Source of the DNA: Bacteroides ovatus
GTDB lineage: Bacteria > Bacteroidota > Bacteroidia > Bacteroidales > Bacteroidaceae
Assembly: GCF_001314995.1 (NCBI RefSeq)
Contig: NZ_CP012938.1
Location: 5,766,001-5,830,000, forward strand
DNA: 64,000 nucleotides
Direction of reading: 5' to 3'
Position 1 is the stretch's first letter. Each line of letters begins with the position of its first letter. The notes below the pieces were generated by a model that made no database searches, had not been told where the DNA came from, and worked only from the letters and a program-made list of their open reading frames with translations. Below are positions 1-64,000 of this stretch, piece by piece. The translations under genes and the position numbers were made by a program.

Positions 1-573
1 ATATAAAGGAGTAGCATCTGCGTTGATAGAAGCAGCTCCACGTACACGAATCTGTAATTCGGAACCCGGTTCACCGGTGGTGCTACGAACTTCCACACCT
101 GCCAGTTGTCCTTGCAGGGAAGAAGCGATATTGGTTGATGCCCGGTCTTCCAGCTTTTCGGCATTTACTTTGGCGATAGCTCCGGTCACATTTCCTTTCT
201 TGGCACTACCGTAGCCGATTGCTACGACTTCATCCAGTGCGATAGCGGATTCCGACAGTTTGATTTGCAGCGTTTTATCGGTAATGGTTACTGTTTGAGT
301 GTTATATCCGATAAAAGACACTTCCAGCAGTTTGGCACTTTTGGGAGCGGAGAGTACGAATTTACCGTCTAAATCAGTAATCGTTCCTTTGGCGGTTCCT
401 TTCACAGTGACGTTTGCACCGATAATCGGTTCATCTTTCTCATCTACGACTACACCTGTCACCGTCCGGTTTTGTGCGAACGACAGGGTAGATTGTACTA
501 CGAACAGAGTCATTAAAAGGAGATATTGAATCTTCCTTCCCAGACTGCCATTTCCATGCAAAATGTTTTTCAT
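1..573 (-). CDS. SusC-like TonB-dependent transporter, N-terminal part
   Basis: The gene starts at the complement of 571-573 and runs off the left edge, so only the first 191 codons are visible. After a signal peptide (hydrophobic stretch ending near SFAQ) comes a CarboxypepD_reg-like domain with the patterns TVTGVVVDEKDEPIIGANV and GTITDLDGKF, then the SusC hallmark region ALDEVVAIGYGSAKK and the start of the plug domain (SSLQGQLAGVEV, then QIRVRGAASINAD). SusC proteins import oligosaccharides across the outer membrane together with a SusD lipoprotein, which would lie outside the window. The upstream region carries the class 1 operator seen at other pectin genes here. The family call is certain; the substrate (a pectin fragment) is inferred from context. 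Confidence 0.95.
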   Translation of the reverse strand, partial: MKNILHGNGSLGRKIQYLLLMTLFVVQSTLSFAQNRTVTGVVVDEKDEPIIGANVTVKGTAKGTITDLDGKFVLSAPKSAKLLEVSFIGYNTQTVTITDKTLQIKLSESAIALDEVVAIGYGSAKKGNVTGAIAKVNAEKLEDRASTNIASSLQGQLAGVEVRSTTGEPGSELQIRVRGAASINADATPLY

Positions 574-652
574 GTTAATATCTCTAAGTGATTAAATTAG
601 TAAATAACGGAAGATGCAGACATGGTTTGTTTTTCCATTTGTCTGACTTCCT

Positions 653-714
653 CTGCAAAGGAAGTGTATTAGGAGAAATTACGCTCAAGTATTCGTACGG
701 AAAAGATGTAATTT
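653..714 (-). promoter_or_regulatory. Class 1 HTCS-type operator and -7 box of the susC gene
   Basis: Read on the minus strand, a 21-bp element at 714-694 (core CATCTTTTCCGTACG) is followed after exactly 30 nt by the octamer TTCCTTTG (663-656), a -7-like box. The same element and spacing occur at 4823-4843, 11416-11436, 11473-11493, 13449-13469 and 63844-63864. A further element, GGCATTTGTACGC at 741-753, is matched at 4870-4882 at the same 47-bp distance. Binding by an HTCS protein is inferred. Nothing else is seen between 574 and 784. Confidence 0.65.
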
Positions 715-784
715 CATACTAATTGCTAAAAAACACATTTGGCATTTGTACGCCACCCCCTATGAACGTACAAATATAGCCTTT

Positions 785-1663
785 TCAACGGATTGCCTTT
801 ATCTGTTCATACATCTGTTTGCCCAAATATTCGGCAGAATTTTGGTTGAAATGCAAACGGTCGCCCATCAATTCCGCATCCGACATGTCTATCAAATATG
901 CGTTCTTATCTTCTTTAGCAAAACGTTTCATGGCGGCTTCCACTTCGCTGCCATACTGTTTGTTCTTCTTGGCTACCGTACCGAAAATAAAAGGTAGGTT
1001 GGAGTAATCTTTTCCTGTTTTTTCGCTTAGATGGTTGCGTACATAAGTGACTACTGCTTTCAGGTTTTCATAATATTTATCTCCATGTGCATGGTCACTT
1101 TCTCCCTGATGCCATAGGAATGCATCAATCTGATAACCGTTTTTCAACTTGGATAATGTATTGTCGATGCAGCCGTCTATGTCATTGATGAAGGACAGAA
1201 GTAAAGAACGTCCTTTCTCACTGGTTGCCGTATTATTTGCCAGCCATTCGGGATTTGCCGACCAATGAATTGATTTGTCCGAAGCATTGGAAGGCTCGAT
1301 AGAAGTTCCGCCGATTGCCCATTTGATAACATAGAAAGGCTCTTGCCACCATTGTTCCAGCCAATAGTAGGTAATAGCATCGTACCCCCAGGTATTGGGT
1401 TTGGCTCTTCTTTTACTCTTAGGCCAGAAGGGACGGAATTTCCCGTCTGTACGGTTCTGGGCAATTCTGCAATACTTGTAGGCTCCTGTCGTAAAAGCCG
1501 TATCTGTTGCCATTGTTTTGATGTAATCCGGCAAACGGTCGTTGGGTACACGTCCGTCGGTATTCGATTGTCCGGCGGTGATAATCACATGGGCAGGTTC
1601 GTTGTTGCCCGCCATACAGTTGCAGCTGAATGCAAGTATGAAAAGGATCAGTAAATTCTTCAT
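785..1663 (-). CDS. SGNH/SASA-family carbohydrate acetylesterase
   Basis: A 292-residue secreted protein with a signal peptide in the first ~20 residues. The SGNH hydrolase blocks are clear: GQSN at residues 31-34 (Ser33 would be the nucleophile), WHQGESD in the middle, and DRLHFN near the C-terminus, which supplies the Asp and His. This arrangement is that of the sialate O-acetylesterase (SASA) / CE6-like group, which removes acetyl groups from sugars. Among rhamnogalacturonan lyases and glycosidases, O-acetylated galacturonic acid or rhamnose of RG-I is the likely substrate; this is inferred from context. It lies downstream of the GH2 gene on the same strand with a hairpin between them, so its transcription may depend on read-through. 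I saw no promoter of its own. Confidence 0.88.
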   Translation of the reverse strand: MKNLLILFILAFSCNCMAGNNEPAHVIITAGQSNTDGRVPNDRLPDYIKTMATDTAFTTGAYKYCRIAQNRTDGKFRPFWPKSKRRAKPNTWGYDAITYYWLEQWWQEPFYVIKWAIGGTSIEPSNASDKSIHWSANPEWLANNTATSEKGRSLLLSFINDIDGCIDNTLSKLKNGYQIDAFLWHQGESDHAHGDKYYENLKAVVTYVRNHLSEKTGKDYSNLPFIFGTVAKKNKQYGSEVEAAMKRFAKEDKNAYLIDMSDAELMGDRLHFNQNSAEYLGKQMYEQIKAIR

Positions 1664-1709
1664 GATAGAAATATGCTTTATGATTTTATAAACTATGGAG
1701 GTAATAAAA

Positions 1710-1744
1710 AGTCCTCCTCACGTTTATTATCGCTCGGGAGGACT
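1710..1744 (-). terminator. Hairpin terminator between the GH2 and esterase genes
   Basis: AGTCCTCC (1710-1717) and GGAGGACT (1737-1744) form a perfect 8-bp stem around a 19-nt loop. Read on the minus strand, the stem is followed by TTTTTATT, as expected of an intrinsic terminator. It lies just past the GH2 stop codon and before the esterase start. Confidence 0.75.
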
Positions 1745-1795
1745 TCTTATCAAACTAACAATCGTGTGAGAAATCTAATACCTGTTGAGAACTAT

Positions 1796-4759
1796 TTATT
1801 TGATTGTTTCGAGAAACTCTACTTCGATGATTCTTAACTGGTTTTTGCTGCTGCTTTTTTCCAGTTCCATTTTATTGGCGGCCTTAGCCTCTACTTCGAT
1901 AATCTGTCCGAAAGCATCTTTGTCACTAGTGTTTCCTTTCAAGCGGATGGTTATCGTATTGGCACGTACGGGCTTTTCTATATTGAGATGAATATATCCC
2001 AGGCTTTTATCCGTGTTTCCGCTCCAAATCAAGGTGTTGCCGGCATATACTTCCAGCGGGTAACTTCGTGAACGCCATCCTTGCAGTTTGATGCATATAT
2101 CGTCTATTTCGGCATCTCTTTCCAATGTATAGGTAATCCATGCAGTGCTTAGTTTGCCGTCATTCTTCCATTCGGTCAGTTCGATATCATCGTAGCTTTT
2201 TTCAGCATCATTATTGTTGGAACCGGCTTTTGCCGAAACGATTCGTACGCCCTTTTTGCTGTCTTTGTAAGAAGGGGTAGAAGGTGTTTCGCCTCTGTCC
2301 AGTCTGCCTTTCAAGGTAGACTGCGGAAGATAGGAACTCAAACCTCCAGTCACTTTTACAGGCACCGTTTCCAATGTGAGAGAGGCACTTGGAAGTCCTT
2401 TAGCCTGTGCTGTCAGAGTTACTTTTCCGGCAGTCGTCGTACTGCGGATCAGTGCGCGGTTGATACCACATTCTACCGGAAGGTTTGTATCAAGAATATG
2501 ATTGTTTTCACCTTGAGCAATACCTCCGCGCCATTCCGCATGACCGTTGAGTGTGAACTGAACGGTGCGGTTGTCCAACGGACAGCGTTTTCCGTCTTTA
2601 TCTACCACTTCTACCTGTATCAATGCCATATCCGCACCGTCTGCATGAAATCCTTCGGGGTTTTGGATAGCGGTAAGTTTCAGACTGGCAGGTTCACCGG
2701 CTGTATTTAGAGCATAGCGGCTGATTTCTTTCCCTGCTTTATTGTAGCTGACAGCTTCCAGCTTGCCCGGTTTGAAGGCTACGTTGTCGAAAGTAAAGAG
2801 AAAATTGTATTGGCGTTTGCCTTTACCCAGGGAGTTACCATTCAGGAAAAGTTCCACCTCTTCTCCAGTAGATACTACCTGCACAGGTTTTACCGTATTT
2901 TCCGGATAGTTCCAATGGCCGATGATGTAGGTCTGGTCTTTTTCCGTATCTACCCATCCGTCCCACATTACCTGATGTGCGTAGAAAGCATCTTTTTCGA
3001 TACGCATCGCGTCCGTCACTCCACTTCTTCGGTAGTTTTCCGCACCCCGGTAATGAGTGTTAGTGTCGGAGAAGATAATTTTAGTACCGCCGGAGCTGAC
3101 TCTGTTACCCGTTCCGGGACGCTCACGCCAATAATCATACCAGCGGGCTATCATGGTGATGGCAAGCTCATCTTGGTTGCGGTTATAGTCAGTGGCCGGT
3201 TGTCCTTTATAAAGTGGTCCGTCACCTTCTTTATGGAAAGGATAGCTGTATTCATCCCAGTACTTTCTTAAACCTTCGTCGCGGCAATATTCGGTCGCCC
3301 ACATCGGATGATGTTCGCTTCTGTTAATGTACAGCATTTCGCCGCCGTATTCTGCTTCGCGGATATCCAACATTTCACGTGATCCGATGGCACGTCCGCC
3401 GAACGGGTCGTATTTGTCGCGGACAGCTTTCATTTCTATCATGTGTTCGCGGCTGATGGCTTTGTTGCCACATTCGTAGAACAGGATACTCGGATTATTA
3501 CGGTTGTAGATAATCGCGTCTCGCATCAACTCTACCCGTTGTTCCCATTGACGTCCTTCACGGTCTTTTTCAGCATCTCCGGCAGGCATTGCCTGTATCA
3601 GACCTACACGGTCGCAGGATTCTACATCCTGTTTCCACGGAGTAACGTGCATCCAGCGAACCAGATTCGCGTTTCCTTTCACCATCAGGTCATTAGAGAA
3701 ATCGCTCAACCAGGCAGGTACGGACAGGCCTACTGCCGGCCATTCGTTGCTGGTACGCTGTGCATATCCTTTCATTTGGATAATACGGTCGTTCAGCCAT
3801 ATCTTTCCTTCTGCAAAACGTGTCTTGCGGAAGCCGGTGCGGGTACTTACTTCATCGAATACCTGATTGTTGTCATCTTTCAGAGCGGTTTTTACCGTAT
3901 ACAAGTAACCATATCCCCAACTCCAGAAGTGAAGATTATGGAGGGTGGCGGATGCTTTTACCGTTTTAGTCTCTCCGGCTTTCAAAGTCACTTTATCACC
4001 TTGGAAAGTTTTCATTAGTTTGCCGTCTGCATCAAGTACACTCACTTGATAGCTGAATTGCCGGGGAGCTTTACTGTCATTTCTGACTTCCGATTCGGCA
4101 TGAATCGTAGCTTTGCGTCCTTGGATGTCGAAGTCTTGGGCATAGACGTATACGCCTGTCGTTTTCAGGTTGCTATATAGGGGAAGAGTCTGATATACAT
4201 TATCAGTAACGTACAAGAAGACGTTTTTAGGAATACCGCCATAGTTGGCATTGAAATTGCGGTCGTTCCACTGGAACTTAGAGTTAGTTCCTTCTTCTCT
4301 GTACATCCAGTCGTTGTCGGTGCGAACGGCAATCACGTTCTCACCCTCTTTGATATGTGGAGTCAGGTCGAACCCTACCGCCATAACACCATTTTCGTGT
4401 CTGCCCAGATAATGTCCGTTGAGATAGAAGTCTCCGCGTTGGCGTACTCCTTCAAATTCGACGAATACTTTCTGATTACTTTTCAGTTCCGGAATCCGGA
4501 AATTCTTGCGATACCATACCACTGTATCTGTCAATTGTTCGATGGAAAGTTTGAATGCTTCGTCTTCATTGAAGGCATGAGGCAAAGTCACTTGTTTCCA
4601 TTTACTGTCGTCGAATTTTGCGTCTTTGGCTTTAGGAAAGTCTCCTATCCGCAGCTTCCATTCGCTGTTGAAATTGTATTTTTTGCGTTCGGATGCCTGT
4701 CCGTTGATGACAGACAGTGCAGTCAGCAGAAATACGAAAAGAAATAATTTGTGTTTCAT
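1796..4759 (-). CDS. GH2-family glycoside hydrolase, large secreted form
   Basis: 987 residues with a signal peptide (ends near VINGQA). The order is GH2 sugar-binding jelly roll (from about 30: WKLRIGDFP, LPHAFNEDEAF, FYLNGHYLGRHENG), Ig-like domains, the TIM-barrel catalytic domain (about 330-650), then beta-sandwich and a discoidin-like C-terminal part. GH2 enzymes include beta-galactosidases, beta-glucuronidases and related exo-enzymes. The usual acid/base motif GNE is here GNK (Lys433) within FYECGNK; Glu429, four residues earlier, is another acidic candidate. The nucleophile is probably Glu490 in ATEYCRDEG. The specificity cannot be told from sequence; a role on galactose or uronic acid units of RG-I fits the locus. 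A class 1 operator lies upstream at 4823-4843. The start has a normal signal peptide directly behind it. Confidence 0.9.
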   Translation of the reverse strand: MKHKLFLFVFLLTALSVINGQASERKKYNFNSEWKLRIGDFPKAKDAKFDDSKWKQVTLPHAFNEDEAFKLSIEQLTDTVVWYRKNFRIPELKSNQKVFVEFEGVRQRGDFYLNGHYLGRHENGVMAVGFDLTPHIKEGENVIAVRTDNDWMYREEGTNSKFQWNDRNFNANYGGIPKNVFLYVTDNVYQTLPLYSNLKTTGVYVYAQDFDIQGRKATIHAESEVRNDSKAPRQFSYQVSVLDADGKLMKTFQGDKVTLKAGETKTVKASATLHNLHFWSWGYGYLYTVKTALKDDNNQVFDEVSTRTGFRKTRFAEGKIWLNDRIIQMKGYAQRTSNEWPAVGLSVPAWLSDFSNDLMVKGNANLVRWMHVTPWKQDVESCDRVGLIQAMPAGDAEKDREGRQWEQRVELMRDAIIYNRNNPSILFYECGNKAISREHMIEMKAVRDKYDPFGGRAIGSREMLDIREAEYGGEMLYINRSEHHPMWATEYCRDEGLRKYWDEYSYPFHKEGDGPLYKGQPATDYNRNQDELAITMIARWYDYWRERPGTGNRVSSGGTKIIFSDTNTHYRGAENYRRSGVTDAMRIEKDAFYAHQVMWDGWVDTEKDQTYIIGHWNYPENTVKPVQVVSTGEEVELFLNGNSLGKGKRQYNFLFTFDNVAFKPGKLEAVSYNKAGKEISRYALNTAGEPASLKLTAIQNPEGFHADGADMALIQVEVVDKDGKRCPLDNRTVQFTLNGHAEWRGGIAQGENNHILDTNLPVECGINRALIRSTTTAGKVTLTAQAKGLPSASLTLETVPVKVTGGLSSYLPQSTLKGRLDRGETPSTPSYKDSKKGVRIVSAKAGSNNNDAEKSYDDIELTEWKNDGKLSTAWITYTLERDAEIDDICIKLQGWRSRSYPLEVYAGNTLIWSGNTDKSLGYIHLNIEKPVRANTITIRLKGNTSDKDAFGQIIEVEAKAANKMELEKSSSKNQLRIIEVEFLETIK

Positions 4760-4781
4760 GATAGTCTATTAAAATGTTCTG

Positions 4782-4843
4782 CTGCAAAGGAAGTACATTG
4801 AGAGAAAACATACATATACTACCGTACGGAAAGGATGTAATTT
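4782..4843 (-). promoter_or_regulatory. Class 1 HTCS-type operator and -7 box of the GH2 gene
   Basis: On the minus strand a 21-bp element at 4843-4823 (core CATCCTTTCCGTACG) sits exactly 30 nt upstream of the octamer TTCCTTTG (4792-4785). It differs from the susC copy at one position out of 21. GGTATTTGTACAC at 4870-4882 matches the second upstream element of the susC promoter at the same distance. The remainder of 4844-4958 shows nothing further. Confidence 0.65.
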
Positions 4844-4958
4844 TTATCTCATGATGAAAAAAAGCGACTGGTATTTGTACACAATTTCAGATAATAGTAC
4901 ACATTCCCCGTTGATAGGAGAATGAGATACTATTATCTGCGGTTAGCACATGTTCTTT

Positions 4959-7900
4959 TTAAACATCCGTTTCATTCTCTTCTTCTTTTTCTTCGGAAGC
5001 TTGTTCTGTGTTCTCTGCCGTATCATTGGAAGCCGGAGCTTTACCACCGTTCTTCTGATAAACAGAAGGGGCTATTCCGAATTGATTCTTGAAGCATTTG
5101 CTGAAATAATAGGGATCGTTGATACCTACTTTGTAGGAAATCTCGGAAACAGTCAGGTCTTCGGTTAACAATAATTCCGCAGCTTTCTTCAAACGAATGA
5201 CACGCAGGTATTCATTGGGAGAGTATCCGGTGACACCACGTACTTTCTTGTAGAATACGGTACGTCCCAATCCCATCAGGTTGGCATAGTCATCTACGGA
5301 AAATTCCGTTTCCACCATGTGCTCGTTCAGCATTTCATTCAGTTTTGCCAGGAATTTGCTGTCCTTGTTGTTCGTACAGATAGCCGCATGAACCATTCCC
5401 GGTTCGTTGGAGAATTTTTCACGCAGTTTGTCCCGCTGTTCGATCAGTTTGGAGATTCTGGCCAGTAATAAGGAGATGCTGAATGGTTTGGTGATATAAG
5501 CATCCGCGCCGGATTCGATACCTTCCAGATATTTTTCTTCCATATTGAGGGCGGTTAGCAGAATGATGGGAATGTGGCTGGTGGCAAATTCATTCTTTAA
5601 TTTCTTGGTCACTTCGAATCCCGTCATACCCGGCATTAATACGTCGCAGATAATCAGATCTGCATCATAAGTTTGTGCACGTTCGAAGCCACTGATACCA
5701 TCCGCTTCTGCCACTACTTCGAAGTAATGACTGATTTCTTCTTTCAGGAATTCGCGGACATCATTATCATCTTCAATGATTAATACTTTCCGCTTGTTCA
5801 ACGGTACGGGAGGTGCTGCCTGTTCGTCCGTATTTTCGTCTGTGACAAACTCTTTATGGCGTTGTTTCTCTTCTTCAATCAATAACTGGTTAGGAACCAG
5901 GAAATCTTTTTCTTCATAAACACTGGCGTCCGTTGGTAGTTCGACGGTGAAGATGGAACCGCCGCCTTCATTCTCATTATAAGAAATCGTTCCTTTATGT
6001 ATATTGATCAGACCGTATGTCAGATGAAGTCCGACGCCTACACTGCTGTGTGAGAAGCTGCTTTGCATAAAGCGTTTGAACAGTTCGGCACGCTTCTCTT
6101 TCGGGATGCCCAGTCCTGTGTCGATCACTTGTATGCAGAGCTGTTTCTTCTGTTCCTGTACGTCTACTTTGAATATAATCTTTCCGTTGGAAGGAGTATA
6201 TTTAAAAGCGTTGGAGAGCAGGTTATAGATCACTTTATCAAGATTCCCCTTATCCACAGGCATCTTGTAAGAGTTCTGTGAGGGCTCGAAACGGAAATCC
6301 ATGTTTTTGGATTCGCTGACGTCCTTGAAACTAAGGAATATCTCATAGCAGAAAGCGACAACATCCGTTTCCTCCAGGGAGAGGGCGAGTTTGTTTTTCT
6401 GCATTTTCCGGAATTCCAGTAGTTGGTTGATAAGCCTCAACATTCGTTTCGTGCTCTTGTCCATGATCTTCAGGGAGTGTTGCATATCCTTGGAGTGGTT
6501 TCCCATGTTGACAATTCTTTCCAAAGCACCTTGAATCAGTGTCAACGGAGTGCGGAATTCATGAGAGATGTTGGTAAAGAATTCCAGTTTATACTCCGTC
6601 AACTGGTTTTCTACAGCGATACGGTTACGCAGCGCATTGAAATTTCTGATAATACGGAAACTGAAGTAACCCGCTATGGCTATTAGAATGGCATAGATCA
6701 GGTAAGCCCATCCGGTTTTCCAGAAAGGAGGAGCTATTACGATTTCCATCACATTTTCTTCTCCCCAGATACCGGCGGCGTTGCAGGCTTTCACATGTAG
6801 TTCATATTTGCCCGGAGGCAGATTCCGGTAAGTGGCAAAGTTCAGGCTGGAGGGCGAACTCCATTCCGTATCGTATGGAGGAAGACTGTAAGAGTATTTG
6901 GATACCCCGTCCAGATAGTTGAAGGTAGAGAAAGAGATCGTGAGTGAACTCTGATAATATTTCAGGTTCAGTTCGTTGATGTAAGGCATTGCTTCTTGTA
7001 AAGGCGAATCCTCCACTCCCGGAAGCATGTGCGCACCGTTGATTTGAAGTCCGGTGAAGATAACGGAGGCAGGCTTGTCCAACGTCTCTATCTTGTTGGC
7101 ATCCAGTACTACCAAGCCATAGTTTGTTCCGAACAATAATTTGCCGTCATTGCTGACGCAAGCGGTGTTTTCACTATATACATTTCCTAAAGTGTAGGAA
7201 GAGAAAAAGTAATTTTCTATCTGTTTGGTAGCCGGGGTGAAACGGGAGATGCCATATTCGGTTGCAATCCACATTTTATGGTCCTTATTCTGGACAATGG
7301 ATTGTACGACTGCATTGGATAATCCGTCTTTTATATCATAGCAATCGAAAGTCAGGTGTTGATAGCTGTCTCCCGGGTGGCAGACTGCGAATCCGGCCCC
7401 GGAAGTACCAATCCACATATTACCTTTATCATCGTTCATCAAACAACGGATCTCGTTGCTGGGGAATGTGCCGTTGGCATGATTGTAAATCACGTAATTC
7501 TTGGGTGATGCAATCAGTGAATCCGGATGGAAGATATAAATACCGTTGTTCGTGCCTACCCACATGCGTCCGTTCTTGTCCTCTTCGATGACACGGATGC
7601 GTTTTTCACCGTAGTTGTCTTGTAAGAAGTGTTTGAACTGGTAGCCGTCGGTAGTTTTAATTGCTAAATTTAATCCTCCACCGAAAGTGCCTAGCCACAT
7701 ACGTCCTTTTCTATCGCGATAAATGGAGTAAACCTGGTCGTTGGATAGAGAGTTAGCGTTTCTGGGGTCATTCTTATACCATTTGTTTGCGCCGATGCGA
7801 AGGCCGATCCCTCTCATTCCCAGCCATAAGTTGCCTTCCTGATCTTCGTTCATGCTGTAAACGTTATGGGTGAAGTCCTCTTGCCGGATCACTTTGGTCA

Positions 7901-9296
7901 GGGCAGAGTTGTATTCGTAAAGGCTACCCATGCGGTTGGCCATGTAGATATTGCCGTTTTGAGTCTGAAAGAGCATGCGGATGGTATTCGAGCGGTCGGA
8001 ACTGTTTTCACCGCTGGGATGAATACGCTGTGTTCCTTTGTTCAGAATTTCCAAATGAGATAAACCCGAGAATTCGGAGCTTACCCAGATACCTCCGGAA
8101 CGGTCTTCCATTACAAATTGAAGATAGTTGGAGTTGATGTGGCTGGATTGATTGACTTCGAATGTGAAGTGTTGCAGGTTACCCGTCGATAATTCATAAG
8201 CGTAAAGCCCGTTGCCGTAAGTCGATATCCAGAGAATGTCCCGTGAGTCGTGTACGATGCTGTAACGTTCCACATCGATGTAACCGATATGTTTGGAGGA
8301 AAGGAACTGGAAAGGTTTGATTTTGCCGGTGGTTATATCGACGTACCATAAATTGCCCGTATAGTTATGTACCCATACATTTTTCTTATTGTCCCTGGTG
8401 ACAGCGCCATTTTTGATATTCAGTTCCGAGTAACGACTTAGTTTACCGGTCGGAATATCCAGTATATAGCTGCCGTTGACGGTAAACAATACCCATTTAT
8501 CCTGCAAGAGGAAGTTGCCTGTGACGTGGCCTATATCATCAAAGCCCTCGGCTAACGACGCAACCTTTTCCAGCTTGTCCGTGGAATAGGTATGACGGTA
8601 GATTTCATTTTTATCGGTAATGATACAAGTGTATTTATCATAAGAAATGATGTGTTCCCAGTTCTGTTGTTGCGGGTCGAGGTTGTTCGTTTTACCATTC
8701 TGATACTTCAATAACCCTTTGTCCGTACCAATCCAGACTTCTCCTTTTGCACTTTCCAGAACGAATTGTACTTTATCGGAAGGCAGGTTGCCTGATTTCT
8801 CTTTATACGCTTGCGATGAAAATTTGCCGTCCTGATAAACGACTCTGCGGCAACCGTTTTGATTATGCCATAACCAAATAGAGTTGTCGGAAAGGATAAT
8901 GAATTTGGAATAGTTTTCCTTGTATTCCCCATTTCCGGTGAAATCTACAAAACAGCCATGACGCAAATCATAGCAACTGATAAAAGAAGAAATTGTTGAA
9001 ATCCACATGAAGCCGTTCGGGTCTTCTTCCATGCTTCGGATGCGGGAATCGGCTAATGAGAGCGGGTTATTTATATCCGGATAGATATTGACGAAAGAAT
9101 TGCCGTCATAATAACTTAATCCGTTGAGAGTTCCCAGCCAGATAAATCCTTTACTGTCCTGCATCATATAGCGGGTCGAATTATTTGCTAATCCATCTCC
9201 GGTAGTCAGCTTATTGGAGCGAATTTCCACGGAGGCCGACAGTGGATAGAGATAAAGCAATAAAAGCGATAATATAAGGAATGTATTCTTCTTCAT
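4959..9296 (-). CDS. Hybrid two-component system sensor/regulator (HTCS-1)
   Basis: A one-protein signalling system of 1445 residues spanning the inner membrane. A signal peptide follows the chosen start (complement of 9294-9296; an ATG ten codons upstream would put polar residues before it). The periplasmic part is a pair of Reg_prop beta-propellers with repeats such as GFIWLGTLNGL, GRMWLGTFGGGL and GNMWIGTSGAG, then a Y_Y_Y domain. One membrane helix (AYLIYAILIAIAGYF) follows. The cytoplasmic part has HisKA with His912 in ISHEFRTPLTL, HATPase_c (NLLSNAFKYTP, DTGLGIP), a receiver domain with Asp1218 in IICDVLMPG, and an AraC-type HTH at the end. HTCS proteins bind an oligosaccharide in the periplasm and activate their PUL. 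It lies amid the genes carrying the class 1 operator, so it may be their regulator (inference). HTCS-2 at 58244-62530 is a close paralogue. Confidence 0.96.
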   Translation of the reverse strand: MKKNTFLILSLLLLYLYPLSASVEIRSNKLTTGDGLANNSTRYMMQDSKGFIWLGTLNGLSYYDGNSFVNIYPDINNPLSLADSRIRSMEEDPNGFMWISTISSFISCYDLRHGCFVDFTGNGEYKENYSKFIILSDNSIWLWHNQNGCRRVVYQDGKFSSQAYKEKSGNLPSDKVQFVLESAKGEVWIGTDKGLLKYQNGKTNNLDPQQQNWEHIISYDKYTCIITDKNEIYRHTYSTDKLEKVASLAEGFDDIGHVTGNFLLQDKWVLFTVNGSYILDIPTGKLSRYSELNIKNGAVTRDNKKNVWVHNYTGNLWYVDITTGKIKPFQFLSSKHIGYIDVERYSIVHDSRDILWISTYGNGLYAYELSTGNLQHFTFEVNQSSHINSNYLQFVMEDRSGGIWVSSEFSGLSHLEILNKGTQRIHPSGENSSDRSNTIRMLFQTQNGNIYMANRMGSLYEYNSALTKVIRQEDFTHNVYSMNEDQEGNLWLGMRGIGLRIGANKWYKNDPRNANSLSNDQVYSIYRDRKGRMWLGTFGGGLNLAIKTTDGYQFKHFLQDNYGEKRIRVIEEDKNGRMWVGTNNGIYIFHPDSLIASPKNYVIYNHANGTFPSNEIRCLMNDDKGNMWIGTSGAGFAVCHPGDSYQHLTFDCYDIKDGLSNAVVQSIVQNKDHKMWIATEYGISRFTPATKQIENYFFSSYTLGNVYSENTACVSNDGKLLFGTNYGLVVLDANKIETLDKPASVIFTGLQINGAHMLPGVEDSPLQEAMPYINELNLKYYQSSLTISFSTFNYLDGVSKYSYSLPPYDTEWSSPSSLNFATYRNLPPGKYELHVKACNAAGIWGEENVMEIVIAPPFWKTGWAYLIYAILIAIAGYFSFRIIRNFNALRNRIAVENQLTEYKLEFFTNISHEFRTPLTLIQGALERIVNMGNHSKDMQHSLKIMDKSTKRMLRLINQLLEFRKMQKNKLALSLEETDVVAFCYEIFLSFKDVSESKNMDFRFEPSQNSYKMPVDKGNLDKVIYNLLSNAFKYTPSNGKIIFKVDVQEQKKQLCIQVIDTGLGIPKEKRAELFKRFMQSSFSHSSVGVGLHLTYGLINIHKGTISYNENEGGGSIFTVELPTDASVYEEKDFLVPNQLLIEEEKQRHKEFVTDENTDEQAAPPVPLNKRKVLIIEDDNDVREFLKEEISHYFEVVAEADGISGFERAQTYDADLIICDVLMPGMTGFEVTKKLKNEFATSHIPIILLTALNMEEKYLEGIESGADAYITKPFSISLLLARISKLIEQRDKLREKFSNEPGMVHAAICTNNKDSKFLAKLNEMLNEHMVETEFSVDDYANLMGLGRTVFYKKVRGVTGYSPNEYLRVIRLKKAAELLLTEDLTVSEISYKVGINDPYYFSKCFKNQFGIAPSVYQKNGGKAPASNDTAENTEQASEEKEEENETDV

Positions 9297-9323
9297 AGTG
9301 GATTTATATGTGTTATATGCAGG

Positions 9324-9356
9324 CAAAGATAGTTATTTCTTTGGATTTTAAACAAA
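9324..9356 (-). promoter_or_regulatory. Promoter of HTCS-1 (-33/-7)
   Basis: On the minus strand TTTG (9356-9353), 21 nt, then TATCTTTG (9331-9324) match the Bacteroides TTTG N19-21 TAnnTTTG consensus. No class 1 or class 2 operator lies at the usual place, which fits constitutive expression of the sensor. Confidence 0.7.
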
Positions 9357-9359
9357 TCT

Positions 9360-9387
9360 GCCCTTCGTATAGTAAAATACCAAGGGC
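9360..9387 (-). terminator. Hairpin after the PL11 gene
   Basis: GCCCTT with CGTAT (9360-9370) and ATACC with AAGGGC (9377-9387) form an 11-bp stem with one mismatch. It lies between the PL11 stop and the HTCS-1 promoter. There is only a poor T tract on the minus strand, so termination is probable but not certain. Confidence 0.45.
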
Positions 9388-9433
9388 AAGAGATGTGTAT
9401 TTGTGGTTGGCGCTGATACTTTTAGTATAACAC

Positions 9434-11335
9434 TTACTTGATTTGATATCCTCTGAAAGTACCTTTCATCTTTATAAGGTCCGGTCCGAAATAGAATCCC
9501 GGTTGTGTTGGCTGGTTATAGCCTACATTTTGGGTAGCGATACTGATTCTGTATATCGGTTCTTCAAGGAAGGTGTGGAATCTGTATTCGGTCGGGATAG
9601 TCGATACGTAGAGCCGGAGAGAAGCGTTGTCCTCGGAGCGTACGAGTACTTCTTCCCGCCAGTCGCCTATAATGTCACCTTGCAGACAAGGATTCGATTT
9701 CGTTCCATTGTTGAAAAGAGTTCCTGTGAATTTGACAAGCGGAACAAACTTTTTATTTTCCCAGTCGTATTTAATAATCATGCTTCTATCCAGTAGTTCG
9801 CGCAATAGGTCTCCATCCCACCAGACAGCCATATTGGTCGGCATATTTCTCATTTTGGGGGCTATGATTTCTCCTTTTACGTTTCGAATACCTTGTGAAT
9901 CTCCTGACCACATTTCCACACCCGGATGAGTCGGGTCAATGTCGGCGGCCATACAACGTCCTACATCGGTATTGCTTTTTAGCTGCAACAACACTTCTCC
10001 CGTTGCAGCATCTCTATAAGTGGAGCCGTCACGTTTGTTTTCATGGCAGTCCCACACTTGCAGACCTTTTCGTGAAGGGTCAAAATGTGTCAGGTGGATG
10101 GCGTCTCCATGTCCCATTCGGGTAGAATAAAGTCCTTTGCCGTTGTGGTCGATAGCACAGGAACCGTAAATGATTTCGTCGCATCCATCACCATCCACAT
10201 CGCCTACACGCAGATTGTGGTTTCCTTGTCCGGCGTACTGCTCACATCCGGGATGGTTGCTGTCGAATACCCAACGGTTCTTCAGTTCTTTTCCGTTCCA
10301 GTCGAAGGCAGCCAGAACAGTACGCGTGTAGTAGCCTCGGCACATGACAACACTTGGGTGTACTCCGTCAAGATAGGCTACACAAGCCAGGAAGCGGTCG
10401 CTTCGGTTACCTTTTGCGTCTCCCCAGTCGGCAACGTTGCCGCGGGCAGGGATATAGTCGATGGTATGTAAGGCTTCACCGGTGTCTCCAGAAAAAACAG
10501 TCAGGTATTCTTTGCCTTTCAGAATACGTCCTTGTTTCATTATCTGATTTCTGCTGGGATCGAAAGTTCCCTCTTCGCGATAGTCTGCATTTGCATCTCC
10601 TATCACTTTCCCTTTGCTGTCTATTGTTCCGTCGGCAGTCCGCATCACTACTTCCGCTTTGCCGTCACCATCCAGATCGTACACCATGAATTGAGTATAA
10701 TGAGCTCCTGCACGTATGTTTTTACCCAAGTTGATACGCCATAGTTGTTCTCCGTTCATTCGGTAACAATCGATGTATACTTCGCCTGTATAGCCTTCAT
10801 GTGCATTGTCGTGTGAATTGCTGGGGTCCCATTTGAGGATAATTTCGTATTCGCCGTCACCGTCTACGTCACCGATGGAAGCATCATTGGGACTGTACGT
10901 GTAGGTATCACCTGCCGGAGTTATTCCGTCCGCCGGTTTTTGCAGGGGAATTTCCAGATAGCCGAGAGGCGCGTTTTCCGGGAGTGTGTATGTACCGTCA
11001 ATGTGATGCGTCTCCTTGCCTTTTAGAACAGGACGTACTTCGTAAACAGCCGTTTTCTGACTGTTATTCTTATCACGGAACAAGGTGCTGACTGTGATGG
11101 GAGTGTCTGTCAGTTTCTTCCCGTCTCTGTACACATTGAAACCGGTCTGTATCGGATCGGAAGAAAGATACCTCCACGAAACGATTACTTCTGAAGGGTT
11201 TTCGCGAATGGCAACTACGCCGCGGTTTAGTTTCTCCCGTTGTAACTTTGAGTAGTTATAACCAGGTTGTGCTGTCATTGTTGCAACAGGCAGCAACATG
11301 AATATGCACAATAGATAAATTGCAATTCTTCTCAT
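9434..11335 (-). CDS. PL11 rhamnogalacturonan lyase
   Basis: 633 residues, secreted: the start chosen (complement of 11333-11335, MRRIAIYLLCIF) is followed directly by a signal peptide ending at TAQ; an ATG 29 codons upstream would add a polar leader. PL11 enzymes cleave the rhamnose-galacturonic acid backbone of RG-I by beta-elimination and fold as an eight-bladed propeller stabilised by calcium. The sequence has the family's N-terminal fibronectin-like part (RGVVAIRENPSEVIVSWR) and repeated calcium sites of the type DGDGEYE, DLDGDGKAE and DVDGDGCDE, plus YSPNDASIGD and STRMGHGDAIHL. The length is usual for the family. It is divergent from the GH28 gene at 11556, and both promoters carry class 1 operators in the gap. 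It is the main evidence that the locus targets RG-I. Confidence 0.95.
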   Translation of the reverse strand: MRRIAIYLLCIFMLLPVATMTAQPGYNYSKLQREKLNRGVVAIRENPSEVIVSWRYLSSDPIQTGFNVYRDGKKLTDTPITVSTLFRDKNNSQKTAVYEVRPVLKGKETHHIDGTYTLPENAPLGYLEIPLQKPADGITPAGDTYTYSPNDASIGDVDGDGEYEIILKWDPSNSHDNAHEGYTGEVYIDCYRMNGEQLWRINLGKNIRAGAHYTQFMVYDLDGDGKAEVVMRTADGTIDSKGKVIGDANADYREEGTFDPSRNQIMKQGRILKGKEYLTVFSGDTGEALHTIDYIPARGNVADWGDAKGNRSDRFLACVAYLDGVHPSVVMCRGYYTRTVLAAFDWNGKELKNRWVFDSNHPGCEQYAGQGNHNLRVGDVDGDGCDEIIYGSCAIDHNGKGLYSTRMGHGDAIHLTHFDPSRKGLQVWDCHENKRDGSTYRDAATGEVLLQLKSNTDVGRCMAADIDPTHPGVEMWSGDSQGIRNVKGEIIAPKMRNMPTNMAVWWDGDLLRELLDRSMIIKYDWENKKFVPLVKFTGTLFNNGTKSNPCLQGDIIGDWREEVLVRSEDNASLRLYVSTIPTEYRFHTFLEEPIYRISIATQNVGYNQPTQPGFYFGPDLIKMKGTFRGYQIK

Positions 11336-11377
11336 ATTTGTTTCATCGGTTTGGACCTTATTATATTTATTCACTCG

Positions 11378-11436
11378 CAAAATTACTCCTTTTTTGAATG
11401 TATGAAATGGAGAAATGTACAAAGACTATATACAAT
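11378..11436 (-). promoter_or_regulatory. Promoter and class 1-like operator of the PL11 gene
   Basis: The minus-strand octamer TAATTTTG (11385-11378) is a perfect -7 box. Exactly 30 nt upstream lies a diverged copy of the class 1 element (11436-11416, ending TCTTTGTACA). It is the weakest of the six copies, but the position matches the others to the base. Confidence 0.5.
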
Positions 11437-11472
11437 TGTGCACCCTTTCAAATTAATTGTCCGTATGATATA

Positions 11473-11531
11473 ATATTCTATCTTTTGCGTACATCCGTCC
11501 ATTACCTCTTTGATGATATGCGATAATTTTG
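11473..11531 (+). promoter_or_regulatory. Promoter and class 1 operator of the GH28 gene
   Basis: The element at 11473-11493 (core TATCTTTTGCGTACA) agrees with the susC copy at 16 of 21 positions, and the -7 octamer TAATTTTG (11524-11531) follows after exactly 30 nt. It is back to back with the PL11 operator. Confidence 0.65.
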
Positions 11532-11555
11532 CAACATGAACTAAAAGAAGTAATT

Positions 11556-13019
11556 ATGAAGTATCTTTTATCTATTGTACTATTGGCCTTGATTGGTGTT
11601 ACAACTCCGAAAAAGACAACTCCCGCTTATGATTGGGGAAGTGTGTCTGCAAAGCCGGATTTATCGTGGGCCGATCAGGTGGGGGCGCAGAGGACTCCGA
11701 AAAACACAGAATGGGATGCCGGAAAGTTCGGGTTGCGGAATGACACTTCCGTATTTAGTACTCCTGCTATCCAGGCCGCTATTGATGCTTGTCACCAACA
11801 GGGAGGAGGCACGGTAGTTGTTGCCCCGGGGTATTATAAAATAGGTGCTTTGTTTATCAAGAGTGGTGTGAACCTGCATCTTAGTAAAGGTACTACCTTG
11901 CTTGCGAGTGATAATATTCAGGACTATCCGGAATTTCCTTCCCGCATTGCCGGTATCGAAATGACATGGCCTTCGGCTGTTATCAATATAATGGATGCGG
12001 AAAATGCCGCTCTTACGGGGGAAGGCTTTATCGATTGCCGCGGAAAAGTATTCTGGGATAAATATTGGGCGATGCGGGAGGAATATGAGAAGAAGAATCT
12101 GCGCTGGATTGTGGATTATGATTGCAAGCGGGTGAGGGGAGTACTGGTTTCCAACAGCAAGCATATCACGTTGAAAGACTTTACGTTGGTGCGTACGGGA
12201 TTCTGGGCTTGTCAGATTTTGTATTCGGATCATTGTTCGGTGAGCGGACTTACTATTAATAATAATGTAGGAGGTCACGGACCAAGTACGGATGGCATTG
12301 ATATTGATTCATCCACCAATATTCTGGTAGAAAACTGTGATGTGGATTGCAACGATGATAATATTTGTATTAAGGCAGGGCGTGACGCGGATGGACTGCG
12401 TGTGAATCGTCCGACGGAGAATGTGGTGGTTCGTAACTGTATTGCCCGTAAAGGTGCGGGCTTGCTGACTTGCGGAAGTGAGACTTCCGGTTCTATCCGC
12501 AATGTACTGGCTCATGATCTGATAGCGTATGGCACAGGAACGACATTGCGTCTGAAATCATCCATGAACCGTGGCGGAACGGTCGAGAATATCTATATGA
12601 CGCGTGTTGAGGCTGATAGTGTGACTCATATTCTGTCTGTCGATTTGAACTGGAATCCGAAATATAGTTATTCTGCCTTGCCGAAAGAATATGAAGGAAA
12701 AGATGTTCCTGAACACTGGACTACTATGTTGACTCCGGTAGAGCCGAAGGAAAAGGGGTATCCTCATTTTCGTAATGTGTATTTCTCTCACGTAAAAGCA
12801 GATGGAGCAAAACGTTTTATTTCCGCTTCGGGATGGAGCGCAAGTCATCGCATCGAGAATTTTTATCTGTCTAACATTAATGCGGAGGTGGAATCTGTCG
12901 GAAAGATAACTTATGGAAAGAATTTCCAGTTACAGGATATTCATTTGACGGTAAAAGATAAAAGCCGATTGCGGCAAACGGATAATATAGATAGTAAGAT
13001 TGAGATTAATTACAAATAA
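11556..13019 (+). CDS. GH28 polygalacturonase-like glycosidase (first)
   Basis: 487 residues from the ATG at 11556, which has AAAGAAG just upstream and is followed by a signal peptide; an in-frame ATG nine codons earlier gives no better leader. GH28 enzymes are right-handed beta-helices that hydrolyse galacturonic acid linkages in homogalacturonan or RG-I. Family signatures: STDGIDID (Asp246), NDDNICIK (Asp267, Asp268) and TLRLKS (Arg332, Lys334). The GHG motif is altered: the His position is Ala301 (GAGLLTCGSE), and NTD has become STD. Such changes are seen in rhamnogalacturonan-directed or exo-acting GH28 members, so an RG-I substrate is more likely than plain polygalacturonate (inference). 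It is expressed from its own class 1 promoter, divergently from PL11. Confidence 0.92.
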   Translation: MKYLLSIVLLALIGVTTPKKTTPAYDWGSVSAKPDLSWADQVGAQRTPKNTEWDAGKFGLRNDTSVFSTPAIQAAIDACHQQGGGTVVVAPGYYKIGALFIKSGVNLHLSKGTTLLASDNIQDYPEFPSRIAGIEMTWPSAVINIMDAENAALTGEGFIDCRGKVFWDKYWAMREEYEKKNLRWIVDYDCKRVRGVLVSNSKHITLKDFTLVRTGFWACQILYSDHCSVSGLTINNNVGGHGPSTDGIDIDSSTNILVENCDVDCNDDNICIKAGRDADGLRVNRPTENVVVRNCIARKGAGLLTCGSETSGSIRNVLAHDLIAYGTGTTLRLKSSMNRGGTVENIYMTRVEADSVTHILSVDLNWNPKYSYSALPKEYEGKDVPEHWTTMLTPVEPKEKGYPHFRNVYFSHVKADGAKRFISASGWSASHRIENFYLSNINAEVESVGKITYGKNFQLQDIHLTVKDKSRLRQTDNIDSKIEINYK

Positions 13020-13029
13020 TTCTCCTTAC

Positions 13030-13060
13030 AGGCAGGAAGCTCTTGACAAAGCCTTTTTTA
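13030..13060 (+). terminator. Weak terminator after the first GH28 gene
   Basis: AGGC (13030-13033) pairs with GCCT (13051-13054), followed by a run of T. The stem is only 4 bp, so this is tentative; it overlaps the promoter at 13042-13073. Confidence 0.3.
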
Positions 13061-13073
13061 TGTTGTATATTTG
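13042..13073 (+). promoter_or_regulatory. Promoter of a possible small RNA
   Basis: CTTG (13042-13045), 20 nt, then TATATTTG (13066-13073): a perfect -7 box and a near-consensus -33 box at the right spacing, with no large gene downstream until 13532. Confidence 0.55.
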
Positions 13074-13114
13074 TAGGTGTGAATATCAATGGATAAAAGG
13101 TTTGATTAAAAAGA

Positions 13115-13174
13115 ATGAAAAAGAAACTAGTACAATATGATGACAATATATCAGGGAGTCCTTACAGTAGTTAA
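13115..13174 (+). CDS. Possible 19-residue peptide in the small RNA
   Basis: ATG at 13115 after AAAAAG, 19 sense codons, TAA at 13172. The peptide begins with a basic stretch (MKKKL) and ends polar. There is no homology I can recognise; it may be chance. Confidence 0.2.
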   Translation: MKKKLVQYDDNISGSPYSS

Positions 13175-13201
13175 GCTGTGAGAGTTTCTGTATGAGCCAA
13201 A

Positions 13202-13236
13202 GGCTGTGAATCTTTATGGGATTTGCAGCCTTTTTT
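13202..13236 (+). terminator. Terminator of the possible small RNA
   Basis: GGCTGTGAATCT pairs with GGATTTGCAGCC (12 bp including G-U pairs) around a TTTAT-like loop, followed by six T (13231-13236). Confidence 0.75.
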
Positions 13237-13279
13237 GTTGCGAAAAATCACGGTTATATCCTTAATTCGGAGATTCATC

Positions 13280-13336
13280 GTTTATAATAAACTTGGATAC
13301 CGTTTATAATAAACTCTTCAATAGTTTATTAAGAAC
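13280..13336. repeat. Three palindromes at 22-bp period upstream of the PL9 gene
   Basis: GTTTATAATAAAC occurs at 13280-13292 and again at 13302-13314, with a third, diverged copy (GTTTATTAAGAAC) at 13324-13336. The 22-bp step is two helical turns, which suggests a tandem protein-binding array. It lies more than 100 bp upstream of the PL9 operator. Confidence 0.6.
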
Positions 13337-13448
13337 GTTGACGAAGATTATGAAAGAAGAGTCATCTTTTTTCTTTTTGGTTCAAGATAAATTATGCTTT
13401 ATCTTGGATATGTTATGAAAAGTAAATGATATAGACGTCGTTGTCACA

Positions 13449-13507
13449 AAACTCTATTCTTTGCGTACGATATTACAGCTCCTATGGTATAAAAAACAGT
13501 AGCTTTG
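13449..13507 (+). promoter_or_regulatory. Promoter and class 1 operator of the PL9 gene
   Basis: The element at 13449-13469 ends TTTGCGTACG and agrees with the susC copy at 15 of 21 positions. The -7 octamer TAGCTTTG (13500-13507) follows after exactly 30 nt, and the ATG is at 13532. Confidence 0.65.
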
Positions 13508-13531
13508 CTGCTACATAATACTTGATATACC

Positions 13532-15076
13532 ATGAAACGCATTAGCCTTCTTCTTTTTTTTATAGGATGTTTCCTCTTTTCTCTTTCGGCTACGAATTAT
13601 TTTGTGGCTACTAATGGAAGCGATTCAAACAGTGGGACGATTGATAAGCCTTTTGCCACGTTGGACAAAGCACAATCAAAAGTGATGGCAGGAGATACTG
13701 TATATATCCGGCAAGGTACATATCGAGTGACGGAAGCAGAGATAATGGAACATTATACTGCGGGAAGTACTACTTGGAGCCGGGTATTTAAAATGTCAAA
13801 GAGTGGAACTGGACCGGACAAACGAATTTGTTACTCCGGTTATAAAAATGAGCGTCCGGTTTTTGACCTTTCGGCGGTAAAGCCGGAAAATGAACGTGTT
13901 ATTGTGTTTTATGTAAGTGGCTCTTATTTGCATTTCAGAAATATAGAGGTGGTGGGAACACAAGTAACTATTGTGGGACATACCCAGTCCGAATGTTTCC
14001 GCAATGAAGGGGGAAGTGATAATATCTACGAACATCTGTCGATGCATGACGGTATGGCGATCGGTTTCTATATAGTGACGGGTAAGAACAATCTGGTGCT
14101 GAATTGCGATGCCTATAATAATTATGATCCTGTATCCGATGGCGGTAAAGGTGGAAACGTCGACGGATTCGGTGGACATCTCACTTCTCCCCAATATACA
14201 GGCAATGTATTCCGGGGGTGTCGTGCGTGGTATAACAGTGATGATGGTTTTGATTTGATTAACTGCCAGGCGGTTTTTACCATTGATAACTGTTGGTCTT
14301 TCTTGAATGGATATACGAAAGACGGTGGTAAAGCTGGTGATGGCACCGGATTTAAGTCCGGAGGATATGGGATGAGTGATAATCCTAAAGCACCAAGTGT
14401 GATTCCTATGCACATTGTTCAGTACTGCCTTGCTTATATGAATAAGAATAAGGGGTTTTATGCCAATCATCATTTAGGAGGGATAGCGTGGTATAATAAT
14501 ACGGGTTATCAGAACCCGTCCAATTTCTGTATGTTGAACAGGAAGACTGCATCGGAAGCGGTTGACGTGCCGGGATATGGTCATATTATAAAGAATAACT
14601 TGTCGCATACACCAAAGTCTTCGGGAAAACATATCATAGACGTTAATCAAGCGGAATGTGAAATAGCAAACAACTCTTTTCTTCCGGTAGATATGGCTGT
14701 GACGGATGATGATTTTGTTAGTTTGGATGCTTCCCAGCTTGCCTTACCTCGTAAGTCAGACGGAAGTCTTCCTTATGTAGAATTTTTGCGGCTGAAGACG
14801 AATAGTAAATTATATAATGCCGGAATGGGTTGTTTTCTTGCCGGGGGCAGTGAAGATACTAGCTATGATTGGCTGGAAGATGCGGCAATACTTGTTGAGG
14901 GAGATGTGGCAAAGATAGTAGGTCATGGCGCAGAAGCATTTGTGTACTTCTATATTAATGGTAAGGCAGTTTCTTTCTCTGATAGACAAGTGGATTTATC
15001 GGCCTATAAGGGAGAAATTGATTTGAAAGCGACGACAGATAATGGTGGCGTAACTAAATTGAAACAGATCAGGTGA
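13532..15076 (+). CDS. PL9 pectate/rhamnogalacturonan lyase
   Basis: 514 residues with a signal peptide (ends near SLSATN). The N-terminal FVATNGSDSNSGTIDKPFATLDKAQ is the typical opening of PL9 and related beta-helix proteins, and the later segments YNSDDGFDLI and GDGTGFKSGGYG match the PL9 calcium site and catalytic Lys region; the Lys is residue 275, close to the catalytic Lys273 known in Dickeya Pel9A. PL9 enzymes act by beta-elimination; in Bacteroides RG-I loci a PL9 member acts on the RG-I backbone, so both pectate and RG-I are possible. After the beta-helix a small Ig-like C-terminal part is likely. A class 1 operator precedes it, and a small lipoprotein gene follows 46 nt downstream. 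Confidence 0.85.
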   Translation: MKRISLLLFFIGCFLFSLSATNYFVATNGSDSNSGTIDKPFATLDKAQSKVMAGDTVYIRQGTYRVTEAEIMEHYTAGSTTWSRVFKMSKSGTGPDKRICYSGYKNERPVFDLSAVKPENERVIVFYVSGSYLHFRNIEVVGTQVTIVGHTQSECFRNEGGSDNIYEHLSMHDGMAIGFYIVTGKNNLVLNCDAYNNYDPVSDGGKGGNVDGFGGHLTSPQYTGNVFRGCRAWYNSDDGFDLINCQAVFTIDNCWSFLNGYTKDGGKAGDGTGFKSGGYGMSDNPKAPSVIPMHIVQYCLAYMNKNKGFYANHHLGGIAWYNNTGYQNPSNFCMLNRKTASEAVDVPGYGHIIKNNLSHTPKSSGKHIIDVNQAECEIANNSFLPVDMAVTDDDFVSLDASQLALPRKSDGSLPYVEFLRLKTNSKLYNAGMGCFLAGGSEDTSYDWLEDAAILVEGDVAKIVGHGAEAFVYFYINGKAVSFSDRQVDLSAYKGEIDLKATTDNGGVTKLKQIR

Positions 15077-15122
15077 CGCAGAAATATAGAATTATGAAAC
15101 CGATTCATAAAATAAAGAGAAT

Positions 15123-15557
15123 ATGAATAGAGAAACGATAATAAACAGACCATTGGATATATTTAGGAAAGCAATGCTTTTCCTGCTACTTTGTGTTCTT
15201 ATCGCATCATGTAGCAAGGAAGATACTATTACGGAAGAAACTGGTATAACCGGAACTCCTCATTTCACCTGGGATATTGCGATCGAACTTGAACAGCCCA
15301 ATAACTGGTGCATGACTTTGGCTACAGAAAAAGTAGCAATAACCAATCTAACAGAAGGAAAACAATATATACTCACTTGGAAAGGAGGACTTTCAACTGG
15401 GCGGAAAACAGGAGGGGTATTAAAAACGGTTATACGCGGGGAACAAACAAAAAATACGGATTTGGATCTGTTGGAAATAAAAGAATCAGGTAATAGTACT
15501 TATGAAATCTTTCTTCGTGGTGGCGGACGTAAAGGAGAGATTGTGTTTACAAAATAA
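15123..15557 (+). CDS. Small lipoprotein of unknown function
   Basis: 144 residues. The N-terminal hydrophobic stretch ends in a lipobox-like IASC followed by acidic residues (SKEDTITEE), the Bacteroides surface-export type of signal. The rest looks like one small beta-sandwich (FTWDIAIELEQPNNWCMTL, YEIFLRGGGRKGEIVF). I recognise no family. The position behind the PL9 gene and before a terminator suggests co-transcription, perhaps as a surface glycan-binding accessory; this is inference. Confidence 0.7.
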   Translation: MNRETIINRPLDIFRKAMLFLLLCVLIASCSKEDTITEETGITGTPHFTWDIAIELEQPNNWCMTLATEKVAITNLTEGKQYILTWKGGLSTGRKTGGVLKTVIRGEQTKNTDLDLLEIKESGNSTYEIFLRGGGRKGEIVFTK

Positions 15558-15617
15558 TAGTCTACCGGATTGTTCATCCCGGAATAAATGATATAAGAAA
15601 AACTTAACTCTATTCGT

Positions 15618-15653
15618 AGCGTGTCTTCTTTTATAAAGAGGATGCGCTTTTTT
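15618..15653 (+). terminator. Terminator after the PL9-lipoprotein unit
   Basis: AGCGTGTCTTC (15618-15628) pairs fully with GAGGATGCGCT (15638-15648), counting G-U pairs, and runs into TTTTTT. Confidence 0.85.
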
Positions 15654-15761
15654 GATACTGTAGAGAGCGTTTTATTTTAATTCGATATATGTACAAAAAT
15701 AAGTCTGAATATGGAATATTGTATATAGATAAGTAGTATTTGAATCTTTTGCATAGAACTC

Positions 15762-15825
15762 CATAAGAAAATCAATATCTCCATATCCTTTGCTTTGGGG
15801 CAAATGGAAACATGCGGTACTTTTG
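15762..15825 (+). promoter_or_regulatory. Class 2 operator and -7 box of the second GH28 gene
   Basis: CATAAGAAAATCAATA followed by TCTCCATAT (15762-15786) lies just upstream of ATGCGGTACTTTTG, whose TACTTTTG (15818-15825) is a consensus -7 box. The same two blocks occur at 17251-17314 with identical spacing. The element occupies the same position as the class 1 operator but has another sequence. Confidence 0.6.
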
Positions 15826-15850
15826 CAAAAAAAGTAACGAGATATAGAAA

Positions 15851-17161
15851 ATGATAAAGTCAGCATTTTTAATAGTAGCGACATGTTGTAGTCTGCAACT
15901 GTTTAGTCAGGAAAAATTTCCCGATGGTAAAATTATACCGGATTGGTTTTACAAAAATGAAAAAACTGATATAAATGGATTAGGAAAGAATTTCTTGATT
16001 ACCGACTATGGAGTAGTGAATGATAGTACACTGTTACAGACAGAGCAAATTCAGGCTGTTATAGATTTGGCGTCTGATAATGGAGGCGGAGTCATTGTTA
16101 TACCTGAAGGTACTTATCTTAGTGGTGCGCTTTTCTTTAAACCGGGAACACACTTGCATTTGGAAGAGAAAGCTATATTAAAAGGTAGTGACGATATTAG
16201 CAACTTTCCTGTAATAGAAACACGGATGGAGGGACAGAACCTAAAGTACTTTTCAGCTTTGATTAATGTTGATAAGGTAGATGGTTTCACCCTTTCCGGA
16301 AACGGAAAAGTTGATGGAAACGGTGAACGATATTGGAAGTCATTTTGGTTGCGGCGGCGTGTTATTCCTAAATGTACTAATATGGATGAATTGCGTCCTC
16401 GTCTACTTCATATATCTCATAGCAATAATGTACAAGTTTCAGATGTGCGACTTGTTAATTCTCCGTTTTGGACAACTCACATTTATAAATGTGATAGCGT
16501 AAAACTTTTGAATTTGCATATCTTTTCACCTTCTTTTCCCATAAAGGCTCCAAGTACGGATGCAATCGATATTGATGCGTGTAAAAATGTACTTGTCAAG
16601 GGATGCTATATGTCGGTTAATGATGACGCAATTGCATTAAAAGGTGGCAAAGGACCATGGGCTGATCAAGATCCCGATAATGGTGGCAATTGTGATATTA
16701 TCATTGAAGACTGTACTTTCGGATTCTGTCACGGAGTGCTGACTTGCGGTAGCGAATCGATATATAATCATAATATAATTCTTCGACGCTGTAATCTGGA
16801 TCAGGCTAAACGCCTGTTGTGGTTGAAAATGCGTCCGGATACTCCCCAACAATATAAGTACATCCTCGTTGAAGACATAAAAGGAAATGTCCGCAATTGT
16901 ATCTTTATTGCTCCTTGGACACAGTTTTATGATTTGAAAGATCGCAAGGATATGCCAGTCTCGTATTCCAGCTATATTACAATGCGTAATATTCATCTGG
17001 ATTGTGATTCCTTTTTTGCTGTAGAGAAATCAAAACAATATAAATTATCCAATTTCTGTTTTGACAATTTGACTATTACGGCTAAAAAAGATGTGAAGAT
17101 AGATGAAAATATTATTGATGCATTGGTTATGAGAAAGGTTGAGATAAATAAAGTGAATTAA
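15851..17161 (+). CDS. GH28 polygalacturonase-like glycosidase (second)
   Basis: 436 residues with a short signal peptide (ends at LFSQ). It is a beta-helix GH28 with STDAIDID (Asp237), SVNDDAIALK (Asp258, Asp259) and CHGVLTCGSE (His294 kept, although GHG is CHG). In place of the RIK motif it has LLWLKMR, so the Arg position is Trp324 while Lys326 is present. Loss of the substrate-binding Arg suggests a subsite unlike that of endo-polygalacturonases, perhaps an exo-enzyme on RG-I or substituted oligosaccharides (inference). It shares a class 2 promoter with the next gene but has its own copy, so the two are separate units or internally boosted. Confidence 0.9.
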   Translation: MIKSAFLIVATCCSLQLFSQEKFPDGKIIPDWFYKNEKTDINGLGKNFLITDYGVVNDSTLLQTEQIQAVIDLASDNGGGVIVIPEGTYLSGALFFKPGTHLHLEEKAILKGSDDISNFPVIETRMEGQNLKYFSALINVDKVDGFTLSGNGKVDGNGERYWKSFWLRRRVIPKCTNMDELRPRLLHISHSNNVQVSDVRLVNSPFWTTHIYKCDSVKLLNLHIFSPSFPIKAPSTDAIDIDACKNVLVKGCYMSVNDDAIALKGGKGPWADQDPDNGGNCDIIIEDCTFGFCHGVLTCGSESIYNHNIILRRCNLDQAKRLLWLKMRPDTPQQYKYILVEDIKGNVRNCIFIAPWTQFYDLKDRKDMPVSYSSYITMRNIHLDCDSFFAVEKSKQYKLSNFCFDNLTITAKKDVKIDENIIDALVMRKVEINKVN

Positions 17162-17183
17162 AAAAGAATGGTAGAAAGACTGG

Positions 17184-17212
17184 AAAATCGTACATAGCCT
17201 GTAAAATCGTAC
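17184..17212. repeat. Direct repeat AAAATCGTAC upstream of the esterase-GH105 gene
   Basis: AAAATCGTAC occurs at 17184-17193 and 17203-17212, 19 bp apart, upstream of the class 2 operator. It could be an additional regulator site. Confidence 0.35.
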
Positions 17213-17250
17213 AAAATAGGCGTGTGATGGGCTGTACGCACATGAATTTA

Positions 17251-17314
17251 CATAAGAAAGTCGAATTCTCCATATTCCTTTTCTTTAACTCTACCATGTA
17301 ATGCGGTATCTTTG
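17251..17314 (+). promoter_or_regulatory. Class 2 operator and -7 box of the esterase-GH105 gene
   Basis: CATAAGAAAGTCGAATTC then TCCATAT (17251-17275) and ATGCGGTATCTTTG (17301-17314, with -7 box TATCTTTG at 17307-17314) repeat the arrangement at 15762-15825; CATAAGAAA lies 56 bp from the octamer in both. Confidence 0.6.
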
Positions 17315-17361
17315 ACATGTGCTTATTCAGTAAAATATTGAATCTAAAACTATAAAATACA

Positions 17362-19893
17362 ATGAAATTCTGTAGAATTATTTTTTGTCTGTGGTTATTG
17401 GTCTGTTTCTTTCCAATAGGTATTCATGCAGATATACAACTTCCTTCTATATTATCAGATAATATGGTACTTCAGCAAAATGCGAAAGTACGTTTTTGGG
17501 GAAAAGCACGTCCCGGAGAAAAGATTTTGGTAAAGACTTCATGGGATCATAAGAAATACAAGGTGACTGCTTTAGCAAACGGTCATTGGGAACTGATGAT
17601 ACAAACACCGGCTGCTACTTCCGGACAATCTGTAATGTTGAAAGGTGATAATAAGATCCGGATCAATAATATATTAATAGGTGAAGTTTGGCTTTGTACG
17701 GGACAGTCAAATATGGAATTTCCCGTAGCCCGTAATCCGCAAGTGAAATGGAAAACAGGAATGTTGAATGAAGCGGAAGAAATGAAAGATGCTGATTTTC
17801 CGGAAATCCGCCTGTTTCATGTAGAGCATCAACTGGCACCTGATGGTGAAAAAGAAGATTGCGTTGGAAAGTGGGTGGTTTGTAATCCGGAGAATCTGAA
17901 GGACTTTTCTGCTGTAGGATTTGTCTTTGGACGTAAATTGTATAAAGAATTGAGTACACCGGTTGGATTGATTCAGTCTACTTGGGGAGGAACACATGCT
18001 GAATCCTGGACAAGTATGAAAGTGATGGAAAACAATCCGCTGTATGCTGATGTCTTAAAACAATATTCGAAGGAAAAGGTGAGTAGGGAAAAAGATAAGT
18101 GTAAGGTTCCGGCTACTTTGTGGAATGGTATGATTGCTCCTATAGTAGGGTATACAGTGAAAGGAAATATCTGGTATCAGGGAGAATCCAACTCTGTTCG
18201 CTATGAGAAATATCAGGAAGTATTTACTAACTTGATAAATAGTTGGCGGAAAGAATGGAATCAGCCGGATATGCCTTTCTATTTTGTACAGATTGCACCA
18301 CATTACAAACAACCGGCAGGTATTCGTGAAGCACAATTAAAAACATGGTTAAGTGGACTTGAAAACATTGGTATGGCAGTAGTGACGGATGCAGCCGATT
18401 CTACCGACATACATCCACGAAATAAAGTTGCACCGGGCGAACGGCTGGCAGCTTGGGCATTAGCAAAGCAATATGGTAAAAAGATTGTTTATTCAGGACC
18501 TCTCTACAAATCAATGAAAGTGAATGGGAGAGAAATTACATTAGATTTTGAATTTGCGGAAGGTGGCCTGCAGACACCCGGCAATGAACCGGTAAAAGGA
18601 TTTTTTATTGCCGGCAATGATGCGCGGTTTTATCCGGCTGATGCTGTGATTGATGGAAGTTCGATAACACTTTCTTCAACTTATGTCTCTGCACCTGTAG
18701 CTGTACGCTACGGTTATGGGACTTTCTTTAGAGTGAATCTGTTTAATAAAGCCGGACTTCCGGCAGTTCCTTTCCGTACGGATACTTTTGCTCCCGACAC
18801 TTATTATCGTCTGTTTGCCGATTCGGAAATTCGTCGTTTCCCGGAAGCGTGGCAACTGGATCATGGAAAACGCCTGTATTTTGGTTATGCGCAAGGAGTA
18901 GGTTGTTGTGCGATGTTACAAGTTTGGAAGAAAACAGGAGACCGTAGGTACTTTGATTATGTAGAGGCATGGGCTGATTCTTTGGTAGACGACAAAGGAG
19001 AGATTCATTTATATAAGAAAGAAACCTATAATCTGGATTATATAAATTCCGGAAAAGTTCTGTTTGATTTGTACAAGGAAACCAAAAAGGAGAAATATAA
19101 ATTGGCTATCGAGAATTTGATAGATCAGCTAAAAAAGCAACCTCGTACAACAGATGGAGGTTTCTGGCATAAGAAAATATACCCTAATCAGATGTGGTTG
19201 GATGGATTGTATATGGCTTCTCCTTTTATGGCTCGATATGGAGCTGAATTTAATTGTCCGGAATGGATTGATGAGGCTGTTAAACAATTCACTCTATGCC
19301 ATCAACATACTTATGACGCCAAGACCGGACTTTACTATCATGCATGGAATGAAGACCGGAGCCAGCGATGGGCTGATCCGGAGACTGGTCATTCTCCTAA
19401 TTTCTGGGGACGTAGTATAGGTTGGTGGTTTATGGCTATGGTAGATGCTTTGGAATATATTCCCCAAGATCATTCAGGTTATGCTGATATGATTAAATGG
19501 ACGAAAGAATTAGCAGAAACCCTTTCAAAATACCAAGATAAAAATGGCTTGTGGTATCAGGTAATTGACCAACCTTCACGTACCGGTAATTTTCCGGAAG
19601 CTTCTGTTACGACACAATGTATGTATGCCTATATGAAAGCTGTAAATAAAGGATATATTGATAGTAGATATCGTGCCATTGCAGAAAAAGCCTTTAAAGG
19701 TCTGTGCAATAAACTGCTAATCTCAAATCCGGACGGAACATTGACATTGACAAGATGTTGCCAAGTGGGTGGGTTAGGTGGTAAGCCTTACCGTGACGGC
19801 AGTTTCGAGTATTATATAGGAGAGAAGATGAGAGATAATGATGCTAAAGCAACAGGACCTTTCATTATGGGATGTATTGAGTTGAATAAATAA
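17362..19893 (+). CDS. Fusion of SGNH acetylesterase and GH105 unsaturated uronyl hydrolase
   Basis: 843 residues with a signal peptide. The N-terminal half (about 25-475) is a SASA-type esterase: GQSN at 114-117 (Ser116 nucleophile), YQGESN ending at Asn277, and TDIHP with Asp349 and His351, plus the beta-sandwich insertions of this group. The C-terminal half (about 480-843) is a GH105 (alpha/alpha)6 barrel with QMWLDGLYM (Asp614, the usual catalytic Asp), WGRSIGWWFMAMVDAL and GGLGGKPYRDGS. GH105 removes the 4,5-unsaturated galacturonic acid left at fragment ends by pectin lyases. The fusion would deacetylate and trim the same oligosaccharide in the periplasm. It follows the second GH28 on the same strand under a class 2 promoter. 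I am sure of both modules; the exact acetylated sugar is inferred. Confidence 0.93.
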   Translation: MKFCRIIFCLWLLVCFFPIGIHADIQLPSILSDNMVLQQNAKVRFWGKARPGEKILVKTSWDHKKYKVTALANGHWELMIQTPAATSGQSVMLKGDNKIRINNILIGEVWLCTGQSNMEFPVARNPQVKWKTGMLNEAEEMKDADFPEIRLFHVEHQLAPDGEKEDCVGKWVVCNPENLKDFSAVGFVFGRKLYKELSTPVGLIQSTWGGTHAESWTSMKVMENNPLYADVLKQYSKEKVSREKDKCKVPATLWNGMIAPIVGYTVKGNIWYQGESNSVRYEKYQEVFTNLINSWRKEWNQPDMPFYFVQIAPHYKQPAGIREAQLKTWLSGLENIGMAVVTDAADSTDIHPRNKVAPGERLAAWALAKQYGKKIVYSGPLYKSMKVNGREITLDFEFAEGGLQTPGNEPVKGFFIAGNDARFYPADAVIDGSSITLSSTYVSAPVAVRYGYGTFFRVNLFNKAGLPAVPFRTDTFAPDTYYRLFADSEIRRFPEAWQLDHGKRLYFGYAQGVGCCAMLQVWKKTGDRRYFDYVEAWADSLVDDKGEIHLYKKETYNLDYINSGKVLFDLYKETKKEKYKLAIENLIDQLKKQPRTTDGGFWHKKIYPNQMWLDGLYMASPFMARYGAEFNCPEWIDEAVKQFTLCHQHTYDAKTGLYYHAWNEDRSQRWADPETGHSPNFWGRSIGWWFMAMVDALEYIPQDHSGYADMIKWTKELAETLSKYQDKNGLWYQVIDQPSRTGNFPEASVTTQCMYAYMKAVNKGYIDSRYRAIAEKAFKGLCNKLLISNPDGTLTLTRCCQVGGLGGKPYRDGSFEYYIGEKMRDNDAKATGPFIMGCIELNK

Positions 19894-19978
19894 CAAGATT
19901 CTGGGATGAAAATATTTGCTATATATTGCAACACTTTTGTAAGGGTATTTGTGGATATTTCTATTCCTAAGAATATTA

Positions 19979-20018
19979 TTAAGGGCACTCCTTAAAGGAT
20001 GTACACTTTTTAAATTTG
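19979..20018 (+). promoter_or_regulatory. Putative promoter of the PL1-Fas1-SusC/SusD operon
   Basis: TAAATTTG (20011-20018) is a consensus -7 box about 49 nt before the PL1 start. The palindrome TTAAGG-GCACT-CCTTAA (19979-19995) lies in the -33 region. Neither operator class is present. An AT-rich inverted repeat TTTGATT...AATCAAA (20015-20037) follows in the leader. Confidence 0.45.
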
Positions 20019-20066
20019 ATTTTATTTATTAATCAAATAAGTATTTTTAATTATAATTTTATAAGA

Positions 20067-21758
20067 ATGAAAAACACTGTATCTTTTCAGAGGAAAGGCA
20101 TATCTATTGCCATGAAATGCTTTACAAGCATTTTCTATTTCTTCTTATTTTCGCTTTCATCGCTAGCGGCTTGTGTTGATAAAGAACCGGTAGATGAAGA
20201 AGATGTAGACCCTGCTATTAATCCCCCTATTACTTTTGTGGAGGATGATGAAGAAGGTAATAATGAAGGCATTACAGGTCCGGCATTTCCTTCCTTTACC
20301 AGTAATAATGCACCAGCATTTCCTGGTGCAGTGGGATATGGAAGAAACGCTGATGGTGCCCGTGGAAGTAACACTAAATCTGTTTATGTTGTAACCAATC
20401 TGAATAATAGCGGTACAGGGTCACTAAGAGATGCCGTCAGCCAGTCAAACAGAATTATAGTATTTAACGTATCGGGTGTGATTGATTTAAACAAAGAAGT
20501 GCTCGTATTTAAGGACAACCAAACGGTTCTGTTCCAAACAGCTCCAGGTGATGGTATTGAACTTTATAATGGTAGGACTTCTTCTACCAATGCAGATAAC
20601 CTGATTGTACGCTATATGCGTATGCGTGCCGGTCGGCAGGTTAGTGGCAGTGACAATATAGATGCGGGAGGAGCGGCTTACGGTCACGACCAAATTTATG
20701 ACCATTGTTCTTTTACATGGGGGACAGATGAATGTTTTTCACTTAACAATGACAAACAGCCAGAGGGACTTTATAACATTACATTACAAAATTCAATACT
20801 AGGGCAAGGATGTCAGAATCACTCTTGTGGAGGATTAGTTCAAACGAGTGACGAAGAAGGAATTACTGTTTACCGAAATCTATTTATTGATAATAAGACT
20901 CGTAATTTTAAAGTAAAAGGACTGAATCAATTTGTTAATAATGTTCTCTACAATTGGGGAAATGGAGCAGCTTATAATATGGGTGGCGAATCTTCTGGGC
21001 ACTCCAACACAGTCATTGAAAATAATTATTTTATCAAAGGACCAGCTTATACATGGGTGAATACGTCATATCCTATAGCAACTACAGATAAGAGTATGTT
21101 CGATGATGAAACGAAATATCATTATAATGGAATAAGTAGTGACAATAACAATTATTTGGCAGATACTTATCAACAAGTAAATCCGACTAAACCTTTCATT
21201 GGTGGTACCGGTGATGGCGATTTCGATACCTATTGTGTAGGCAACTATTACGATGATAATAAAGATGGCACATTAAATGGATTTGAAATCACGCAAGGCA
21301 ATTGGCAAACTTATTGCAGTGCCACTCCTGTCTTTTTGAGTAAACCAGACAGCCAGCATCCGGAAATCACCATAAAAGTTAGTGCTACAGAAGCCTATCA
21401 CTGGGTTGTTAAAAATGTTGGTCCGGTTTTACCCAATCGTGATTTGGTAGATCAATTCATGATTGATGAACTAACCACATTAGGGATTAAAGGAACGATT
21501 TTCCGTAACCAAAACCTAGAACGCCAATACCCTCTTGCCAAGACTTGGCAAAGCATCAATATTGGCACTCCTAGAGTAGATACGGACAGTGACGGTATGC
21601 CCGATGATTTTGAAGATAAATGGGGCTTAAATAAAAATGATCCGAATGATGCTGTAAGAACTGCAGCAAACGGATATACTAATATTGAAAACTATGCTCT
21701 TTCGCTTGAATTCCCAAATGAATATGAGAAAGCATGGCAAGAAGCATACGGAGAATAG
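20067..21758 (+). CDS. PL1 pectate lyase lipoprotein
   Basis: 563 residues from ATG 20067 (ATAAGA upstream); a second possible start at 20112 would begin right at the signal peptide. The lipobox LAAC and the acidic run after it predict an outer-membrane lipoprotein, perhaps surface-exposed. PL1 features: FPGAVGYGRNADGARG at the start of the beta-helix, SGTGSLRDAV, IIVFNVSGVI, and IYDHCSFTWGTDE for the usual WIDH region. The RNPRVK-like catalytic segment reads RNFKVK (279-284), an unusual form. The C-terminus has a calcium-type DTDSDGMPDDFEDKWGLN. PL1 cleaves homogalacturonan by beta-elimination. It is the first gene of the Fas1-SusC-SusD operon. Confidence 0.9.
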   Translation: MKNTVSFQRKGISIAMKCFTSIFYFFLFSLSSLAACVDKEPVDEEDVDPAINPPITFVEDDEEGNNEGITGPAFPSFTSNNAPAFPGAVGYGRNADGARGSNTKSVYVVTNLNNSGTGSLRDAVSQSNRIIVFNVSGVIDLNKEVLVFKDNQTVLFQTAPGDGIELYNGRTSSTNADNLIVRYMRMRAGRQVSGSDNIDAGGAAYGHDQIYDHCSFTWGTDECFSLNNDKQPEGLYNITLQNSILGQGCQNHSCGGLVQTSDEEGITVYRNLFIDNKTRNFKVKGLNQFVNNVLYNWGNGAAYNMGGESSGHSNTVIENNYFIKGPAYTWVNTSYPIATTDKSMFDDETKYHYNGISSDNNNYLADTYQQVNPTKPFIGGTGDGDFDTYCVGNYYDDNKDGTLNGFEITQGNWQTYCSATPVFLSKPDSQHPEITIKVSATEAYHWVVKNVGPVLPNRDLVDQFMIDELTTLGIKGTIFRNQNLERQYPLAKTWQSINIGTPRVDTDSDGMPDDFEDKWGLNKNDPNDAVRTAANGYTNIENYALSLEFPNEYEKAWQEAYGE

Positions 21759-21784
21759 TAACTTATCTAATAATTTATCAAACA

Positions 21785-24058
21785 ATGAAAAACGCTACAT
21801 TTTTACAAAAGATGTTGTGGCTGCTATGCCTTCCATTGATCTTGCTTTCGTGTGAGGATAAGATGGACGAGCACTATGAAGTGCCCGATTGGGTGGCAGA
21901 CAACGCATGGGAGGTGTTAAGTTCCGGTGAACACGGTAACTATTCTATCTTCCTACGGGGACTGGAGATTTCCGGTTACAAACAAATGCTGGAAGGCAAA
22001 AGTATTCTGACTATCATGGCTCCTGATGACACAGCCTTTCAGGCTTATCTGAACGAAAAAGGATATGCCAATATTGAAGTCGTGCCCATTAACGAAGTCA
22101 AAAAGCTCATTGGTTATCATGTACTTTATTACTCTTACACCAAAGAGAATCTAGTTAATTTCCGTCCTGTGGGAAGTACAGAAACGGAAGAAGAAAAAAA
22201 TGTTGATGCTGGATTATTCTACAAGCACCGCACCAGAAGTTCGGACACTCCGGAATTAGAAAACAGATCCGATGGTTCTTCCGTTATGGTGTATCATCTT
22301 GAACGTTATCTTCCGGTATTTTCTTACCGCTTTTTTCAGTCAAGAAAGCTGGATGCCAAAAGCAATTACGAAGCTTTCTACCCCAATTCCACTTGGACAG
22401 GAGACAATGGATTCAATGTTTCCAATGCATCTGTCAAAGAGTATGGCATTATAGCCAACAACGGTTACATTCATGCCATTGACCGTGTGCTTGAACCTTT
22501 GGAAACTATCTATACCGAGATGAAAAAACGGGACGAATATTCTACATTTTTCAATCTATACGAGTCTTTTGGAGAATATGTTGCCGATGACAACCTGACC
22601 AAATCATATGCTGCAGCATACGGTGTGGACACTTTATACCAATATCAACACAATGGTCTGCCTAACATTGCTTGCGAATGGCCGGTTAGCTCCTCACTCG
22701 CTTTCACCTCTTTGACAGCTATGGGTTATACCATCTTTGCGCCGTCCAATACTGCAATCGACAGCTTCTTTGAGGAATTCTGGGCAAAAGGAGGATATAC
22801 TTCCTTGGGCGAAGTTGATAAACTGGCTATGAATTCATTCCTGCGTCAGTTCATTGATGCCGGATTAGCAGTATTTCCCGGTGACATAGAAAAGAGTATC
22901 AGTAGTACGAAAAGTGAGGATAAAATCGTGTCTGTGGAAGGTTCCGAAATCAATGTCAATCCGAATACGCTGAACGATAAAATTATGTGTGTCAACGGAG
23001 TATTATATGGTATGAACAAAATCAGCACACCGACTACTTTTGCTTCCGTACTTGGCACCATGTTCCAAAATAAAGAAGCACGTTCGTTCCTTTATGCAAT
23101 GAACGGAACCTCTCTTCAACCATCTTTCGTTTCAAACAATGCAAAATACATTATGTTGATTCCGAAAGCAGCGCAATTTGAAGGTTCAGAGATTAGAACC
23201 TCTTATAGCACATCAACGTTGGAACAGAACACGGAAGATGGATGGGTGGAATTGAGCAATTCTTCCAAACAAGGTATTGTGAATATTCATTCGGCGAATA
23301 TCCCGGAAACGCAATCGGCTTCTTTGCCGGACAATGGGATAAGGGTCATTACTACCCAGACAAGTTGGAACTTCTGGTTTGTCAAAGACGGGAAAATCAC
23401 TAGTAACGCCCGTTTCAATATGCAACTGAATCCAGAATTCCAAGGAACGGTATTCTCTTCGTTCACGAAAGTTGGTGAAGGCTCTAACGGTACTTCTTAT
23501 TGGTTTGACAATGAACAGCTCTTTAGCGCGGAAAATGGTGACTTGTCTCGTTCCATCGCTATTTGTGCCGACAAGCGCTATGTTTATTACAACTTTGCCC
23601 AATTGCTCAAGGAGGCGGGTATTACTGTCGGTGAGACTATGATGAATATCTTTGGCAAAGGACGCTTTGTCGCATTTATTCCGACGAATGAAGCCATACA
23701 GACAGCATTGTCAGAAGGAAAGATTCCGGGCGCTACCAATGCCTCTTTCGATGAAGACGGCAAGCTGACCGGAGAGTTCGACACAGCGACGTTGAAGGAT
23801 TATTTGAATTCCTATTTTATCACCGGTGCCAAAAACACCATCGCGGCCTATCCTTATCCCGGTTCCAGTTTCAAAAGCGGAACATACAAGACTGAAAGTA
23901 GCGTAGCTCCCAACCTCATTTATACGGATAATGGAAGCACTCTGAACCTCGAATTGCAGGGACACGGCAAGTGCCAAGTGGTTTCAACTTATTCCAATTT
24001 CCCGTTTGCTTTTGGAGACGGTTGTTTTCACTTGATTGATGGCGTCTTTTTAAAATGA
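21785..24058 (+). CDS. Fasciclin-domain lipoprotein (first)
   Basis: 757 residues from ATG 21785, 26 nt after the PL1 stop; the signal peptide ends in the lipobox LLSC. At least three FAS1-like modules can be seen: one near the N-terminus (SILTIMAPDDTAFQAYL ... GYIHAIDRVLEPL), one in the middle (YTIFAPSNTAIDSFF ... VNGVLYGMNKI) and one near the end (FVAFIPTNEAIQTAL). FAS1 domains mediate binding or adhesion. In this place, just upstream of susC, a surface glycan-binding role analogous to SusE/SusF is likely but inferred. It overlaps nothing and is 12 nt from susC. Confidence 0.85.
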   Translation: MKNATFLQKMLWLLCLPLILLSCEDKMDEHYEVPDWVADNAWEVLSSGEHGNYSIFLRGLEISGYKQMLEGKSILTIMAPDDTAFQAYLNEKGYANIEVVPINEVKKLIGYHVLYYSYTKENLVNFRPVGSTETEEEKNVDAGLFYKHRTRSSDTPELENRSDGSSVMVYHLERYLPVFSYRFFQSRKLDAKSNYEAFYPNSTWTGDNGFNVSNASVKEYGIIANNGYIHAIDRVLEPLETIYTEMKKRDEYSTFFNLYESFGEYVADDNLTKSYAAAYGVDTLYQYQHNGLPNIACEWPVSSSLAFTSLTAMGYTIFAPSNTAIDSFFEEFWAKGGYTSLGEVDKLAMNSFLRQFIDAGLAVFPGDIEKSISSTKSEDKIVSVEGSEINVNPNTLNDKIMCVNGVLYGMNKISTPTTFASVLGTMFQNKEARSFLYAMNGTSLQPSFVSNNAKYIMLIPKAAQFEGSEIRTSYSTSTLEQNTEDGWVELSNSSKQGIVNIHSANIPETQSASLPDNGIRVITTQTSWNFWFVKDGKITSNARFNMQLNPEFQGTVFSSFTKVGEGSNGTSYWFDNEQLFSAENGDLSRSIAICADKRYVYYNFAQLLKEAGITVGETMMNIFGKGRFVAFIPTNEAIQTALSEGKIPGATNASFDEDGKLTGEFDTATLKDYLNSYFITGAKNTIAAYPYPGSSFKSGTYKTESSVAPNLIYTDNGSTLNLELQGHGKCQVVSTYSNFPFAFGDGCFHLIDGVFLK

Positions 24059-24070
24059 AAAACATAAGTT

Positions 24071-27000
24071 ATGAAATTATTAAAATACATACTAGTAGCA
24101 TTAGTATTCGTTGTCACTACCGGAGAGGCTTTCGGGCAAGTCAAAGTCTTGTCCGGTAAAGTATCGGAAATGTTCGGATCGACAGCGGATCCTTTGATGG
24201 GAGTCAACATAAACGTCATGAACTCCCAGAACCGTTCTTTGGGTGGAACCGTTTCCAATGTAGATGGTATCTATAATCTGAAGATTCCTGCCGGGGAGAA
24301 AAACCTGACAATCGTATTCTCTTATATTGGAATGAAAACGAAGAGAATCAAGTATACGGGACAAGAAAAGTTGAACGTCACCTTGCAGGAGGATACGAGA
24401 ACTATTGACCAAGTAGTCATTGAAGGAAAACGTATCGAACGCAATGAATTGGGTATTACCGCCAGAGAACAGACTTCCGCTACCCAGAAAGTACAGATGA
24501 GCGACTTGGTAGACATAGCTCCGATTACGACCATCGAAGATGCCTTGCAAGGGCAGTTGGGTGGTGTGGATGTTGTGTTGGGCGGTGGCGACCCGGGTGC
24601 ACGTGCTAATATTCAGATTCGTGGTGCAAGTACGCTGAATGCCAATGCCGACCCGTTGATTGTAATCGATGGTGTGCCCTATCCGGCTAATATTAGTGAC
24701 GATACCGACTTCTCTACGATCAGTAATGATGATTTGGGAGCATTACTTAACATATCTCCACAGGACATCGAATCCATTGAAGTTTTGAAAGATGCTGCTG
24801 CTACTGCCATCTGGGGTACTAAAGGCGGTAACGGTGTATTGATGATCAAAACCAAGCAAGGAGTAACAGGAAAGACCCGTTTCACGTTCTCTTCCAAATT
24901 CTCTGCCAAGTTTGAACCGAAGAGCATTCCGATGCTGGACGGTAACCAATATTCAGCCATGATTTCCGAAGCTCTGTGGAACAGTGCCAACTATATAGGT
25001 CTTAGTAATTCGCTAAATTATCTGAATATGCTTTATAACTCTCCGGAGATCGGTTATCAACCGGACTGGACTTATTTTGACGAATACAACCAAGATACCG
25101 ATTGGTTGGCTGCGGTACGCAAGAATACACAGACATGGGATAATAACTTCTCCATGAGCGGGGGTGGTGAAAAAGCCACTTATCGTTTTTCTCTAGGCTA
25201 CCTCAATGAAGGCGGTACGACGATCGGAACCGGATTCAGCCGTTTGAATTCTTCTTTGAGTATCAACTATAAGTTCTCAAGAAGATTGAATTTCGGGGCA
25301 CAGTTCAACTACTCTCAATCAAAAAGAGATGAAAACTATTACAACGTGCGCTCGGAAGCTTTCCGCAAAGCTCCAAACAAATCGCCTTATTACGTTGACG
25401 ACACGACCGGAGAACTTACTTCACAGTATTTCAATCACAGTGAATATAGCAACTTGGATCCGGCATTCAAGGAGGACGGTAATGGTAGCAAATATTACAA
25501 TCCGGTAGCGATGGCAAACGAGAGCGTCAAGAAAACGATCCAACGGGAGAGCAAGATGACTTTCCGTATCGAATATCAGATATTGAAAGGGTTGACTTAT
25601 AAAGCCTATGCGAACTTGAATATCCGTAATACCAAAGGCCGTATGTTCTTGCCTCAGGTTGCTACCGGCCTTCCTTGGACAGACAGTTTTGCCAACCGTA
25701 GTACAGATACCTCTTCCGACCAGCTGACCATTGCTACGGAAAACCAGTTGATGTATCGCAACAGTTGGAAAGACAAACATTCATTGGTTGCCAACTTGTT
25801 GTTCCGTACGAATGAAACGACTAACTCCAGTTATGGCAGTCAAACTTCCGGTAATGCATCTTCCAGCCTGTCCGACCCTACTATCGGAAGCACGGTGCAA
25901 AAAGTAAGTTCCGGTGATTCTAAGGTGCGTAATATCAATGGCATTGGCGTTGTTAACTATACGCTGCTCAACCGTTATGTATTCAACGGAACCATTGGAG
26001 TAGAGAGTAACTCGGCAATGGGTAAGTCCGAACGTTTGGGGATTTTCCCTGCGGCAGGTTTTGCTTGGCATTTGGCTGACGAACCGTTCATGAATAACAC
26101 AGACGAGTGGTTGGATGAATTCAAACTCCGTTTCAGTGTCGGTGAAAAAGGTAATGGCGCCGAAGGTACTTCCATCTATCTGGGTTCTTATGCATCCGGT
26201 GACAACTATATGAATATGAACTCCATCAAACCCAGTAGCATGCAGCTCAACAGGTTGAAATGGGAAACGACTACCGAATATAATACAGGAGTGGATATTT
26301 CTCTTTTCAAGAACAGAGTAAGTCTAACAGTGGATGTGTATCAGAAGTATACAAGAGATATGTTGCAACCAAAAATGAGCACGCCTACCAGCATTGGTTA
26401 CGGTAGTGGATATAGGATGGCTTACTATAACTCAGGAAAGATGACTAATAAAGGTTGGGAGTTCCGTGCAAACATAATCGCTCTTAAACGTAAGGACTTT
26501 CAGTTGGGATTCAATTTCAACATCAACCAAAATACCAATAAGATTACAGAAATTCCGGTAAACTATACGGAAGAAAACTACACATTCGGTAACGGGAACT
26601 ATGCTTTTCGTTATGAAGTCGATCGTCCTTTAGGCTCTTTTTACGGTTATCGCTACAAAGGTGTTTACCAGAATGCGGAAGCAACTCATGCACGTGATGC
26701 AGAGGGCAACATTATGAAAGACGTTAAAGGTAATCCTATTGTAATGATGAACGGTCATTATACTGTAGCTCCGGGTGATGCCATATATGAAGACATCAAC
26801 CATGATGGTGTCATCAATCAGTATGATATTGTCTATTTGGGCAACTCACAGCCGAGATTTACCGGAGGATGCGGTTTTAACATTACTTACAAGCAATTCA
26901 AACTGGTTGCCAACTTCTATGGCCGTTACGGACAGAAAGTCATTAACATGACTCGTTTGAACAACGAATCTATGTACGGAATCAACAACCAAAGTACCGC

Positions 27001-27337
27001 TGTGCTCAGACGTTGGCGCAACGAAGGTGATATGACCGAAATCCCGCGCGCGCTTTATGGGGAAGGTTACAACACTTTAGGTTCCGACCGTTTTGTGGAA
27101 GATGCTTCTTATCTTCGTTTGCAAACTTTATCATTGAGTTACCGTCTGCCTAAAAAAGTATGCAGAGCTTGGGGAGTCAATAATATTGATTTCTATGTGA
27201 CCGGCCGTAACCTCTTCACTTTTACTAAATATACAGGACAGGATCCGGAAGTGAAGACGGAAAGAACATTGGCAAAGGATGAAGCGGTAACGCCGACCTC
27301 CATCCAGCTCACTTGTGGTTTTAATCTAAGTTTTTAA
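24071..27337 (+). CDS. SusC-like TonB-dependent outer-membrane transporter (first complete)
   Basis: 1088 residues with a signal peptide (ends at AFGQ), a carboxypeptidase-regulatory-like domain (VLSGKVSEMFGSTADPLMGVN), a plug domain (IEDALQGQLGGVDVV, ARANIQIRGAS, IVIDGVPYP, IEVLKDAAATAIWGTKGGNG) and a 22-strand barrel ending in Phe (CGFNLSF). It imports oligosaccharides with the SusD encoded 13 nt downstream. The pectin substrate is inferred from the preceding PL1 gene. Confidence 0.96.
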   Translation: MKLLKYILVALVFVVTTGEAFGQVKVLSGKVSEMFGSTADPLMGVNINVMNSQNRSLGGTVSNVDGIYNLKIPAGEKNLTIVFSYIGMKTKRIKYTGQEKLNVTLQEDTRTIDQVVIEGKRIERNELGITAREQTSATQKVQMSDLVDIAPITTIEDALQGQLGGVDVVLGGGDPGARANIQIRGASTLNANADPLIVIDGVPYPANISDDTDFSTISNDDLGALLNISPQDIESIEVLKDAAATAIWGTKGGNGVLMIKTKQGVTGKTRFTFSSKFSAKFEPKSIPMLDGNQYSAMISEALWNSANYIGLSNSLNYLNMLYNSPEIGYQPDWTYFDEYNQDTDWLAAVRKNTQTWDNNFSMSGGGEKATYRFSLGYLNEGGTTIGTGFSRLNSSLSINYKFSRRLNFGAQFNYSQSKRDENYYNVRSEAFRKAPNKSPYYVDDTTGELTSQYFNHSEYSNLDPAFKEDGNGSKYYNPVAMANESVKKTIQRESKMTFRIEYQILKGLTYKAYANLNIRNTKGRMFLPQVATGLPWTDSFANRSTDTSSDQLTIATENQLMYRNSWKDKHSLVANLLFRTNETTNSSYGSQTSGNASSSLSDPTIGSTVQKVSSGDSKVRNINGIGVVNYTLLNRYVFNGTIGVESNSAMGKSERLGIFPAAGFAWHLADEPFMNNTDEWLDEFKLRFSVGEKGNGAEGTSIYLGSYASGDNYMNMNSIKPSSMQLNRLKWETTTEYNTGVDISLFKNRVSLTVDVYQKYTRDMLQPKMSTPTSIGYGSGYRMAYYNSGKMTNKGWEFRANIIALKRKDFQLGFNFNINQNTNKITEIPVNYTEENYTFGNGNYAFRYEVDRPLGSFYGYRYKGVYQNAEATHARDAEGNIMKDVKGNPIVMMNGHYTVAPGDAIYEDINHDGVINQYDIVYLGNSQPRFTGGCGFNITYKQFKLVANFYGRYGQKVINMTRLNNESMYGINNQSTAVLRRWRNEGDMTEIPRALYGEGYNTLGSDRFVEDASYLRLQTLSLSYRLPKKVCRAWGVNNIDFYVTGRNLFTFTKYTGQDPEVKTERTLAKDEAVTPTSIQLTCGFNLSF

Positions 27338-27350
27338 AAACGCTACGAAC

Positions 27351-28898
27351 ATGAAAAAAATATTTGTTATACTATTACTGACAGGAGGCTTGTTGACGAG
27401 CGGTTGCAGTGACTGGCTTGATGTACTGCCTAAAGACAAGCAGAGCACGGATATGTACTGGCAATCTGCTGAAGACGTGGAATCCATCCTTGCGCAAGGA
27501 TACAGTTGTATGCGCAATTGTATTCCATATATGATTGACTGGGGAGAGTTGCGGGGCGGATCGGTAATTGTTCCTTCCAGAGCTACCGAGAATGGTAGAG
27601 TCCAGAATTTTCAAGTACTTCCTAACAATTCAAGAGTGGCATGGGGTACATTCTACCAAGCCATTGGCATGGCGAATGCTGTATTGAAATATGCGCCGGG
27701 TGTGATGGAGAAAGACGAAAGTTACCATGAATCCCAGATGAATTCACACTGTACGGAAGCCTATTTTATTCGTGGATTGATGTATCTGTATCTGGTACGT
27801 AATTATGGAGAAGTACCTTTGATCACCGAACCTTACGTGGATGATGAGATGCCGACCAATGTGGCCAAATCATCTGAACAGGAAATCTTGGAACAAATAA
27901 AGAGCGATATGCGTACAGCTCTGGATACCAATGCAGCCAAGGAATTTTTTGAAGATTCATGGGCAACTAAAGGACGTTCCACCAAATGGGCTTTGTATGC
28001 GTTGATGGCGGAAACCTGCTTATGGGCGGAAGATTATGACGAATGCGTCACTTACGCTGACTATCTAATTAATGCTACCTCCGGTAGGCGTCCGGTTTTC
28101 ATGTCTGTCCCCAGCCAATGGTTCCAAATTTTTTATCCGGGCAATAGCAATGAGTCCATTTTTGAATTGCAGTTCGATGGCGCTACTTATTACCAGACAA
28201 ACAATTGTCCGACTAGTATTATGCCATACAGTACTTCCAGTACCAATAAAACTTATATGTATTCTGAAGCGATGACATTGCGTTTGTATGAGGAGAGTCT
28301 GAAAGAGGCTGTCCGTACTTATTTCGGTTCATGTGCACCACGCGAAAATCTTCATACACCCAGCTATTATGACGATTATCCCGATAATGCCATTATTTGG
28401 AAATACTCAGGGATGGGTACAAATAGTCTGATAGCTATCCGTGGTGGAAATCAGATGGATGCCAATTATATCATTTACCGGATGGCAGATGTCATGTTGA
28501 TGAAAGCCGAAGCATTGATTCGGAAAGGCGGTAGCGAGAATTGGACGGAAGCCGTAGAGATAATGAACCAGATTCGCAAACGTTCCAACTTAGTTCCCTT
28601 GACCGTGGCTATGGAAGAAATTAGTGAACTGGATTTGTTGCAACTATTGCTGAACGAACGGGACATGGAGTTTGCCGCAGAAGGAAAACGATGGTATGAT
28701 CTGCTTCGTCTGGGAAAGCAGCAAAATTTTAAGTATAAGGCTGAATTTAAGGAACTCGTGATGCAGAACAACAGCACCGCAGAGCCTAAATGGCTAAATT
28801 CCGCTTTGAATAACAGCGATGCCTGGTATCTGCCTCTTCCCGAAAGTGATGTGAACACCAACCGATTATTGGAACAGAACCCTTATTATGATAAATAA
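27351..28898 (+). CDS. SusD-like nutrient-binding outer-membrane lipoprotein (first)
   Basis: 515 residues; lipobox TSGC at the signal peptide end. SusD/RagB features include the N-terminal SDWLDVLPKDKQSTDMYW, the TPR-like helices (EAYFIRGLMYLYLVRNYGEVPLIT) and the C-terminal LLNERDMEFAAEGKRWYDLLRLGK followed by WYLPLPESDVNTN near the end. It forms the lid of the transporter encoded by the gene before it. Confidence 0.96.
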   Translation: MKKIFVILLLTGGLLTSGCSDWLDVLPKDKQSTDMYWQSAEDVESILAQGYSCMRNCIPYMIDWGELRGGSVIVPSRATENGRVQNFQVLPNNSRVAWGTFYQAIGMANAVLKYAPGVMEKDESYHESQMNSHCTEAYFIRGLMYLYLVRNYGEVPLITEPYVDDEMPTNVAKSSEQEILEQIKSDMRTALDTNAAKEFFEDSWATKGRSTKWALYALMAETCLWAEDYDECVTYADYLINATSGRRPVFMSVPSQWFQIFYPGNSNESIFELQFDGATYYQTNNCPTSIMPYSTSSTNKTYMYSEAMTLRLYEESLKEAVRTYFGSCAPRENLHTPSYYDDYPDNAIIWKYSGMGTNSLIAIRGGNQMDANYIIYRMADVMLMKAEALIRKGGSENWTEAVEIMNQIRKRSNLVPLTVAMEEISELDLLQLLLNERDMEFAAEGKRWYDLLRLGKQQNFKYKAEFKELVMQNNSTAEPKWLNSALNNSDAWYLPLPESDVNTNRLLEQNPYYDK

Positions 28899-28905
28899 TC
28901 AAACC

Positions 28906-30648
28906 ATGAATAAAATGAAAAAGATAGGAAGGATTTATTGGATGCTGCTCATTATCTTATGCACGGCCTGCAATGATCCGTATGAAGGAGACACGTTCTC
29001 TGTTTATGATATACAGCCGGCTGCTACTTACTTGTCCAGCCGTTCCGGTGAATTTTCAGAATGGATTTCCATTATGAAATACGCTGACCTATACAATGCC
29101 GTCAATCAAGCGACTCAATATTTCACCCTTTTTGTCCCCACGAACGAGGCGGTGAAAGCATTCTATACGAAGAAGGGGATTACTTCTATTGAAGAATTGG
29201 GAGTGGAATATGCTCGTAACCTAGTTTCTTTTCATATTGTTCAAGATACAATCAGTCAGGAAAAATTTATCGAGCAAGAAGGCACGTTAAGTAAAAAAAC
29301 GGTTTCCGATGACTTCCTTTCGGTGTCTTTCGGCAGTGCTGAAAATGGCGGCGGTGGTTTGCAATCAGTCTATCTGAATAAGGAAGCCCATGTCATAGAG
29401 TTTGCCAATTTGGTATCAAACGGCTACGTTTATGTGCTTGAAAACACGTTGACTCCGTTGACCGAGAGTGTGTATCAACGTATCGCTGAAAATGGAGACT
29501 ACACCATCCTGAAAGGTGCATTGGATGCTACCGGATGGGGAAAGGAAATCAATACCATCTACGACACCATAGAAAATCAGTCGGGAGGTACTACTCAGCA
29601 AAAGCGAAACTATACCTTCCTTGCCGTAACGGATGCAGTTTTTAGTGAAAACGGTATCAGTAGTTTGCAAGATTTAGTACGGAAATTGGAAGCAGGTTCT
29701 GACTATACTAATCCGGATAATGCTCTTTATCAGTACGTTGCCTATCATATTTTGCCGGGAAGCTATGATCTGAAGAAAATGAGGAGTTTTGATACAGCAG
29801 ACGTAACTTCTAAAATTTGGGATACTTCAAGTACCGGAAATATCGTCAAGGTAAGCAACAAGAATGATATTTTCTATCTCAACTATGCAGATGAGGAACA
29901 TCGTGCCACGTTCCTCGAAGATTACAGTGACTTGCAGGCAAAGAACGGATACATTCATCAAGTCAGCACATGGTTGCCCATCGCCGAAGCTGAACCGGAA
30001 ACTGTTTTGTTCGACTTGTGTAATTACTCCCTCATCGGTGAATGGATTGCAGCTGGTCATGGAGAAGAAGGTATCAAATTTCAGGCAGTAGGAGATGAAG
30101 AGAAAAAGTGTTCGGTGACAGAATTAAACTGTTATCAATATGAATTAGTAAATCCGGCAGGAGCGTATGACAGTTATTATAATGTTACTTATTTCCAGAT
30201 AAGTTCAAAAAATGATTGGAAAACAGCAAATAATGGTGATCTTCTAATGCTGAATATTGGTAACACTGGATGGGTTTCCATGCAAACTCCTTCCATTATC
30301 AAAGGTAAATATAAAGTGACTCTGCAGTTTGGATATGCTACATCGCAACTATTCATTAAGCAACAAAGTAATAGCAATGGCGGACAAATGGATTTCAAGC
30401 TGATAAGCGGAACAGAAGAAGTTTTGTTGAACGAGCAAACTGAATATAAGCCTTATACAGAATTAGAAGGTTCAGCTCCTAAATTAGGACTCTATAAAAG
30501 CGTCATAAATAATGAAATAGAGTTTACAGATACTCAATCATATACTTTAAAAATAGTATTGAAAGATCCGGGAGCTAGCGCTAGTTCCAACTCTAAATAT
30601 CGTATTTATCTGGATTATATCTTATTTGAACCTGTAATAGAAGAATAA
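28906..30648 (+). CDS. Fasciclin-domain lipoprotein (second)
   Basis: About 580 residues from ATG 28906; an in-frame ATG at 28888 overlaps the susD stop and one at 28915 is also possible. Signal peptide with CTAC lipobox. Two FAS1 modules (YFTLFVPTNEAVKAFY ... NGYVYVLENTLTPL, then YTFLAVTDAVFSENG ... KNGYIHQVSTWLPI) are followed by a C-terminal beta-sandwich of about 200 residues that looks like a carbohydrate-binding jelly roll (KYKVTLQFGYATSQLF, YRIYLDYILFEPV). A glycan-binding surface protein of the SusCD complex is likely (inference). Confidence 0.82.
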   Translation: MNKMKKIGRIYWMLLIILCTACNDPYEGDTFSVYDIQPAATYLSSRSGEFSEWISIMKYADLYNAVNQATQYFTLFVPTNEAVKAFYTKKGITSIEELGVEYARNLVSFHIVQDTISQEKFIEQEGTLSKKTVSDDFLSVSFGSAENGGGGLQSVYLNKEAHVIEFANLVSNGYVYVLENTLTPLTESVYQRIAENGDYTILKGALDATGWGKEINTIYDTIENQSGGTTQQKRNYTFLAVTDAVFSENGISSLQDLVRKLEAGSDYTNPDNALYQYVAYHILPGSYDLKKMRSFDTADVTSKIWDTSSTGNIVKVSNKNDIFYLNYADEEHRATFLEDYSDLQAKNGYIHQVSTWLPIAEAEPETVLFDLCNYSLIGEWIAAGHGEEGIKFQAVGDEEKKCSVTELNCYQYELVNPAGAYDSYYNVTYFQISSKNDWKTANNGDLLMLNIGNTGWVSMQTPSIIKGKYKVTLQFGYATSQLFIKQQSNSNGGQMDFKLISGTEEVLLNEQTEYKPYTELEGSAPKLGLYKSVINNEIEFTDTQSYTLKIVLKDPGASASSNSKYRIYLDYILFEPVIEE

Positions 30649-30655
30649 AAGAACC

Positions 30656-32335
30656 ATGAAAACGAAAAAATACATACTATATGCTCTATCCTTTCTGACA
30701 TTGATAGGCAGTAGTTGTTCCGACACATGGGACAACCATTACGCTCAAGAGCAGAGTGCAGTAAACAATGACCAAATTACGATTGTCAATAAACCGCTGA
30801 CCGAGTATCTGGCAGAAGAATCTTCGTTGACCAATATGTATCAGTTGTTTAAGGAAACCGGTATGATTGACGAAATGCAGAAAAAGGAACAGATGTACAC
30901 CATCTTAGCTACGGAAGCAGATCTGGCACCAACAAGAGCTGCAAGCAACGATGATGTATATACCGCTCAAACTTATATCTCCGATGCATCTATTTCTCCG
31001 TCTAAAATTACAGATGGCCAACGTCTTTTGATGTGGAGTGGCAAATTTTTGAATATCAAGAAAACGGAAGAAGAAACCGGGAACATCATCCAGTTCAATA
31101 ATGCAACAGTAACTAAAATAGTGAAACTGACTAATGGTTATCTTTACATACTGGATCAGGCGATTGTATCTCCGCGAAGTATGTATGAGATTATTGAATC
31201 ATTGGGAGACGATTATTCCATTTTCCGTCAGATGATCTTGTCGCGCAATCAACTGACATTCGACAAGAACGCCAGTGAAATTATTGGAGTGGACAACACG
31301 GGAAATACGGTTTACGACTCCGTATTTACTGTAAAAGCCCCTTATTTTGAGAATAAAGGCTTCGACATTATGTCGGAAAACGTGACTGCAACCATGCTGA
31401 TTCCTTCCAACGAGGTAATCAATGATGCTTTGACTACCGCACGTCAGAAACTGACAGAATGGGGACTGGAACGCGAAGACAGTATCATTAGAAACTGGGT
31501 ATTCCAAGCTGCGTTTTTCAACAAGAAGTACACTAAACTGGATTTTGAGGAGAACGAAGACCTCAAATCGGTGTTTTCCAAGCAGTGGCGTACCACCGTT
31601 CAGGAAGTAGATCTTGACCATCCGGTAAACATGAGTAACGGAACTGCATACTATGTGAAGAAGATGAAAATTCCTACCAATGTGTTGATTTATCGTCTGA
31701 AAGATCATTTTTATTACTATGAAAAGATGACGGCATTAGAAAAAGAAACTTATTTCAAAACGACAAATCTGGCATATAAGGAAATTGGACATAGCGATGG
31801 TAAAAGTTATCATGACGGATGGCCTGCAATGGGATTTCCTAGAATCTATTATTACACTTTGGTGTATGATCTGGCAGATCCTGCAAACAAAACTTATACG
31901 CTTGAATTTACACCATTCAAGTATAAAGAAATGGGAACTACAGAGCATGAGGTTTCACCTTATAAGATTCCGGAAGGAACATATAAGATTTATTTCGGAT
32001 TTGAACAGGACAAAAGTGGTAAAGTTGGACAGGTGAAGATATTTGTCAATGACGTGGAGGTAGGAACCGCTTCAGAAAGTGCAAATAAAGGTACCAATTT
32101 CCATTTCGACCGTAATGGCGGTGGATATGCGGAAGGATATGATGCTAATGCTGCCAAAGCTGCCGGAGTTAGCAAATATAGTAACTATGATCGCGATGGT
32201 GGAGTCATGTCCAATGAGTTGGTCGTTACGGGAGAAGCCAAACCTATCACGATACGTTTTGAAGGTTCAGGTAATAGCTTGACAAAGGCTATCTTCTTCC
32301 ACTGGTGTTTGAAACCTACAGAGGATTGTTATTAA
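30656..32335 (+). CDS. Fasciclin-domain lipoprotein (third)
   Basis: 559 residues, 7 nt after the previous gene; signal peptide with lipobox SSC. One or two FAS1-like modules (MYTILATEADLAPTR ... TNGYLYILDQAIVSP, then ATMLIPSNEVINDAL) are followed by a C-terminal sandwich (YKIPEGTYKIYFGFEQD, VKIFVNDVEVGTA). It resembles the second Fas1 protein in design and stands directly before the second susC. A glycan-binding role is inferred. Confidence 0.82.
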   Translation: MKTKKYILYALSFLTLIGSSCSDTWDNHYAQEQSAVNNDQITIVNKPLTEYLAEESSLTNMYQLFKETGMIDEMQKKEQMYTILATEADLAPTRAASNDDVYTAQTYISDASISPSKITDGQRLLMWSGKFLNIKKTEEETGNIIQFNNATVTKIVKLTNGYLYILDQAIVSPRSMYEIIESLGDDYSIFRQMILSRNQLTFDKNASEIIGVDNTGNTVYDSVFTVKAPYFENKGFDIMSENVTATMLIPSNEVINDALTTARQKLTEWGLEREDSIIRNWVFQAAFFNKKYTKLDFEENEDLKSVFSKQWRTTVQEVDLDHPVNMSNGTAYYVKKMKIPTNVLIYRLKDHFYYYEKMTALEKETYFKTTNLAYKEIGHSDGKSYHDGWPAMGFPRIYYYTLVYDLADPANKTYTLEFTPFKYKEMGTTEHEVSPYKIPEGTYKIYFGFEQDKSGKVGQVKIFVNDVEVGTASESANKGTNFHFDRNGGGYAEGYDANAAKAAGVSKYSNYDRDGGVMSNELVVTGEAKPITIRFEGSGNSLTKAIFFHWCLKPTEDCY

Positions 32336-32355
32336 TCTTATGAAATAAAGACAAA

Positions 32356-35300
32356 ATGAAAAAGATACAAATTTTATTTTTCACTTTTCTGCTTTGCCTT
32401 TTTGCAGCCGATGTATGTGCGCAGAAACAGGACAAGGTAAGCGGAAAAATCCTATCTTCTCTCAATACTCCGGTGAAGGGAGCGGTAGTGTCCGTTACAG
32501 GAAGTGAAGATGTGACCACAGATGAAAACGGAGTATTCCAAACTGAATGTAAGGATCTGAAGAAAGCGTGGATTTCTGTCTGGGCGGTAGGCTACTACAC
32601 GGTTCGTCAGGCATTGGACGGACGGAAGGATATCAACATCATCCTGATTCCCGAATCTAAATATAAATATAATGAGACAACGGTTTTGCCTTTTCGGGTT
32701 GAAACGAATGAAGTCACTACTTCGGCAGAGAACATCACTAAAAAGGATTTCACGCCTGCCAGCATGAATATTGACCGTGCGTTAGCCGGTCAGATCGCCG
32801 GTTTACAGGTCACTCGCGGCAGTGGTATGCCGGGGGAAGGAAGCTATATGAATCTGCGCGGTGTGCGTTCATTTGTCGGTAACAACGCTCCGCTAGTGAT
32901 TATCAATGGCATTCCTTATATTCCTGACGTGCACAATTCGCAGATGATCAACGGATATAGTCGAAATATTTTTCAAGCCTATAATATCAATGATATTCAG
33001 AACATCACTGTTTTAAAGGGTGCGGAAGCTGCTATCTATGGTTCGATGGGTGCCAATGGCGTTATTCTGATAGAAACCGACGGTGCTACTTCAGACAATA
33101 TGAACACGGAAATCAGTTATTACGGACAGTTCGGAATGAGTTGGAATGATAAACGTATACCGCTTTTGTCTGGTATCGATTATAAGTCGTTCCTGTCTGA
33201 CATGGGTATGAATTACTATGGAAATATGGAGAACTTTTTCAATAATTTCCCGTTCATGAATGATGCAGAAGGCAAAAACGGTTACCTTTACAACAACAAT
33301 ACCAACTGGCAGGATGAACTCTACCGGAATGGATTCGTCACAGACAATTTGTTCCGTATAGAAGGTGGTGACAATATTGCCAAGTACGACTTGTCATTGG
33401 GTTACGCCAACGAACAGGGGATACTGAAAAGTACGAAGCAAGACCGTTATCACACGCAATTAAACGGTAACTTCCTCGTAAGCAAGAACTTTGAAGTGTA
33501 TGCCACTATCGGTCTGGCTTATATGAACGGTCATTTCCAAGAACAGGGAATGTCCCGGCATACCAACCCGATTTTGGCAGCCTATGCGCAATCACCTTTG
33601 CTTGCTCCTTACCAGAAAACGTCCAATGGTGACTTTACTCCTCTTTATTCATCTTATTATTATGGTATCTGTCAGGATTTGACTTTTGCAGTCAGTAACC
33701 CTGTCGCCATCGTGAACGAAGTGGACGCTAACAACCGTCAATATGATGTCAATATCAAAGCCGGATTCAACTATCGGATTATTCCCGGACTGTCTGTCGA
33801 CGGTGTATTTGGCATTTATTATAACTATAACAAAGAGCACATCTTCATGCCGGGTGTAAGCGATCCGGTTATTGTTCCCGCTATTGACACTTACGGTGAA
33901 CAGAAGAACGTCGTGCGCGAAGGAGTGGCGGAAACGCAGAACTACTTCTATAACCTGAATGCCCGTTTCAACAAAGTGTTCAGTAACAGACACGTCCTTA
34001 ACGCAATGGCGGGATGCCAAGTGCTGACTACGCAGAACGAACTTGATGGAGCTTTTGCCCGTAATACGACAAACGACTTTTATCAAGTATTAAATTCTGC
34101 CAATAAGGTGGGTTCTTATTTCGACGGTTATCTGGCAAAATGGAACTGGATGAACATCTTTGCCCATGCCGACTATACGTATAACAATCTTTTGAATGTT
34201 TCTGCAAATATGTCTGTCGACGGTTCTTCTGCCAATGGAAAATATACCAATCGTTTCCGTGTATATCCGTCTGCCGGATTGACATGGATGGCAAAGAATA
34301 TGTCTTTCCTGATTGACAAGGATTGGGTTAACCGTCTGGAGCTCCGTGCCGAATATAGTGTTACCGGCAACAGCCGTTTCTCTTCCAATTATGGCAGAAA
34401 TTACTATAGCAGTTTGCCGTACATGGCAGTATCCGGCATTGTGCGGACACAAATCCCGAATACACACCTGAAACCGGAAGTGACCACACAGATGAACTTG
34501 AGCTTGGACGCCGCTTTCTTGAGAAACCGCATCAGTTTGGGAGTTGATTATTATCGGGGCAGAAGCAAGGATGTAATCATGAATGTCAACACTTCAGCCG
34601 TTTACGGTACTTCCGGCTATTATACCAACTGTGCAAAAATCGACAACAAAGGGGTAGAACTCTCCTTCCAGGCTTCTTTAATCCATCTGCGCGATTTCGA
34701 ATGGATTGTGGGAGGAAATATCGCGTTCACCGACAATAAGATCAAGTCTTTAGGCGGATATGACCAAAAGACATTGGAATATAGCGATGGCGCCACAGTG
34801 GTCAGTCGTGTAGGTGGAAGCCCGTACGAATTCTACGGATTACAGGCCGACGGAGTCTATGCCACTCAAGCCGAAGCTGACAAAGCCAATTTGGTCAACA
34901 GCAGTATGCAGGCATATCAAGCCGGTGACGTGCGTTTCATTGACCAGAATAACGACGGACGTATTGACATAAAAGACCGTATATCTTTGGGAAGCGCCGC
35001 TCCCGATTATTTCGGAGGCTTTTACACTAACTTCCGCTACCGGCATTTCGCACTGTCCGCAGAATTTGCATACTCTAAAGGAAACAAAGCATACAATGCC
35101 GTAAGACGTACTTTGGAATCGGCTTCTTCTTTTTCTAACCAGAGCGTTGCCGTCAGTAATCGTTGGAGCGTGGAAGGGCAAGTGACTGATATGCCTCGTG
35201 CAACCTTCGGAGACGCTATCGGCAATAACAACTTCTCTTCACGTTGGATAGAGGATGCTTCTTATCTGCGTATAAAGAATATCACATTGAGCTACAACTT

Positions 35301-35496
35301 TGATAAACCGATATGGAACTTCTTCCGCTCCGGAACGATCTACGTAACCGGTGAAAACTTGCTGACAGCTACCAAATATTTAGGATTGGATCCTGAATTT
35401 GCTTATTCGTCTAGCGACAACGCAACACAAGGATTCGATTATGCGAAAGTAATGCAACCAAAATCCGTTAAACTGGGTATAAACTTGAAATTCTAA
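32356..35496 (+). CDS. SusC-like TonB-dependent outer-membrane transporter (second complete)
   Basis: 1046 residues, signal peptide ending at VCAQ, a carboxypeptidase-like domain (KVSGKILSSLNTPVKGAVVSV), a plug (IDRALAGQIAGLQVTRGSGMPG, YMNLRGVRSF, LVIINGIPYIPD, ITVLKGAEAAIYGSMGANG) and a barrel ending VKLGINLKF. It is not a close copy of the first SusC, so the two pairs probably take up different pectin fragments. The SusD partner starts 2 nt after its stop. Confidence 0.96.
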   Translation: MKKIQILFFTFLLCLFAADVCAQKQDKVSGKILSSLNTPVKGAVVSVTGSEDVTTDENGVFQTECKDLKKAWISVWAVGYYTVRQALDGRKDINIILIPESKYKYNETTVLPFRVETNEVTTSAENITKKDFTPASMNIDRALAGQIAGLQVTRGSGMPGEGSYMNLRGVRSFVGNNAPLVIINGIPYIPDVHNSQMINGYSRNIFQAYNINDIQNITVLKGAEAAIYGSMGANGVILIETDGATSDNMNTEISYYGQFGMSWNDKRIPLLSGIDYKSFLSDMGMNYYGNMENFFNNFPFMNDAEGKNGYLYNNNTNWQDELYRNGFVTDNLFRIEGGDNIAKYDLSLGYANEQGILKSTKQDRYHTQLNGNFLVSKNFEVYATIGLAYMNGHFQEQGMSRHTNPILAAYAQSPLLAPYQKTSNGDFTPLYSSYYYGICQDLTFAVSNPVAIVNEVDANNRQYDVNIKAGFNYRIIPGLSVDGVFGIYYNYNKEHIFMPGVSDPVIVPAIDTYGEQKNVVREGVAETQNYFYNLNARFNKVFSNRHVLNAMAGCQVLTTQNELDGAFARNTTNDFYQVLNSANKVGSYFDGYLAKWNWMNIFAHADYTYNNLLNVSANMSVDGSSANGKYTNRFRVYPSAGLTWMAKNMSFLIDKDWVNRLELRAEYSVTGNSRFSSNYGRNYYSSLPYMAVSGIVRTQIPNTHLKPEVTTQMNLSLDAAFLRNRISLGVDYYRGRSKDVIMNVNTSAVYGTSGYYTNCAKIDNKGVELSFQASLIHLRDFEWIVGGNIAFTDNKIKSLGGYDQKTLEYSDGATVVSRVGGSPYEFYGLQADGVYATQAEADKANLVNSSMQAYQAGDVRFIDQNNDGRIDIKDRISLGSAAPDYFGGFYTNFRYRHFALSAEFAYSKGNKAYNAVRRTLESASSFSNQSVAVSNRWSVEGQVTDMPRATFGDAIGNNNFSSRWIEDASYLRIKNITLSYNFDKPIWNFFRSGTIYVTGENLLTATKYLGLDPEFAYSSSDNATQGFDYAKVMQPKSVKLGINLKF

Positions 35497-35498
35497 TT

Positions 35499-37172
35499 AT
35501 GAAGATGAAAAAAATAATACTGAATGTCGCATTGGTCTTTGCAGCTGCTGTAATGGGTAGCTGTGACAGCTTCTTTGAAGTAGATACGGATGACACGTTG
35601 GACGGCAGCGAATATATTTCTGAAGAGAGCGAAATGTATTCGGGGTATATGGGTATCATGGCAAAGATGCAGGCTGTCGGTGACAAGGCAATTTACTTGA
35701 ATGAACTAAGGGGGGAACTGGTAGAACCCACCTCAACCGCTCCCACAGAATTGTATAGCTTGTACAATTATGATGATGATCTGGAAGGAAACTCGTATGC
35801 GAATCCTGCTGGATATTATGAGATAATCAATGCGTGCAACGACTATCTTCGGAAGTTACAGACATACAAGGAGAGCAATTCAATAGATATGACCCGCTAT
35901 AAAGCTTTGGTCAGCAGTACGTTGCGTATAAAAGCATGGACTTTTATGACGATTGCCAAGATTTATGGTAAAGTCGTATGGGTGGACAAACCGATGGATT
36001 CATTAAGGGATCTTTCCAAATTCAAGACTTTGGAATTGGATGATGTCATGGCAGCCTGCAAAAATCTGCTGGACATTGGTTTTGATGATGTAGACGGAAC
36101 ATACGAGACTGCTTGGAAAGACTGGGTGGATCCGGATACAGAACTTGCAAACAGTGAATACCGTCGTTGGGATATGATGACGCCTCCTTACTATGCCGTA
36201 TATGCGGAAATCTGCTTGTGGATGGGTAAATACCAGAAATGTATTGATCTGATACAAGGTGAAATGAATAGAAGATACCAACAGAGTCAGAACCAGTCTA
36301 TCGCCTATCTGCGTAACGCCCAATTGCTGGGACAATGGGGAAAGTTCTTTAATTACGAGACTCCTTACGATTATGAGTCGGTATCTGCTGTTATGTACAA
36401 CTATCAGAATAAGCAGACAAACAGTCTGTTAAAACATTTTGATTCCGATTACCCCAATAAGTTCTGGCTTGCTCCTGCTGAAAAAGCGATGGAACGCTTC
36501 TCGGATAAAGACTTCGACCCGATAGGTGCCAACGAAGAAGATTTCAGGAAAACCTATACTTTCAAGGTATACAATGGCAAGTGGGTTATCAGCAAATTCC
36601 GTCCGCCCTATAATCCGGTGCGTGCCGCTTATCGCGATGACGTGTTTGTCTATTTGTACCGTGGTGCAGAACTTTATCTCATGATGGCGGAAGCGTTCAA
36701 CCAACTCGGCAAGAAGAATGCCGTTGATGCATTGATAAATACCGGTGTTGAAGGTTATGTGGATGAATTCGAGAGAAATGCGGATGGAGTTCTTTCCGGA
36801 ACATGGAACGGCTTTACTCCCCACTGGACCAGTTTGAAAACTGTATATAAACTGGCAAACGGAACGACGAGTATTACTAACCGTGCTTATGGAGATAACG
36901 GCTTGCGTGGAACTGCCAAAACCAATATGGGCTCTCGGTCATTCACCAATGATATCAAAAGCAATGATGAGGAACTGTTGAAGGAAATGATGCTGGAAAT
37001 GGCTTGTGAAGGAAAGGTTTATCCAGCTATGATCCGTATGGCGAAACGTTATAATGACAACAGTATTATGGCAAAATATATTTGCGAGAAATATGAAGGC
37101 AAGGGGAATGTTGCCGCTATCCGTGAAAAGATCATGAATGGAGACTATTTCATCAAATGGAATTTAAAATAA
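35499..37172 (+). CDS. SusD-like nutrient-binding outer-membrane lipoprotein (second)
   Basis: 557 residues; signal peptide with the lipobox MGSC. It shows the SusD pattern (FFEVDTDDTLDGSEYISEES at the N-terminus, ALVSSTLRIKAWTFMTIAKIYGKVVWV, YLYRGAELYLMMAEAFNQLG, LLKEMMLEMACEGKVYPAMIRMA). It is the last gene before a strong terminator. Confidence 0.94.
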   Translation: MKMKKIILNVALVFAAAVMGSCDSFFEVDTDDTLDGSEYISEESEMYSGYMGIMAKMQAVGDKAIYLNELRGELVEPTSTAPTELYSLYNYDDDLEGNSYANPAGYYEIINACNDYLRKLQTYKESNSIDMTRYKALVSSTLRIKAWTFMTIAKIYGKVVWVDKPMDSLRDLSKFKTLELDDVMAACKNLLDIGFDDVDGTYETAWKDWVDPDTELANSEYRRWDMMTPPYYAVYAEICLWMGKYQKCIDLIQGEMNRRYQQSQNQSIAYLRNAQLLGQWGKFFNYETPYDYESVSAVMYNYQNKQTNSLLKHFDSDYPNKFWLAPAEKAMERFSDKDFDPIGANEEDFRKTYTFKVYNGKWVISKFRPPYNPVRAAYRDDVFVYLYRGAELYLMMAEAFNQLGKKNAVDALINTGVEGYVDEFERNADGVLSGTWNGFTPHWTSLKTVYKLANGTTSITNRAYGDNGLRGTAKTNMGSRSFTNDIKSNDEELLKEMMLEMACEGKVYPAMIRMAKRYNDNSIMAKYICEKYEGKGNVAAIREKIMNGDYFIKWNLK

Positions 37173-37216
37173 AATTTCCTGAATAATCCACTGACATGGA
37201 TTAAGTAAAATATGGG

Positions 37217-37254
37217 TGACGCGGGTTTTTGAATGAGAATCCGCGTCATTTGTT
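37217..37254 (+). terminator. Terminator of the long SusC/SusD operon
   Basis: TGACGCGG (37217-37224) and CCGCGTCA (37241-37248) form a perfect 8-bp stem with further weak pairing in the loop, followed by TTTGTTT. Confidence 0.8.
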
Positions 37255-37265
37255 TCAAATATAAA

Positions 37266-37273
37266 TACTTTTG
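37266..37273 (+). promoter_or_regulatory. -7 box of the 37296-44545 unit
   Basis: TACTTTTG matches the -7 consensus 22 nt before the start codon. No -33 box at the usual spacing and no class 1 or 2 operator are present, as the terminator occupies that place. Confidence 0.45.
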
Positions 37274-37295
37274 TAAATAACAATAATAAAGAATC

Positions 37296-39407
37296 ATGAA
37301 AACATTCGCAGTATCTATTGCAGTACTTTTTATTTGGACAGCTTGCGGAGATGGAAATCAGCCGATAATTGACCGCGAGGCATTAGTAGAAAGGAATAGT
37401 CCTGTTGTGACGGCATTCGATTCATTAGCTTCACTTTCTGTAGGAAATGGAGAGTTTGCTTATACGGTAGACATAACCGGATTACAGACGTTTCCGGACA
37501 ATTATAAAAAAGGAGTTCCATTGGGAACGCAAAGCCAGTGGGGCTGGCATAGCTTCGCCAATCCGGACCGGCTTACTCCGGAAGAAACCCTGAAAGAATA
37601 CGATTTTGGCAGGGGAAAGAAAGAACTTTACGCTACTCAATTCAAAGAAGAAGGCAGACAGCAGGATGCCGCTAATTGGTTTCGTGTCAATCCGCATCGT
37701 CTTCATTTAGGAATTGTCGGTTTTGACGTGGAAGAAGGTACGGATATTGAACAGGTAACTGACGTTCATCAGAAACTTTGCTTGTGGGATGGAAAAATCG
37801 AAAGTCGGTTTAAATTAAACGGTGAAGATTATCAAGTGGAGACAGTCTGCCATCCTTCTAATGATATGATTGCTGCAAATATTACCTCTAAGGCGCATAC
37901 CGGGATTTGTTTTCGTTTTCCGTATCCTACGGGCGCTCATTGTGATGATGCATGTAATTGGGAAGCCATTGATAAACATACAACGGCTATTGTTACTCAA
38001 AATGAATCTTCCGCAGTTTTGAAACATACTTTAGATAGCACAGAGTATTTCGTAACTTTGTATTGGGAAGGGAAGGCTACTTTCAATGAGAAAGCAAAAC
38101 ATTATTTTGTCCTGACTCCGATGGACGATCATTTAGCTTTTACATGTGCTTTTACTAGTACAGCTCCTTCAACGCAGCCTGTTACTGTAGCACAAACTCA
38201 AGAAGAAGCAAAAAACTATTGGAACTCGTTTTGGAAGGAAGGCGCAGCTGTTGACTTTTCGGCATGTACAGACCCACGGGCCAAAGAACTGGAACGACGT
38301 GTGGTACTTAGCCAATATTTGCTTGCTATTCAGAGCGCAGGTACTACTCCTCCGCAAGAGACGGGGCTTACCTATAATTCGTGGTTTGGCAAATTCCATC
38401 TTGAAATGATCTGGTGGCACGAGGCTCAATTTGCTCTTTGGAATCGTAGCAACTTACTTGACCGTACATTAGGCTGGTATGAAAAGGCTGAACCGATAGC
38501 GCGTCAAATAGCCCAAAGACAAGGGTTTGATGGTGTTCGCTGGATGAAAATGACCGATCCTTCAGGAACAGAAGCCCCTTCCAAAGTAGGAAGTTTTCTG
38601 ATTTGGCAACAACCTCATTTAATTTATTTGGCAGAATTACTTTATCGTGCTGATCCGACTAAAGAAGTATTGGAGAAATATAATCGTTTGGTACAGGAGA
38701 CTGCAGAATTTATGTACTCTTTTGCTACATACGATGAACTGGAAGGACGTTACGTATTGAAAGGTGCCATTCCTGCACAAGAAACGTTGCGTGCTGCAGA
38801 AACAATTAATCCTCCTTTTGAACTTTCTTACTGGCATTTTGCCATGCAGACCGCTCAACAATGGCGTGAACGTATGGGACAGCAACGTAGTCTGGAATGG
38901 GATGAAATGATCGACAAACTTTCCCCTTTAGCATCTAATAATGAAGGACTTTATCTGGCTGCTGAAACAGCCATAGATACTTATAAAGATATTCGTTATA
39001 CTTCCGACCACATGGCAGTATTAGGGGCAGTCGGTATTCTTCCGATGAATAAACTTATCCGGGAAGATTATATGAAAAATACATTGCACTGGATTTGGGA
39101 TAACTGGAATTGGGGTAAAACCTGGGGATGGGATTATCCGATGACGGCTATGAATGCTGCCCGTTTGGGTGAACCGGAAAAGGCCGTCGGAGCTTTACTG
39201 ATGGATAAACGCACAAACACATACTTGCCGAATGGTCATAATTATCAGGACGGTCGTTTACGTATTTATTTACCGGGTAATGGCGGCTTGCTGACTGCTA
39301 TTGCGATGATGTGTGCCGGTTGGGACGGATGTACGGAGATTAATCCGGGATTTCCGAAAGATGGAACTTGGAATGTCCGTTGGGAAGGATTGAAGCCATT
39401 ACCATAA
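37296..39407 (+). CDS. Putative (alpha/alpha)6-barrel glycoside hydrolase lipoprotein
   Basis: 703 residues; the signal peptide ends with TAC, so a lipoprotein is likely. The N-terminal beta-sandwich has LSVGNGEFAYTVDITGLQTF and QSQWGWHSFANP, a pattern of GH65-like clans. The second half is helical with the (alpha/alpha)6 features WFGKFHLEMIWWHEAQFALWNR, ETAEFMYSFATYDE, YWHFAMQTAQQWRERMG and WDNWNWGKTWGWDYPMTAMNAARL. I cannot assign a CAZy family. It lies in an operon with a second barrel enzyme and a GH28, so it probably removes a sugar from RG-I side chains or backbone pieces (inference). Confidence 0.7.
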   Translation: MKTFAVSIAVLFIWTACGDGNQPIIDREALVERNSPVVTAFDSLASLSVGNGEFAYTVDITGLQTFPDNYKKGVPLGTQSQWGWHSFANPDRLTPEETLKEYDFGRGKKELYATQFKEEGRQQDAANWFRVNPHRLHLGIVGFDVEEGTDIEQVTDVHQKLCLWDGKIESRFKLNGEDYQVETVCHPSNDMIAANITSKAHTGICFRFPYPTGAHCDDACNWEAIDKHTTAIVTQNESSAVLKHTLDSTEYFVTLYWEGKATFNEKAKHYFVLTPMDDHLAFTCAFTSTAPSTQPVTVAQTQEEAKNYWNSFWKEGAAVDFSACTDPRAKELERRVVLSQYLLAIQSAGTTPPQETGLTYNSWFGKFHLEMIWWHEAQFALWNRSNLLDRTLGWYEKAEPIARQIAQRQGFDGVRWMKMTDPSGTEAPSKVGSFLIWQQPHLIYLAELLYRADPTKEVLEKYNRLVQETAEFMYSFATYDELEGRYVLKGAIPAQETLRAAETINPPFELSYWHFAMQTAQQWRERMGQQRSLEWDEMIDKLSPLASNNEGLYLAAETAIDTYKDIRYTSDHMAVLGAVGILPMNKLIREDYMKNTLHWIWDNWNWGKTWGWDYPMTAMNAARLGEPEKAVGALLMDKRTNTYLPNGHNYQDGRLRIYLPGNGGLLTAIAMMCAGWDGCTEINPGFPKDGTWNVRWEGLKPLP

Positions 39408-39423
39408 TCAAACACAAAAAAAT

Positions 39424-42400
39424 ATGAGTTATTTTCATCTGAATCTTATTTTAAAAGGAAAGCTGACAGTTTGTTGCCTCTTGATGTTGCCGGCGATACC
39501 ATTAAATGCTCAAAGAGAGGCAAAGCAGATCGGTGACTTTAAAGAATCCATCTCCTTGAATGAACATCTGCGAGGTACAAAAAGGACGTTGCAATATCGT
39601 CCCGATGGTGATGAGTTTGTTTGTGTCAATGGTAAGAATCGGTATACCCGTGCTTTGTACGGTAGTCACAGTCCCTTTCGTGTAGAAACAAGTGACCGGC
39701 CGGTTTTTGCTTTTTATAATAACGGACGCGGAGGAAATATAAGTTTCAAAGTCATTCTTCGTGACGGAACAGAATTGGCGCTTGACTGCACCGGGCATTG
39801 TGAATCCCGTTATTCGGCTGGAAAACGTACCTATTATTTGACAGACCCGTCTTGGGGAAAAGGAGAACTGCGTATTTCTGTATTGGCATTAGCCGATATG
39901 GATGGAGCTATTTGGCGTTTTTCTCCTTCGAATATGCCTAAAGGAGCTATACTTCGTTGGCAACATGGGGGAGCTACCGGAAAACGTTTGAGTCGTAATG
40001 GAGATATGGGGGTAGATCCGGCTGATTGCTTCGAACTTCCTGCCGAAGCGACTGACCTTGTCACAGGTGAACTTTCTTTGCAGAAAGAAGTATACTTGGT
40101 ACGTGGGGAGGTTCCCGAAGGCTATAATGTCCGTAAACTTTATCAACAAGCGGAGGCAGCCTCTATGGCGTTGGCTTCTCATTTGAAGATAGAAACACCG
40201 GACCCTTATTTGAACACGTTGGGTGGTGCATTGGTCGCAGCTGCCGATGGAATCTGGGACGGACAGGCTTGGTTGCACGGTGCTATTGGCTGGCGTATGC
40301 CGTTAAGTGGGTGGAGGGCCGGATATACTGGTGATGCTTTAGGTTGGCATGACCGGGCACGGACTCATTTTGATGCTTATGCAGCCAGTCAGGTGACTGA
40401 TGTCCCGAATACAATACCTCATCCGGCACAAGATTCTACAATGAATCTGGCGCGTTCGGAAAAACGTTGGGGAACTCCTCAATATAGCAATGGGTATATT
40501 TGCCGGAATCCTGAACGTAACAACCAGATGCACCACTATGACATGAATCTTTGTTACATGGATGAATTGTTATGGCACTTCAACTGGACGGGAGATACTG
40601 CGTATGTCCGCAAAATGTGGCCTGTGATTACCCGCCATCTAGCTTGGGAAAAATTAAATTATGATCCGGACAATGATGGTTTATATGATGCATACGCTTG
40701 TATTTGGGCAAGTGATGCGCTTTACTACAACAGTGGCGCGGTCACCCATTCGTCGGCTTATAACTACCGTGCCAATAAAATGGCAGCTTTTCTTGCTTCT
40801 TTGATAGGCGAAGATCCTTCACCTTATCAGAACGAAGCCGAGCAAATATTGAAAGCGATGAATAAGCGTCTTTGGATGCAGGGCAAAGGTTGTTGGGCGG
40901 AATATCAGGATTTTATGGGACATCGCCGGCTTCACGAAAGTCCGGGATTATGGACTATATACCATGCACTCGATAGCGACGTTGCTGATCCTTTTCAAGC
41001 TTATCAGGCTACACGGTATGTTGATACGGAAATACCACATATCCCCGTGTATGCCGATGGACTGGAAGAGGGGTATGCAACGATTGCCACTACCAATTGG
41101 TTACCTTATTCCTGGAGTATCAATAATGTGGCTTTCGCAGAGGTAATGCATACAGCTTTGGCCTATTTCCAGGCAGGACGTCCGGAGGAAGCATATCGAT
41201 TGATGAAAAGTTCATTTCTGGATGGCATGTACTTAGGTAACAGTCCCGGCAATTTGGGGCAAGTCAGCTTTTATGATGCTGCCCGTGGAGAGTGTTATCG
41301 TGACTTTGGAGATCCGATAGGGGTAGCTTCCCGATTACTGGTACAAGGATTGTATGGCATTTTACCCGATGTATTGAACGGGAAGATGGTGATTCGTCCG
41401 GGATTTCCCGCAGGATGGTCAAAAGCTTCTATTTCTTTGCCTGACATAACCTATCACTTTGTCAGGGAGAAAGATACAGATATTTACCGGATAGAGCAAC
41501 GTTTTAAGGCACCTTTGGCATTGACATTACAAGTGAATGTCGGGAGAGAAAGGATTCATTCTGTGAAAGTAAATGGGAAAGAAGTTGACTGGAGCTTTGC
41601 GGAAGCTGCTTCCGGTTATCCGGTGGTTGTTATTCCTGCTTCTTCTGCCAAAAAAGCAATTGTCGAAATTGTGTGGGAAGGAAACTGTCTGAATCCGGTT
41701 TTGCCTGAAAGACAGGCGGAGGCTTTAGCGGAGATCCGTGTTCCATCCATTTTAGGGGCGGTATTCGGTGAAATATATGATCCGCAGGGAGTGCTGATAC
41801 AGCCGAATGTTAGTGATACATTAATAAAAAGTAAGGTCAATGATCATTTGGGGCATCATACATTCTTTGTTCGCATGAAACAAGGACAGATGGAATGGTG
41901 GCAGCCTGTAAACGTACAGATTACAAAATCGGAAAAATCACCGGTCATTCTTCCTTTCTCACAGGTAAATACGTCAGAGTGCCGGATGATGAATATGGAT
42001 TCTTTGTTCAATGCGAATGTGACTGATATTTTCCGGAATGAGTATCTGACACCCCGTTCGCCTTATACCACTTTACAACTTCCTGTTCAGGGCATTGGCG
42101 AGTGGTGCCATCCTAAATTAACTGCTGATATTGATGATGCAGGTTTGCGTGCCTTGGTACGTGATGAGATGCTGACTACCAAACTGGGTGTGCCGTTCCG
42201 AACATTGGCTCAAGGAAGCAATATTGCTTTTACTTCGTTGTGGGATAATTATCCCGACAGTTTAAGTATTCCGCTTTCCGGTCGGGCTTCTCATGCCTAT
42301 TTAATGATGGCAGGCAGTACCAACCACATGCAGTGTCGCATTGCTAATGGTATTGTTCGTGTATACTATACAGATGGAACTTCTGATGTATTGGAATTAG

Positions 42401-42687
42401 TGAATCCGGATAACTGGTGTCCTATTGAGCAGGATTTCTATGTTGATGGTCAGGCATTCACCGTTGTTTCTCCCCGTCCTTATCGCATTCATTTTAAGAC
42501 GGGTTTGGTTAGCAATGATTTGGGAAAGGACTTAGGCATAAAGGGTGTTTATGGACGTTCCATCGAGGGAGGAGCAGGTGTACTTTTGGACATGCCTCTG
42601 AATCCTTCCAAAGAGTTAAGTCATCTGACGTTGGAAACACTTTCAAACGATGTTGTTATCGGTCTGATGGGAGTTACATTGCAATAA
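39424..42687 (+). CDS. Large putative six-hairpin glycosidase (possibly DUF4450 type)
   Basis: 1087 residues with a signal peptide (ends at LNAQ). The N-terminal domain of about 230 residues is beta-rich (LQYRPDGDEFVCVNGKNRYTRALYG). The centre is an (alpha/alpha)6 barrel (WDGQAWLHGAIGWRMPLSGWRAGYTGDALGWHDRA, MHHYDMNLCYMDELLWHFNWTGDTAYV, YDPDNDGLYDAYACIWASDAL, EGYATIATTNWLPYSWSINN), and beta-sandwich domains follow. The layout resembles Bacteroides proteins labelled DUF4450, from memory only. Its substrate is unknown. It is 16 nt after the previous gene and clearly in one operon. Confidence 0.72.
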   Translation: MSYFHLNLILKGKLTVCCLLMLPAIPLNAQREAKQIGDFKESISLNEHLRGTKRTLQYRPDGDEFVCVNGKNRYTRALYGSHSPFRVETSDRPVFAFYNNGRGGNISFKVILRDGTELALDCTGHCESRYSAGKRTYYLTDPSWGKGELRISVLALADMDGAIWRFSPSNMPKGAILRWQHGGATGKRLSRNGDMGVDPADCFELPAEATDLVTGELSLQKEVYLVRGEVPEGYNVRKLYQQAEAASMALASHLKIETPDPYLNTLGGALVAAADGIWDGQAWLHGAIGWRMPLSGWRAGYTGDALGWHDRARTHFDAYAASQVTDVPNTIPHPAQDSTMNLARSEKRWGTPQYSNGYICRNPERNNQMHHYDMNLCYMDELLWHFNWTGDTAYVRKMWPVITRHLAWEKLNYDPDNDGLYDAYACIWASDALYYNSGAVTHSSAYNYRANKMAAFLASLIGEDPSPYQNEAEQILKAMNKRLWMQGKGCWAEYQDFMGHRRLHESPGLWTIYHALDSDVADPFQAYQATRYVDTEIPHIPVYADGLEEGYATIATTNWLPYSWSINNVAFAEVMHTALAYFQAGRPEEAYRLMKSSFLDGMYLGNSPGNLGQVSFYDAARGECYRDFGDPIGVASRLLVQGLYGILPDVLNGKMVIRPGFPAGWSKASISLPDITYHFVREKDTDIYRIEQRFKAPLALTLQVNVGRERIHSVKVNGKEVDWSFAEAASGYPVVVIPASSAKKAIVEIVWEGNCLNPVLPERQAEALAEIRVPSILGAVFGEIYDPQGVLIQPNVSDTLIKSKVNDHLGHHTFFVRMKQGQMEWWQPVNVQITKSEKSPVILPFSQVNTSECRMMNMDSLFNANVTDIFRNEYLTPRSPYTTLQLPVQGIGEWCHPKLTADIDDAGLRALVRDEMLTTKLGVPFRTLAQGSNIAFTSLWDNYPDSLSIPLSGRASHAYLMMAGSTNHMQCRIANGIVRVYYTDGTSDVLELVNPDNWCPIEQDFYVDGQAFTVVSPRPYRIHFKTGLVSNDLGKDLGIKGVYGRSIEGGAGVLLDMPLNPSKELSHLTLETLSNDVVIGLMGVTLQ

Positions 42688-42722
42688 AATAAAAATAACA
42701 TATTAATAAAAGGATAAGAATT

Positions 42723-44132
42723 ATGATGAGAAGAACTATTAATTTACTACTGATGTTGCTTTTTGTGGCAGAGGTAACATCTGCGAATACTGTTGATTTT
42801 GATAAAGCATTTAAAGAAAGCGCCCGTATCGAAAAACAGATTAAACGGACCTCTTTTCCGAAACGAACATTTCTTATAACTGATTTTGGAGCAAAAACGG
42901 ATGATGAGGCTAATCCTTGCCATGAAGCCATTAATCAGGCTATTCTACAGTGCAGTCTGTCAGGAGGTGGCACAGTAATTGTTCCTAAAGGTACTTTCTA
43001 TACCGGACCTATTACTCTAAAGAGCAATGTGAATTTCCATCTCGAAGAGGGAGCTGTTTTGAAATTCTCTACAGATCAAAGCCTTTATTTTCCTGCAGTT
43101 TTAACTCGTTGGGAAGGAATTGATTGCTATAATGCTCACCCCTTGATTTATGCTTATGGTGAAAGCAATATTGCCATAACCGGAAAAGGTATTATCGATG
43201 GACAAGGTAGCATGGAAACTTGGTGGCCGATGTGTGGAGCCGTAAAGTATGGTTGGAAAGAAGGCATGGTGGCTCAACGCAATGGAGGTCGTGAACGTCT
43301 GTTGATGTATGGTGAAACATCGACTCCTGTGTACAAACGTCTGATGAGGCCGGAAGATGGTATGCGTCCGCAGCTATTGAACTTACATTCCTGCCACACC
43401 ATCTTGATTGAAGGTGTTACTTTGTTAAATTCTCCATTTTGGGTGATTCATCCTCTTTTCTGCGAGAGCTTGATTGTTAGCGGAGTGACTGTTTTCAATC
43501 GTGGACCTAACGGAGACGGATGTGATCCTGAATCTTGTAAGAATGTGTTGATTGAGAATTGTACATTTGATACGGGTGATGATTGTATTGCCATTAAATC
43601 AGGACGTAATGAAGACGGGCGTAAATGGAATATTCCCAGTGAGAATATTATTGTACGCGGTTGTATGATGAAGAATGGACATGGAGGAGTCGTGATCGGC
43701 AGTGAGATTTCGGGTGGTTACCGCAATTTGTTTGTAGAAGACTGCCGGATGGATAGCCCGAATCTGGATCGTGTCATTCGTATTAAGACGAGCACTTGCC
43801 GCGGAGGACTTATAGAAAATGTATATGTACGCAATGTGACGGTAGGACAATGTCGTGAAGCTGTACTTCGCATCAATCTGCAATATGAGAATCGGGAGAA
43901 ATGTAAGAGAGGGTTTGACCCGATTGTCCGTAATGTGCATTTGAAGAATGTAACTTGTGAGAAGAGTAAATTAGGTGTGCTTATTATCGGATTGGAGGAT
44001 GATAAACATGTATATAATATCAGTGTAGAGGATTCTCATTTTAATAATGTAGCCAAAGGAGCAAATGATATTAAAGGGGCAAAAGATGTTACTTTTAAGA
44101 ACCTTTATATCAATGGTGAATTGGTGAAATAG
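42723..44132 (+). CDS. GH28 polygalacturonase (third, canonical)
   Basis: 469 residues with a signal peptide; a second ATG one codon later is equally possible. All catalytic motifs are intact: NGDGCDPES (Asp265), DTGDDCIAIKSG (Asp286, Asp287), NGHGGVVIGSE (His320) and VIRIKTS (Arg353, Lys355). This is the only GH28 of the three with a full active site of the usual type. Among the long N-terminal segments is WEGIDCYNAHPLIYAYGE, as in Bacteroides exo-type members. It hydrolyses galacturonic acid bonds in pectin and is the last gene of the pectin unit before the AT-rich block. Confidence 0.94.
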   Translation: MMRRTINLLLMLLFVAEVTSANTVDFDKAFKESARIEKQIKRTSFPKRTFLITDFGAKTDDEANPCHEAINQAILQCSLSGGGTVIVPKGTFYTGPITLKSNVNFHLEEGAVLKFSTDQSLYFPAVLTRWEGIDCYNAHPLIYAYGESNIAITGKGIIDGQGSMETWWPMCGAVKYGWKEGMVAQRNGGRERLLMYGETSTPVYKRLMRPEDGMRPQLLNLHSCHTILIEGVTLLNSPFWVIHPLFCESLIVSGVTVFNRGPNGDGCDPESCKNVLIENCTFDTGDDCIAIKSGRNEDGRKWNIPSENIIVRGCMMKNGHGGVVIGSEISGGYRNLFVEDCRMDSPNLDRVIRIKTSTCRGGLIENVYVRNVTVGQCREAVLRINLQYENREKCKRGFDPIVRNVHLKNVTCEKSKLGVLIIGLEDDKHVYNISVEDSHFNNVAKGANDIKGAKDVTFKNLYINGELVK

Positions 44133-44164
44133 GGTATAATTGTAGTAATTTAGAATATCCGAAT

Positions 44165-44545
44165 ATGAATGAAAAAGAAGATTTAGAAGAACTCCAATGT
44201 TTTGTTTCAAATATACAGAATGATTGGAAAACAGCTTATGATGCACAAATTTATATCACATCTCTGTCTGTAATAAGTAATCATGATTGGAATAAATTAG
44301 AACTTTGGATAAATCTTCATCAGGATGGTTTTATCTATAAGTTAAGACATTATTATCCTGCACTTTCGGAAGACGATATACATATCATTCTTTTATTACG
44401 TATTGATTTTAATAATGCTCAAATTTCAGAGTTGTTTCATGTTTTAGAGAGTTCTTTTAGAATACGGCGTAGTAGATTGAAGAAAAAAATGAATGTTGCT
44501 TGTGAATCTATTACAGATTTTGTCAAATCATTGTATTTAGAATAA
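44165..44545 (+). CDS. Small protein with LuxR-like helix-turn-helix
   Basis: 126 residues, no signal peptide, 32 nt after the GH28 stop. The C-terminal half (YYPALSEDDIHIILLLRIDF, then ISELFHVLESSFRIRRSRLKKKM) matches the pattern of LuxR-like HTH domains at the end of Bacteroidetes regulators, in which LS..D..I/L......N..EI..LL......V..RR.RL.KK recurs. Here the sensor part normally in front is missing. The AT-rich codon use fits the following cassette rather than the GH28. It may be the regulator of the twin palindromes at 44565 and 53952, or a partner of a regulator elsewhere; both are inference. Confidence 0.6.
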   Translation: MNEKEDLEELQCFVSNIQNDWKTAYDAQIYITSLSVISNHDWNKLELWINLHQDGFIYKLRHYYPALSEDDIHIILLLRIDFNNAQISELFHVLESSFRIRRSRLKKKMNVACESITDFVKSLYLE

Positions 44546-44564
44546 TTCTCTTTTTTATAGTAAA

Positions 44565-44651
44565 ACCATATATAAATGTGTGTATAAGTAAATGTATACG
44601 CATTTGTATATGGTTAATATTTTTCTCTTAACTTAGAAATGTATTCTTTTG
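44565..44651 (+). promoter_or_regulatory. 50-bp palindromic operator and -7 box of the radical SAM operon
   Basis: ACCATATATAAATG (44565-44578) and CATTTGTATATGGT (44601-44614) are inverted with one mismatch, around an inner, weaker pair (TGTGTATA / TGTATACGCA). After 29 nt comes the octamer TTCTTTTG (44644-44651). The sequence down to the start codon is closely matched at 53952-54079, before the DUF4369-like gene. Confidence 0.75.
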
Positions 44652-44695
44652 CAACAAATTATCATTGAAAAACATTTTTCATTCATACTAATATT

Positions 44696-46036
44696 ATGGA
44701 AAAATACAGATTATCATCGTATGCAATATCGATAGAATTAGAAAGTGAACCTGACGATAGCCTATTAATACATGGCTATACCGGTGCTATAGATTTAATA
44801 GATAAGTCCATAGTAAGGTTTCTGATAGAAAATCCTTATTTTGATAGGGCTGTGCTACCTTGTGAAGAAAGTACAAAAGATACTCTTGAAAAAAGAGGAT
44901 ATATCACTTTACAAACAGAAGATGAAGAAAAAGAATACTTTAAACGTTTAGCAACAGCACTTTTTAGAAAAGAAAGTATGCTACGTAAAGGTTTTACTTT
45001 TCTAATTACCTATGATTGTAACTTTCGTTGTCCTTATTGCTTTGAAAAAGATATTCAGAAAGATGGAACAGCGTTCACCAAAGAGATGGTAGATAAAGCC
45101 TATCAAGCTATATTACAGATAGCACCAGACGAAAGACTACGCTCAAGGTCAATAACCTTGTATGGCGGTGAGCCTTTATTAAAGAGAAATAAGAATATTA
45201 TATCTTATATTATTGAACAGGGTAAAGAATTAGGATTTAAGTTTTCTGCTATCTCTAATGGTTATGACCTGAAATATTATGAAGATCTTCTCTCGCCGGA
45301 AGATATTAGCTTTATTCAGATAACGATAGACGGCATTAGAGAACGTCATAATCAACGTCGTATTCATTATCAAGGATACCCTACATTTGATACGATTGTA
45401 GAAAATATTGGAATTGCTTTGAATAAAGGAGTTGCTATTTCAGTTAGAGTGAATGCTGATCGAAACAATATAGAAGATTTAGAGGGATTACAAACGATTT
45501 TTTGTGATTTGGGCTATACAGAGAACCCTTTATTTTCTATAAACTCTGCATTATTAAGAAATTATTCCGATAGTACAGAAAAAGCCTATCAATACTTCTC
45601 ACAGAAAGATTTTATAGAATGGCATAAAAAACATGGCTTGGAATCTACTTGCCAAGATTATGGAGTATATCGTAGAATTCATGCAGCGATAAAACAAGGT
45701 AAACCTCTATCTTTTCGTTCTACTTTTTGTAGTGCTCAAACGGGTGGATTTGTGTTTGATCCATTTGGTAGAATTTATACATGCTGGGAGACTGTGAATC
45801 AAAAAGAACATTGTATAGGTAATTATTCTTTGAATAATGATATTGTTTGGAATGAGCAAGTCGAAGAACGTTGGAGAAAGACCTATCTTTTGGAGAATGC
45901 TATATGCGCAAGCTGTAAATACGCATTACTGTGTGGCGGTGGATGTCCGGCACAAAACTTACAGAAACATCGTTGTACGCATATGGAGGATATAGTTCAT
46001 AATGCTGCGAATAAGGCTTATTTAAGCATTAAATAA
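44696..46036 (+). CDS. Radical SAM/SPASM peptide maturase
   Basis: 446 residues. The radical SAM motif is C108-x3-C112-x2-C115 (in TYDCNFRCPYCFEKD), binding the 4Fe-4S cluster that cleaves S-adenosylmethionine; GGEP follows (SITLYGGEPLLK). The C-terminal SPASM domain has Cys at 345, 363, 373, 404, 407, 413, 417 and 427 for auxiliary clusters. Residues 20-90 (HGYTGAIDLIDKSIVRFL ... LEKRGYI) look like a winged-helix leader-recognition domain (RRE-like), by eye only. Such enzymes cross-link or epimerise residues of a small precursor, and the Cys-rich peptide 23 nt downstream is the obvious substrate; thioether formation is the best guess. This is the first gene of the cassette and is under the palindromic operator. 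Confidence 0.93.
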   Translation: MEKYRLSSYAISIELESEPDDSLLIHGYTGAIDLIDKSIVRFLIENPYFDRAVLPCEESTKDTLEKRGYITLQTEDEEKEYFKRLATALFRKESMLRKGFTFLITYDCNFRCPYCFEKDIQKDGTAFTKEMVDKAYQAILQIAPDERLRSRSITLYGGEPLLKRNKNIISYIIEQGKELGFKFSAISNGYDLKYYEDLLSPEDISFIQITIDGIRERHNQRRIHYQGYPTFDTIVENIGIALNKGVAISVRVNADRNNIEDLEGLQTIFCDLGYTENPLFSINSALLRNYSDSTEKAYQYFSQKDFIEWHKKHGLESTCQDYGVYRRIHAAIKQGKPLSFRSTFCSAQTGGFVFDPFGRIYTCWETVNQKEHCIGNYSLNNDIVWNEQVEERWRKTYLLENAICASCKYALLCGGGCPAQNLQKHRCTHMEDIVHNAANKAYLSIK

Positions 46037-46059
46037 AATATTAATTAAAATTTATTTTT

Positions 46060-46302
46060 ATGGAACAAAATGAGAAAAAAGAACTACGTTCTTTGAATGT
46101 AGAGTTGCCAACTCTTTATGTTGAAGAATTGGAACAGCGGTTAGAAACCGATCCGTTGGCTATCGGTGGATTACTATCTGGAGATTTTGATGGAGTTGAA
46201 GCATATTCTTGTGGTAAAGATTGCGATGAATTTACTTGTGACGTTCATTGCGATGACCATTGTTCAGAGCATTGTGGAAGATTTCATTGTTCGGTAGATT
46301 AG
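46060..46302 (+). CDS. Cys-rich precursor peptide of the radical SAM system
   Basis: 80 residues, two parts. Residues 1-50 form an acidic leader with a likely helix (ELPTLYVEELEQRLETDPL) and a Gly-Gly at 36-37 that could mark cleavage. Residues 51-80 hold seven Cys (51, 55, 60, 64, 68, 72, 77) spaced x3, x4, x3, x3, x3, x4, with His directly before Cys at 63, 67, 71 and 76. There is no signal peptide. This plan is like ranthipeptide or sactipeptide precursors, in which radical SAM enzymes make Cys thioethers, but I do not recognise the family. The His-Cys pairs could also bind metal. The start has a purine-poor but AT-rich leader, and no other ATG fits. A strong hairpin follows the stop. Confidence 0.85.
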   Translation: MEQNEKKELRSLNVELPTLYVEELEQRLETDPLAIGGLLSGDFDGVEAYSCGKDCDEFTCDVHCDDHCSEHCGRFHCSVD

Positions 46303-46344
46303 GTAATTCCGTAATGAATTAAAGCTAATTATTGAATCTATTTT

Positions 46345-46381
46345 CAGTATATTCTCTCAATTGATTTGAGAGAGTATACTG
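46345..46381 (+). terminator. Strong hairpin between precursor and TonB-dependent receptor
   Basis: CAGTATATTCTCTCAA (46345-46360) pairs with TTGAGAGAGTATACTG (46366-46381) over 16 bp with one G-U. A T-rich but interrupted tract follows. It could act as a partial terminator or a 3' stabiliser giving more precursor than downstream message. Confidence 0.65.
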
Positions 46382-46412
46382 ATATGTAACTTCTATTTTT
46401 ATTTTATATAGA

Positions 46413-48728
46413 ATGAAAAATAATGTATTTTTAGTTTGTATGTTACTCTTTTCTATATCTGTTTTTGGACAGGAACTGAAAATTCAGGGGCATCTGATAG
46501 ATGAAGAGAAACAAGACTTAGTGGCTGCAACTATACGCTGCTATCTGAATGACACGCTTTTTGTGGTAGGGGGAACTACGAATAGTAAAGGAGAATTTGA
46601 ACTCAAACTTCCACATACGGAACAAAAGTACAAGCTATTAATCAGTTATTTAGGTTATAAAGAAACTACTTTAGTATTGAATCCGACCAAAGAGACCCTG
46701 ATTCGTTTAGGAGAAATAACGATGGATAAGAAAGTGGTACAGATGCAGGAAGTAACTGTGCTAGCTCCCAATCGGATAAATACCGAAGACAAAATAATGG
46801 CATTCCCTACTCGCGAGCAGTTACGACACTCTTATGACGGATACAGTGCTTTGCGTGCGTTAATGATTCCGGGGCTGGAAGCTGACCCTCGAAGTGCAAC
46901 TATCACTTATCATAGAGAAAACGTATTATTGTGTATTGACGGACGTGAGGCAACACGGGAAGAAGTGCAGAATCTAAACCCAAAAGATATTAAACGTGTA
47001 GATTTTTATTCTCAAGGTCGTTCCGATTACCCGGAAGCTTCTACTATATTAGATTATATACTTAAAGAACGGGATTACTTAGGAACAATCGCTTTAAACG
47101 CAAGGCATCAATTGAACAAACCAACAGGCACTGGACGAGGAACTGCCCAGTATTTTGAAGGAAAATCTGAATGGGCTGTATCAGTATCGGACAATTATAC
47201 TCATTTTAGAAATCATGACGAAGGATATACCGAAACAATTTATCATTTTCCTGACGAAACCATCATCCGGACAGACGATGAATTGCCCTCATTAAACAAT
47301 AATAATAACCTGAAAGCTTATCTAAATTATATATATAAAGATAAGTTGCAAACATTTTACTCTTCTTTACGGATGAATAGGAGTATGTCTGAAAATGACA
47401 ACTGGAATCGGCAACGGTATAATAATACATCCGCTGTTCTCGTGAAACAAGAATACAAACATACTGTTAGGTTGAATCCGGCTTTACAATTACGCTATAA
47501 TCGTACTCTTCCCAAAAGGCAGATACTTCGATTGGAGTTGTATGGAAGTTATGGAAACAACGATTACAATCGATGGTATGAGCAGCGTACGGATGAAGTC
47601 ATAACGTCTTCTTATGCCAATGCTACTGCCGAAGGTAGTTGGTATGGAAGACTTAATTGTAACTATAGTAAAAGTTTCAAAAATAAATCATCTGTCAGTT
47701 TGACTCTAAATCAGAATTTTACGCATACTAACAACTTAAATACAAAAGAGGGGCAAAATTCAGAGATCTTTTTAAATAAAGGTAATACCAGTTTTTATGC
47801 TACATATAATTATCGCATTAAGAAGAAATTTAATCTACAAGCTAGCATTGCCGAACATTTATCATATACTACGACGAATGGAAATCATGTGTTCAGTTCT
47901 TTCTTCATACCTTCATTGAAACTCTCCTATCTTCATAAGGGACATTCGTTGAAGTTGACCGGAACTGTCCGTAGTACAGAAATAAGTCTTTCAAATCGTA
48001 CCGGTTACGAATATAAAAAAAATGAATACGAGATGTTTGTAGGAAATCCTAAATTAAAAGACTATTTGCAATATAATGCAGGATTAAATTATGATTGGAC
48101 TATGAATTCCAGGTGGACATTGCTTTCTTATGCTAGTTTGCACATAAGTAATCCGCAGAACTATGAACTATATCGTTATGATGACGAACGGAAAATGTTT
48201 GTATATCAAAATTTGAATGGAAGCAAAAGTTTGAGTCAGCACTATGAATTGGCTTTGCAATATGATATTATTCCCCAGATATTTAGTTTAAGGCCAGTGC
48301 TGATTTATGATCGCATGGATGTGTCCTTGTGGAAAGATTTTTCTTTTGATCGTTTTTTCTTTTGCTGTTCTCTTTTTTATATGCATAATGGTTGGAGCTT
48401 TGATGTAAACTATATGGCACCATCAAAGTATATGAAAATCACTTCCGGTCTTATGACTCATTTTCCTGGAATGCTGGGATTCGGAGCTGGTTACAGTATC
48501 AGCAACTGGAATATTGATTTATATATGCAAACGCCGTACAAGGCAGTTTCTAAGGGGCACCTTCAGCAAATTGGTTATGAAAGAAGATATGAAAACCGAA
48601 TACCTCGTGTTAGCGATCATGTAATTAGCTTATCAGTAAATTATCGTTTCACTTTTGGAAAGAAAAAACATAAATTCGATAACTCGGTTATACAAGATAC
48701 GAATCAGTCAACCATATCAAGCGATTAA
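46413..48728 (+). CDS. TonB-dependent-receptor-like outer-membrane barrel protein
   Basis: 771 residues with a signal peptide (ends at VFGQ). It has a carboxypeptidase-regulatory-like domain (KIQGHLIDEEKQDLVAATI), a plug-like part (QMQEVTVLAPNRINTEDKI, NVLLCIDGREA, IKRVDFYSQGRSDYPEAS), and a long beta-barrel (alternating aromatic strands) finishing with HVISLSVNYRFTFGKKK. It is shorter than SusC proteins and has no SusD neighbour, like the outer-membrane beta-barrel family used in Bacteroidetes for peptide or small-molecule transport. In this operon it probably moves the modified peptide or its metal complex across the outer membrane; direction is unknown. Confidence 0.88.
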   Translation: MKNNVFLVCMLLFSISVFGQELKIQGHLIDEEKQDLVAATIRCYLNDTLFVVGGTTNSKGEFELKLPHTEQKYKLLISYLGYKETTLVLNPTKETLIRLGEITMDKKVVQMQEVTVLAPNRINTEDKIMAFPTREQLRHSYDGYSALRALMIPGLEADPRSATITYHRENVLLCIDGREATREEVQNLNPKDIKRVDFYSQGRSDYPEASTILDYILKERDYLGTIALNARHQLNKPTGTGRGTAQYFEGKSEWAVSVSDNYTHFRNHDEGYTETIYHFPDETIIRTDDELPSLNNNNNLKAYLNYIYKDKLQTFYSSLRMNRSMSENDNWNRQRYNNTSAVLVKQEYKHTVRLNPALQLRYNRTLPKRQILRLELYGSYGNNDYNRWYEQRTDEVITSSYANATAEGSWYGRLNCNYSKSFKNKSSVSLTLNQNFTHTNNLNTKEGQNSEIFLNKGNTSFYATYNYRIKKKFNLQASIAEHLSYTTTNGNHVFSSFFIPSLKLSYLHKGHSLKLTGTVRSTEISLSNRTGYEYKKNEYEMFVGNPKLKDYLQYNAGLNYDWTMNSRWTLLSYASLHISNPQNYELYRYDDERKMFVYQNLNGSKSLSQHYELALQYDIIPQIFSLRPVLIYDRMDVSLWKDFSFDRFFFCCSLFYMHNGWSFDVNYMAPSKYMKITSGLMTHFPGMLGFGAGYSISNWNIDLYMQTPYKAVSKGHLQQIGYERRYENRIPRVSDHVISLSVNYRFTFGKKKHKFDNSVIQDTNQSTISSD

Positions 48729-48738
48729 AACGAAGCAA

Positions 48739-49932
48739 ATGAATTTACAAGAGATAGAAATCCGGCCATTTTCAACTTCTTCCCTTCATGAAACTTTTCT
48801 TATGGAGGTTTCGGGACGTTTCTTTGAAATAGGTAAAGATGTGGCTGAACTTCTGACCTACTTTAAATGTAACGGTTGTGAAGAAGCAAGTATTGAAGAA
48901 TATTCTAAACAAAATGGAAAGTTTTCGAAAGAGGAGATTTTGACGTTTTTAAATGATTTTGCTAAGAAGTTGGAAAAAGAGAGCGAACTTCCTAACAAAA
49001 GAAAGTCTTTTCTGTATAATAGAGAACTCATATCAGCGAATGTCATCAACAAATGTTCCTCGTTGTTAGCTCCTTTATTTAATAAATGGTTCATATTGTT
49101 CGTCATATTATTTTTTATAGCTTTGGATGTTCTCTACTTTATAGAATACAGTACAATAGGTAAAGAACACCTAAATTTGAATATTTATATTTTAAGCGGA
49201 TTACTATTCTTTTTTATTCTTTCTTCTCTTTTTCACGAGTTAGGACATGCTTCAGCTTGTCGCTATTTTGATATTTCTCATGGAGGGATCGGGCTTGGAT
49301 TGTACATTAATATACCAGTCTTTTATACAGATGTATCAAGCGTCTGGAAACTTCCAAGAAAAAAAAGATGTATTGTTAATGTTGGAGGAGTCTATTTCCA
49401 GATATTACTTTTAATTCCATTTTTGGTAATTTATTTATATTCTCAAAGTAGTTTATTGAGCTATATCATATTGATTATGAATTTCAATTTCCTACTCACA
49501 CTAAATCCATTCTTTAAATTCGATGGATATTGGATTATGACAGATGTTTTAGGTGTTGCCAATTTACGTCAAAAAGGAAAAGAATGGATGCTGTATATGA
49601 TAAACAAATTTAGGCATAAAAATACTAATAAAGTTCCTTACTTAATGTCACTCTCCAAAGGAACTAAAATAGCATTGGTTATCTATACAATAGTGGTAAA
49701 CTTCTTTTTCGGATTTTATTTCTTGTATATACTACCACTTTTTTTTATTAGATTCTATCATACTTTTCCTGAAAGAATTGAACTATTATTAATGAATCTG
49801 TCACATCATCAAATGCCTAATTGGGGGAATCTGCAACAATGTATTTTACAAATAGTGTTTTTGTATTTCTTTCTTTATATGCTGTATAGAATGTTGAGTC
49901 CGTTATTAAGAAAAATAATATGGAAAAAATAA
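48739..49932 (+). CDS. M50-type membrane metalloprotease with RRE-like N-terminus
   Basis: 397 residues from ATG 48739, 10 nt after the barrel gene's stop; an earlier in-frame ATG (48655) lies inside that gene. The first ~90 residues (VSGRFFEIGKDVAELLTYF ... FSKEEILTFLNDFAKKLE) resemble the PqqD/RRE fold that binds RiPP leaders (by eye). Several membrane helices follow. The zinc motif HELGH is at 166-170 and the second motif NPFFKFDG at 256-263, as in site-2 proteases and the M50-like proteins of RiPP clusters. It may cut the leader or export the peptide. Its last 13 nt overlap the next gene's start, so the two are translationally coupled. Confidence 0.87.
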   Translation: MNLQEIEIRPFSTSSLHETFLMEVSGRFFEIGKDVAELLTYFKCNGCEEASIEEYSKQNGKFSKEEILTFLNDFAKKLEKESELPNKRKSFLYNRELISANVINKCSSLLAPLFNKWFILFVILFFIALDVLYFIEYSTIGKEHLNLNIYILSGLLFFFILSSLFHELGHASACRYFDISHGGIGLGLYINIPVFYTDVSSVWKLPRKKRCIVNVGGVYFQILLLIPFLVIYLYSQSSLLSYIILIMNFNFLLTLNPFFKFDGYWIMTDVLGVANLRQKGKEWMLYMINKFRHKNTNKVPYLMSLSKGTKIALVIYTIVVNFFFGFYFLYILPLFFIRFYHTFPERIELLLMNLSHHQMPNWGNLQQCILQIVFLYFFLYMLYRMLSPLLRKIIWKK

Positions 49933-51929
49933 TAAATAAAATAGCTTGTTGTTTATTGGTTTTCATGTTTCTTATGCGTTTTTTCTACGTACAAGATCCA
50001 TACTTTATCTGTACTTTTCTTTTGGTTATTTGCCTTACTGTCTGTCTAACCAGGCAAATGATAAAACTGACTATCATTGATTTATGTTTGCTCCTTTTAT
50101 GGGCATATATAGGGATGGGACCTACTGTTAATTTCGCAGGGAGTGCGTATTCTTTTATTACACTCACATCAAATATCCTGTATTACTTTCTTTTGAGGTA
50201 TATTATCACATACGATAAGAAAGGAGAACAGTCATTGCTATCATCATTTACCGTTTGTATTGCTGTCTTATCCGCATTAGCCTTTTATTCTTTTTATCTT
50301 TTCTGTGTGTCAGTGCATGAAATGGGTTTTAGTTCTCTTTATGATTTCAGATTTTTATATAAACCATTGGGAGTACCCAATAATGAATGGAGTAGCCTTC
50401 AATGGTTGTTTGGCGGGATTATAACGGCTGTCTATATTTATAGTGAGAATAAAATAATAAAAGGTATAGCTTTACTATCAGGTGCAATAATCTTATGTTT
50501 GGCTTTAGTTTCATTCTCACGAGGTATTTATCTTGCCGGTATTGTTTTCATCATATTGTTAATTGTGCTGGAACATAGGAAATTATTCGAAAGGAAAAAG
50601 ATAATTATTGGTGGAGGCTATTGTTTGTTAGTAATAGTTGTTGCTTGCCTTTATTCAACAGAAATAAAAAAAACACTTCATGGAAATGAGACTGTATCCC
50701 AACAGCGTAGTACGAAAAGCCGAATAAATACCTTCCAATTAACAACGGATGTCTTGAAAGAATATCCTTTTGGAGTGGGACTCAATAATTACACATTGGC
50801 AAAGGACTATTATTTGCATGGAGAAAAAAGGGTTGACTCTTATACTTCATACGCTGCGAATTCATTTTTAAAGATAGGTATTGAAGGCGGATATGCCGGT
50901 CTGATATTTTATATATTATTTCTTTTATCCATAGTTTACTACTTAGTGAAGGCGAAGAAGCGTAATTTGTGGCTATTATTTCTTTTTCTGTTCGCCTTTT
51001 TTCTTCGGGAACAAACATTTTCTACATTCTTTGATTCCAGTAGTGTCCGATTATCAGCTTTGATATTAATCGCTTTCCTGCAAAAAGAAGAAATAGTAAT
51101 TGTGCAACGATCGAATATAAAGATTTTAGCTGCTATACCCTGTTTGGCATGGATATGTGTATTTTATATTTTTAGATTTAATTGTAACGTTAATCATGAT
51201 GTTGCAAGATTAGTTAATCAGTCTATGGCTTATCGAAAGGTTAATATACCAAAGGCGTTGACATGTATAAAGCAAGCCCAATTAAAAAATCCCTTAGATG
51301 TTCATCTGGCTTATTATGAATATTGCTGGTCAGAAAAAGAAAATGCAGTTCACAACGAAGATAAACTTAGAAAAATGACGGAACTCTATCCTGACAAATT
51401 ATTGTTCCGGTGGACACTATATGAGCAATATAAACAACAGCATCAGTTAGAGAACGCTGCAACTGAATTAAGATCTTGTATCTTACAAAATCCTCGAATT
51501 CTTGGGACTTCTTTTTGGAAAGAACTTAATGAACAAGAGCCTGGATTCGCAGAGCTGGTAGTAGGCGGATTATTAAAAGAAAAACAGGAAAAGCCTTTAA
51601 ATGTAATAGAATTAGCTAAGTGGGGAAGTATTGCTTTACAATTAGGAAAAAACGATTTAGCACTGTCCTATTTGAATGAAGTTAGCAAACAATTACCCAA
51701 CCTATCCCGGGTATGGTTTAATTTAGCTTCCATATTGGAGAAAGAGGGAAAATTAGAACAAGCTAGTCTGTACCGACAAAGAGGGAGTATAATGGAATTA
51801 GGTGTTTTTTCTAAAGACAGAAGTTATATGCCTCCCGTAGAGCAAGATATAAATAAAATAATCAATGAGCAATACTCTTTTTTATTTAATCTGTGGTATA
51901 ATGAAAATTTGAAGAATGAAATAGAATAA
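49920..51929 (+). CDS. O-antigen ligase-like (Wzy_C) membrane protein with TPRs
   Basis: 669 residues. The first ~420 form about ten or eleven membrane helices with the family signs VSFSRGIYLAG and KEYPFGVGLNNY in the periplasmic loop, as in O-antigen ligases and protein O-oligosaccharyltransferases. The last ~230 are soluble tetratricopeptide-like repeats (AYRKVNIPKALTCIKQAQ, LENAATELRSCILQNP, LALSYLNEVSKQLPNLSRVW). It overlaps the protease gene by 13 nt. Members of the family transfer lipid-linked glycan to lipid A or to protein. Its place in a peptide cassette suggests a glycan is attached to the peptide or to a carrier protein; this is inference. Confidence 0.85.
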   Translation: MEKIINKIACCLLVFMFLMRFFYVQDPYFICTFLLVICLTVCLTRQMIKLTIIDLCLLLLWAYIGMGPTVNFAGSAYSFITLTSNILYYFLLRYIITYDKKGEQSLLSSFTVCIAVLSALAFYSFYLFCVSVHEMGFSSLYDFRFLYKPLGVPNNEWSSLQWLFGGIITAVYIYSENKIIKGIALLSGAIILCLALVSFSRGIYLAGIVFIILLIVLEHRKLFERKKIIIGGGYCLLVIVVACLYSTEIKKTLHGNETVSQQRSTKSRINTFQLTTDVLKEYPFGVGLNNYTLAKDYYLHGEKRVDSYTSYAANSFLKIGIEGGYAGLIFYILFLLSIVYYLVKAKKRNLWLLFLFLFAFFLREQTFSTFFDSSSVRLSALILIAFLQKEEIVIVQRSNIKILAAIPCLAWICVFYIFRFNCNVNHDVARLVNQSMAYRKVNIPKALTCIKQAQLKNPLDVHLAYYEYCWSEKENAVHNEDKLRKMTELYPDKLLFRWTLYEQYKQQHQLENAATELRSCILQNPRILGTSFWKELNEQEPGFAELVVGGLLKEKQEKPLNVIELAKWGSIALQLGKNDLALSYLNEVSKQLPNLSRVWFNLASILEKEGKLEQASLYRQRGSIMELGVFSKDRSYMPPVEQDINKIINEQYSFLFNLWYNENLKNEIE

Positions 51930-51933
51930 AGAT

Positions 51934-53862
51934 ATGAAAGCGTTGATGAAAATAAGTTTTTTGCTTCTCGGTGTTACTGTTATTTGCTGGGGAGTATATT
52001 TCTACTCTGGAAATAGGATTATCACACGGAAAGTTTTAGCACATTATCAAAATGATTCATTGAAATTAGCGGCAGCAACATTCTTGTTGGATAATATAGG
52101 TGACAAATTTGCTTATTGTAAAGAGGATATTGAACGTTATGACACGATTTTTGCACTTTATGATGAATTAAATAAAAAAGGAGAAACCTCATCAGAACCA
52201 GAACTGGCAAAAAAATGTTGGCATACCTTAATTCAGACTTATGGGAAAATGAAACCTTCACTATTTGAACGTGAATATGATAGGAAAACTTTATCTGCAT
52301 CTTTTTTAATAGATAATATTGATGTGGCTTTTGAAGCATGGCAAACAGCCCCTAATTTTATCACGCGTGATTTTAATCTATTCTGCAGATACGTATTGCC
52401 TTATCGGGTTGGCAATGAGCCAATAGAGCCGGAGCGAAGAAAACAATTCGAGGAATTGCGTTCTCTAAGAGATTCTATGTTTGACGAAAGTCGGATTATA
52501 AAAGATCTATATCACGAATTTGTCAAAGTACGTAAATACCAAAATAGTAAGCAAATGTGGAATTATGCGATATCTTTAACTAAATCTCAATTAGAAAAAA
52601 CTCGTAGAGGATCATGTCGTCATTTTTGTGAGTATTATGTGGCAGCTTTACGTGCTTGTGGCATTCCTGCAACAATAGATTATGTTAATTGTTGGGGGAA
52701 CAGAGCTGGTGGACATGAATGGGTGGCAGTTCTAAAGGATAGTGGAGCATTTCTTGCTTTTGACGCATTAGATCGAAAGAAAATGAAATTGGCTTATAAA
52801 CCAGCAAAAATTTATCGGCAAACTTTTGAAACACAGGTTATTGATGGGAATGCGAGAAAATATGTTCCTGACTATATGCTAAATCCAAATCGCATGGATG
52901 TCTCACATCTTTATTTTAATACCTATGATGTGGAGATAAAGGGCAGTGATATGAAACAATATAAGAACTATCCTTATGGAGTTATTTGTGTGTTTGATAA
53001 TAAGAAATGGGTACCTGTTGATTTTGGTAAGGTGACTGATGGGGTATTTCATTTTCAAAATATGATAGGCGATGTATGTTATATGGCTGGTTTTTATGTT
53101 AATGGAACTTTTATTTCGGCTACAGAGCCGTTTGTTCTAACCAAAAGTGGTGAAGTAAAATTGATTCAATGTTACACAAAAAATCATGTAGATATGCGGT
53201 TGGTTCGTAAATACCCGAAATTCACACGCATTTCTTCTTTTAGGAAAGGACTATTGGGCTCTAAAATAGAAGTATCAGATGATAGAGAATTCTCTTCAGG
53301 CAGGACCTTGATAACAATTGATGAATTAGGGAATGAAGATATTTTTGATTCAACCGTAACAGTGAATAGACCATACAGGTATGTGCGATTCGTTTTTGAT
53401 GAACAGAAAGAAGGTAATTTGGCTGAAATAGAATTTTATGGGAAGAAGAGAGGGACAAATGTTGAAGTTCTATTGACAGGTGGATTTAGCGGAGAACCAA
53501 TAAAGCAAACTAAAACAAATTGGACGATGGCTTTGGATCGGAGTTTCGATACTTATTTTAAGAAGAATAAGGGAGAAAAAGGTAATATTTGTTTAGATTT
53601 AGGAAAGGATAATTCATATGAGATAACGCGCGTAAGATATGTTCCTCAAACAGATTCTAACTTTATAGTTCCGGGAAATCAATATCGTTTGGAATATTGG
53701 GACAATTCTTCTTGGAAATTTTTTGGAGAACAGATTGCTACCGATTTCAGTTTAAATTTTTCAAATGTACCTACTGGTCGATTATATATTTTACATAATC
53801 TAACCAATGGTGTAGAGGAGAGAATTTTTACTTATGAAGATGGTAAACAAGTGTGGTGGTAA
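51934..53862 (+). CDS. Membrane-anchored transglutaminase-domain protein
   Basis: 642 residues with one N-terminal membrane helix (ISFLLLGVTVICWGVYFYSG), so mostly periplasmic. The transglutaminase-like core has Cys228 in RGSCRHFCEYYVAALRACGIP, His261 in AGGHEWVAV and Asp277 in LAFDAL: the full catalytic triad in the usual order. The C-terminal ~250 residues have two discoidin-like segments (RYVRFVFDEQKEGNLAEIEFYG; RVRYVPQTDSN). Bacteroidetes relatives are cysteine peptidases or amide-forming enzymes; it may process or attach the peptide. It begins 4 nt after the previous stop and ends the cassette. Confidence 0.87.
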   Translation: MKALMKISFLLLGVTVICWGVYFYSGNRIITRKVLAHYQNDSLKLAAATFLLDNIGDKFAYCKEDIERYDTIFALYDELNKKGETSSEPELAKKCWHTLIQTYGKMKPSLFEREYDRKTLSASFLIDNIDVAFEAWQTAPNFITRDFNLFCRYVLPYRVGNEPIEPERRKQFEELRSLRDSMFDESRIIKDLYHEFVKVRKYQNSKQMWNYAISLTKSQLEKTRRGSCRHFCEYYVAALRACGIPATIDYVNCWGNRAGGHEWVAVLKDSGAFLAFDALDRKKMKLAYKPAKIYRQTFETQVIDGNARKYVPDYMLNPNRMDVSHLYFNTYDVEIKGSDMKQYKNYPYGVICVFDNKKWVPVDFGKVTDGVFHFQNMIGDVCYMAGFYVNGTFISATEPFVLTKSGEVKLIQCYTKNHVDMRLVRKYPKFTRISSFRKGLLGSKIEVSDDREFSSGRTLITIDELGNEDIFDSTVTVNRPYRYVRFVFDEQKEGNLAEIEFYGKKRGTNVEVLLTGGFSGEPIKQTKTNWTMALDRSFDTYFKKNKGEKGNICLDLGKDNSYEITRVRYVPQTDSNFIVPGNQYRLEYWDNSSWKFFGEQIATDFSLNFSNVPTGRLYILHNLTNGVEERIFTYEDGKQVWW

Positions 53863-53898
53863 GCTTTATCTGTTATTAAAAATGAATGTTATTTATGA

Positions 53899-53925
53899 AA
53901 CGATTATTGACTTTATTAAATCGTT
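53899..53925 (+). terminator. Weak hairpin after the cassette
   Basis: AACGATT pairs with AATCGTT (7 bp) around a T-rich loop; the following tract is poor in T. It lies between the transglutaminase stop and the second palindromic operator. Confidence 0.35.
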
Positions 53926-53951
53926 GCGTTTAAAATGATCTTTCTTTAAAA

Positions 53952-54039
53952 ACCGTATACAAAGTGTGTATATTTACCAATGTATACACATTTGTATACG
54001 GTTAATGTTTTTATATTAATCTATTAATGGTTTTCTTTG
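53952..54039 (+). promoter_or_regulatory. Second palindromic operator and -7 box, before the DUF4369-like gene
   Basis: ACCGTATACAAA (53952-53963) and TTTGTATACGGT (53991-54002) are a perfect inverted repeat; the inner part GTGTGTATA / TGTATACAC also pairs partly. After 29 nt comes TTTCTTTG (54032-54039). The ~130 nt up to the start codon match 44565-44696 base by base over long stretches, including the final CTAATATTATG. Confidence 0.8.
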
Positions 54040-54078
54040 TTACAACGTGAATGATAAACTTTTATTTGGACTAATATT

Positions 54079-54872
54079 ATGATAAAACATCTATTCTTTT
54101 TTATTTTCGTATCTATGCTACATCTATCTTATGGACAAAAAAGATACACAATCAGAGGTGAATTTCCTGATCATTCTTTGGATAATGAATATGTATTGCT
54201 ATATGATTTCTCATCTCTTCAAGGTGAATATGAACGTTCAAAGCAAGCATTCATTGACAGTATATTGGTGGTCGATAAAGTGTTTCATTATGAAGGAACG
54301 ATCAATCAAGAACCTTTTTTAGCATTAGTTCTTTGTAGTAAAAGCAGATATCTTAAATATAGCACAACTTTTATAGTAGAACCTGGCAATATTCAGATGC
54401 GCGTTGTTGACTGGGCAAGTGATGGTGATGTGTCAGGTACTTCTATAAACGACGATTACAACAAATATATTATTGAACGGGGGAAACAATTGGTAAGACG
54501 CGTTCTTTAAGAACTAAACGAGAAGATACAATAAAAAGTGATACTCTAAAAGATAATAAATGTATATCTTTAAGTGAGGTATACACATATGCCGAGGAAG
54601 GGAAATTTATTTTCTTAGAGAAATATGCTATGTATCCAAATGTTGTACGATATTGGTTATCTTTCTATTTGAATGGGCGAAGAGCGTCAAAGAGTCCTGT
54701 TTTCTCCAAATGCCTGCATATTCTCAATTTAATGCCCAAAGCGGATCGGGACATCCTTTTGGCTTGGCGGGACTATACTATTAAAAAGGAGGAGTATAGA
54801 GAAAAGACTAAATCTCTGTTGGATAGTATACATAATAATGCCCCTCGTTTCATTGAGGCTATTTCAAAATAG
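54079..54872 (+). pseudogene. DUF4369-like secreted protein, frameshifted at a G tract
   Basis: The first frame gives 143 codons with a signal peptide (LHLSYGQ) and an N-terminal DUF4369 domain (KRYTIRGEFPDHSLDNEYVLLYDF), then stops at 54508. The remaining coding sequence continues in another frame from the run GGGGG at 54479-54483 (frame 0 reads ETIGKTRSLRTKRED, then to SISK-like end at 54872). One more G in this run would give a single 264-residue protein. The usual C-terminal thioredoxin domain of such proteins is missing; the tail is helical (LLAWRDYTIKKEEYREKTKSL). So it is a frameshift mutant, a sequencing error, or a slipping (phase-variable) tract. It shares the operator of the radical SAM operon. 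Confidence 0.7.
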
Positions 54873-55058
54873 CTCTTCTTAATATGAAGTTTGGGTGTAG
54901 TTGCTCTTTTGAAATTTAGTTGGAAAGCTCGTAATGGTGCACAAAGGTATTAAATAGTGATTAACGGATTAGTAATTAATCGGTGCGGTTTTTAATTATT
55001 ACAGAATAGAATGGATTTTCTCATCGGATATTTATTTTCAATCTTTCTATGTTTTCTT
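54873..55058. other. Gene-free stretch before the structured repeat element
   Basis: No ORF, promoter or terminator that I can support. An AT-rich partly self-complementary stretch lies near 54970-55000. Confidence 0.4.
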
Positions 55059-55404
55059 TCACCTTTTCTCTGTCTCTTCGATGAATAAGGAGTTTGCGGG
55101 TGAAGGGTAACAACTTCACCACCTCTTCACCTGTGGCGATTAGTTTCAAAAATAGTTTCAAGGCTTGAAACTATTCGTTTCTCGGTGTGAAACACTTCGT
55201 TTCAAAGCATGAAACACTTTGTTTCTCGGCGTGAAACTTTTAGTTTCAAATAGGGTTGAAACTAATTACGAAATAGCTTTACTAATCTTGTTCAATGGTT
55301 AAATCAGGAAGCAGCTATTTGATTTGATTCACGATGAAGAGAAGGTGAAAGACCGACTATTCACCTGCAAACTCCTTATTTATCGAAGAAACAGAGAAAA
55401 GTGA
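55059..55404. repeat. Structured element with long inverted arms
   Basis: The left arm (55059-55105, with CTCTTCGATGAATAAGGAG) is inverted in the right arm (55359-55404, with CTCCTTATTTATCGAAG), at about 42 of 46 positions; similarity continues inward for another ~30 bp, including a mirrored hairpin (GGTGAAG ... CTTCACC on the left, GGTGA ... TCACC on the right). The interior contains the palindrome ladder. No ORF of any size is present. It may be a non-autonomous mobile or REP-like element; no target duplication was found. Confidence 0.65.
55155..55262. repeat. Five GTTTC-N-GAAAC palindromes at 22-bp period
   Basis: Units start at 55155, 55177, 55199, 55221 and 55243, each GTTTC, seven variable bases, GAAAC, then five bases. 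The fifth unit has ten bases in its centre. The seven-base centres alternate between AAGGCTT, TCGGTGT, AAAGCAT and TCGGCGT. A lone GTTTC lies at 55143. The exact spacing suggests selection or recent tandem growth. Confidence 0.85.
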
Positions 55405-55557
55405 AGGAGATGGAAGAATTGACCATGTTATAGAGAAAAGCATTGAATTGTTCAAAACCGTACCGATTATGAACCAATGCAAATCATTGGTCGGTATATG
55501 GAAAAAATGACATAAATATGGATAATAATCCTTGTTTCGAAATAGCCTGCTAAGTTT

Positions 55558-55589
55558 TTTGTATTCATTATTCCTTTTGGCTAGTTTTG
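55558..55589 (+). promoter_or_regulatory. Promoter of the MG2-like protein gene
   Basis: TTTG (55558-55561), 20 nt, TAGTTTTG (55582-55589): both boxes match the Bacteroides consensus. The start codon follows at 55612. The stretch 55405-55557 shows nothing else. Confidence 0.7.
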
Positions 55590-55611
55590 CTTGTGTAAAT
55601 CTTAAAAAGCC

Positions 55612-58143
55612 ATGGAACACATAACTAAAATAAAAACAGTTTTCGCTATTTTACTATTATATATCATAATAGTTCCACCATTATATGCCCAATCTATAAG
55701 TGTCCGTTCATTACCTGGCTATGTAAAAGCGATAAATCAATTCAACCAACTGAACCCTCAAGAAAAGGTGTATCTTCATTTTGACAATACCGGATATTAT
55801 TTGGGTGATACTATTTGGTTTAAGGCTTATGTGGTATTTGCCGAGCAACTTCGTCCTACAACTTTAAGCAAAGTGTTACATGTAGAGCTGTTGACTCCAC
55901 AAGGCATGGTAGTGGATGACCGCCAATTGAAGCTTGAAAATGGTGAATGTCATGGTGAATTTGCCTTGAGTTCCCGTTATCATAGTGGTTTCTATGAAGT
56001 TCGTGCTTACACTCGAAGTATGTTGAATTTTGGTGACGATTGTATTTTTTCTCGTGTATTTCCTGTTTATGATTCTCCGGAAATAGAAGGGCATTATACT
56101 GATCGGAAGATGGATAGTGGTTTTGGCTTGAAAGACGAACGTAAAAAAAACACAAAAGCTAAGAAAGTCAACCTTTCCTTTTATCCTGAAGGAGGAAATG
56201 CTGTGGTTGGGTTACGTTCGAGAATCGGTTTCAAAGCTACAGGAGAGAATGGAGAAGATTTGAATATAACAGGTGCGGTATATGATTCTTCCGGTGAACT
56301 GGTTTCATATTTCTCCACTTATCACCAAGGTATGGGATTTTTTGAAATGATTCCTGATAAGACTACATATAAAATTGTAGCCGATTATGATGGAAAGAAA
56401 TATGACTTTGCTTTTTCAAACATTATTTCTTCAGGATATGTGATGCGTGTGACAGATTTGGATGCAGAGACTTATCAGGTACATCTGCAAAAATCTCCGG
56501 ACTTGCCGGCTGATACTTTAGCCGTTTCTGTATCATGTCGTGGTACAGTTTATTCAGCAGAAGCTTTAATTTTGGGTGATAAACCTTATATTTATCAATT
56601 GGATAAAGGAAAACTTCCTGCCGGTTGCCTTCAATTTACTCTTTATAATCAGGATGGCAAAATTTTGGCAGACCGTTTGGCTTTTAATCGTGCTCCGTTA
56701 GAATATTGCCGTGTTACGGTGGAGGCGGATAAACCTTTCTATAAACCTTTAGAAAAGGTGAGACTATCACTTGCTGTGAAAGATTTGTCCGGTAATCCTG
56801 TATCAGGCAGTTTTTCATTGTCTGTGCGTGATGCCGGCACAGAAATTCATACTGGTTATCATGAGAATATCCTGACAGACTTGTTGCTCTCTTCTGAAAT
56901 ACGAGGTTACATCGCTCATCCGATGCAATATTTCGGGACGGACGACCGTAGTAATCGTATGAAGTTGGACTTGTTGATGATGGTACAGGGGTGGCGCCGT
57001 TACAATTGGCAGGTGATGGCGGGGGTATCTCCTTTTCATGTGGCACATTATGCTGAAGAGGGTTTACCAGTGAGTGGTGTAGTGAAATCTTTACTCAAGA
57101 ATAAGGTGGAAGCGAATGTGGATGTTGTATTTTGGATTGTTAAGGATAGTGCTTCTTTCCATGGTCATTGCAAAACTGACAAAAAAGGGCGTTTCCATTT
57201 CCTGTTGCCGGATCATGCGGCAGTAGACGGTGAATGGCAGCTGGCTCTTTCTGTGACTTCGAAAGGCAAACCGAAACATTGCAGGATTATGCTCGACCGC
57301 CTTTTTAGTCCGGAAGCCCGCAGTTATTCTATTTCGGACTTTCAGGTGAAGGATACGGTTATTGTTTTTGCAGACACTTCAGATAGTCTGGCCAATAGTA
57401 ATGTTTTAGGTATGATACAGAATCTTCCCCAAGTGGTGATAAAGAAAAAACAGATAAAGAATGAGATATTTCCGGATCTGGTTTGTGATGTGGAAAAGGA
57501 TATTAGTAGGCTAATGGATCAAGGGAAGGATTATCCAGGAACATTGGGGGAATATATGGAAAGAAATATTTCTGCCGTAAACATGGTAGATACTGCGTAT
57601 ACGTATGCTAATAGTGCTATTTGTTATATTTTAGATGGTGGAGGTTCTGTTAATCCGCGAAAGGGCATCGGTGCTTCCGATCATCCGATAGAGAATATAA
57701 AAACAATAGAAGTGTATGATGGAAATCTTCGGGCTTGGATAGTGAGAAACATAGATAGTAATTATGGCTATTATCCTCCGAGTGATCCGACATCAGATTT
57801 TTATAGTATGAGACATTTACATGATGCTGTTTTTCAGGCTAACCAAAGGCTGGTATTATTCATCGTCCGTTTATATAACGATGTGTTGCATGACAAGTAT
57901 AAGAAGGGAATGCGTTATACTTTTTTCAAAGCCTTTTCTCCTGTAAGAGAATTCTATCAGGTAAATCATAGTAATAGTGTTCCGGGAGATATCGATTTTC
58001 GTCGAACTTTGTATTGGAATCCTGATGTGAGGACTGATAATAATGGAAAAGTGAACGTTAGTTTTTATAATAATGCTACTTGTCGACAAATGACGATCAA
58101 TGCAGAGGGGATAAATCGTGGGAAGTGTATTATTAAAGAATAA
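55612..58143 (+). CDS. MG2/plug-type periplasmic or outer-membrane protein
   Basis: 843 residues with a signal peptide (ends at LYAQ). The N-terminal part has the macroglobulin-like MG2 pattern of Bacteroidetes proteins (EKVYLHFDNTGYYLGDTIWFKAY, SGFYEVRAYTR, FYPEGGNAVVGLRSRIGFKA). The middle has further Ig-like domains (YRVTV... KPLEKVRLSLAVKD; VQGWRRYNW). The C-terminal part resembles a TonB plug-like fold (AICYILDGGG, IKTIEVYDG) and ends with a macroglobulin-like NGKVNVSFYNNATCRQMTI. Its function is unknown; relatives are thought to act at the outer membrane. It has its own consensus promoter, and its last 26 nt overlap an upstream in-frame ATG of HTCS-2. It could belong to either the peptide cassette or the HTCS-2 unit. 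Confidence 0.75.
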   Translation: MEHITKIKTVFAILLLYIIIVPPLYAQSISVRSLPGYVKAINQFNQLNPQEKVYLHFDNTGYYLGDTIWFKAYVVFAEQLRPTTLSKVLHVELLTPQGMVVDDRQLKLENGECHGEFALSSRYHSGFYEVRAYTRSMLNFGDDCIFSRVFPVYDSPEIEGHYTDRKMDSGFGLKDERKKNTKAKKVNLSFYPEGGNAVVGLRSRIGFKATGENGEDLNITGAVYDSSGELVSYFSTYHQGMGFFEMIPDKTTYKIVADYDGKKYDFAFSNIISSGYVMRVTDLDAETYQVHLQKSPDLPADTLAVSVSCRGTVYSAEALILGDKPYIYQLDKGKLPAGCLQFTLYNQDGKILADRLAFNRAPLEYCRVTVEADKPFYKPLEKVRLSLAVKDLSGNPVSGSFSLSVRDAGTEIHTGYHENILTDLLLSSEIRGYIAHPMQYFGTDDRSNRMKLDLLMMVQGWRRYNWQVMAGVSPFHVAHYAEEGLPVSGVVKSLLKNKVEANVDVVFWIVKDSASFHGHCKTDKKGRFHFLLPDHAAVDGEWQLALSVTSKGKPKHCRIMLDRLFSPEARSYSISDFQVKDTVIVFADTSDSLANSNVLGMIQNLPQVVIKKKQIKNEIFPDLVCDVEKDISRLMDQGKDYPGTLGEYMERNISAVNMVDTAYTYANSAICYILDGGGSVNPRKGIGASDHPIENIKTIEVYDGNLRAWIVRNIDSNYGYYPPSDPTSDFYSMRHLHDAVFQANQRLVLFIVRLYNDVLHDKYKKGMRYTFFKAFSPVREFYQVNHSNSVPGDIDFRRTLYWNPDVRTDNNGKVNVSFYNNATCRQMTINAEGINRGKCIIKE

Positions 58144-58203
58144 ATTTATATGGAGATTTTACTTTTTCATAGTGTTACATTCTATGTTGCAGTGCAAAAG
58201 ATG

Positions 58204-58211
58204 TATCTTTG
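58204..58211 (+). promoter_or_regulatory. Possible -7 box of HTCS-2
   Basis: TATCTTTG lies 33 nt upstream of the chosen start at 58244. No good -33 box is visible, so the gene may also be read from the MG2 promoter. Confidence 0.4.
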
Positions 58212-58243
58212 TAACCAGCAATCAAAATAACCCCAACCACTAT

Positions 58244-61200
58244 ATGAAATATAAATTATTATGCCTTTTCGTTTTGTTTAGTTTTTCTATATCGGATTTG
58301 TATGCTGATATTGAACTTAGTTCCAAACAAATGAGAACCAGTGATGGGCTACCTAGTAATTCTGTACGATGCATGTTTCAGGACAGTAAAGGGTTCTTAT
58401 GGTTGGGTACTTTAGACGGATTGACCCGTTATGATGGAAATACTTTTCTTACTTATCAGTTGGAAAGCGGGAAACACGATCGGATTTCTTTAGCAGATAA
58501 CAGAATAAAACATGTGGCAGAGGATAAGAATGGTTTTTTGTGGATAAAGACTGTGCCGGAATTATTCAGCTGTTATGATCTACAGAAAGCTTGTTTTGTA
58601 GATTTTACCGGTACCGGAAGTGATGGAGAGAACTATTCAGAAATATTTATGTCCGCTAATGGAGATGTGTGGCTTTGGCATAGAAGGAATGGTGTACGTC
58701 AAATTGTTTGTGAGGACGATCGGACTATGACCTCTGTGAAGTTTAGAACGAAATTTGGAAACCTGCCCGATGACCGGATTAAATTTATAAATGAAGATTC
58801 TAGTGGCAGGATCTGGATTGGTACCATGCAGGGACTTGCGTTTGTTTATAAAGGGAAAGTTGAATTTATCGATAGGAAATTGAATTTTTCTTCTTCTTTC
58901 CCTCATGGAGAGGATATGTATTTTCTGACAAAGAGTGGAGATGTGTATCGCTGTGTAAATGGATCGAAAAAAATAGACTGTTTAACGTCGCTGTCTGCTA
59001 TTGCCGGTAATACATCTGTCAGTACACATTCATTGATAAAAGATAAATGGGTTATATTTACTTCTAGCGAAGGGGTATATGAATTTGATTTTCAGAATTT
59101 TCAAATAACTCCTTGCCGGGAATTGAAAATAAATAATGGAAAAGTTATTCATGACAATTATGGAGATTGTTGGGCTTACAATAACACTGGACGAATTTAT
59201 TATATAAACTCGAAGAGCGGAGAAATAAAGAATTTTCAACTGATCCCTGAAGAGAAGATGAAATATATAGATTATGAACGCTATCATGTGGTGCGTGATG
59301 ACCGGGGGATTGTGTGGATTTCAACTTATGGAAACGGACTTTTCACCTACGATATTCAGGAGGACCGGTTGGAACACTTTGTTTCGGAAGGAAAGAATGC
59401 GGGACCTATAGGGTCAGATTTCTTGTTATGTTTGATGAAAGACAGGACAGGAGGAATATGGGTAAGCTCCGAATATTCCGGTTTGTCTCATATTTCCATT
59501 TCAAATAAAGGTATTACACATGTCTATCCAGAATCACCGGATGTTTTTGACCGTTCGAATACAATCCGGTTACTAACTAAAATGTCGAATGGAGATATAT
59601 GGGTAGGAACGCGAAGAGGTGGATTGTATAATTATGATTCTCATCTGAAAACTAAGATAGATAATCATTATTTGCCCTATAATATTTATGCGATTTCAGA
59701 AGATAGTCAGGAGAATATATGGATAGGAACCCGGGGAGACGGACTAAAAATAGGAGATACGTGGTATAAAACGGATCCGTCTAATCCTTTTGCCTTATCT
59801 CATTCTAATATTTATTCCATTCTTCGCGATAAGAAAGATCGTATGTGGGTGGGAACATTTGGAGGAGGACTGGATCTGGCAGAATCAACGGAAAAAGGAC
59901 AATATAAGTTCCGTCGTTTTTTTCAAGGAAAGAAGTATGGCTTACGGATAGTCAGAGTAATGGCAGAAGATGAGAAAGGGATGATATGGATGGGCACAAG
60001 TGAAGGTATCTGCATTTTCCACCCTGACTCATTGATTGCTAATGAAGATAACTATCATTTGTTCAGCTACACCGATGGCAATTTTTGCAGCAATGAGATT
60101 CGTTGCCTGTTTCGTGATAGCAAAGGGCGCATGTGGGTAGGAACTTCGGGTGCCGGGCTGAATCTATGCGAACTGTCAGACGACTGTCAGTCTTTGAAAT
60201 ATACACATTATGGAATAGCGGAAGGACTGGTTAATAATATGGTGCAATCTATTTTAGAAGATCATTCGGGACAATTATGGATTGCTACGGAATATGGAAT
60301 TTCAAGGTTCAATCCCAACAGCCATTCTTTCGAGAATTATTTCTTCTCATCTTATACATTAGGAAATGTGTATAGCGAGAACAGTGCGTGTATGGGTGCA
60401 GACGGTAAACTGATTTTTGGAACAAACTACGGATTGACGATTATTGACCCGAAGAAGATTCCAACAGAGAGATTGCTTTCTCCTATTGTTATCACAGGAT
60501 TGTCCGTTAATGGAATTCAGGTGAAGCCTAATATGCCGGGTTCTCCTTTGCAAGAATCTTTAGCCTATTCGGATAAGATTACATTGAAATATTTCCAGAA
60601 TTCTTTTATGCTTGATTTTTCTACTCTCGATTATTCGGATAATGGTCAAATCAAGTATATGTATTGGCTGGAAAACTATGACAAGGGATGGAATGTTCCG
60701 TCTTCTTTAAGTTTTGCCACTTATAAATATCTGGAGCCGGGGAGTTACATTTTCCATGTGAAATATTGTGATGGTGCCGGTATTTGGAATGATACTGAAA
60801 CAACCTTGAAGATTGTTATCGTGCCTCCGTTTTGGAAAACGAATTGGGCTATGCTCGGATATTTCATCCTGATATTAATAGCTTTGTACTTTACATATCG
60901 TATCATTTTTAATTTCAATAGGTTGCGCAACCGCATCAATGTTGAAAAACAACTGACAGAGTATAAACTGGTATTTTTCACAAATATCTCTCATGAATTC
61001 CGTACTCCGCTTACATTGATCCAAGGAGCATTGGAGAAAATGTACCGGATGGATGATATTCCACAAGCCTTATTGCATCCGTTGAAAGTCATGGATAAAA
61101 GTACACAACGTATGTTGAGGCTGATTAATCAGTTGCTGGAGTTCAGAAAAATGCAGAACAACAAGTTGGCTCTTTCTCTGCAGGAAACTGATGTAGTTGC

Positions 61201-62530
61201 TTTCCTGTACGAAATATATTTAAGTTTCAGTGGCGTAGCAGAACAGAAGAATATGGATTTCCGCTTTTTGCCGTCTGTGCCATCCTATAAAATGTTTATT
61301 GATAAAGGTAATTTGGATAAGGTGGTGTATAACTTACTTTCAAATGCTTTTAAGTATACTCCTTCGGGTGGGACAATTCTGTTTTCTGTGAATGTGGATG
61401 AGGTGAAGAAGTGTTTATACATTCAGGTAGCGGATACCGGAGTAGGTATTCCTAAAGAAAAGCAGGGAGAATTGTTTAAACGTTTCATGCAAAGTAGTTT
61501 CTCCGGAGATAGCATTGGAGTAGGGTTGCATTTGAGCCATGAATTGGTGCAGGTGCATAAGGGAACGATTGAATATAAAGATAATGAAGGGGGAGGTTCC
61601 GTATTTACGGTATGTATTCCGACTGATAAAACTGTTTATTCGGAAAAAGACTTCCTGGTTCCCGGCAATCTCCTGTTGGAAGAAGCGAATATGCAGACTC
61701 ACCATTTGCAGGAGCTTTCAGAGGAATGTCAGGAACATGAAAAGACAGTCACCACATCAAGAAAACATAAAATATTAGTCATCGAAGACGATAATGATAT
61801 TCGTGGGTTCCTGCAGGAGGAGCTTAGTGCTTATTTTGAAGTAGAAGTGGCTGCGGATGGAATATCCGGATTTGAAAAGGCATGCAACTATGACGCAGAC
61901 TTGATTATCTGCGATGTATTGATGCCTGGGATGACCGGTTTCGAAGTGACAAAGAAACTGAAAACTGAATTTGCGACAAGTCATATTCCTATTATTCTGC
62001 TGACTGCCTTGACTTCACCGGATAAGCACCTGGAAGGACTTGAAGCGGGAGCGGATGTTTATGTTACAAAGCCATTTAGTTTTAAGCTTTTGCTTGCGCA
62101 GGTGTTCCGGCTGATAGAGCAATGCGAAAAGTTACGGAAGAAGTTTTCCAGTGAACCGGGGGTAGTGCGTCCTGCTTTATGTAACACGGACCGGGATAAG
62201 GAGTTTGCAGATCAGTTGGTGGCTGTGGTGGAAAAGATTTATTCTCAATACAACATTTCTATTGATGAATTTGCGCAGATGATGGGGATGGGACGAACTG
62301 TGTTTTATAAAAAATTACGCGGAGTGACAGGATACTCACCGAATGAGTATTTGCGTGTCGTACGAATGAAGAAGGCTGCCGAACTGTTTTTGACCGAAAG
62401 GGATCTGACTGTTGCGGAAGTTTCTTATAAAGTGGGTATTAACGATCCTCTTTATTTCAGTAAATGTTTTAAAGCGCAGTTTGGAGTATCTCCTTCGGCT
62501 TACCAGAAAGGGGAGAGAAGTAAAACGTAG
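58244..62530 (+). CDS. Hybrid two-component system sensor/regulator (HTCS-2)
   Basis: 1428 residues from ATG 58244, which is followed at once by a signal peptide (MKYKLLCLFVLFSFSIS); an upstream in-frame ATG at 58118 lies inside the previous gene. The layout is that of HTCS-1: Reg_prop propellers (GFLWLGTLDGLTRYDG, RMWVGTFGGGLDL, RMWVGTSGAGLNL), Y_Y_Y, a membrane helix (AMLGYFILILIALYF), HisKA with His917 (ISHEFRTPLTL), HATPase (NLLSNAFKYTP), receiver with Asp1224 (IICDVLMPG) and AraC-type HTH. The kinase, receiver and HTH parts are nearly the same as in HTCS-1, whereas the propellers differ more, so the two probably sense different pectin fragments and may bind related operators. Confidence 0.96.
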   Translation: MKYKLLCLFVLFSFSISDLYADIELSSKQMRTSDGLPSNSVRCMFQDSKGFLWLGTLDGLTRYDGNTFLTYQLESGKHDRISLADNRIKHVAEDKNGFLWIKTVPELFSCYDLQKACFVDFTGTGSDGENYSEIFMSANGDVWLWHRRNGVRQIVCEDDRTMTSVKFRTKFGNLPDDRIKFINEDSSGRIWIGTMQGLAFVYKGKVEFIDRKLNFSSSFPHGEDMYFLTKSGDVYRCVNGSKKIDCLTSLSAIAGNTSVSTHSLIKDKWVIFTSSEGVYEFDFQNFQITPCRELKINNGKVIHDNYGDCWAYNNTGRIYYINSKSGEIKNFQLIPEEKMKYIDYERYHVVRDDRGIVWISTYGNGLFTYDIQEDRLEHFVSEGKNAGPIGSDFLLCLMKDRTGGIWVSSEYSGLSHISISNKGITHVYPESPDVFDRSNTIRLLTKMSNGDIWVGTRRGGLYNYDSHLKTKIDNHYLPYNIYAISEDSQENIWIGTRGDGLKIGDTWYKTDPSNPFALSHSNIYSILRDKKDRMWVGTFGGGLDLAESTEKGQYKFRRFFQGKKYGLRIVRVMAEDEKGMIWMGTSEGICIFHPDSLIANEDNYHLFSYTDGNFCSNEIRCLFRDSKGRMWVGTSGAGLNLCELSDDCQSLKYTHYGIAEGLVNNMVQSILEDHSGQLWIATEYGISRFNPNSHSFENYFFSSYTLGNVYSENSACMGADGKLIFGTNYGLTIIDPKKIPTERLLSPIVITGLSVNGIQVKPNMPGSPLQESLAYSDKITLKYFQNSFMLDFSTLDYSDNGQIKYMYWLENYDKGWNVPSSLSFATYKYLEPGSYIFHVKYCDGAGIWNDTETTLKIVIVPPFWKTNWAMLGYFILILIALYFTYRIIFNFNRLRNRINVEKQLTEYKLVFFTNISHEFRTPLTLIQGALEKMYRMDDIPQALLHPLKVMDKSTQRMLRLINQLLEFRKMQNNKLALSLQETDVVAFLYEIYLSFSGVAEQKNMDFRFLPSVPSYKMFIDKGNLDKVVYNLLSNAFKYTPSGGTILFSVNVDEVKKCLYIQVADTGVGIPKEKQGELFKRFMQSSFSGDSIGVGLHLSHELVQVHKGTIEYKDNEGGGSVFTVCIPTDKTVYSEKDFLVPGNLLLEEANMQTHHLQELSEECQEHEKTVTTSRKHKILVIEDDNDIRGFLQEELSAYFEVEVAADGISGFEKACNYDADLIICDVLMPGMTGFEVTKKLKTEFATSHIPIILLTALTSPDKHLEGLEAGADVYVTKPFSFKLLLAQVFRLIEQCEKLRKKFSSEPGVVRPALCNTDRDKEFADQLVAVVEKIYSQYNISIDEFAQMMGMGRTVFYKKLRGVTGYSPNEYLRVVRMKKAAELFLTERDLTVAEVSYKVGINDPLYFSKCFKAQFGVSPSAYQKGERSKT

Positions 62531-62541
62531 TATATACTTAC

Positions 62542-62578
62542 CTTGAATCCGGTTTGTGAAGGATAGACCGGATTCAAG
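62542..62578. terminator. Bidirectional terminator between HTCS-2 and the GH105 gene
   Basis: CTTGAATCCGGT (62542-62553) and ACCGGATTCAAG (62567-62578) form a perfect 12-bp stem; weaker pairing continues outward (ACTTAC / ATAAGT). The two genes converge on it. Confidence 0.85.
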
Positions 62579-62595
62579 ATAAGTATGTTTATCAG

Positions 62596-63735
62596 TTACA
62601 TATTGAGGTCTAATTTATAGATTTCACTTCCGGCAAGAAGGAAACATCCTGTTCCGAAATCCTCAAAATCAGGAACTTTGTCGTATGTGACAGGTTGACT
62701 GTCTTTCGGTTCTTTGCCGGTTCCCTGTACATAACCAAGAAAACCATTCGGGTGAACTGCATCCTTCACCATAGCATTCCATGCTTTTATGATTACAGGC
62801 AGATAGGTCTTTTTATCCAATAGACCGTTGCGTACGCCCCAAGCCATACCATATACGAAAAGAGCTGTGCCGGAAGTCTCTTTGCCTCCGAAGTTTGACG
62901 GATCGTGGAGGCTGACATTCCAAAAGCCATCTTCACGCTGGCATTGTTTCAGTGCTTTGCTCATAGCCATAAAATCATTGATGTAATCTTGGCGATGTTT
63001 TTCATCAGATGGAATTTCGTTCATTACCCGCACCAAAGCTGCGTATACCCATCCGTTACCACGGCTCCAATAACAGTTTTCGCCATTAGGCTCTTTGTAT
63101 GGAGGATCGAAATTATGGTCTCTCCACCACAAACCTTCTTTGACATTGAACATTCCGTTCTCTCCGTGTTTATTACGGGTATATTCGTACATATCCCACA
63201 TTTTGTCGAAGTACTTCTGTTCGCCTGTAAGTTTCCCCATTTTGGCAAATATAGGCATCCCCATCTGGATAGCATCTATCCACCACCAGTCGTTTATTTG
63301 TGGAGTATTGACCAGCATATCCATATTGGCTTTCGTTTTCCGTATTTTTTCAGGATCGGGGCAAATGTTGTATAAATCGAGATAGATTTGGCTGGCGCAG
63401 TAATTATCTGCATTACGGGTGGTTGTCCCACGGTGGAAGCCCCATTGGTGGTAATCCGCCCATTCTTTGGCATAGAGATAATATTCGTCTGCGGGATAGA
63501 TGGAGTAGAGTGCCATTAAGCCTTCGTAATATACGCTTCGTGTCCAGATATTACTGGGGCGAACTACTTTTTTCACAAAGGAAGGAGTGCGATAGTTGGC
63601 ATATTTCTTCATGAAATAGTCGTTCACATGAAGAGTTACTTTCAGAATTTCTTTTTTATCGGGAACTGTCTGTGCTTTTATGTTCCCGTAACTCAATATT
63701 ACTCCTGCAAAAAATAGTATAAGATGCTTTTTCAT
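62596..63735 (-). CDS. GH105 unsaturated rhamnogalacturonyl hydrolase
   Basis: 379 residues from the start at the complement of 63733-63735, followed by a signal peptide ending at IKAQ; an ATG 14 codons upstream adds only polar residues. It has the GH105 (alpha/alpha)6 barrel signs NDWWWIDAIQMGMPIFAKMG (the Asp is the usual catalytic acid), YWSRGNGWVYAALVRVM and GTALFVYGMAWGVRNG, at normal length. GH105 removes the unsaturated galacturonic acid left at the non-reducing end by PL9, PL11 and PL1. It converges with HTCS-2, and a class 1 operator is in its promoter, so it belongs to the HTCS-1-type regulon despite lying next to HTCS-2. Confidence 0.95.
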   Translation of the reverse strand: MKKHLILFFAGVILSYGNIKAQTVPDKKEILKVTLHVNDYFMKKYANYRTPSFVKKVVRPSNIWTRSVYYEGLMALYSIYPADEYYLYAKEWADYHQWGFHRGTTTRNADNYCASQIYLDLYNICPDPEKIRKTKANMDMLVNTPQINDWWWIDAIQMGMPIFAKMGKLTGEQKYFDKMWDMYEYTRNKHGENGMFNVKEGLWWRDHNFDPPYKEPNGENCYWSRGNGWVYAALVRVMNEIPSDEKHRQDYINDFMAMSKALKQCQREDGFWNVSLHDPSNFGGKETSGTALFVYGMAWGVRNGLLDKKTYLPVIIKAWNAMVKDAVHPNGFLGYVQGTGKEPKDSQPVTYDKVPDFEDFGTGCFLLAGSEIYKLDLNM

Positions 63736-63802
63736 TTTATAATAAATTAGATTACTATTGTTCTTAGATTTAGGCACACAAAGGTGAGCCTTTCTTTACC
63801 TG

Positions 63803-63864
63803 TTGCAAAGAAAATGCATTGTAAGGAAAGTGATATTGAAATTTGTACGGAAAATATGTAATAT
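63803..63864 (-). promoter_or_regulatory. Class 1 operator and -7 box of the GH105 gene
   Basis: On the minus strand the element at 63864-63844 (core ATATTTTCCGTACA) is exactly 30 nt upstream of the octamer TTTCTTTG (63813-63806). The spacing is identical to the susC and GH2 copies, though the second upstream element of those is absent here. Confidence 0.6.
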
Positions 63865-63946
63865 TAGACTTTATTCTTTATTCATATTAGTCATGGATAA
63901 GAACCAAGTATGAATAATTAGCAAGAGCGATTTTTTTGTAAGTCAT

Positions 63947-63976
63947 ATTGTTGTATTGATATTTATTGTATATTTG
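63947..63976 (+). promoter_or_regulatory. Putative promoter reading out of the right end
   Basis: ATTG (63947-63950), 18 nt, TATATTTG (63969-63976). The gene it serves would lie beyond the window. The stretch 63865-63946 shows nothing else. Confidence 0.4.
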
Positions 63977-64000
63977 TAGAAGAGTAAGGGGAGACGAATA

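Follow-up and report, generated by a model that had tools for sequence, protein, structure and literature searches.

The comparison of a 64,000-nt stretch of the Bacteroides ovatus genome (the window) with related loci points to a six-gene RiPP cassette, in which a modified Cys-rich peptide is probably the cargo or ligand of the outer-membrane barrel that is encoded next to it. The strongest clue is the joint exchange of the peptide core and the barrel, which is out of reach when a single sequence is read. As described in the initial annotation, ORF analysis of the window placed all six genes on the + strand; the last four (the barrel, M50-like, Wzy_C/TPR and transglutaminase genes) are spaced by 10, -13 and 4 nt, and the peptide and barrel genes are 110 nt apart. 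The start of the M50-like gene is an ATG that we picked; the automatic ORF list begins at a TTG within the barrel gene.

44696..46036, + strand: radical SAM/SPASM peptide maturase, 446 aa, with Pfam Radical_SAM above cut-off
46060..46302, + strand: precursor peptide, 80 aa, 7 Cys, with leader-conserved homologues
46344..46382, + strand: RNA hairpin (predicted fold) in the peptide-barrel gap
46413..48728, + strand: TonB-dependent-transporter-like outer-membrane barrel, 771 aa, with an N-terminal CarbopepD_reg domain
48739..49932, + strand: M50-like membrane metalloprotease, 397 aa, with HExxH and NPFFKFDG and with NCBIfam relatives
49920..51929, + strand: Wzy_C (Pfam) membrane protein with C-terminal TPRs, 669 aa
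51934..53862, + strand: transglutaminase-fold protein, 642 aa (Pfam Transglut_core 31.2 bits, cut-off 23)

The description of the cassette as lying inside a pectin locus was fair because it sits between GH28 on one side and, on the other, a hybrid two-component regulator beyond which lies a GH88 gene; its start was corrected to after 44165-44545. The 126-aa gene at that position, which had weak GerE and BT3442-family C-terminal matches that were both below cut-off (Pfam, NCBIfam), was dropped as a cassette member because it also lies 3' of GH28 in three genomes (G165, G296 and G238) that have no cassette at that site. The cassette is bracketed by a pair of degenerate direct repeats, which were 73% identical across 222 columns, with the ungapped cores D1 and D4. 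No known RNA family was found within the window at the gathering threshold.

44165..44545, + strand: 126-aa HTH-like protein, end of the pectin operon, boundary marker outside the cassette
44485..44704, + strand: left degenerate direct repeat, in the 3' end of the 126-aa gene and the radical SAM upstream region
53878..54087, + strand: right degenerate direct repeat, from alignment to the left copy

The block (44546-53877) was indeed AT-richer than the pectin genes, with a GC content of 0.335 compared to 0.427 in the preceding genes (22001-44132); the value for 58118-64000 was 0.391. The proposal that the cassette may have been acquired horizontally is supported by this low GC content, by three relatives that carry other genes at this site and by the dS between this genome (G000) and that of the sister species G175, which was lower for the non-barrel cassette genes (0.00-0.04) than for GH28 (0.14) or the DUF4450 gene (0.07). 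The adjoining 126-aa gene, which is outside the cassette, was also identical between the two.

The small Cys-rich ORF has the features of a RiPP-type precursor, i.e., it is genetically encoded, with a conserved leader and a variable core, and a modifying enzyme is encoded beside it. We placed the leader at approximately residues 1-40 (ELEQRLETDPLAIGGLLS) and the core with its seven Cys at approximately 41-80, the boundary being our choice. Homologues were listed (25), and in an alignment of 22 rows the leader, with the motif ELEQRLETDP, was conserved and the core was variable; all 13 invariant positions were in the leader, and the number of core Cys ranged from 2 to 7 across 11 loci, with differing spacing. 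Where a leader peptide was detected (19 loci), a radical SAM match lay directly upstream in 18 cases. The enzyme carries a SPASM domain (TIGR04085, 56.6 bits, cut-off 27, NCBIfam), and its CxxxCxxC and SPASM-region cysteines were invariant in all eight aligned relatives, i.e., it is a SPASM enzyme with cluster cysteines as in ranthipeptide and sactipeptide systems. Its best solved-structure match was 5wgg, which we take to be CteB. No curated maturase model was reached above cut-off among the matches listed (best 25 of 66 families), the best scoring 144.7 of 525 bits. The conserved leader, the variable Cys-bearing core and the adjoining SPASM maturase support the earlier suggestion of a RiPP at the level of a putative precursor. 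The gap that follows the peptide gene (46303-46412) had a fold z-score of -5.0, and values of -3.9 or lower were found in 8 of the 11 loci scanned, one of these eight (L066) having a 468-nt repeat-rich gap; the predicted hairpin is a possible attenuator or stabiliser.

Recurrence was assessed in 20 Bacteroidales loci from 19 genomes that had an M50 profile score of approximately 370 bits or more. The barrel was directly upstream of the M50 gene in 18 of these and the Wzy/TPR gene directly downstream in 19; some transglutaminase match was present in 16, as was a radical SAM match (split and partial ones included), and the leader peptide in 14. Among the 17 loci that were found by the M50 profile alone (E<=1e-60), 12 also had a radical SAM match in the locus, three ended at a contig edge and two were without it. 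In L059 and L063, the barrel, M50, Wzy and transglutaminase genes were present, and no radical SAM gene or peptide was detected. L059 also has a candidate relic of a radical SAM start (19 aa, E 0.48), too weak to be relied on. Among the 25 loci tested (8-20 kb each), L016 was the only one with GH28, DUF4450 and the gene preceding DUF4450, and the cassette lay beside pectin genes in G175 only. This recurrence away from the pectin genes supports the earlier view that the six genes form one unit. Elsewhere in Bacteroidota, a smaller trio (radical SAM, peptide and M50) was present; in the six such loci that were examined, neither a transglutaminase nor a Wzy-like gene was found. The scan of genome contigs gave one distant locus. 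The count of 20 leaves out the distant M50 loci L034, L035, L045, L046, L068 and L069 (M50 scores of 11-151 bits) as well as L023, L024, L026, L027 and L028, which are five of the 13 genomes of the genus in which a radical SAM relative was found (E<=1e-30); these weaker relatives were excluded because the surrounding 20 kb had no M50-profile or leader-peptide hit.

The comparison with G175 delimited one divergent segment inside the otherwise nearly identical cassette:

46201..48740, + strand: exchanged segment (peptide core, hairpin and barrel), from comparison with the sister species G175

Within this segment, there were 361 mismatches in 2,540 nt, compared to 3 in the 2,001 nt before the core and 53 in the 5,122 nt after the barrel. 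The core and barrel have been exchanged jointly, as a single module, with the clean exchange seen in one species pair. It could be argued that this is the ordinary diversification of an outer-membrane protein, in which a recombination edge fell within the peptide gene by chance and the peptide and barrel do not interact. Outer-membrane proteins often recombine, the first 11 core residues (by our boundary) were unchanged and the barrel, with a dS of 0.40, had an overall dN/dS of 0.20 and therefore no excess of amino-acid change. We nevertheless regard this explanation as quite unlikely. Counting from 45900, no mismatch occurs until 46214, which is 34 nt into the core, and the whole leader is identical (0 changes, compared to 16.5 nonsynonymous and 2.5 synonymous changes in the core). 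Moreover, the operon adjacency is conserved and a second pair, L017/L018, agrees with joint divergence: identity was 77% for the radical SAM enzyme, 85% for M50, 87% for Wzy and 80% for the leader, and it fell to 64% for the barrel and 30% for the core. In L019/L020, the core and the barrel were both conserved (93% and 98%). Between distant loci, another protein can have diverged further than the barrel (window/L025: barrel 47%, Wzy 36%). The joint exchange thus points to a putative dedicated peptide-channel pair.

Joint exchange also suits a bacteriocin that kills relatives via their version of the barrel, with the adjacent barrel being the producer's resistant allele that is replaced along with the peptide. 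Toxins of gut Bacteroides are known in which a resistant receptor allele lies beside the toxin gene. The two tandem barrels of L066 fit such a role, as does the C-terminal concentration of the barrel variation, in which 61 of the 111 differences fell in residues 540-735, a residue range, as the extracellular and periplasmic halves were judged only from strand lengths and not from coordinates. However, the position of the barrel inside the operon, directly before the protease in most loci, is a closer association than the replacement of a receptor would call for, and we consider a bacteriocin unlikely.

For the barrel, CarbopepD_reg_2 was above cut-off and no Pfam plug domain was matched; the AlphaFold model (pLDDT 87.4) has the plug and large barrel of a TonB-dependent transporter, and its best Foldseek matches were Cir, PirA, ChuA, BtuB and FpvA (prob 1.00, TM 0.4-0.6). 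Before the plug, E113, V114 and V116 were at least 90% conserved in alignment A4 and by eye look like a TonB box. These residues and the predicted fold would be in agreement with a released Cys-bearing peptide that, as a metal binder or a signal, is re-imported by its own receptor, as would the joint exchange. In pyoverdine/FpvA and methanobactin/MbnT, likewise, a secreted peptide that varies is paired with a TonB-dependent receptor of its own; pyoverdine is non-ribosomal and methanobactin is made by other enzymes, and the likeness lies in the pairing, a metal role for the cassette peptide being hypothetical. The varying number and spacing of the core Cys are unlike a fixed metal site, and neither a metal regulator nor a metal transporter was seen within the cassette, which makes a metallophore or signal improbable.

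A further candidate role is that of an outer-membrane exit channel for the peptide. The initial annotation had assigned export to the M50 protein or to genes elsewhere, which was incomplete because it left out the barrel and because two relatives, L033 and L067, have no barrel and carry ATPase, two MacB-type permease, TolC-type and HlyD-type genes directly after Wzy (assigned by Pfam in L067 and by reading the translations in L033). This complementarity favours an exit channel, but there are only two barrel-less loci, their exporter genes could serve another step, and characterised TonB-dependent transporters are importers. In the graspetide loci of Bacteroidetes, TonB-related proteins have been predicted to serve export (PMC8939145); on balance, we would not expect an exit channel. 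Export, re-uptake and self-protection are candidate directions or roles for the barrel, and the bacteriocin, metallophore or signal, and exit-channel explanations are all versions of our main reading, a peptide that is the cargo or ligand of its barrel, and differ in the role given to the barrel.

The M50-like protein scored 14.4 bits against Pfam Peptidase_M50 (cut-off 27.2), its HExxH and NPFFKFDG were invariant in all eight aligned relatives and its profile found nothing among the PDB sequences at E<=0.01. The Wzy_C/TPR protein has an O-antigen ligase domain (Wzy_C 56.3 bits, cut-off 31.7), and the PDB matches listed for it were TPR matches. The catalytic His motif of O-antigen ligases is H[NSQ]X9GXX[GTY]; by eye, the residue that precedes the conserved Asn was A, S or P in all seven rows. 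In the transglutaminase-fold protein, Cys18, Cys228 and His261 were invariant in 7/7 rows, with no invariant Asp shortly downstream; judged by eye from Cys18, it is possibly a lipoprotein. Its structure model was poor (pLDDT 68.3), and a fold search with it was uninformative (TM of about 0.1). In the mechanism that we infer, the radical SAM/SPASM enzyme would modify the Cys-rich core, probably by thioether links, with the conserved leader recognised as a guide; the M50 protease would remove the leader at the inner membrane and release the core into the periplasm, where the transglutaminase-fold and Wzy_C/TPR proteins may act on the peptide or hand it over in the envelope; and the mature peptide would contact the adjacent barrel as its specific cargo or ligand.

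Several known systems share parts of this set. Of the NCBIfam protease models, that of the HExxH intramembrane protease of daptide biosynthesis (daptide_HExxH) came closest, at 83.1 bits (E 2e-23), but its cut-off of 300 bits was not reached and none of the other daptide enzymes was seen. The SCIFF/ranthipeptide maturases CteB and PapB share the SPASM architecture, but the scores (PapB model 119.3 bits) were under the cut-offs (PapB 340, TIGR04463 525) and for the precursor no match to a curated model was above cut-off. No paper was found for NVEALA. The epipeptide loci of Bacillus (EpeX/EpeP; YydF-type) include a radical SAM enzyme and, like the cassette, combine a small precursor with an M50 intramembrane protease. 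An excerpt of PMC10885120 states that EpeP is thought to cleave and export. Unlike these, the cassette has no ABC exporter, a Cys-rich core and additional Gram-negative envelope genes, and its M50 protein scored 55.3 bits (E 7e-15) against YydH/LiaK (cut-off 225). Bacteroidetes graspetide loci, as excerpted from PMC8939145, combine a SPASM enzyme with fast-evolving precursors and in some cases a TonB-related barrel and TPR proteins, as does the cassette, but there is no ATP-grasp gene among its six genes; M50, transglutaminase, O-antigen and Wzy are absent from the main text of that study. The RiPP clusters with PCAT transporters likewise include radical SAM enzymes and come from Bacteroidales; those analysed in PMC10352776 pair GG leaders with peptidase-containing ABC exporters, and the main text of that study has no mention of M50, TonB, transglutaminase, O-antigen, metalloprotease or Wzy.

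Tentatively, and with somewhat less confidence than in the peptide-barrel link itself, we propose a radical-SAM RiPP family of gut Bacteroidales in which each core and its own barrel are passed on together, as lock and key of a module that can be exchanged, the shared maturation line (radical SAM, M50, Wzy/TPR and transglutaminase) stays unchanged and the barrel serves strain-specific self-recognition. If true, a major group of gut Gram-negative bacteria would have a ribosomal counterpart of the variable pairs that siderophores or bacteriocins form with their receptors. Its leader motif would make the system easy to find, its main form being without an ABC exporter, and with it one could test directly whether a barrel that resembles TonB transporters can be dedicated to a self-made peptide, and the direction in which it works.

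The six genes (radical SAM/SPASM enzyme, Cys-rich precursor peptide, barrel, M50-like protease, Wzy_C/TPR protein and transglutaminase) were found by their ORF coordinates where the initial annotation had placed them, and the domains claimed for them were recovered using Pfam and NCBIfam, the M50 protease by NCBIfam relatives and motifs only. In the host genome, a single contig of 6.47 Mb, the radical SAM protein had one match and the Wzy/TPR profile likewise one. The block had been described as AT-richer, which proved to be right, with 33.5% GC in the cassette vs 42.7% across 22001-44132. Its left neighbours are a GH28 gene and a 126-aa gene; to the right lie genes for a DUF4369 protein, an MG2-domain protein, a hybrid two-component regulator and a GH88 protein. 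At 54079-54872, the DUF4369 gene is split in two (143 aa and 80 aa), while in G175, a sister species, there is one 264-aa ORF; this looks like a frameshift in the window's own genome. At 55063-55401, close to the right end of the island, two 67-nt arms separated by 205 nt form an inverted repeat with 81% complementarity. The cassette is bracketed by the following sequences:

44485-44704 and 53878-54087: degenerate direct repeats, 73% identity over 222 columns

The cassette looks inserted at the pectin site. The GH28 gene (96-100% identical) and the 126-aa gene are also present in the genomes G165, G296 and G238, where different genes follow: transposase-like ORFs and restriction-modification-like genes in G165, a transposase-like ORF and unrelated genes in G238, and DUF4369-like genes, a DUF1573 gene (Pfam) and then a Wzy-like ORF and a transglutaminase in G296 (labels without a named profile or domain match come from reading the translations). 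In G296, the 577-aa ORF matched Wzy/TPR weakly and the transglutaminase scored 498 bits against the transglutaminase profile. By eye, G165 once and G296 twice retain sequence that resembles the beginning of the radical SAM gene and soon runs into a stop; G296 thus has only relics of this gene start, despite its weakly Wzy-like ORF and its transglutaminase, DUF4369 and DUF1573 genes. The interval from the GH28/126-aa genes to the regulator at 58118 is a hot spot whose gene content differs by genome (the window and loci L100, L101 and L102). In G175 the cassette sits at the same site, and it seems to have been shared between the two species later than its left flank, since synonymous divergence is 0.00-0.04 for the radical SAM, leader, M50, Wzy and transglutaminase genes vs 0.14 and 0.07 for two genes outside the cassette, GH28 and the DUF4450 gene respectively. 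The 126-aa gene just outside the cassette has zero differences, and thus the shared stretch is slightly longer than the cassette.

Gene order was compared in 20 annotated Bacteroidales loci from 19 genomes (the window, L016-L022, L025, L033, L059-L067 and L105). The M50 gene was immediately preceded by the barrel in 18/20 loci (a fragment at the contig start in L062) and immediately followed by Wzy/TPR in 19/20 (the exception being L021; split in L033). Some match to the transglutaminase occurred in 16/20 (broken up in L022, a fragment of 55 aa in L060, on the opposite strand in L065), a radical SAM match in 16/20 (split in L022 and L033, partial in L066, in pieces next to a run of N in L060) and the leader peptide in 14/20. 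L061 and L062 begin at a contig edge, and neither the radical SAM gene nor the peptide was detected in L059 and L063. Because the loci were found via the radical SAM or M50 gene, these counts are biased towards both. Among the 17 loci found solely via M50 at E<=1e-60, 12 had a radical SAM match (with intervening ORFs before M50 in L114, L116 and L117); of the others, three lie at contig edges (L061, L062, L115) and two lack it (L059, L063). Recurrence of the cassette outside pectin loci, a question raised by the initial annotation, was borne out: GH28, DUF4450 and the gene preceding DUF4450 occurred only in L016, the G175 locus, of 25 loci. L066, with a nearby but distant (30%) hybrid two-component regulator, is perhaps a second carbohydrate-locus setting. 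In the same locus the radical SAM ORF is shortened, the peptide is followed by two tandem barrels, and a 468-nt gap folds into a very long hairpin. L033 and L067 are without a barrel and have ATPase, MacB-type permease, TolC-type and HlyD-type genes 3' of Wzy (Pfam for L067); G734 holds both kinds of locus, L065 and L067. In L067, two precursor genes lie in tandem before M50. A small secreted-looking protein (110-136 aa) is encoded upstream of the radical SAM gene in L017, L018, L019, L020, L021, L023 and L025; none was seen in the window, and the one tested, from L025, had no Pfam match above the cut-off.

The genes were counted in genome samples that overlap and that all include the window's own genome, except those of genus g13 and the family of G554. 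Radical SAM relatives occurred in 13/158 genus genomes (E<=1e-30) and 2/151 genomes of the family sample (E<=1e-40). M50 profile matches occurred in 10/158 genomes of the genus (E<=1e-20), 15/399 of the family (E<=1e-25), 4/393 of the order (E<=1e-30), 6/61 of genus g13 (E<=1e-60), 1/5 of the family of G554 and 6/395 of the phylum (E<=1e-60). The radical SAM gene lay beside M50 in 8/8 genus genomes with M50 at E<=1e-180 (split in G190), and the remaining five of the 13 had no M50-profile match within the 20 kb read. L023 (flipped 8923-12051) is a distinct radical SAM locus: its radical SAM protein shows 35% identity, and it also encodes a small secreted protein, a nucleotidyltransferase-like product (by eye) and a Cys-rich peptide of 109 aa that lacks the ELExRLE leader.

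The precursors were aligned in 22 rows, eight from loci and 14 of 25 homologue-search matches, the other 11 being near-identical, truncated or frameshifted-looking. All 13 invariant positions are in the leader and include E23-L24-E25, R27 and E29-T30-D31-P32-L33, while the cores vary in length, Cys number and Cys spacing, with 2 to 7 Cys per core in 11 loci. The window peptide and 10 other precursors matched no curated NCBIfam model at the cut-off. Aligned with G175, the window differs at 361 of 2,540 nt across 46201-48740, compared with 3 of 2,001 nt before this segment (to 46200) and 53 of 5,122 nt after it; the first difference, at 46214, falls 34 nt inside the core, whose boundary we set. 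No change falls in the leader, against 16.5 nonsynonymous and 2.5 synonymous ones in the core. In the barrel, dS is 0.40 and dN 0.081; a dS this high points to an allele that was swapped in and is not a sign of site-by-site selection. Residues 540-735 hold 61 of the 111 barrel differences; across 63 barrels they are also, on the whole, where the mature protein varies most, and some other stretches vary too. The L017/L018 pair leaned the same way, towards core and barrel being exchanged together, and in L019/L020 a conserved core accompanies a conserved barrel; distant pairs were mixed, as in the window vs L025 (identity of 36% for Wzy, below the 47% for the barrel). The modelled barrel (pLDDT 87.4) resembles TonB-dependent transporters: Cir, PirA, ChuA, BtuB and FpvA were the best structural matches and OprC was within the first 50, at modest TM-scores, and Pfam detected no plug domain. 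The transglutaminase model was too poor in quality for use. The His of what we take to be the O-antigen-ligase motif was missing, by eye, in 7/7 Wzy-like rows, which cautions against taking this protein to be an active ligase. The sequence of steps proposed for the mechanism would be the one suggested by the families involved.

The six-gene set was described in no title or abstract opening found by topic searches, whose reach mostly did not extend to subscription papers; among the papers listed, the closest are PMC10352776, PMC8939145 and PMC10885120. In L034 and L035, which are more distant M50 loci, short peptides contain ELEDRLE or ELEERLE, and proteins resembling a barrel or CarbopepD are present (by eye); these loci are possibly additional branches of the same leader class. 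In other Bacteroidota, L112, L113, L114 and L116 group the radical SAM and M50 genes with a peptide whose leader is of the ELExRLE type, with no Wzy or transglutaminase match in these loci; L117 has radical SAM and M50 with no peptide detected, and L115, at a contig start, has the peptide and M50 with no radical SAM gene detected. Because such loci have the trio without a Wzy or transglutaminase match, the radical SAM enzyme, peptide and M50 protease look like the core of the system, and the envelope genes like its Bacteroidales form.
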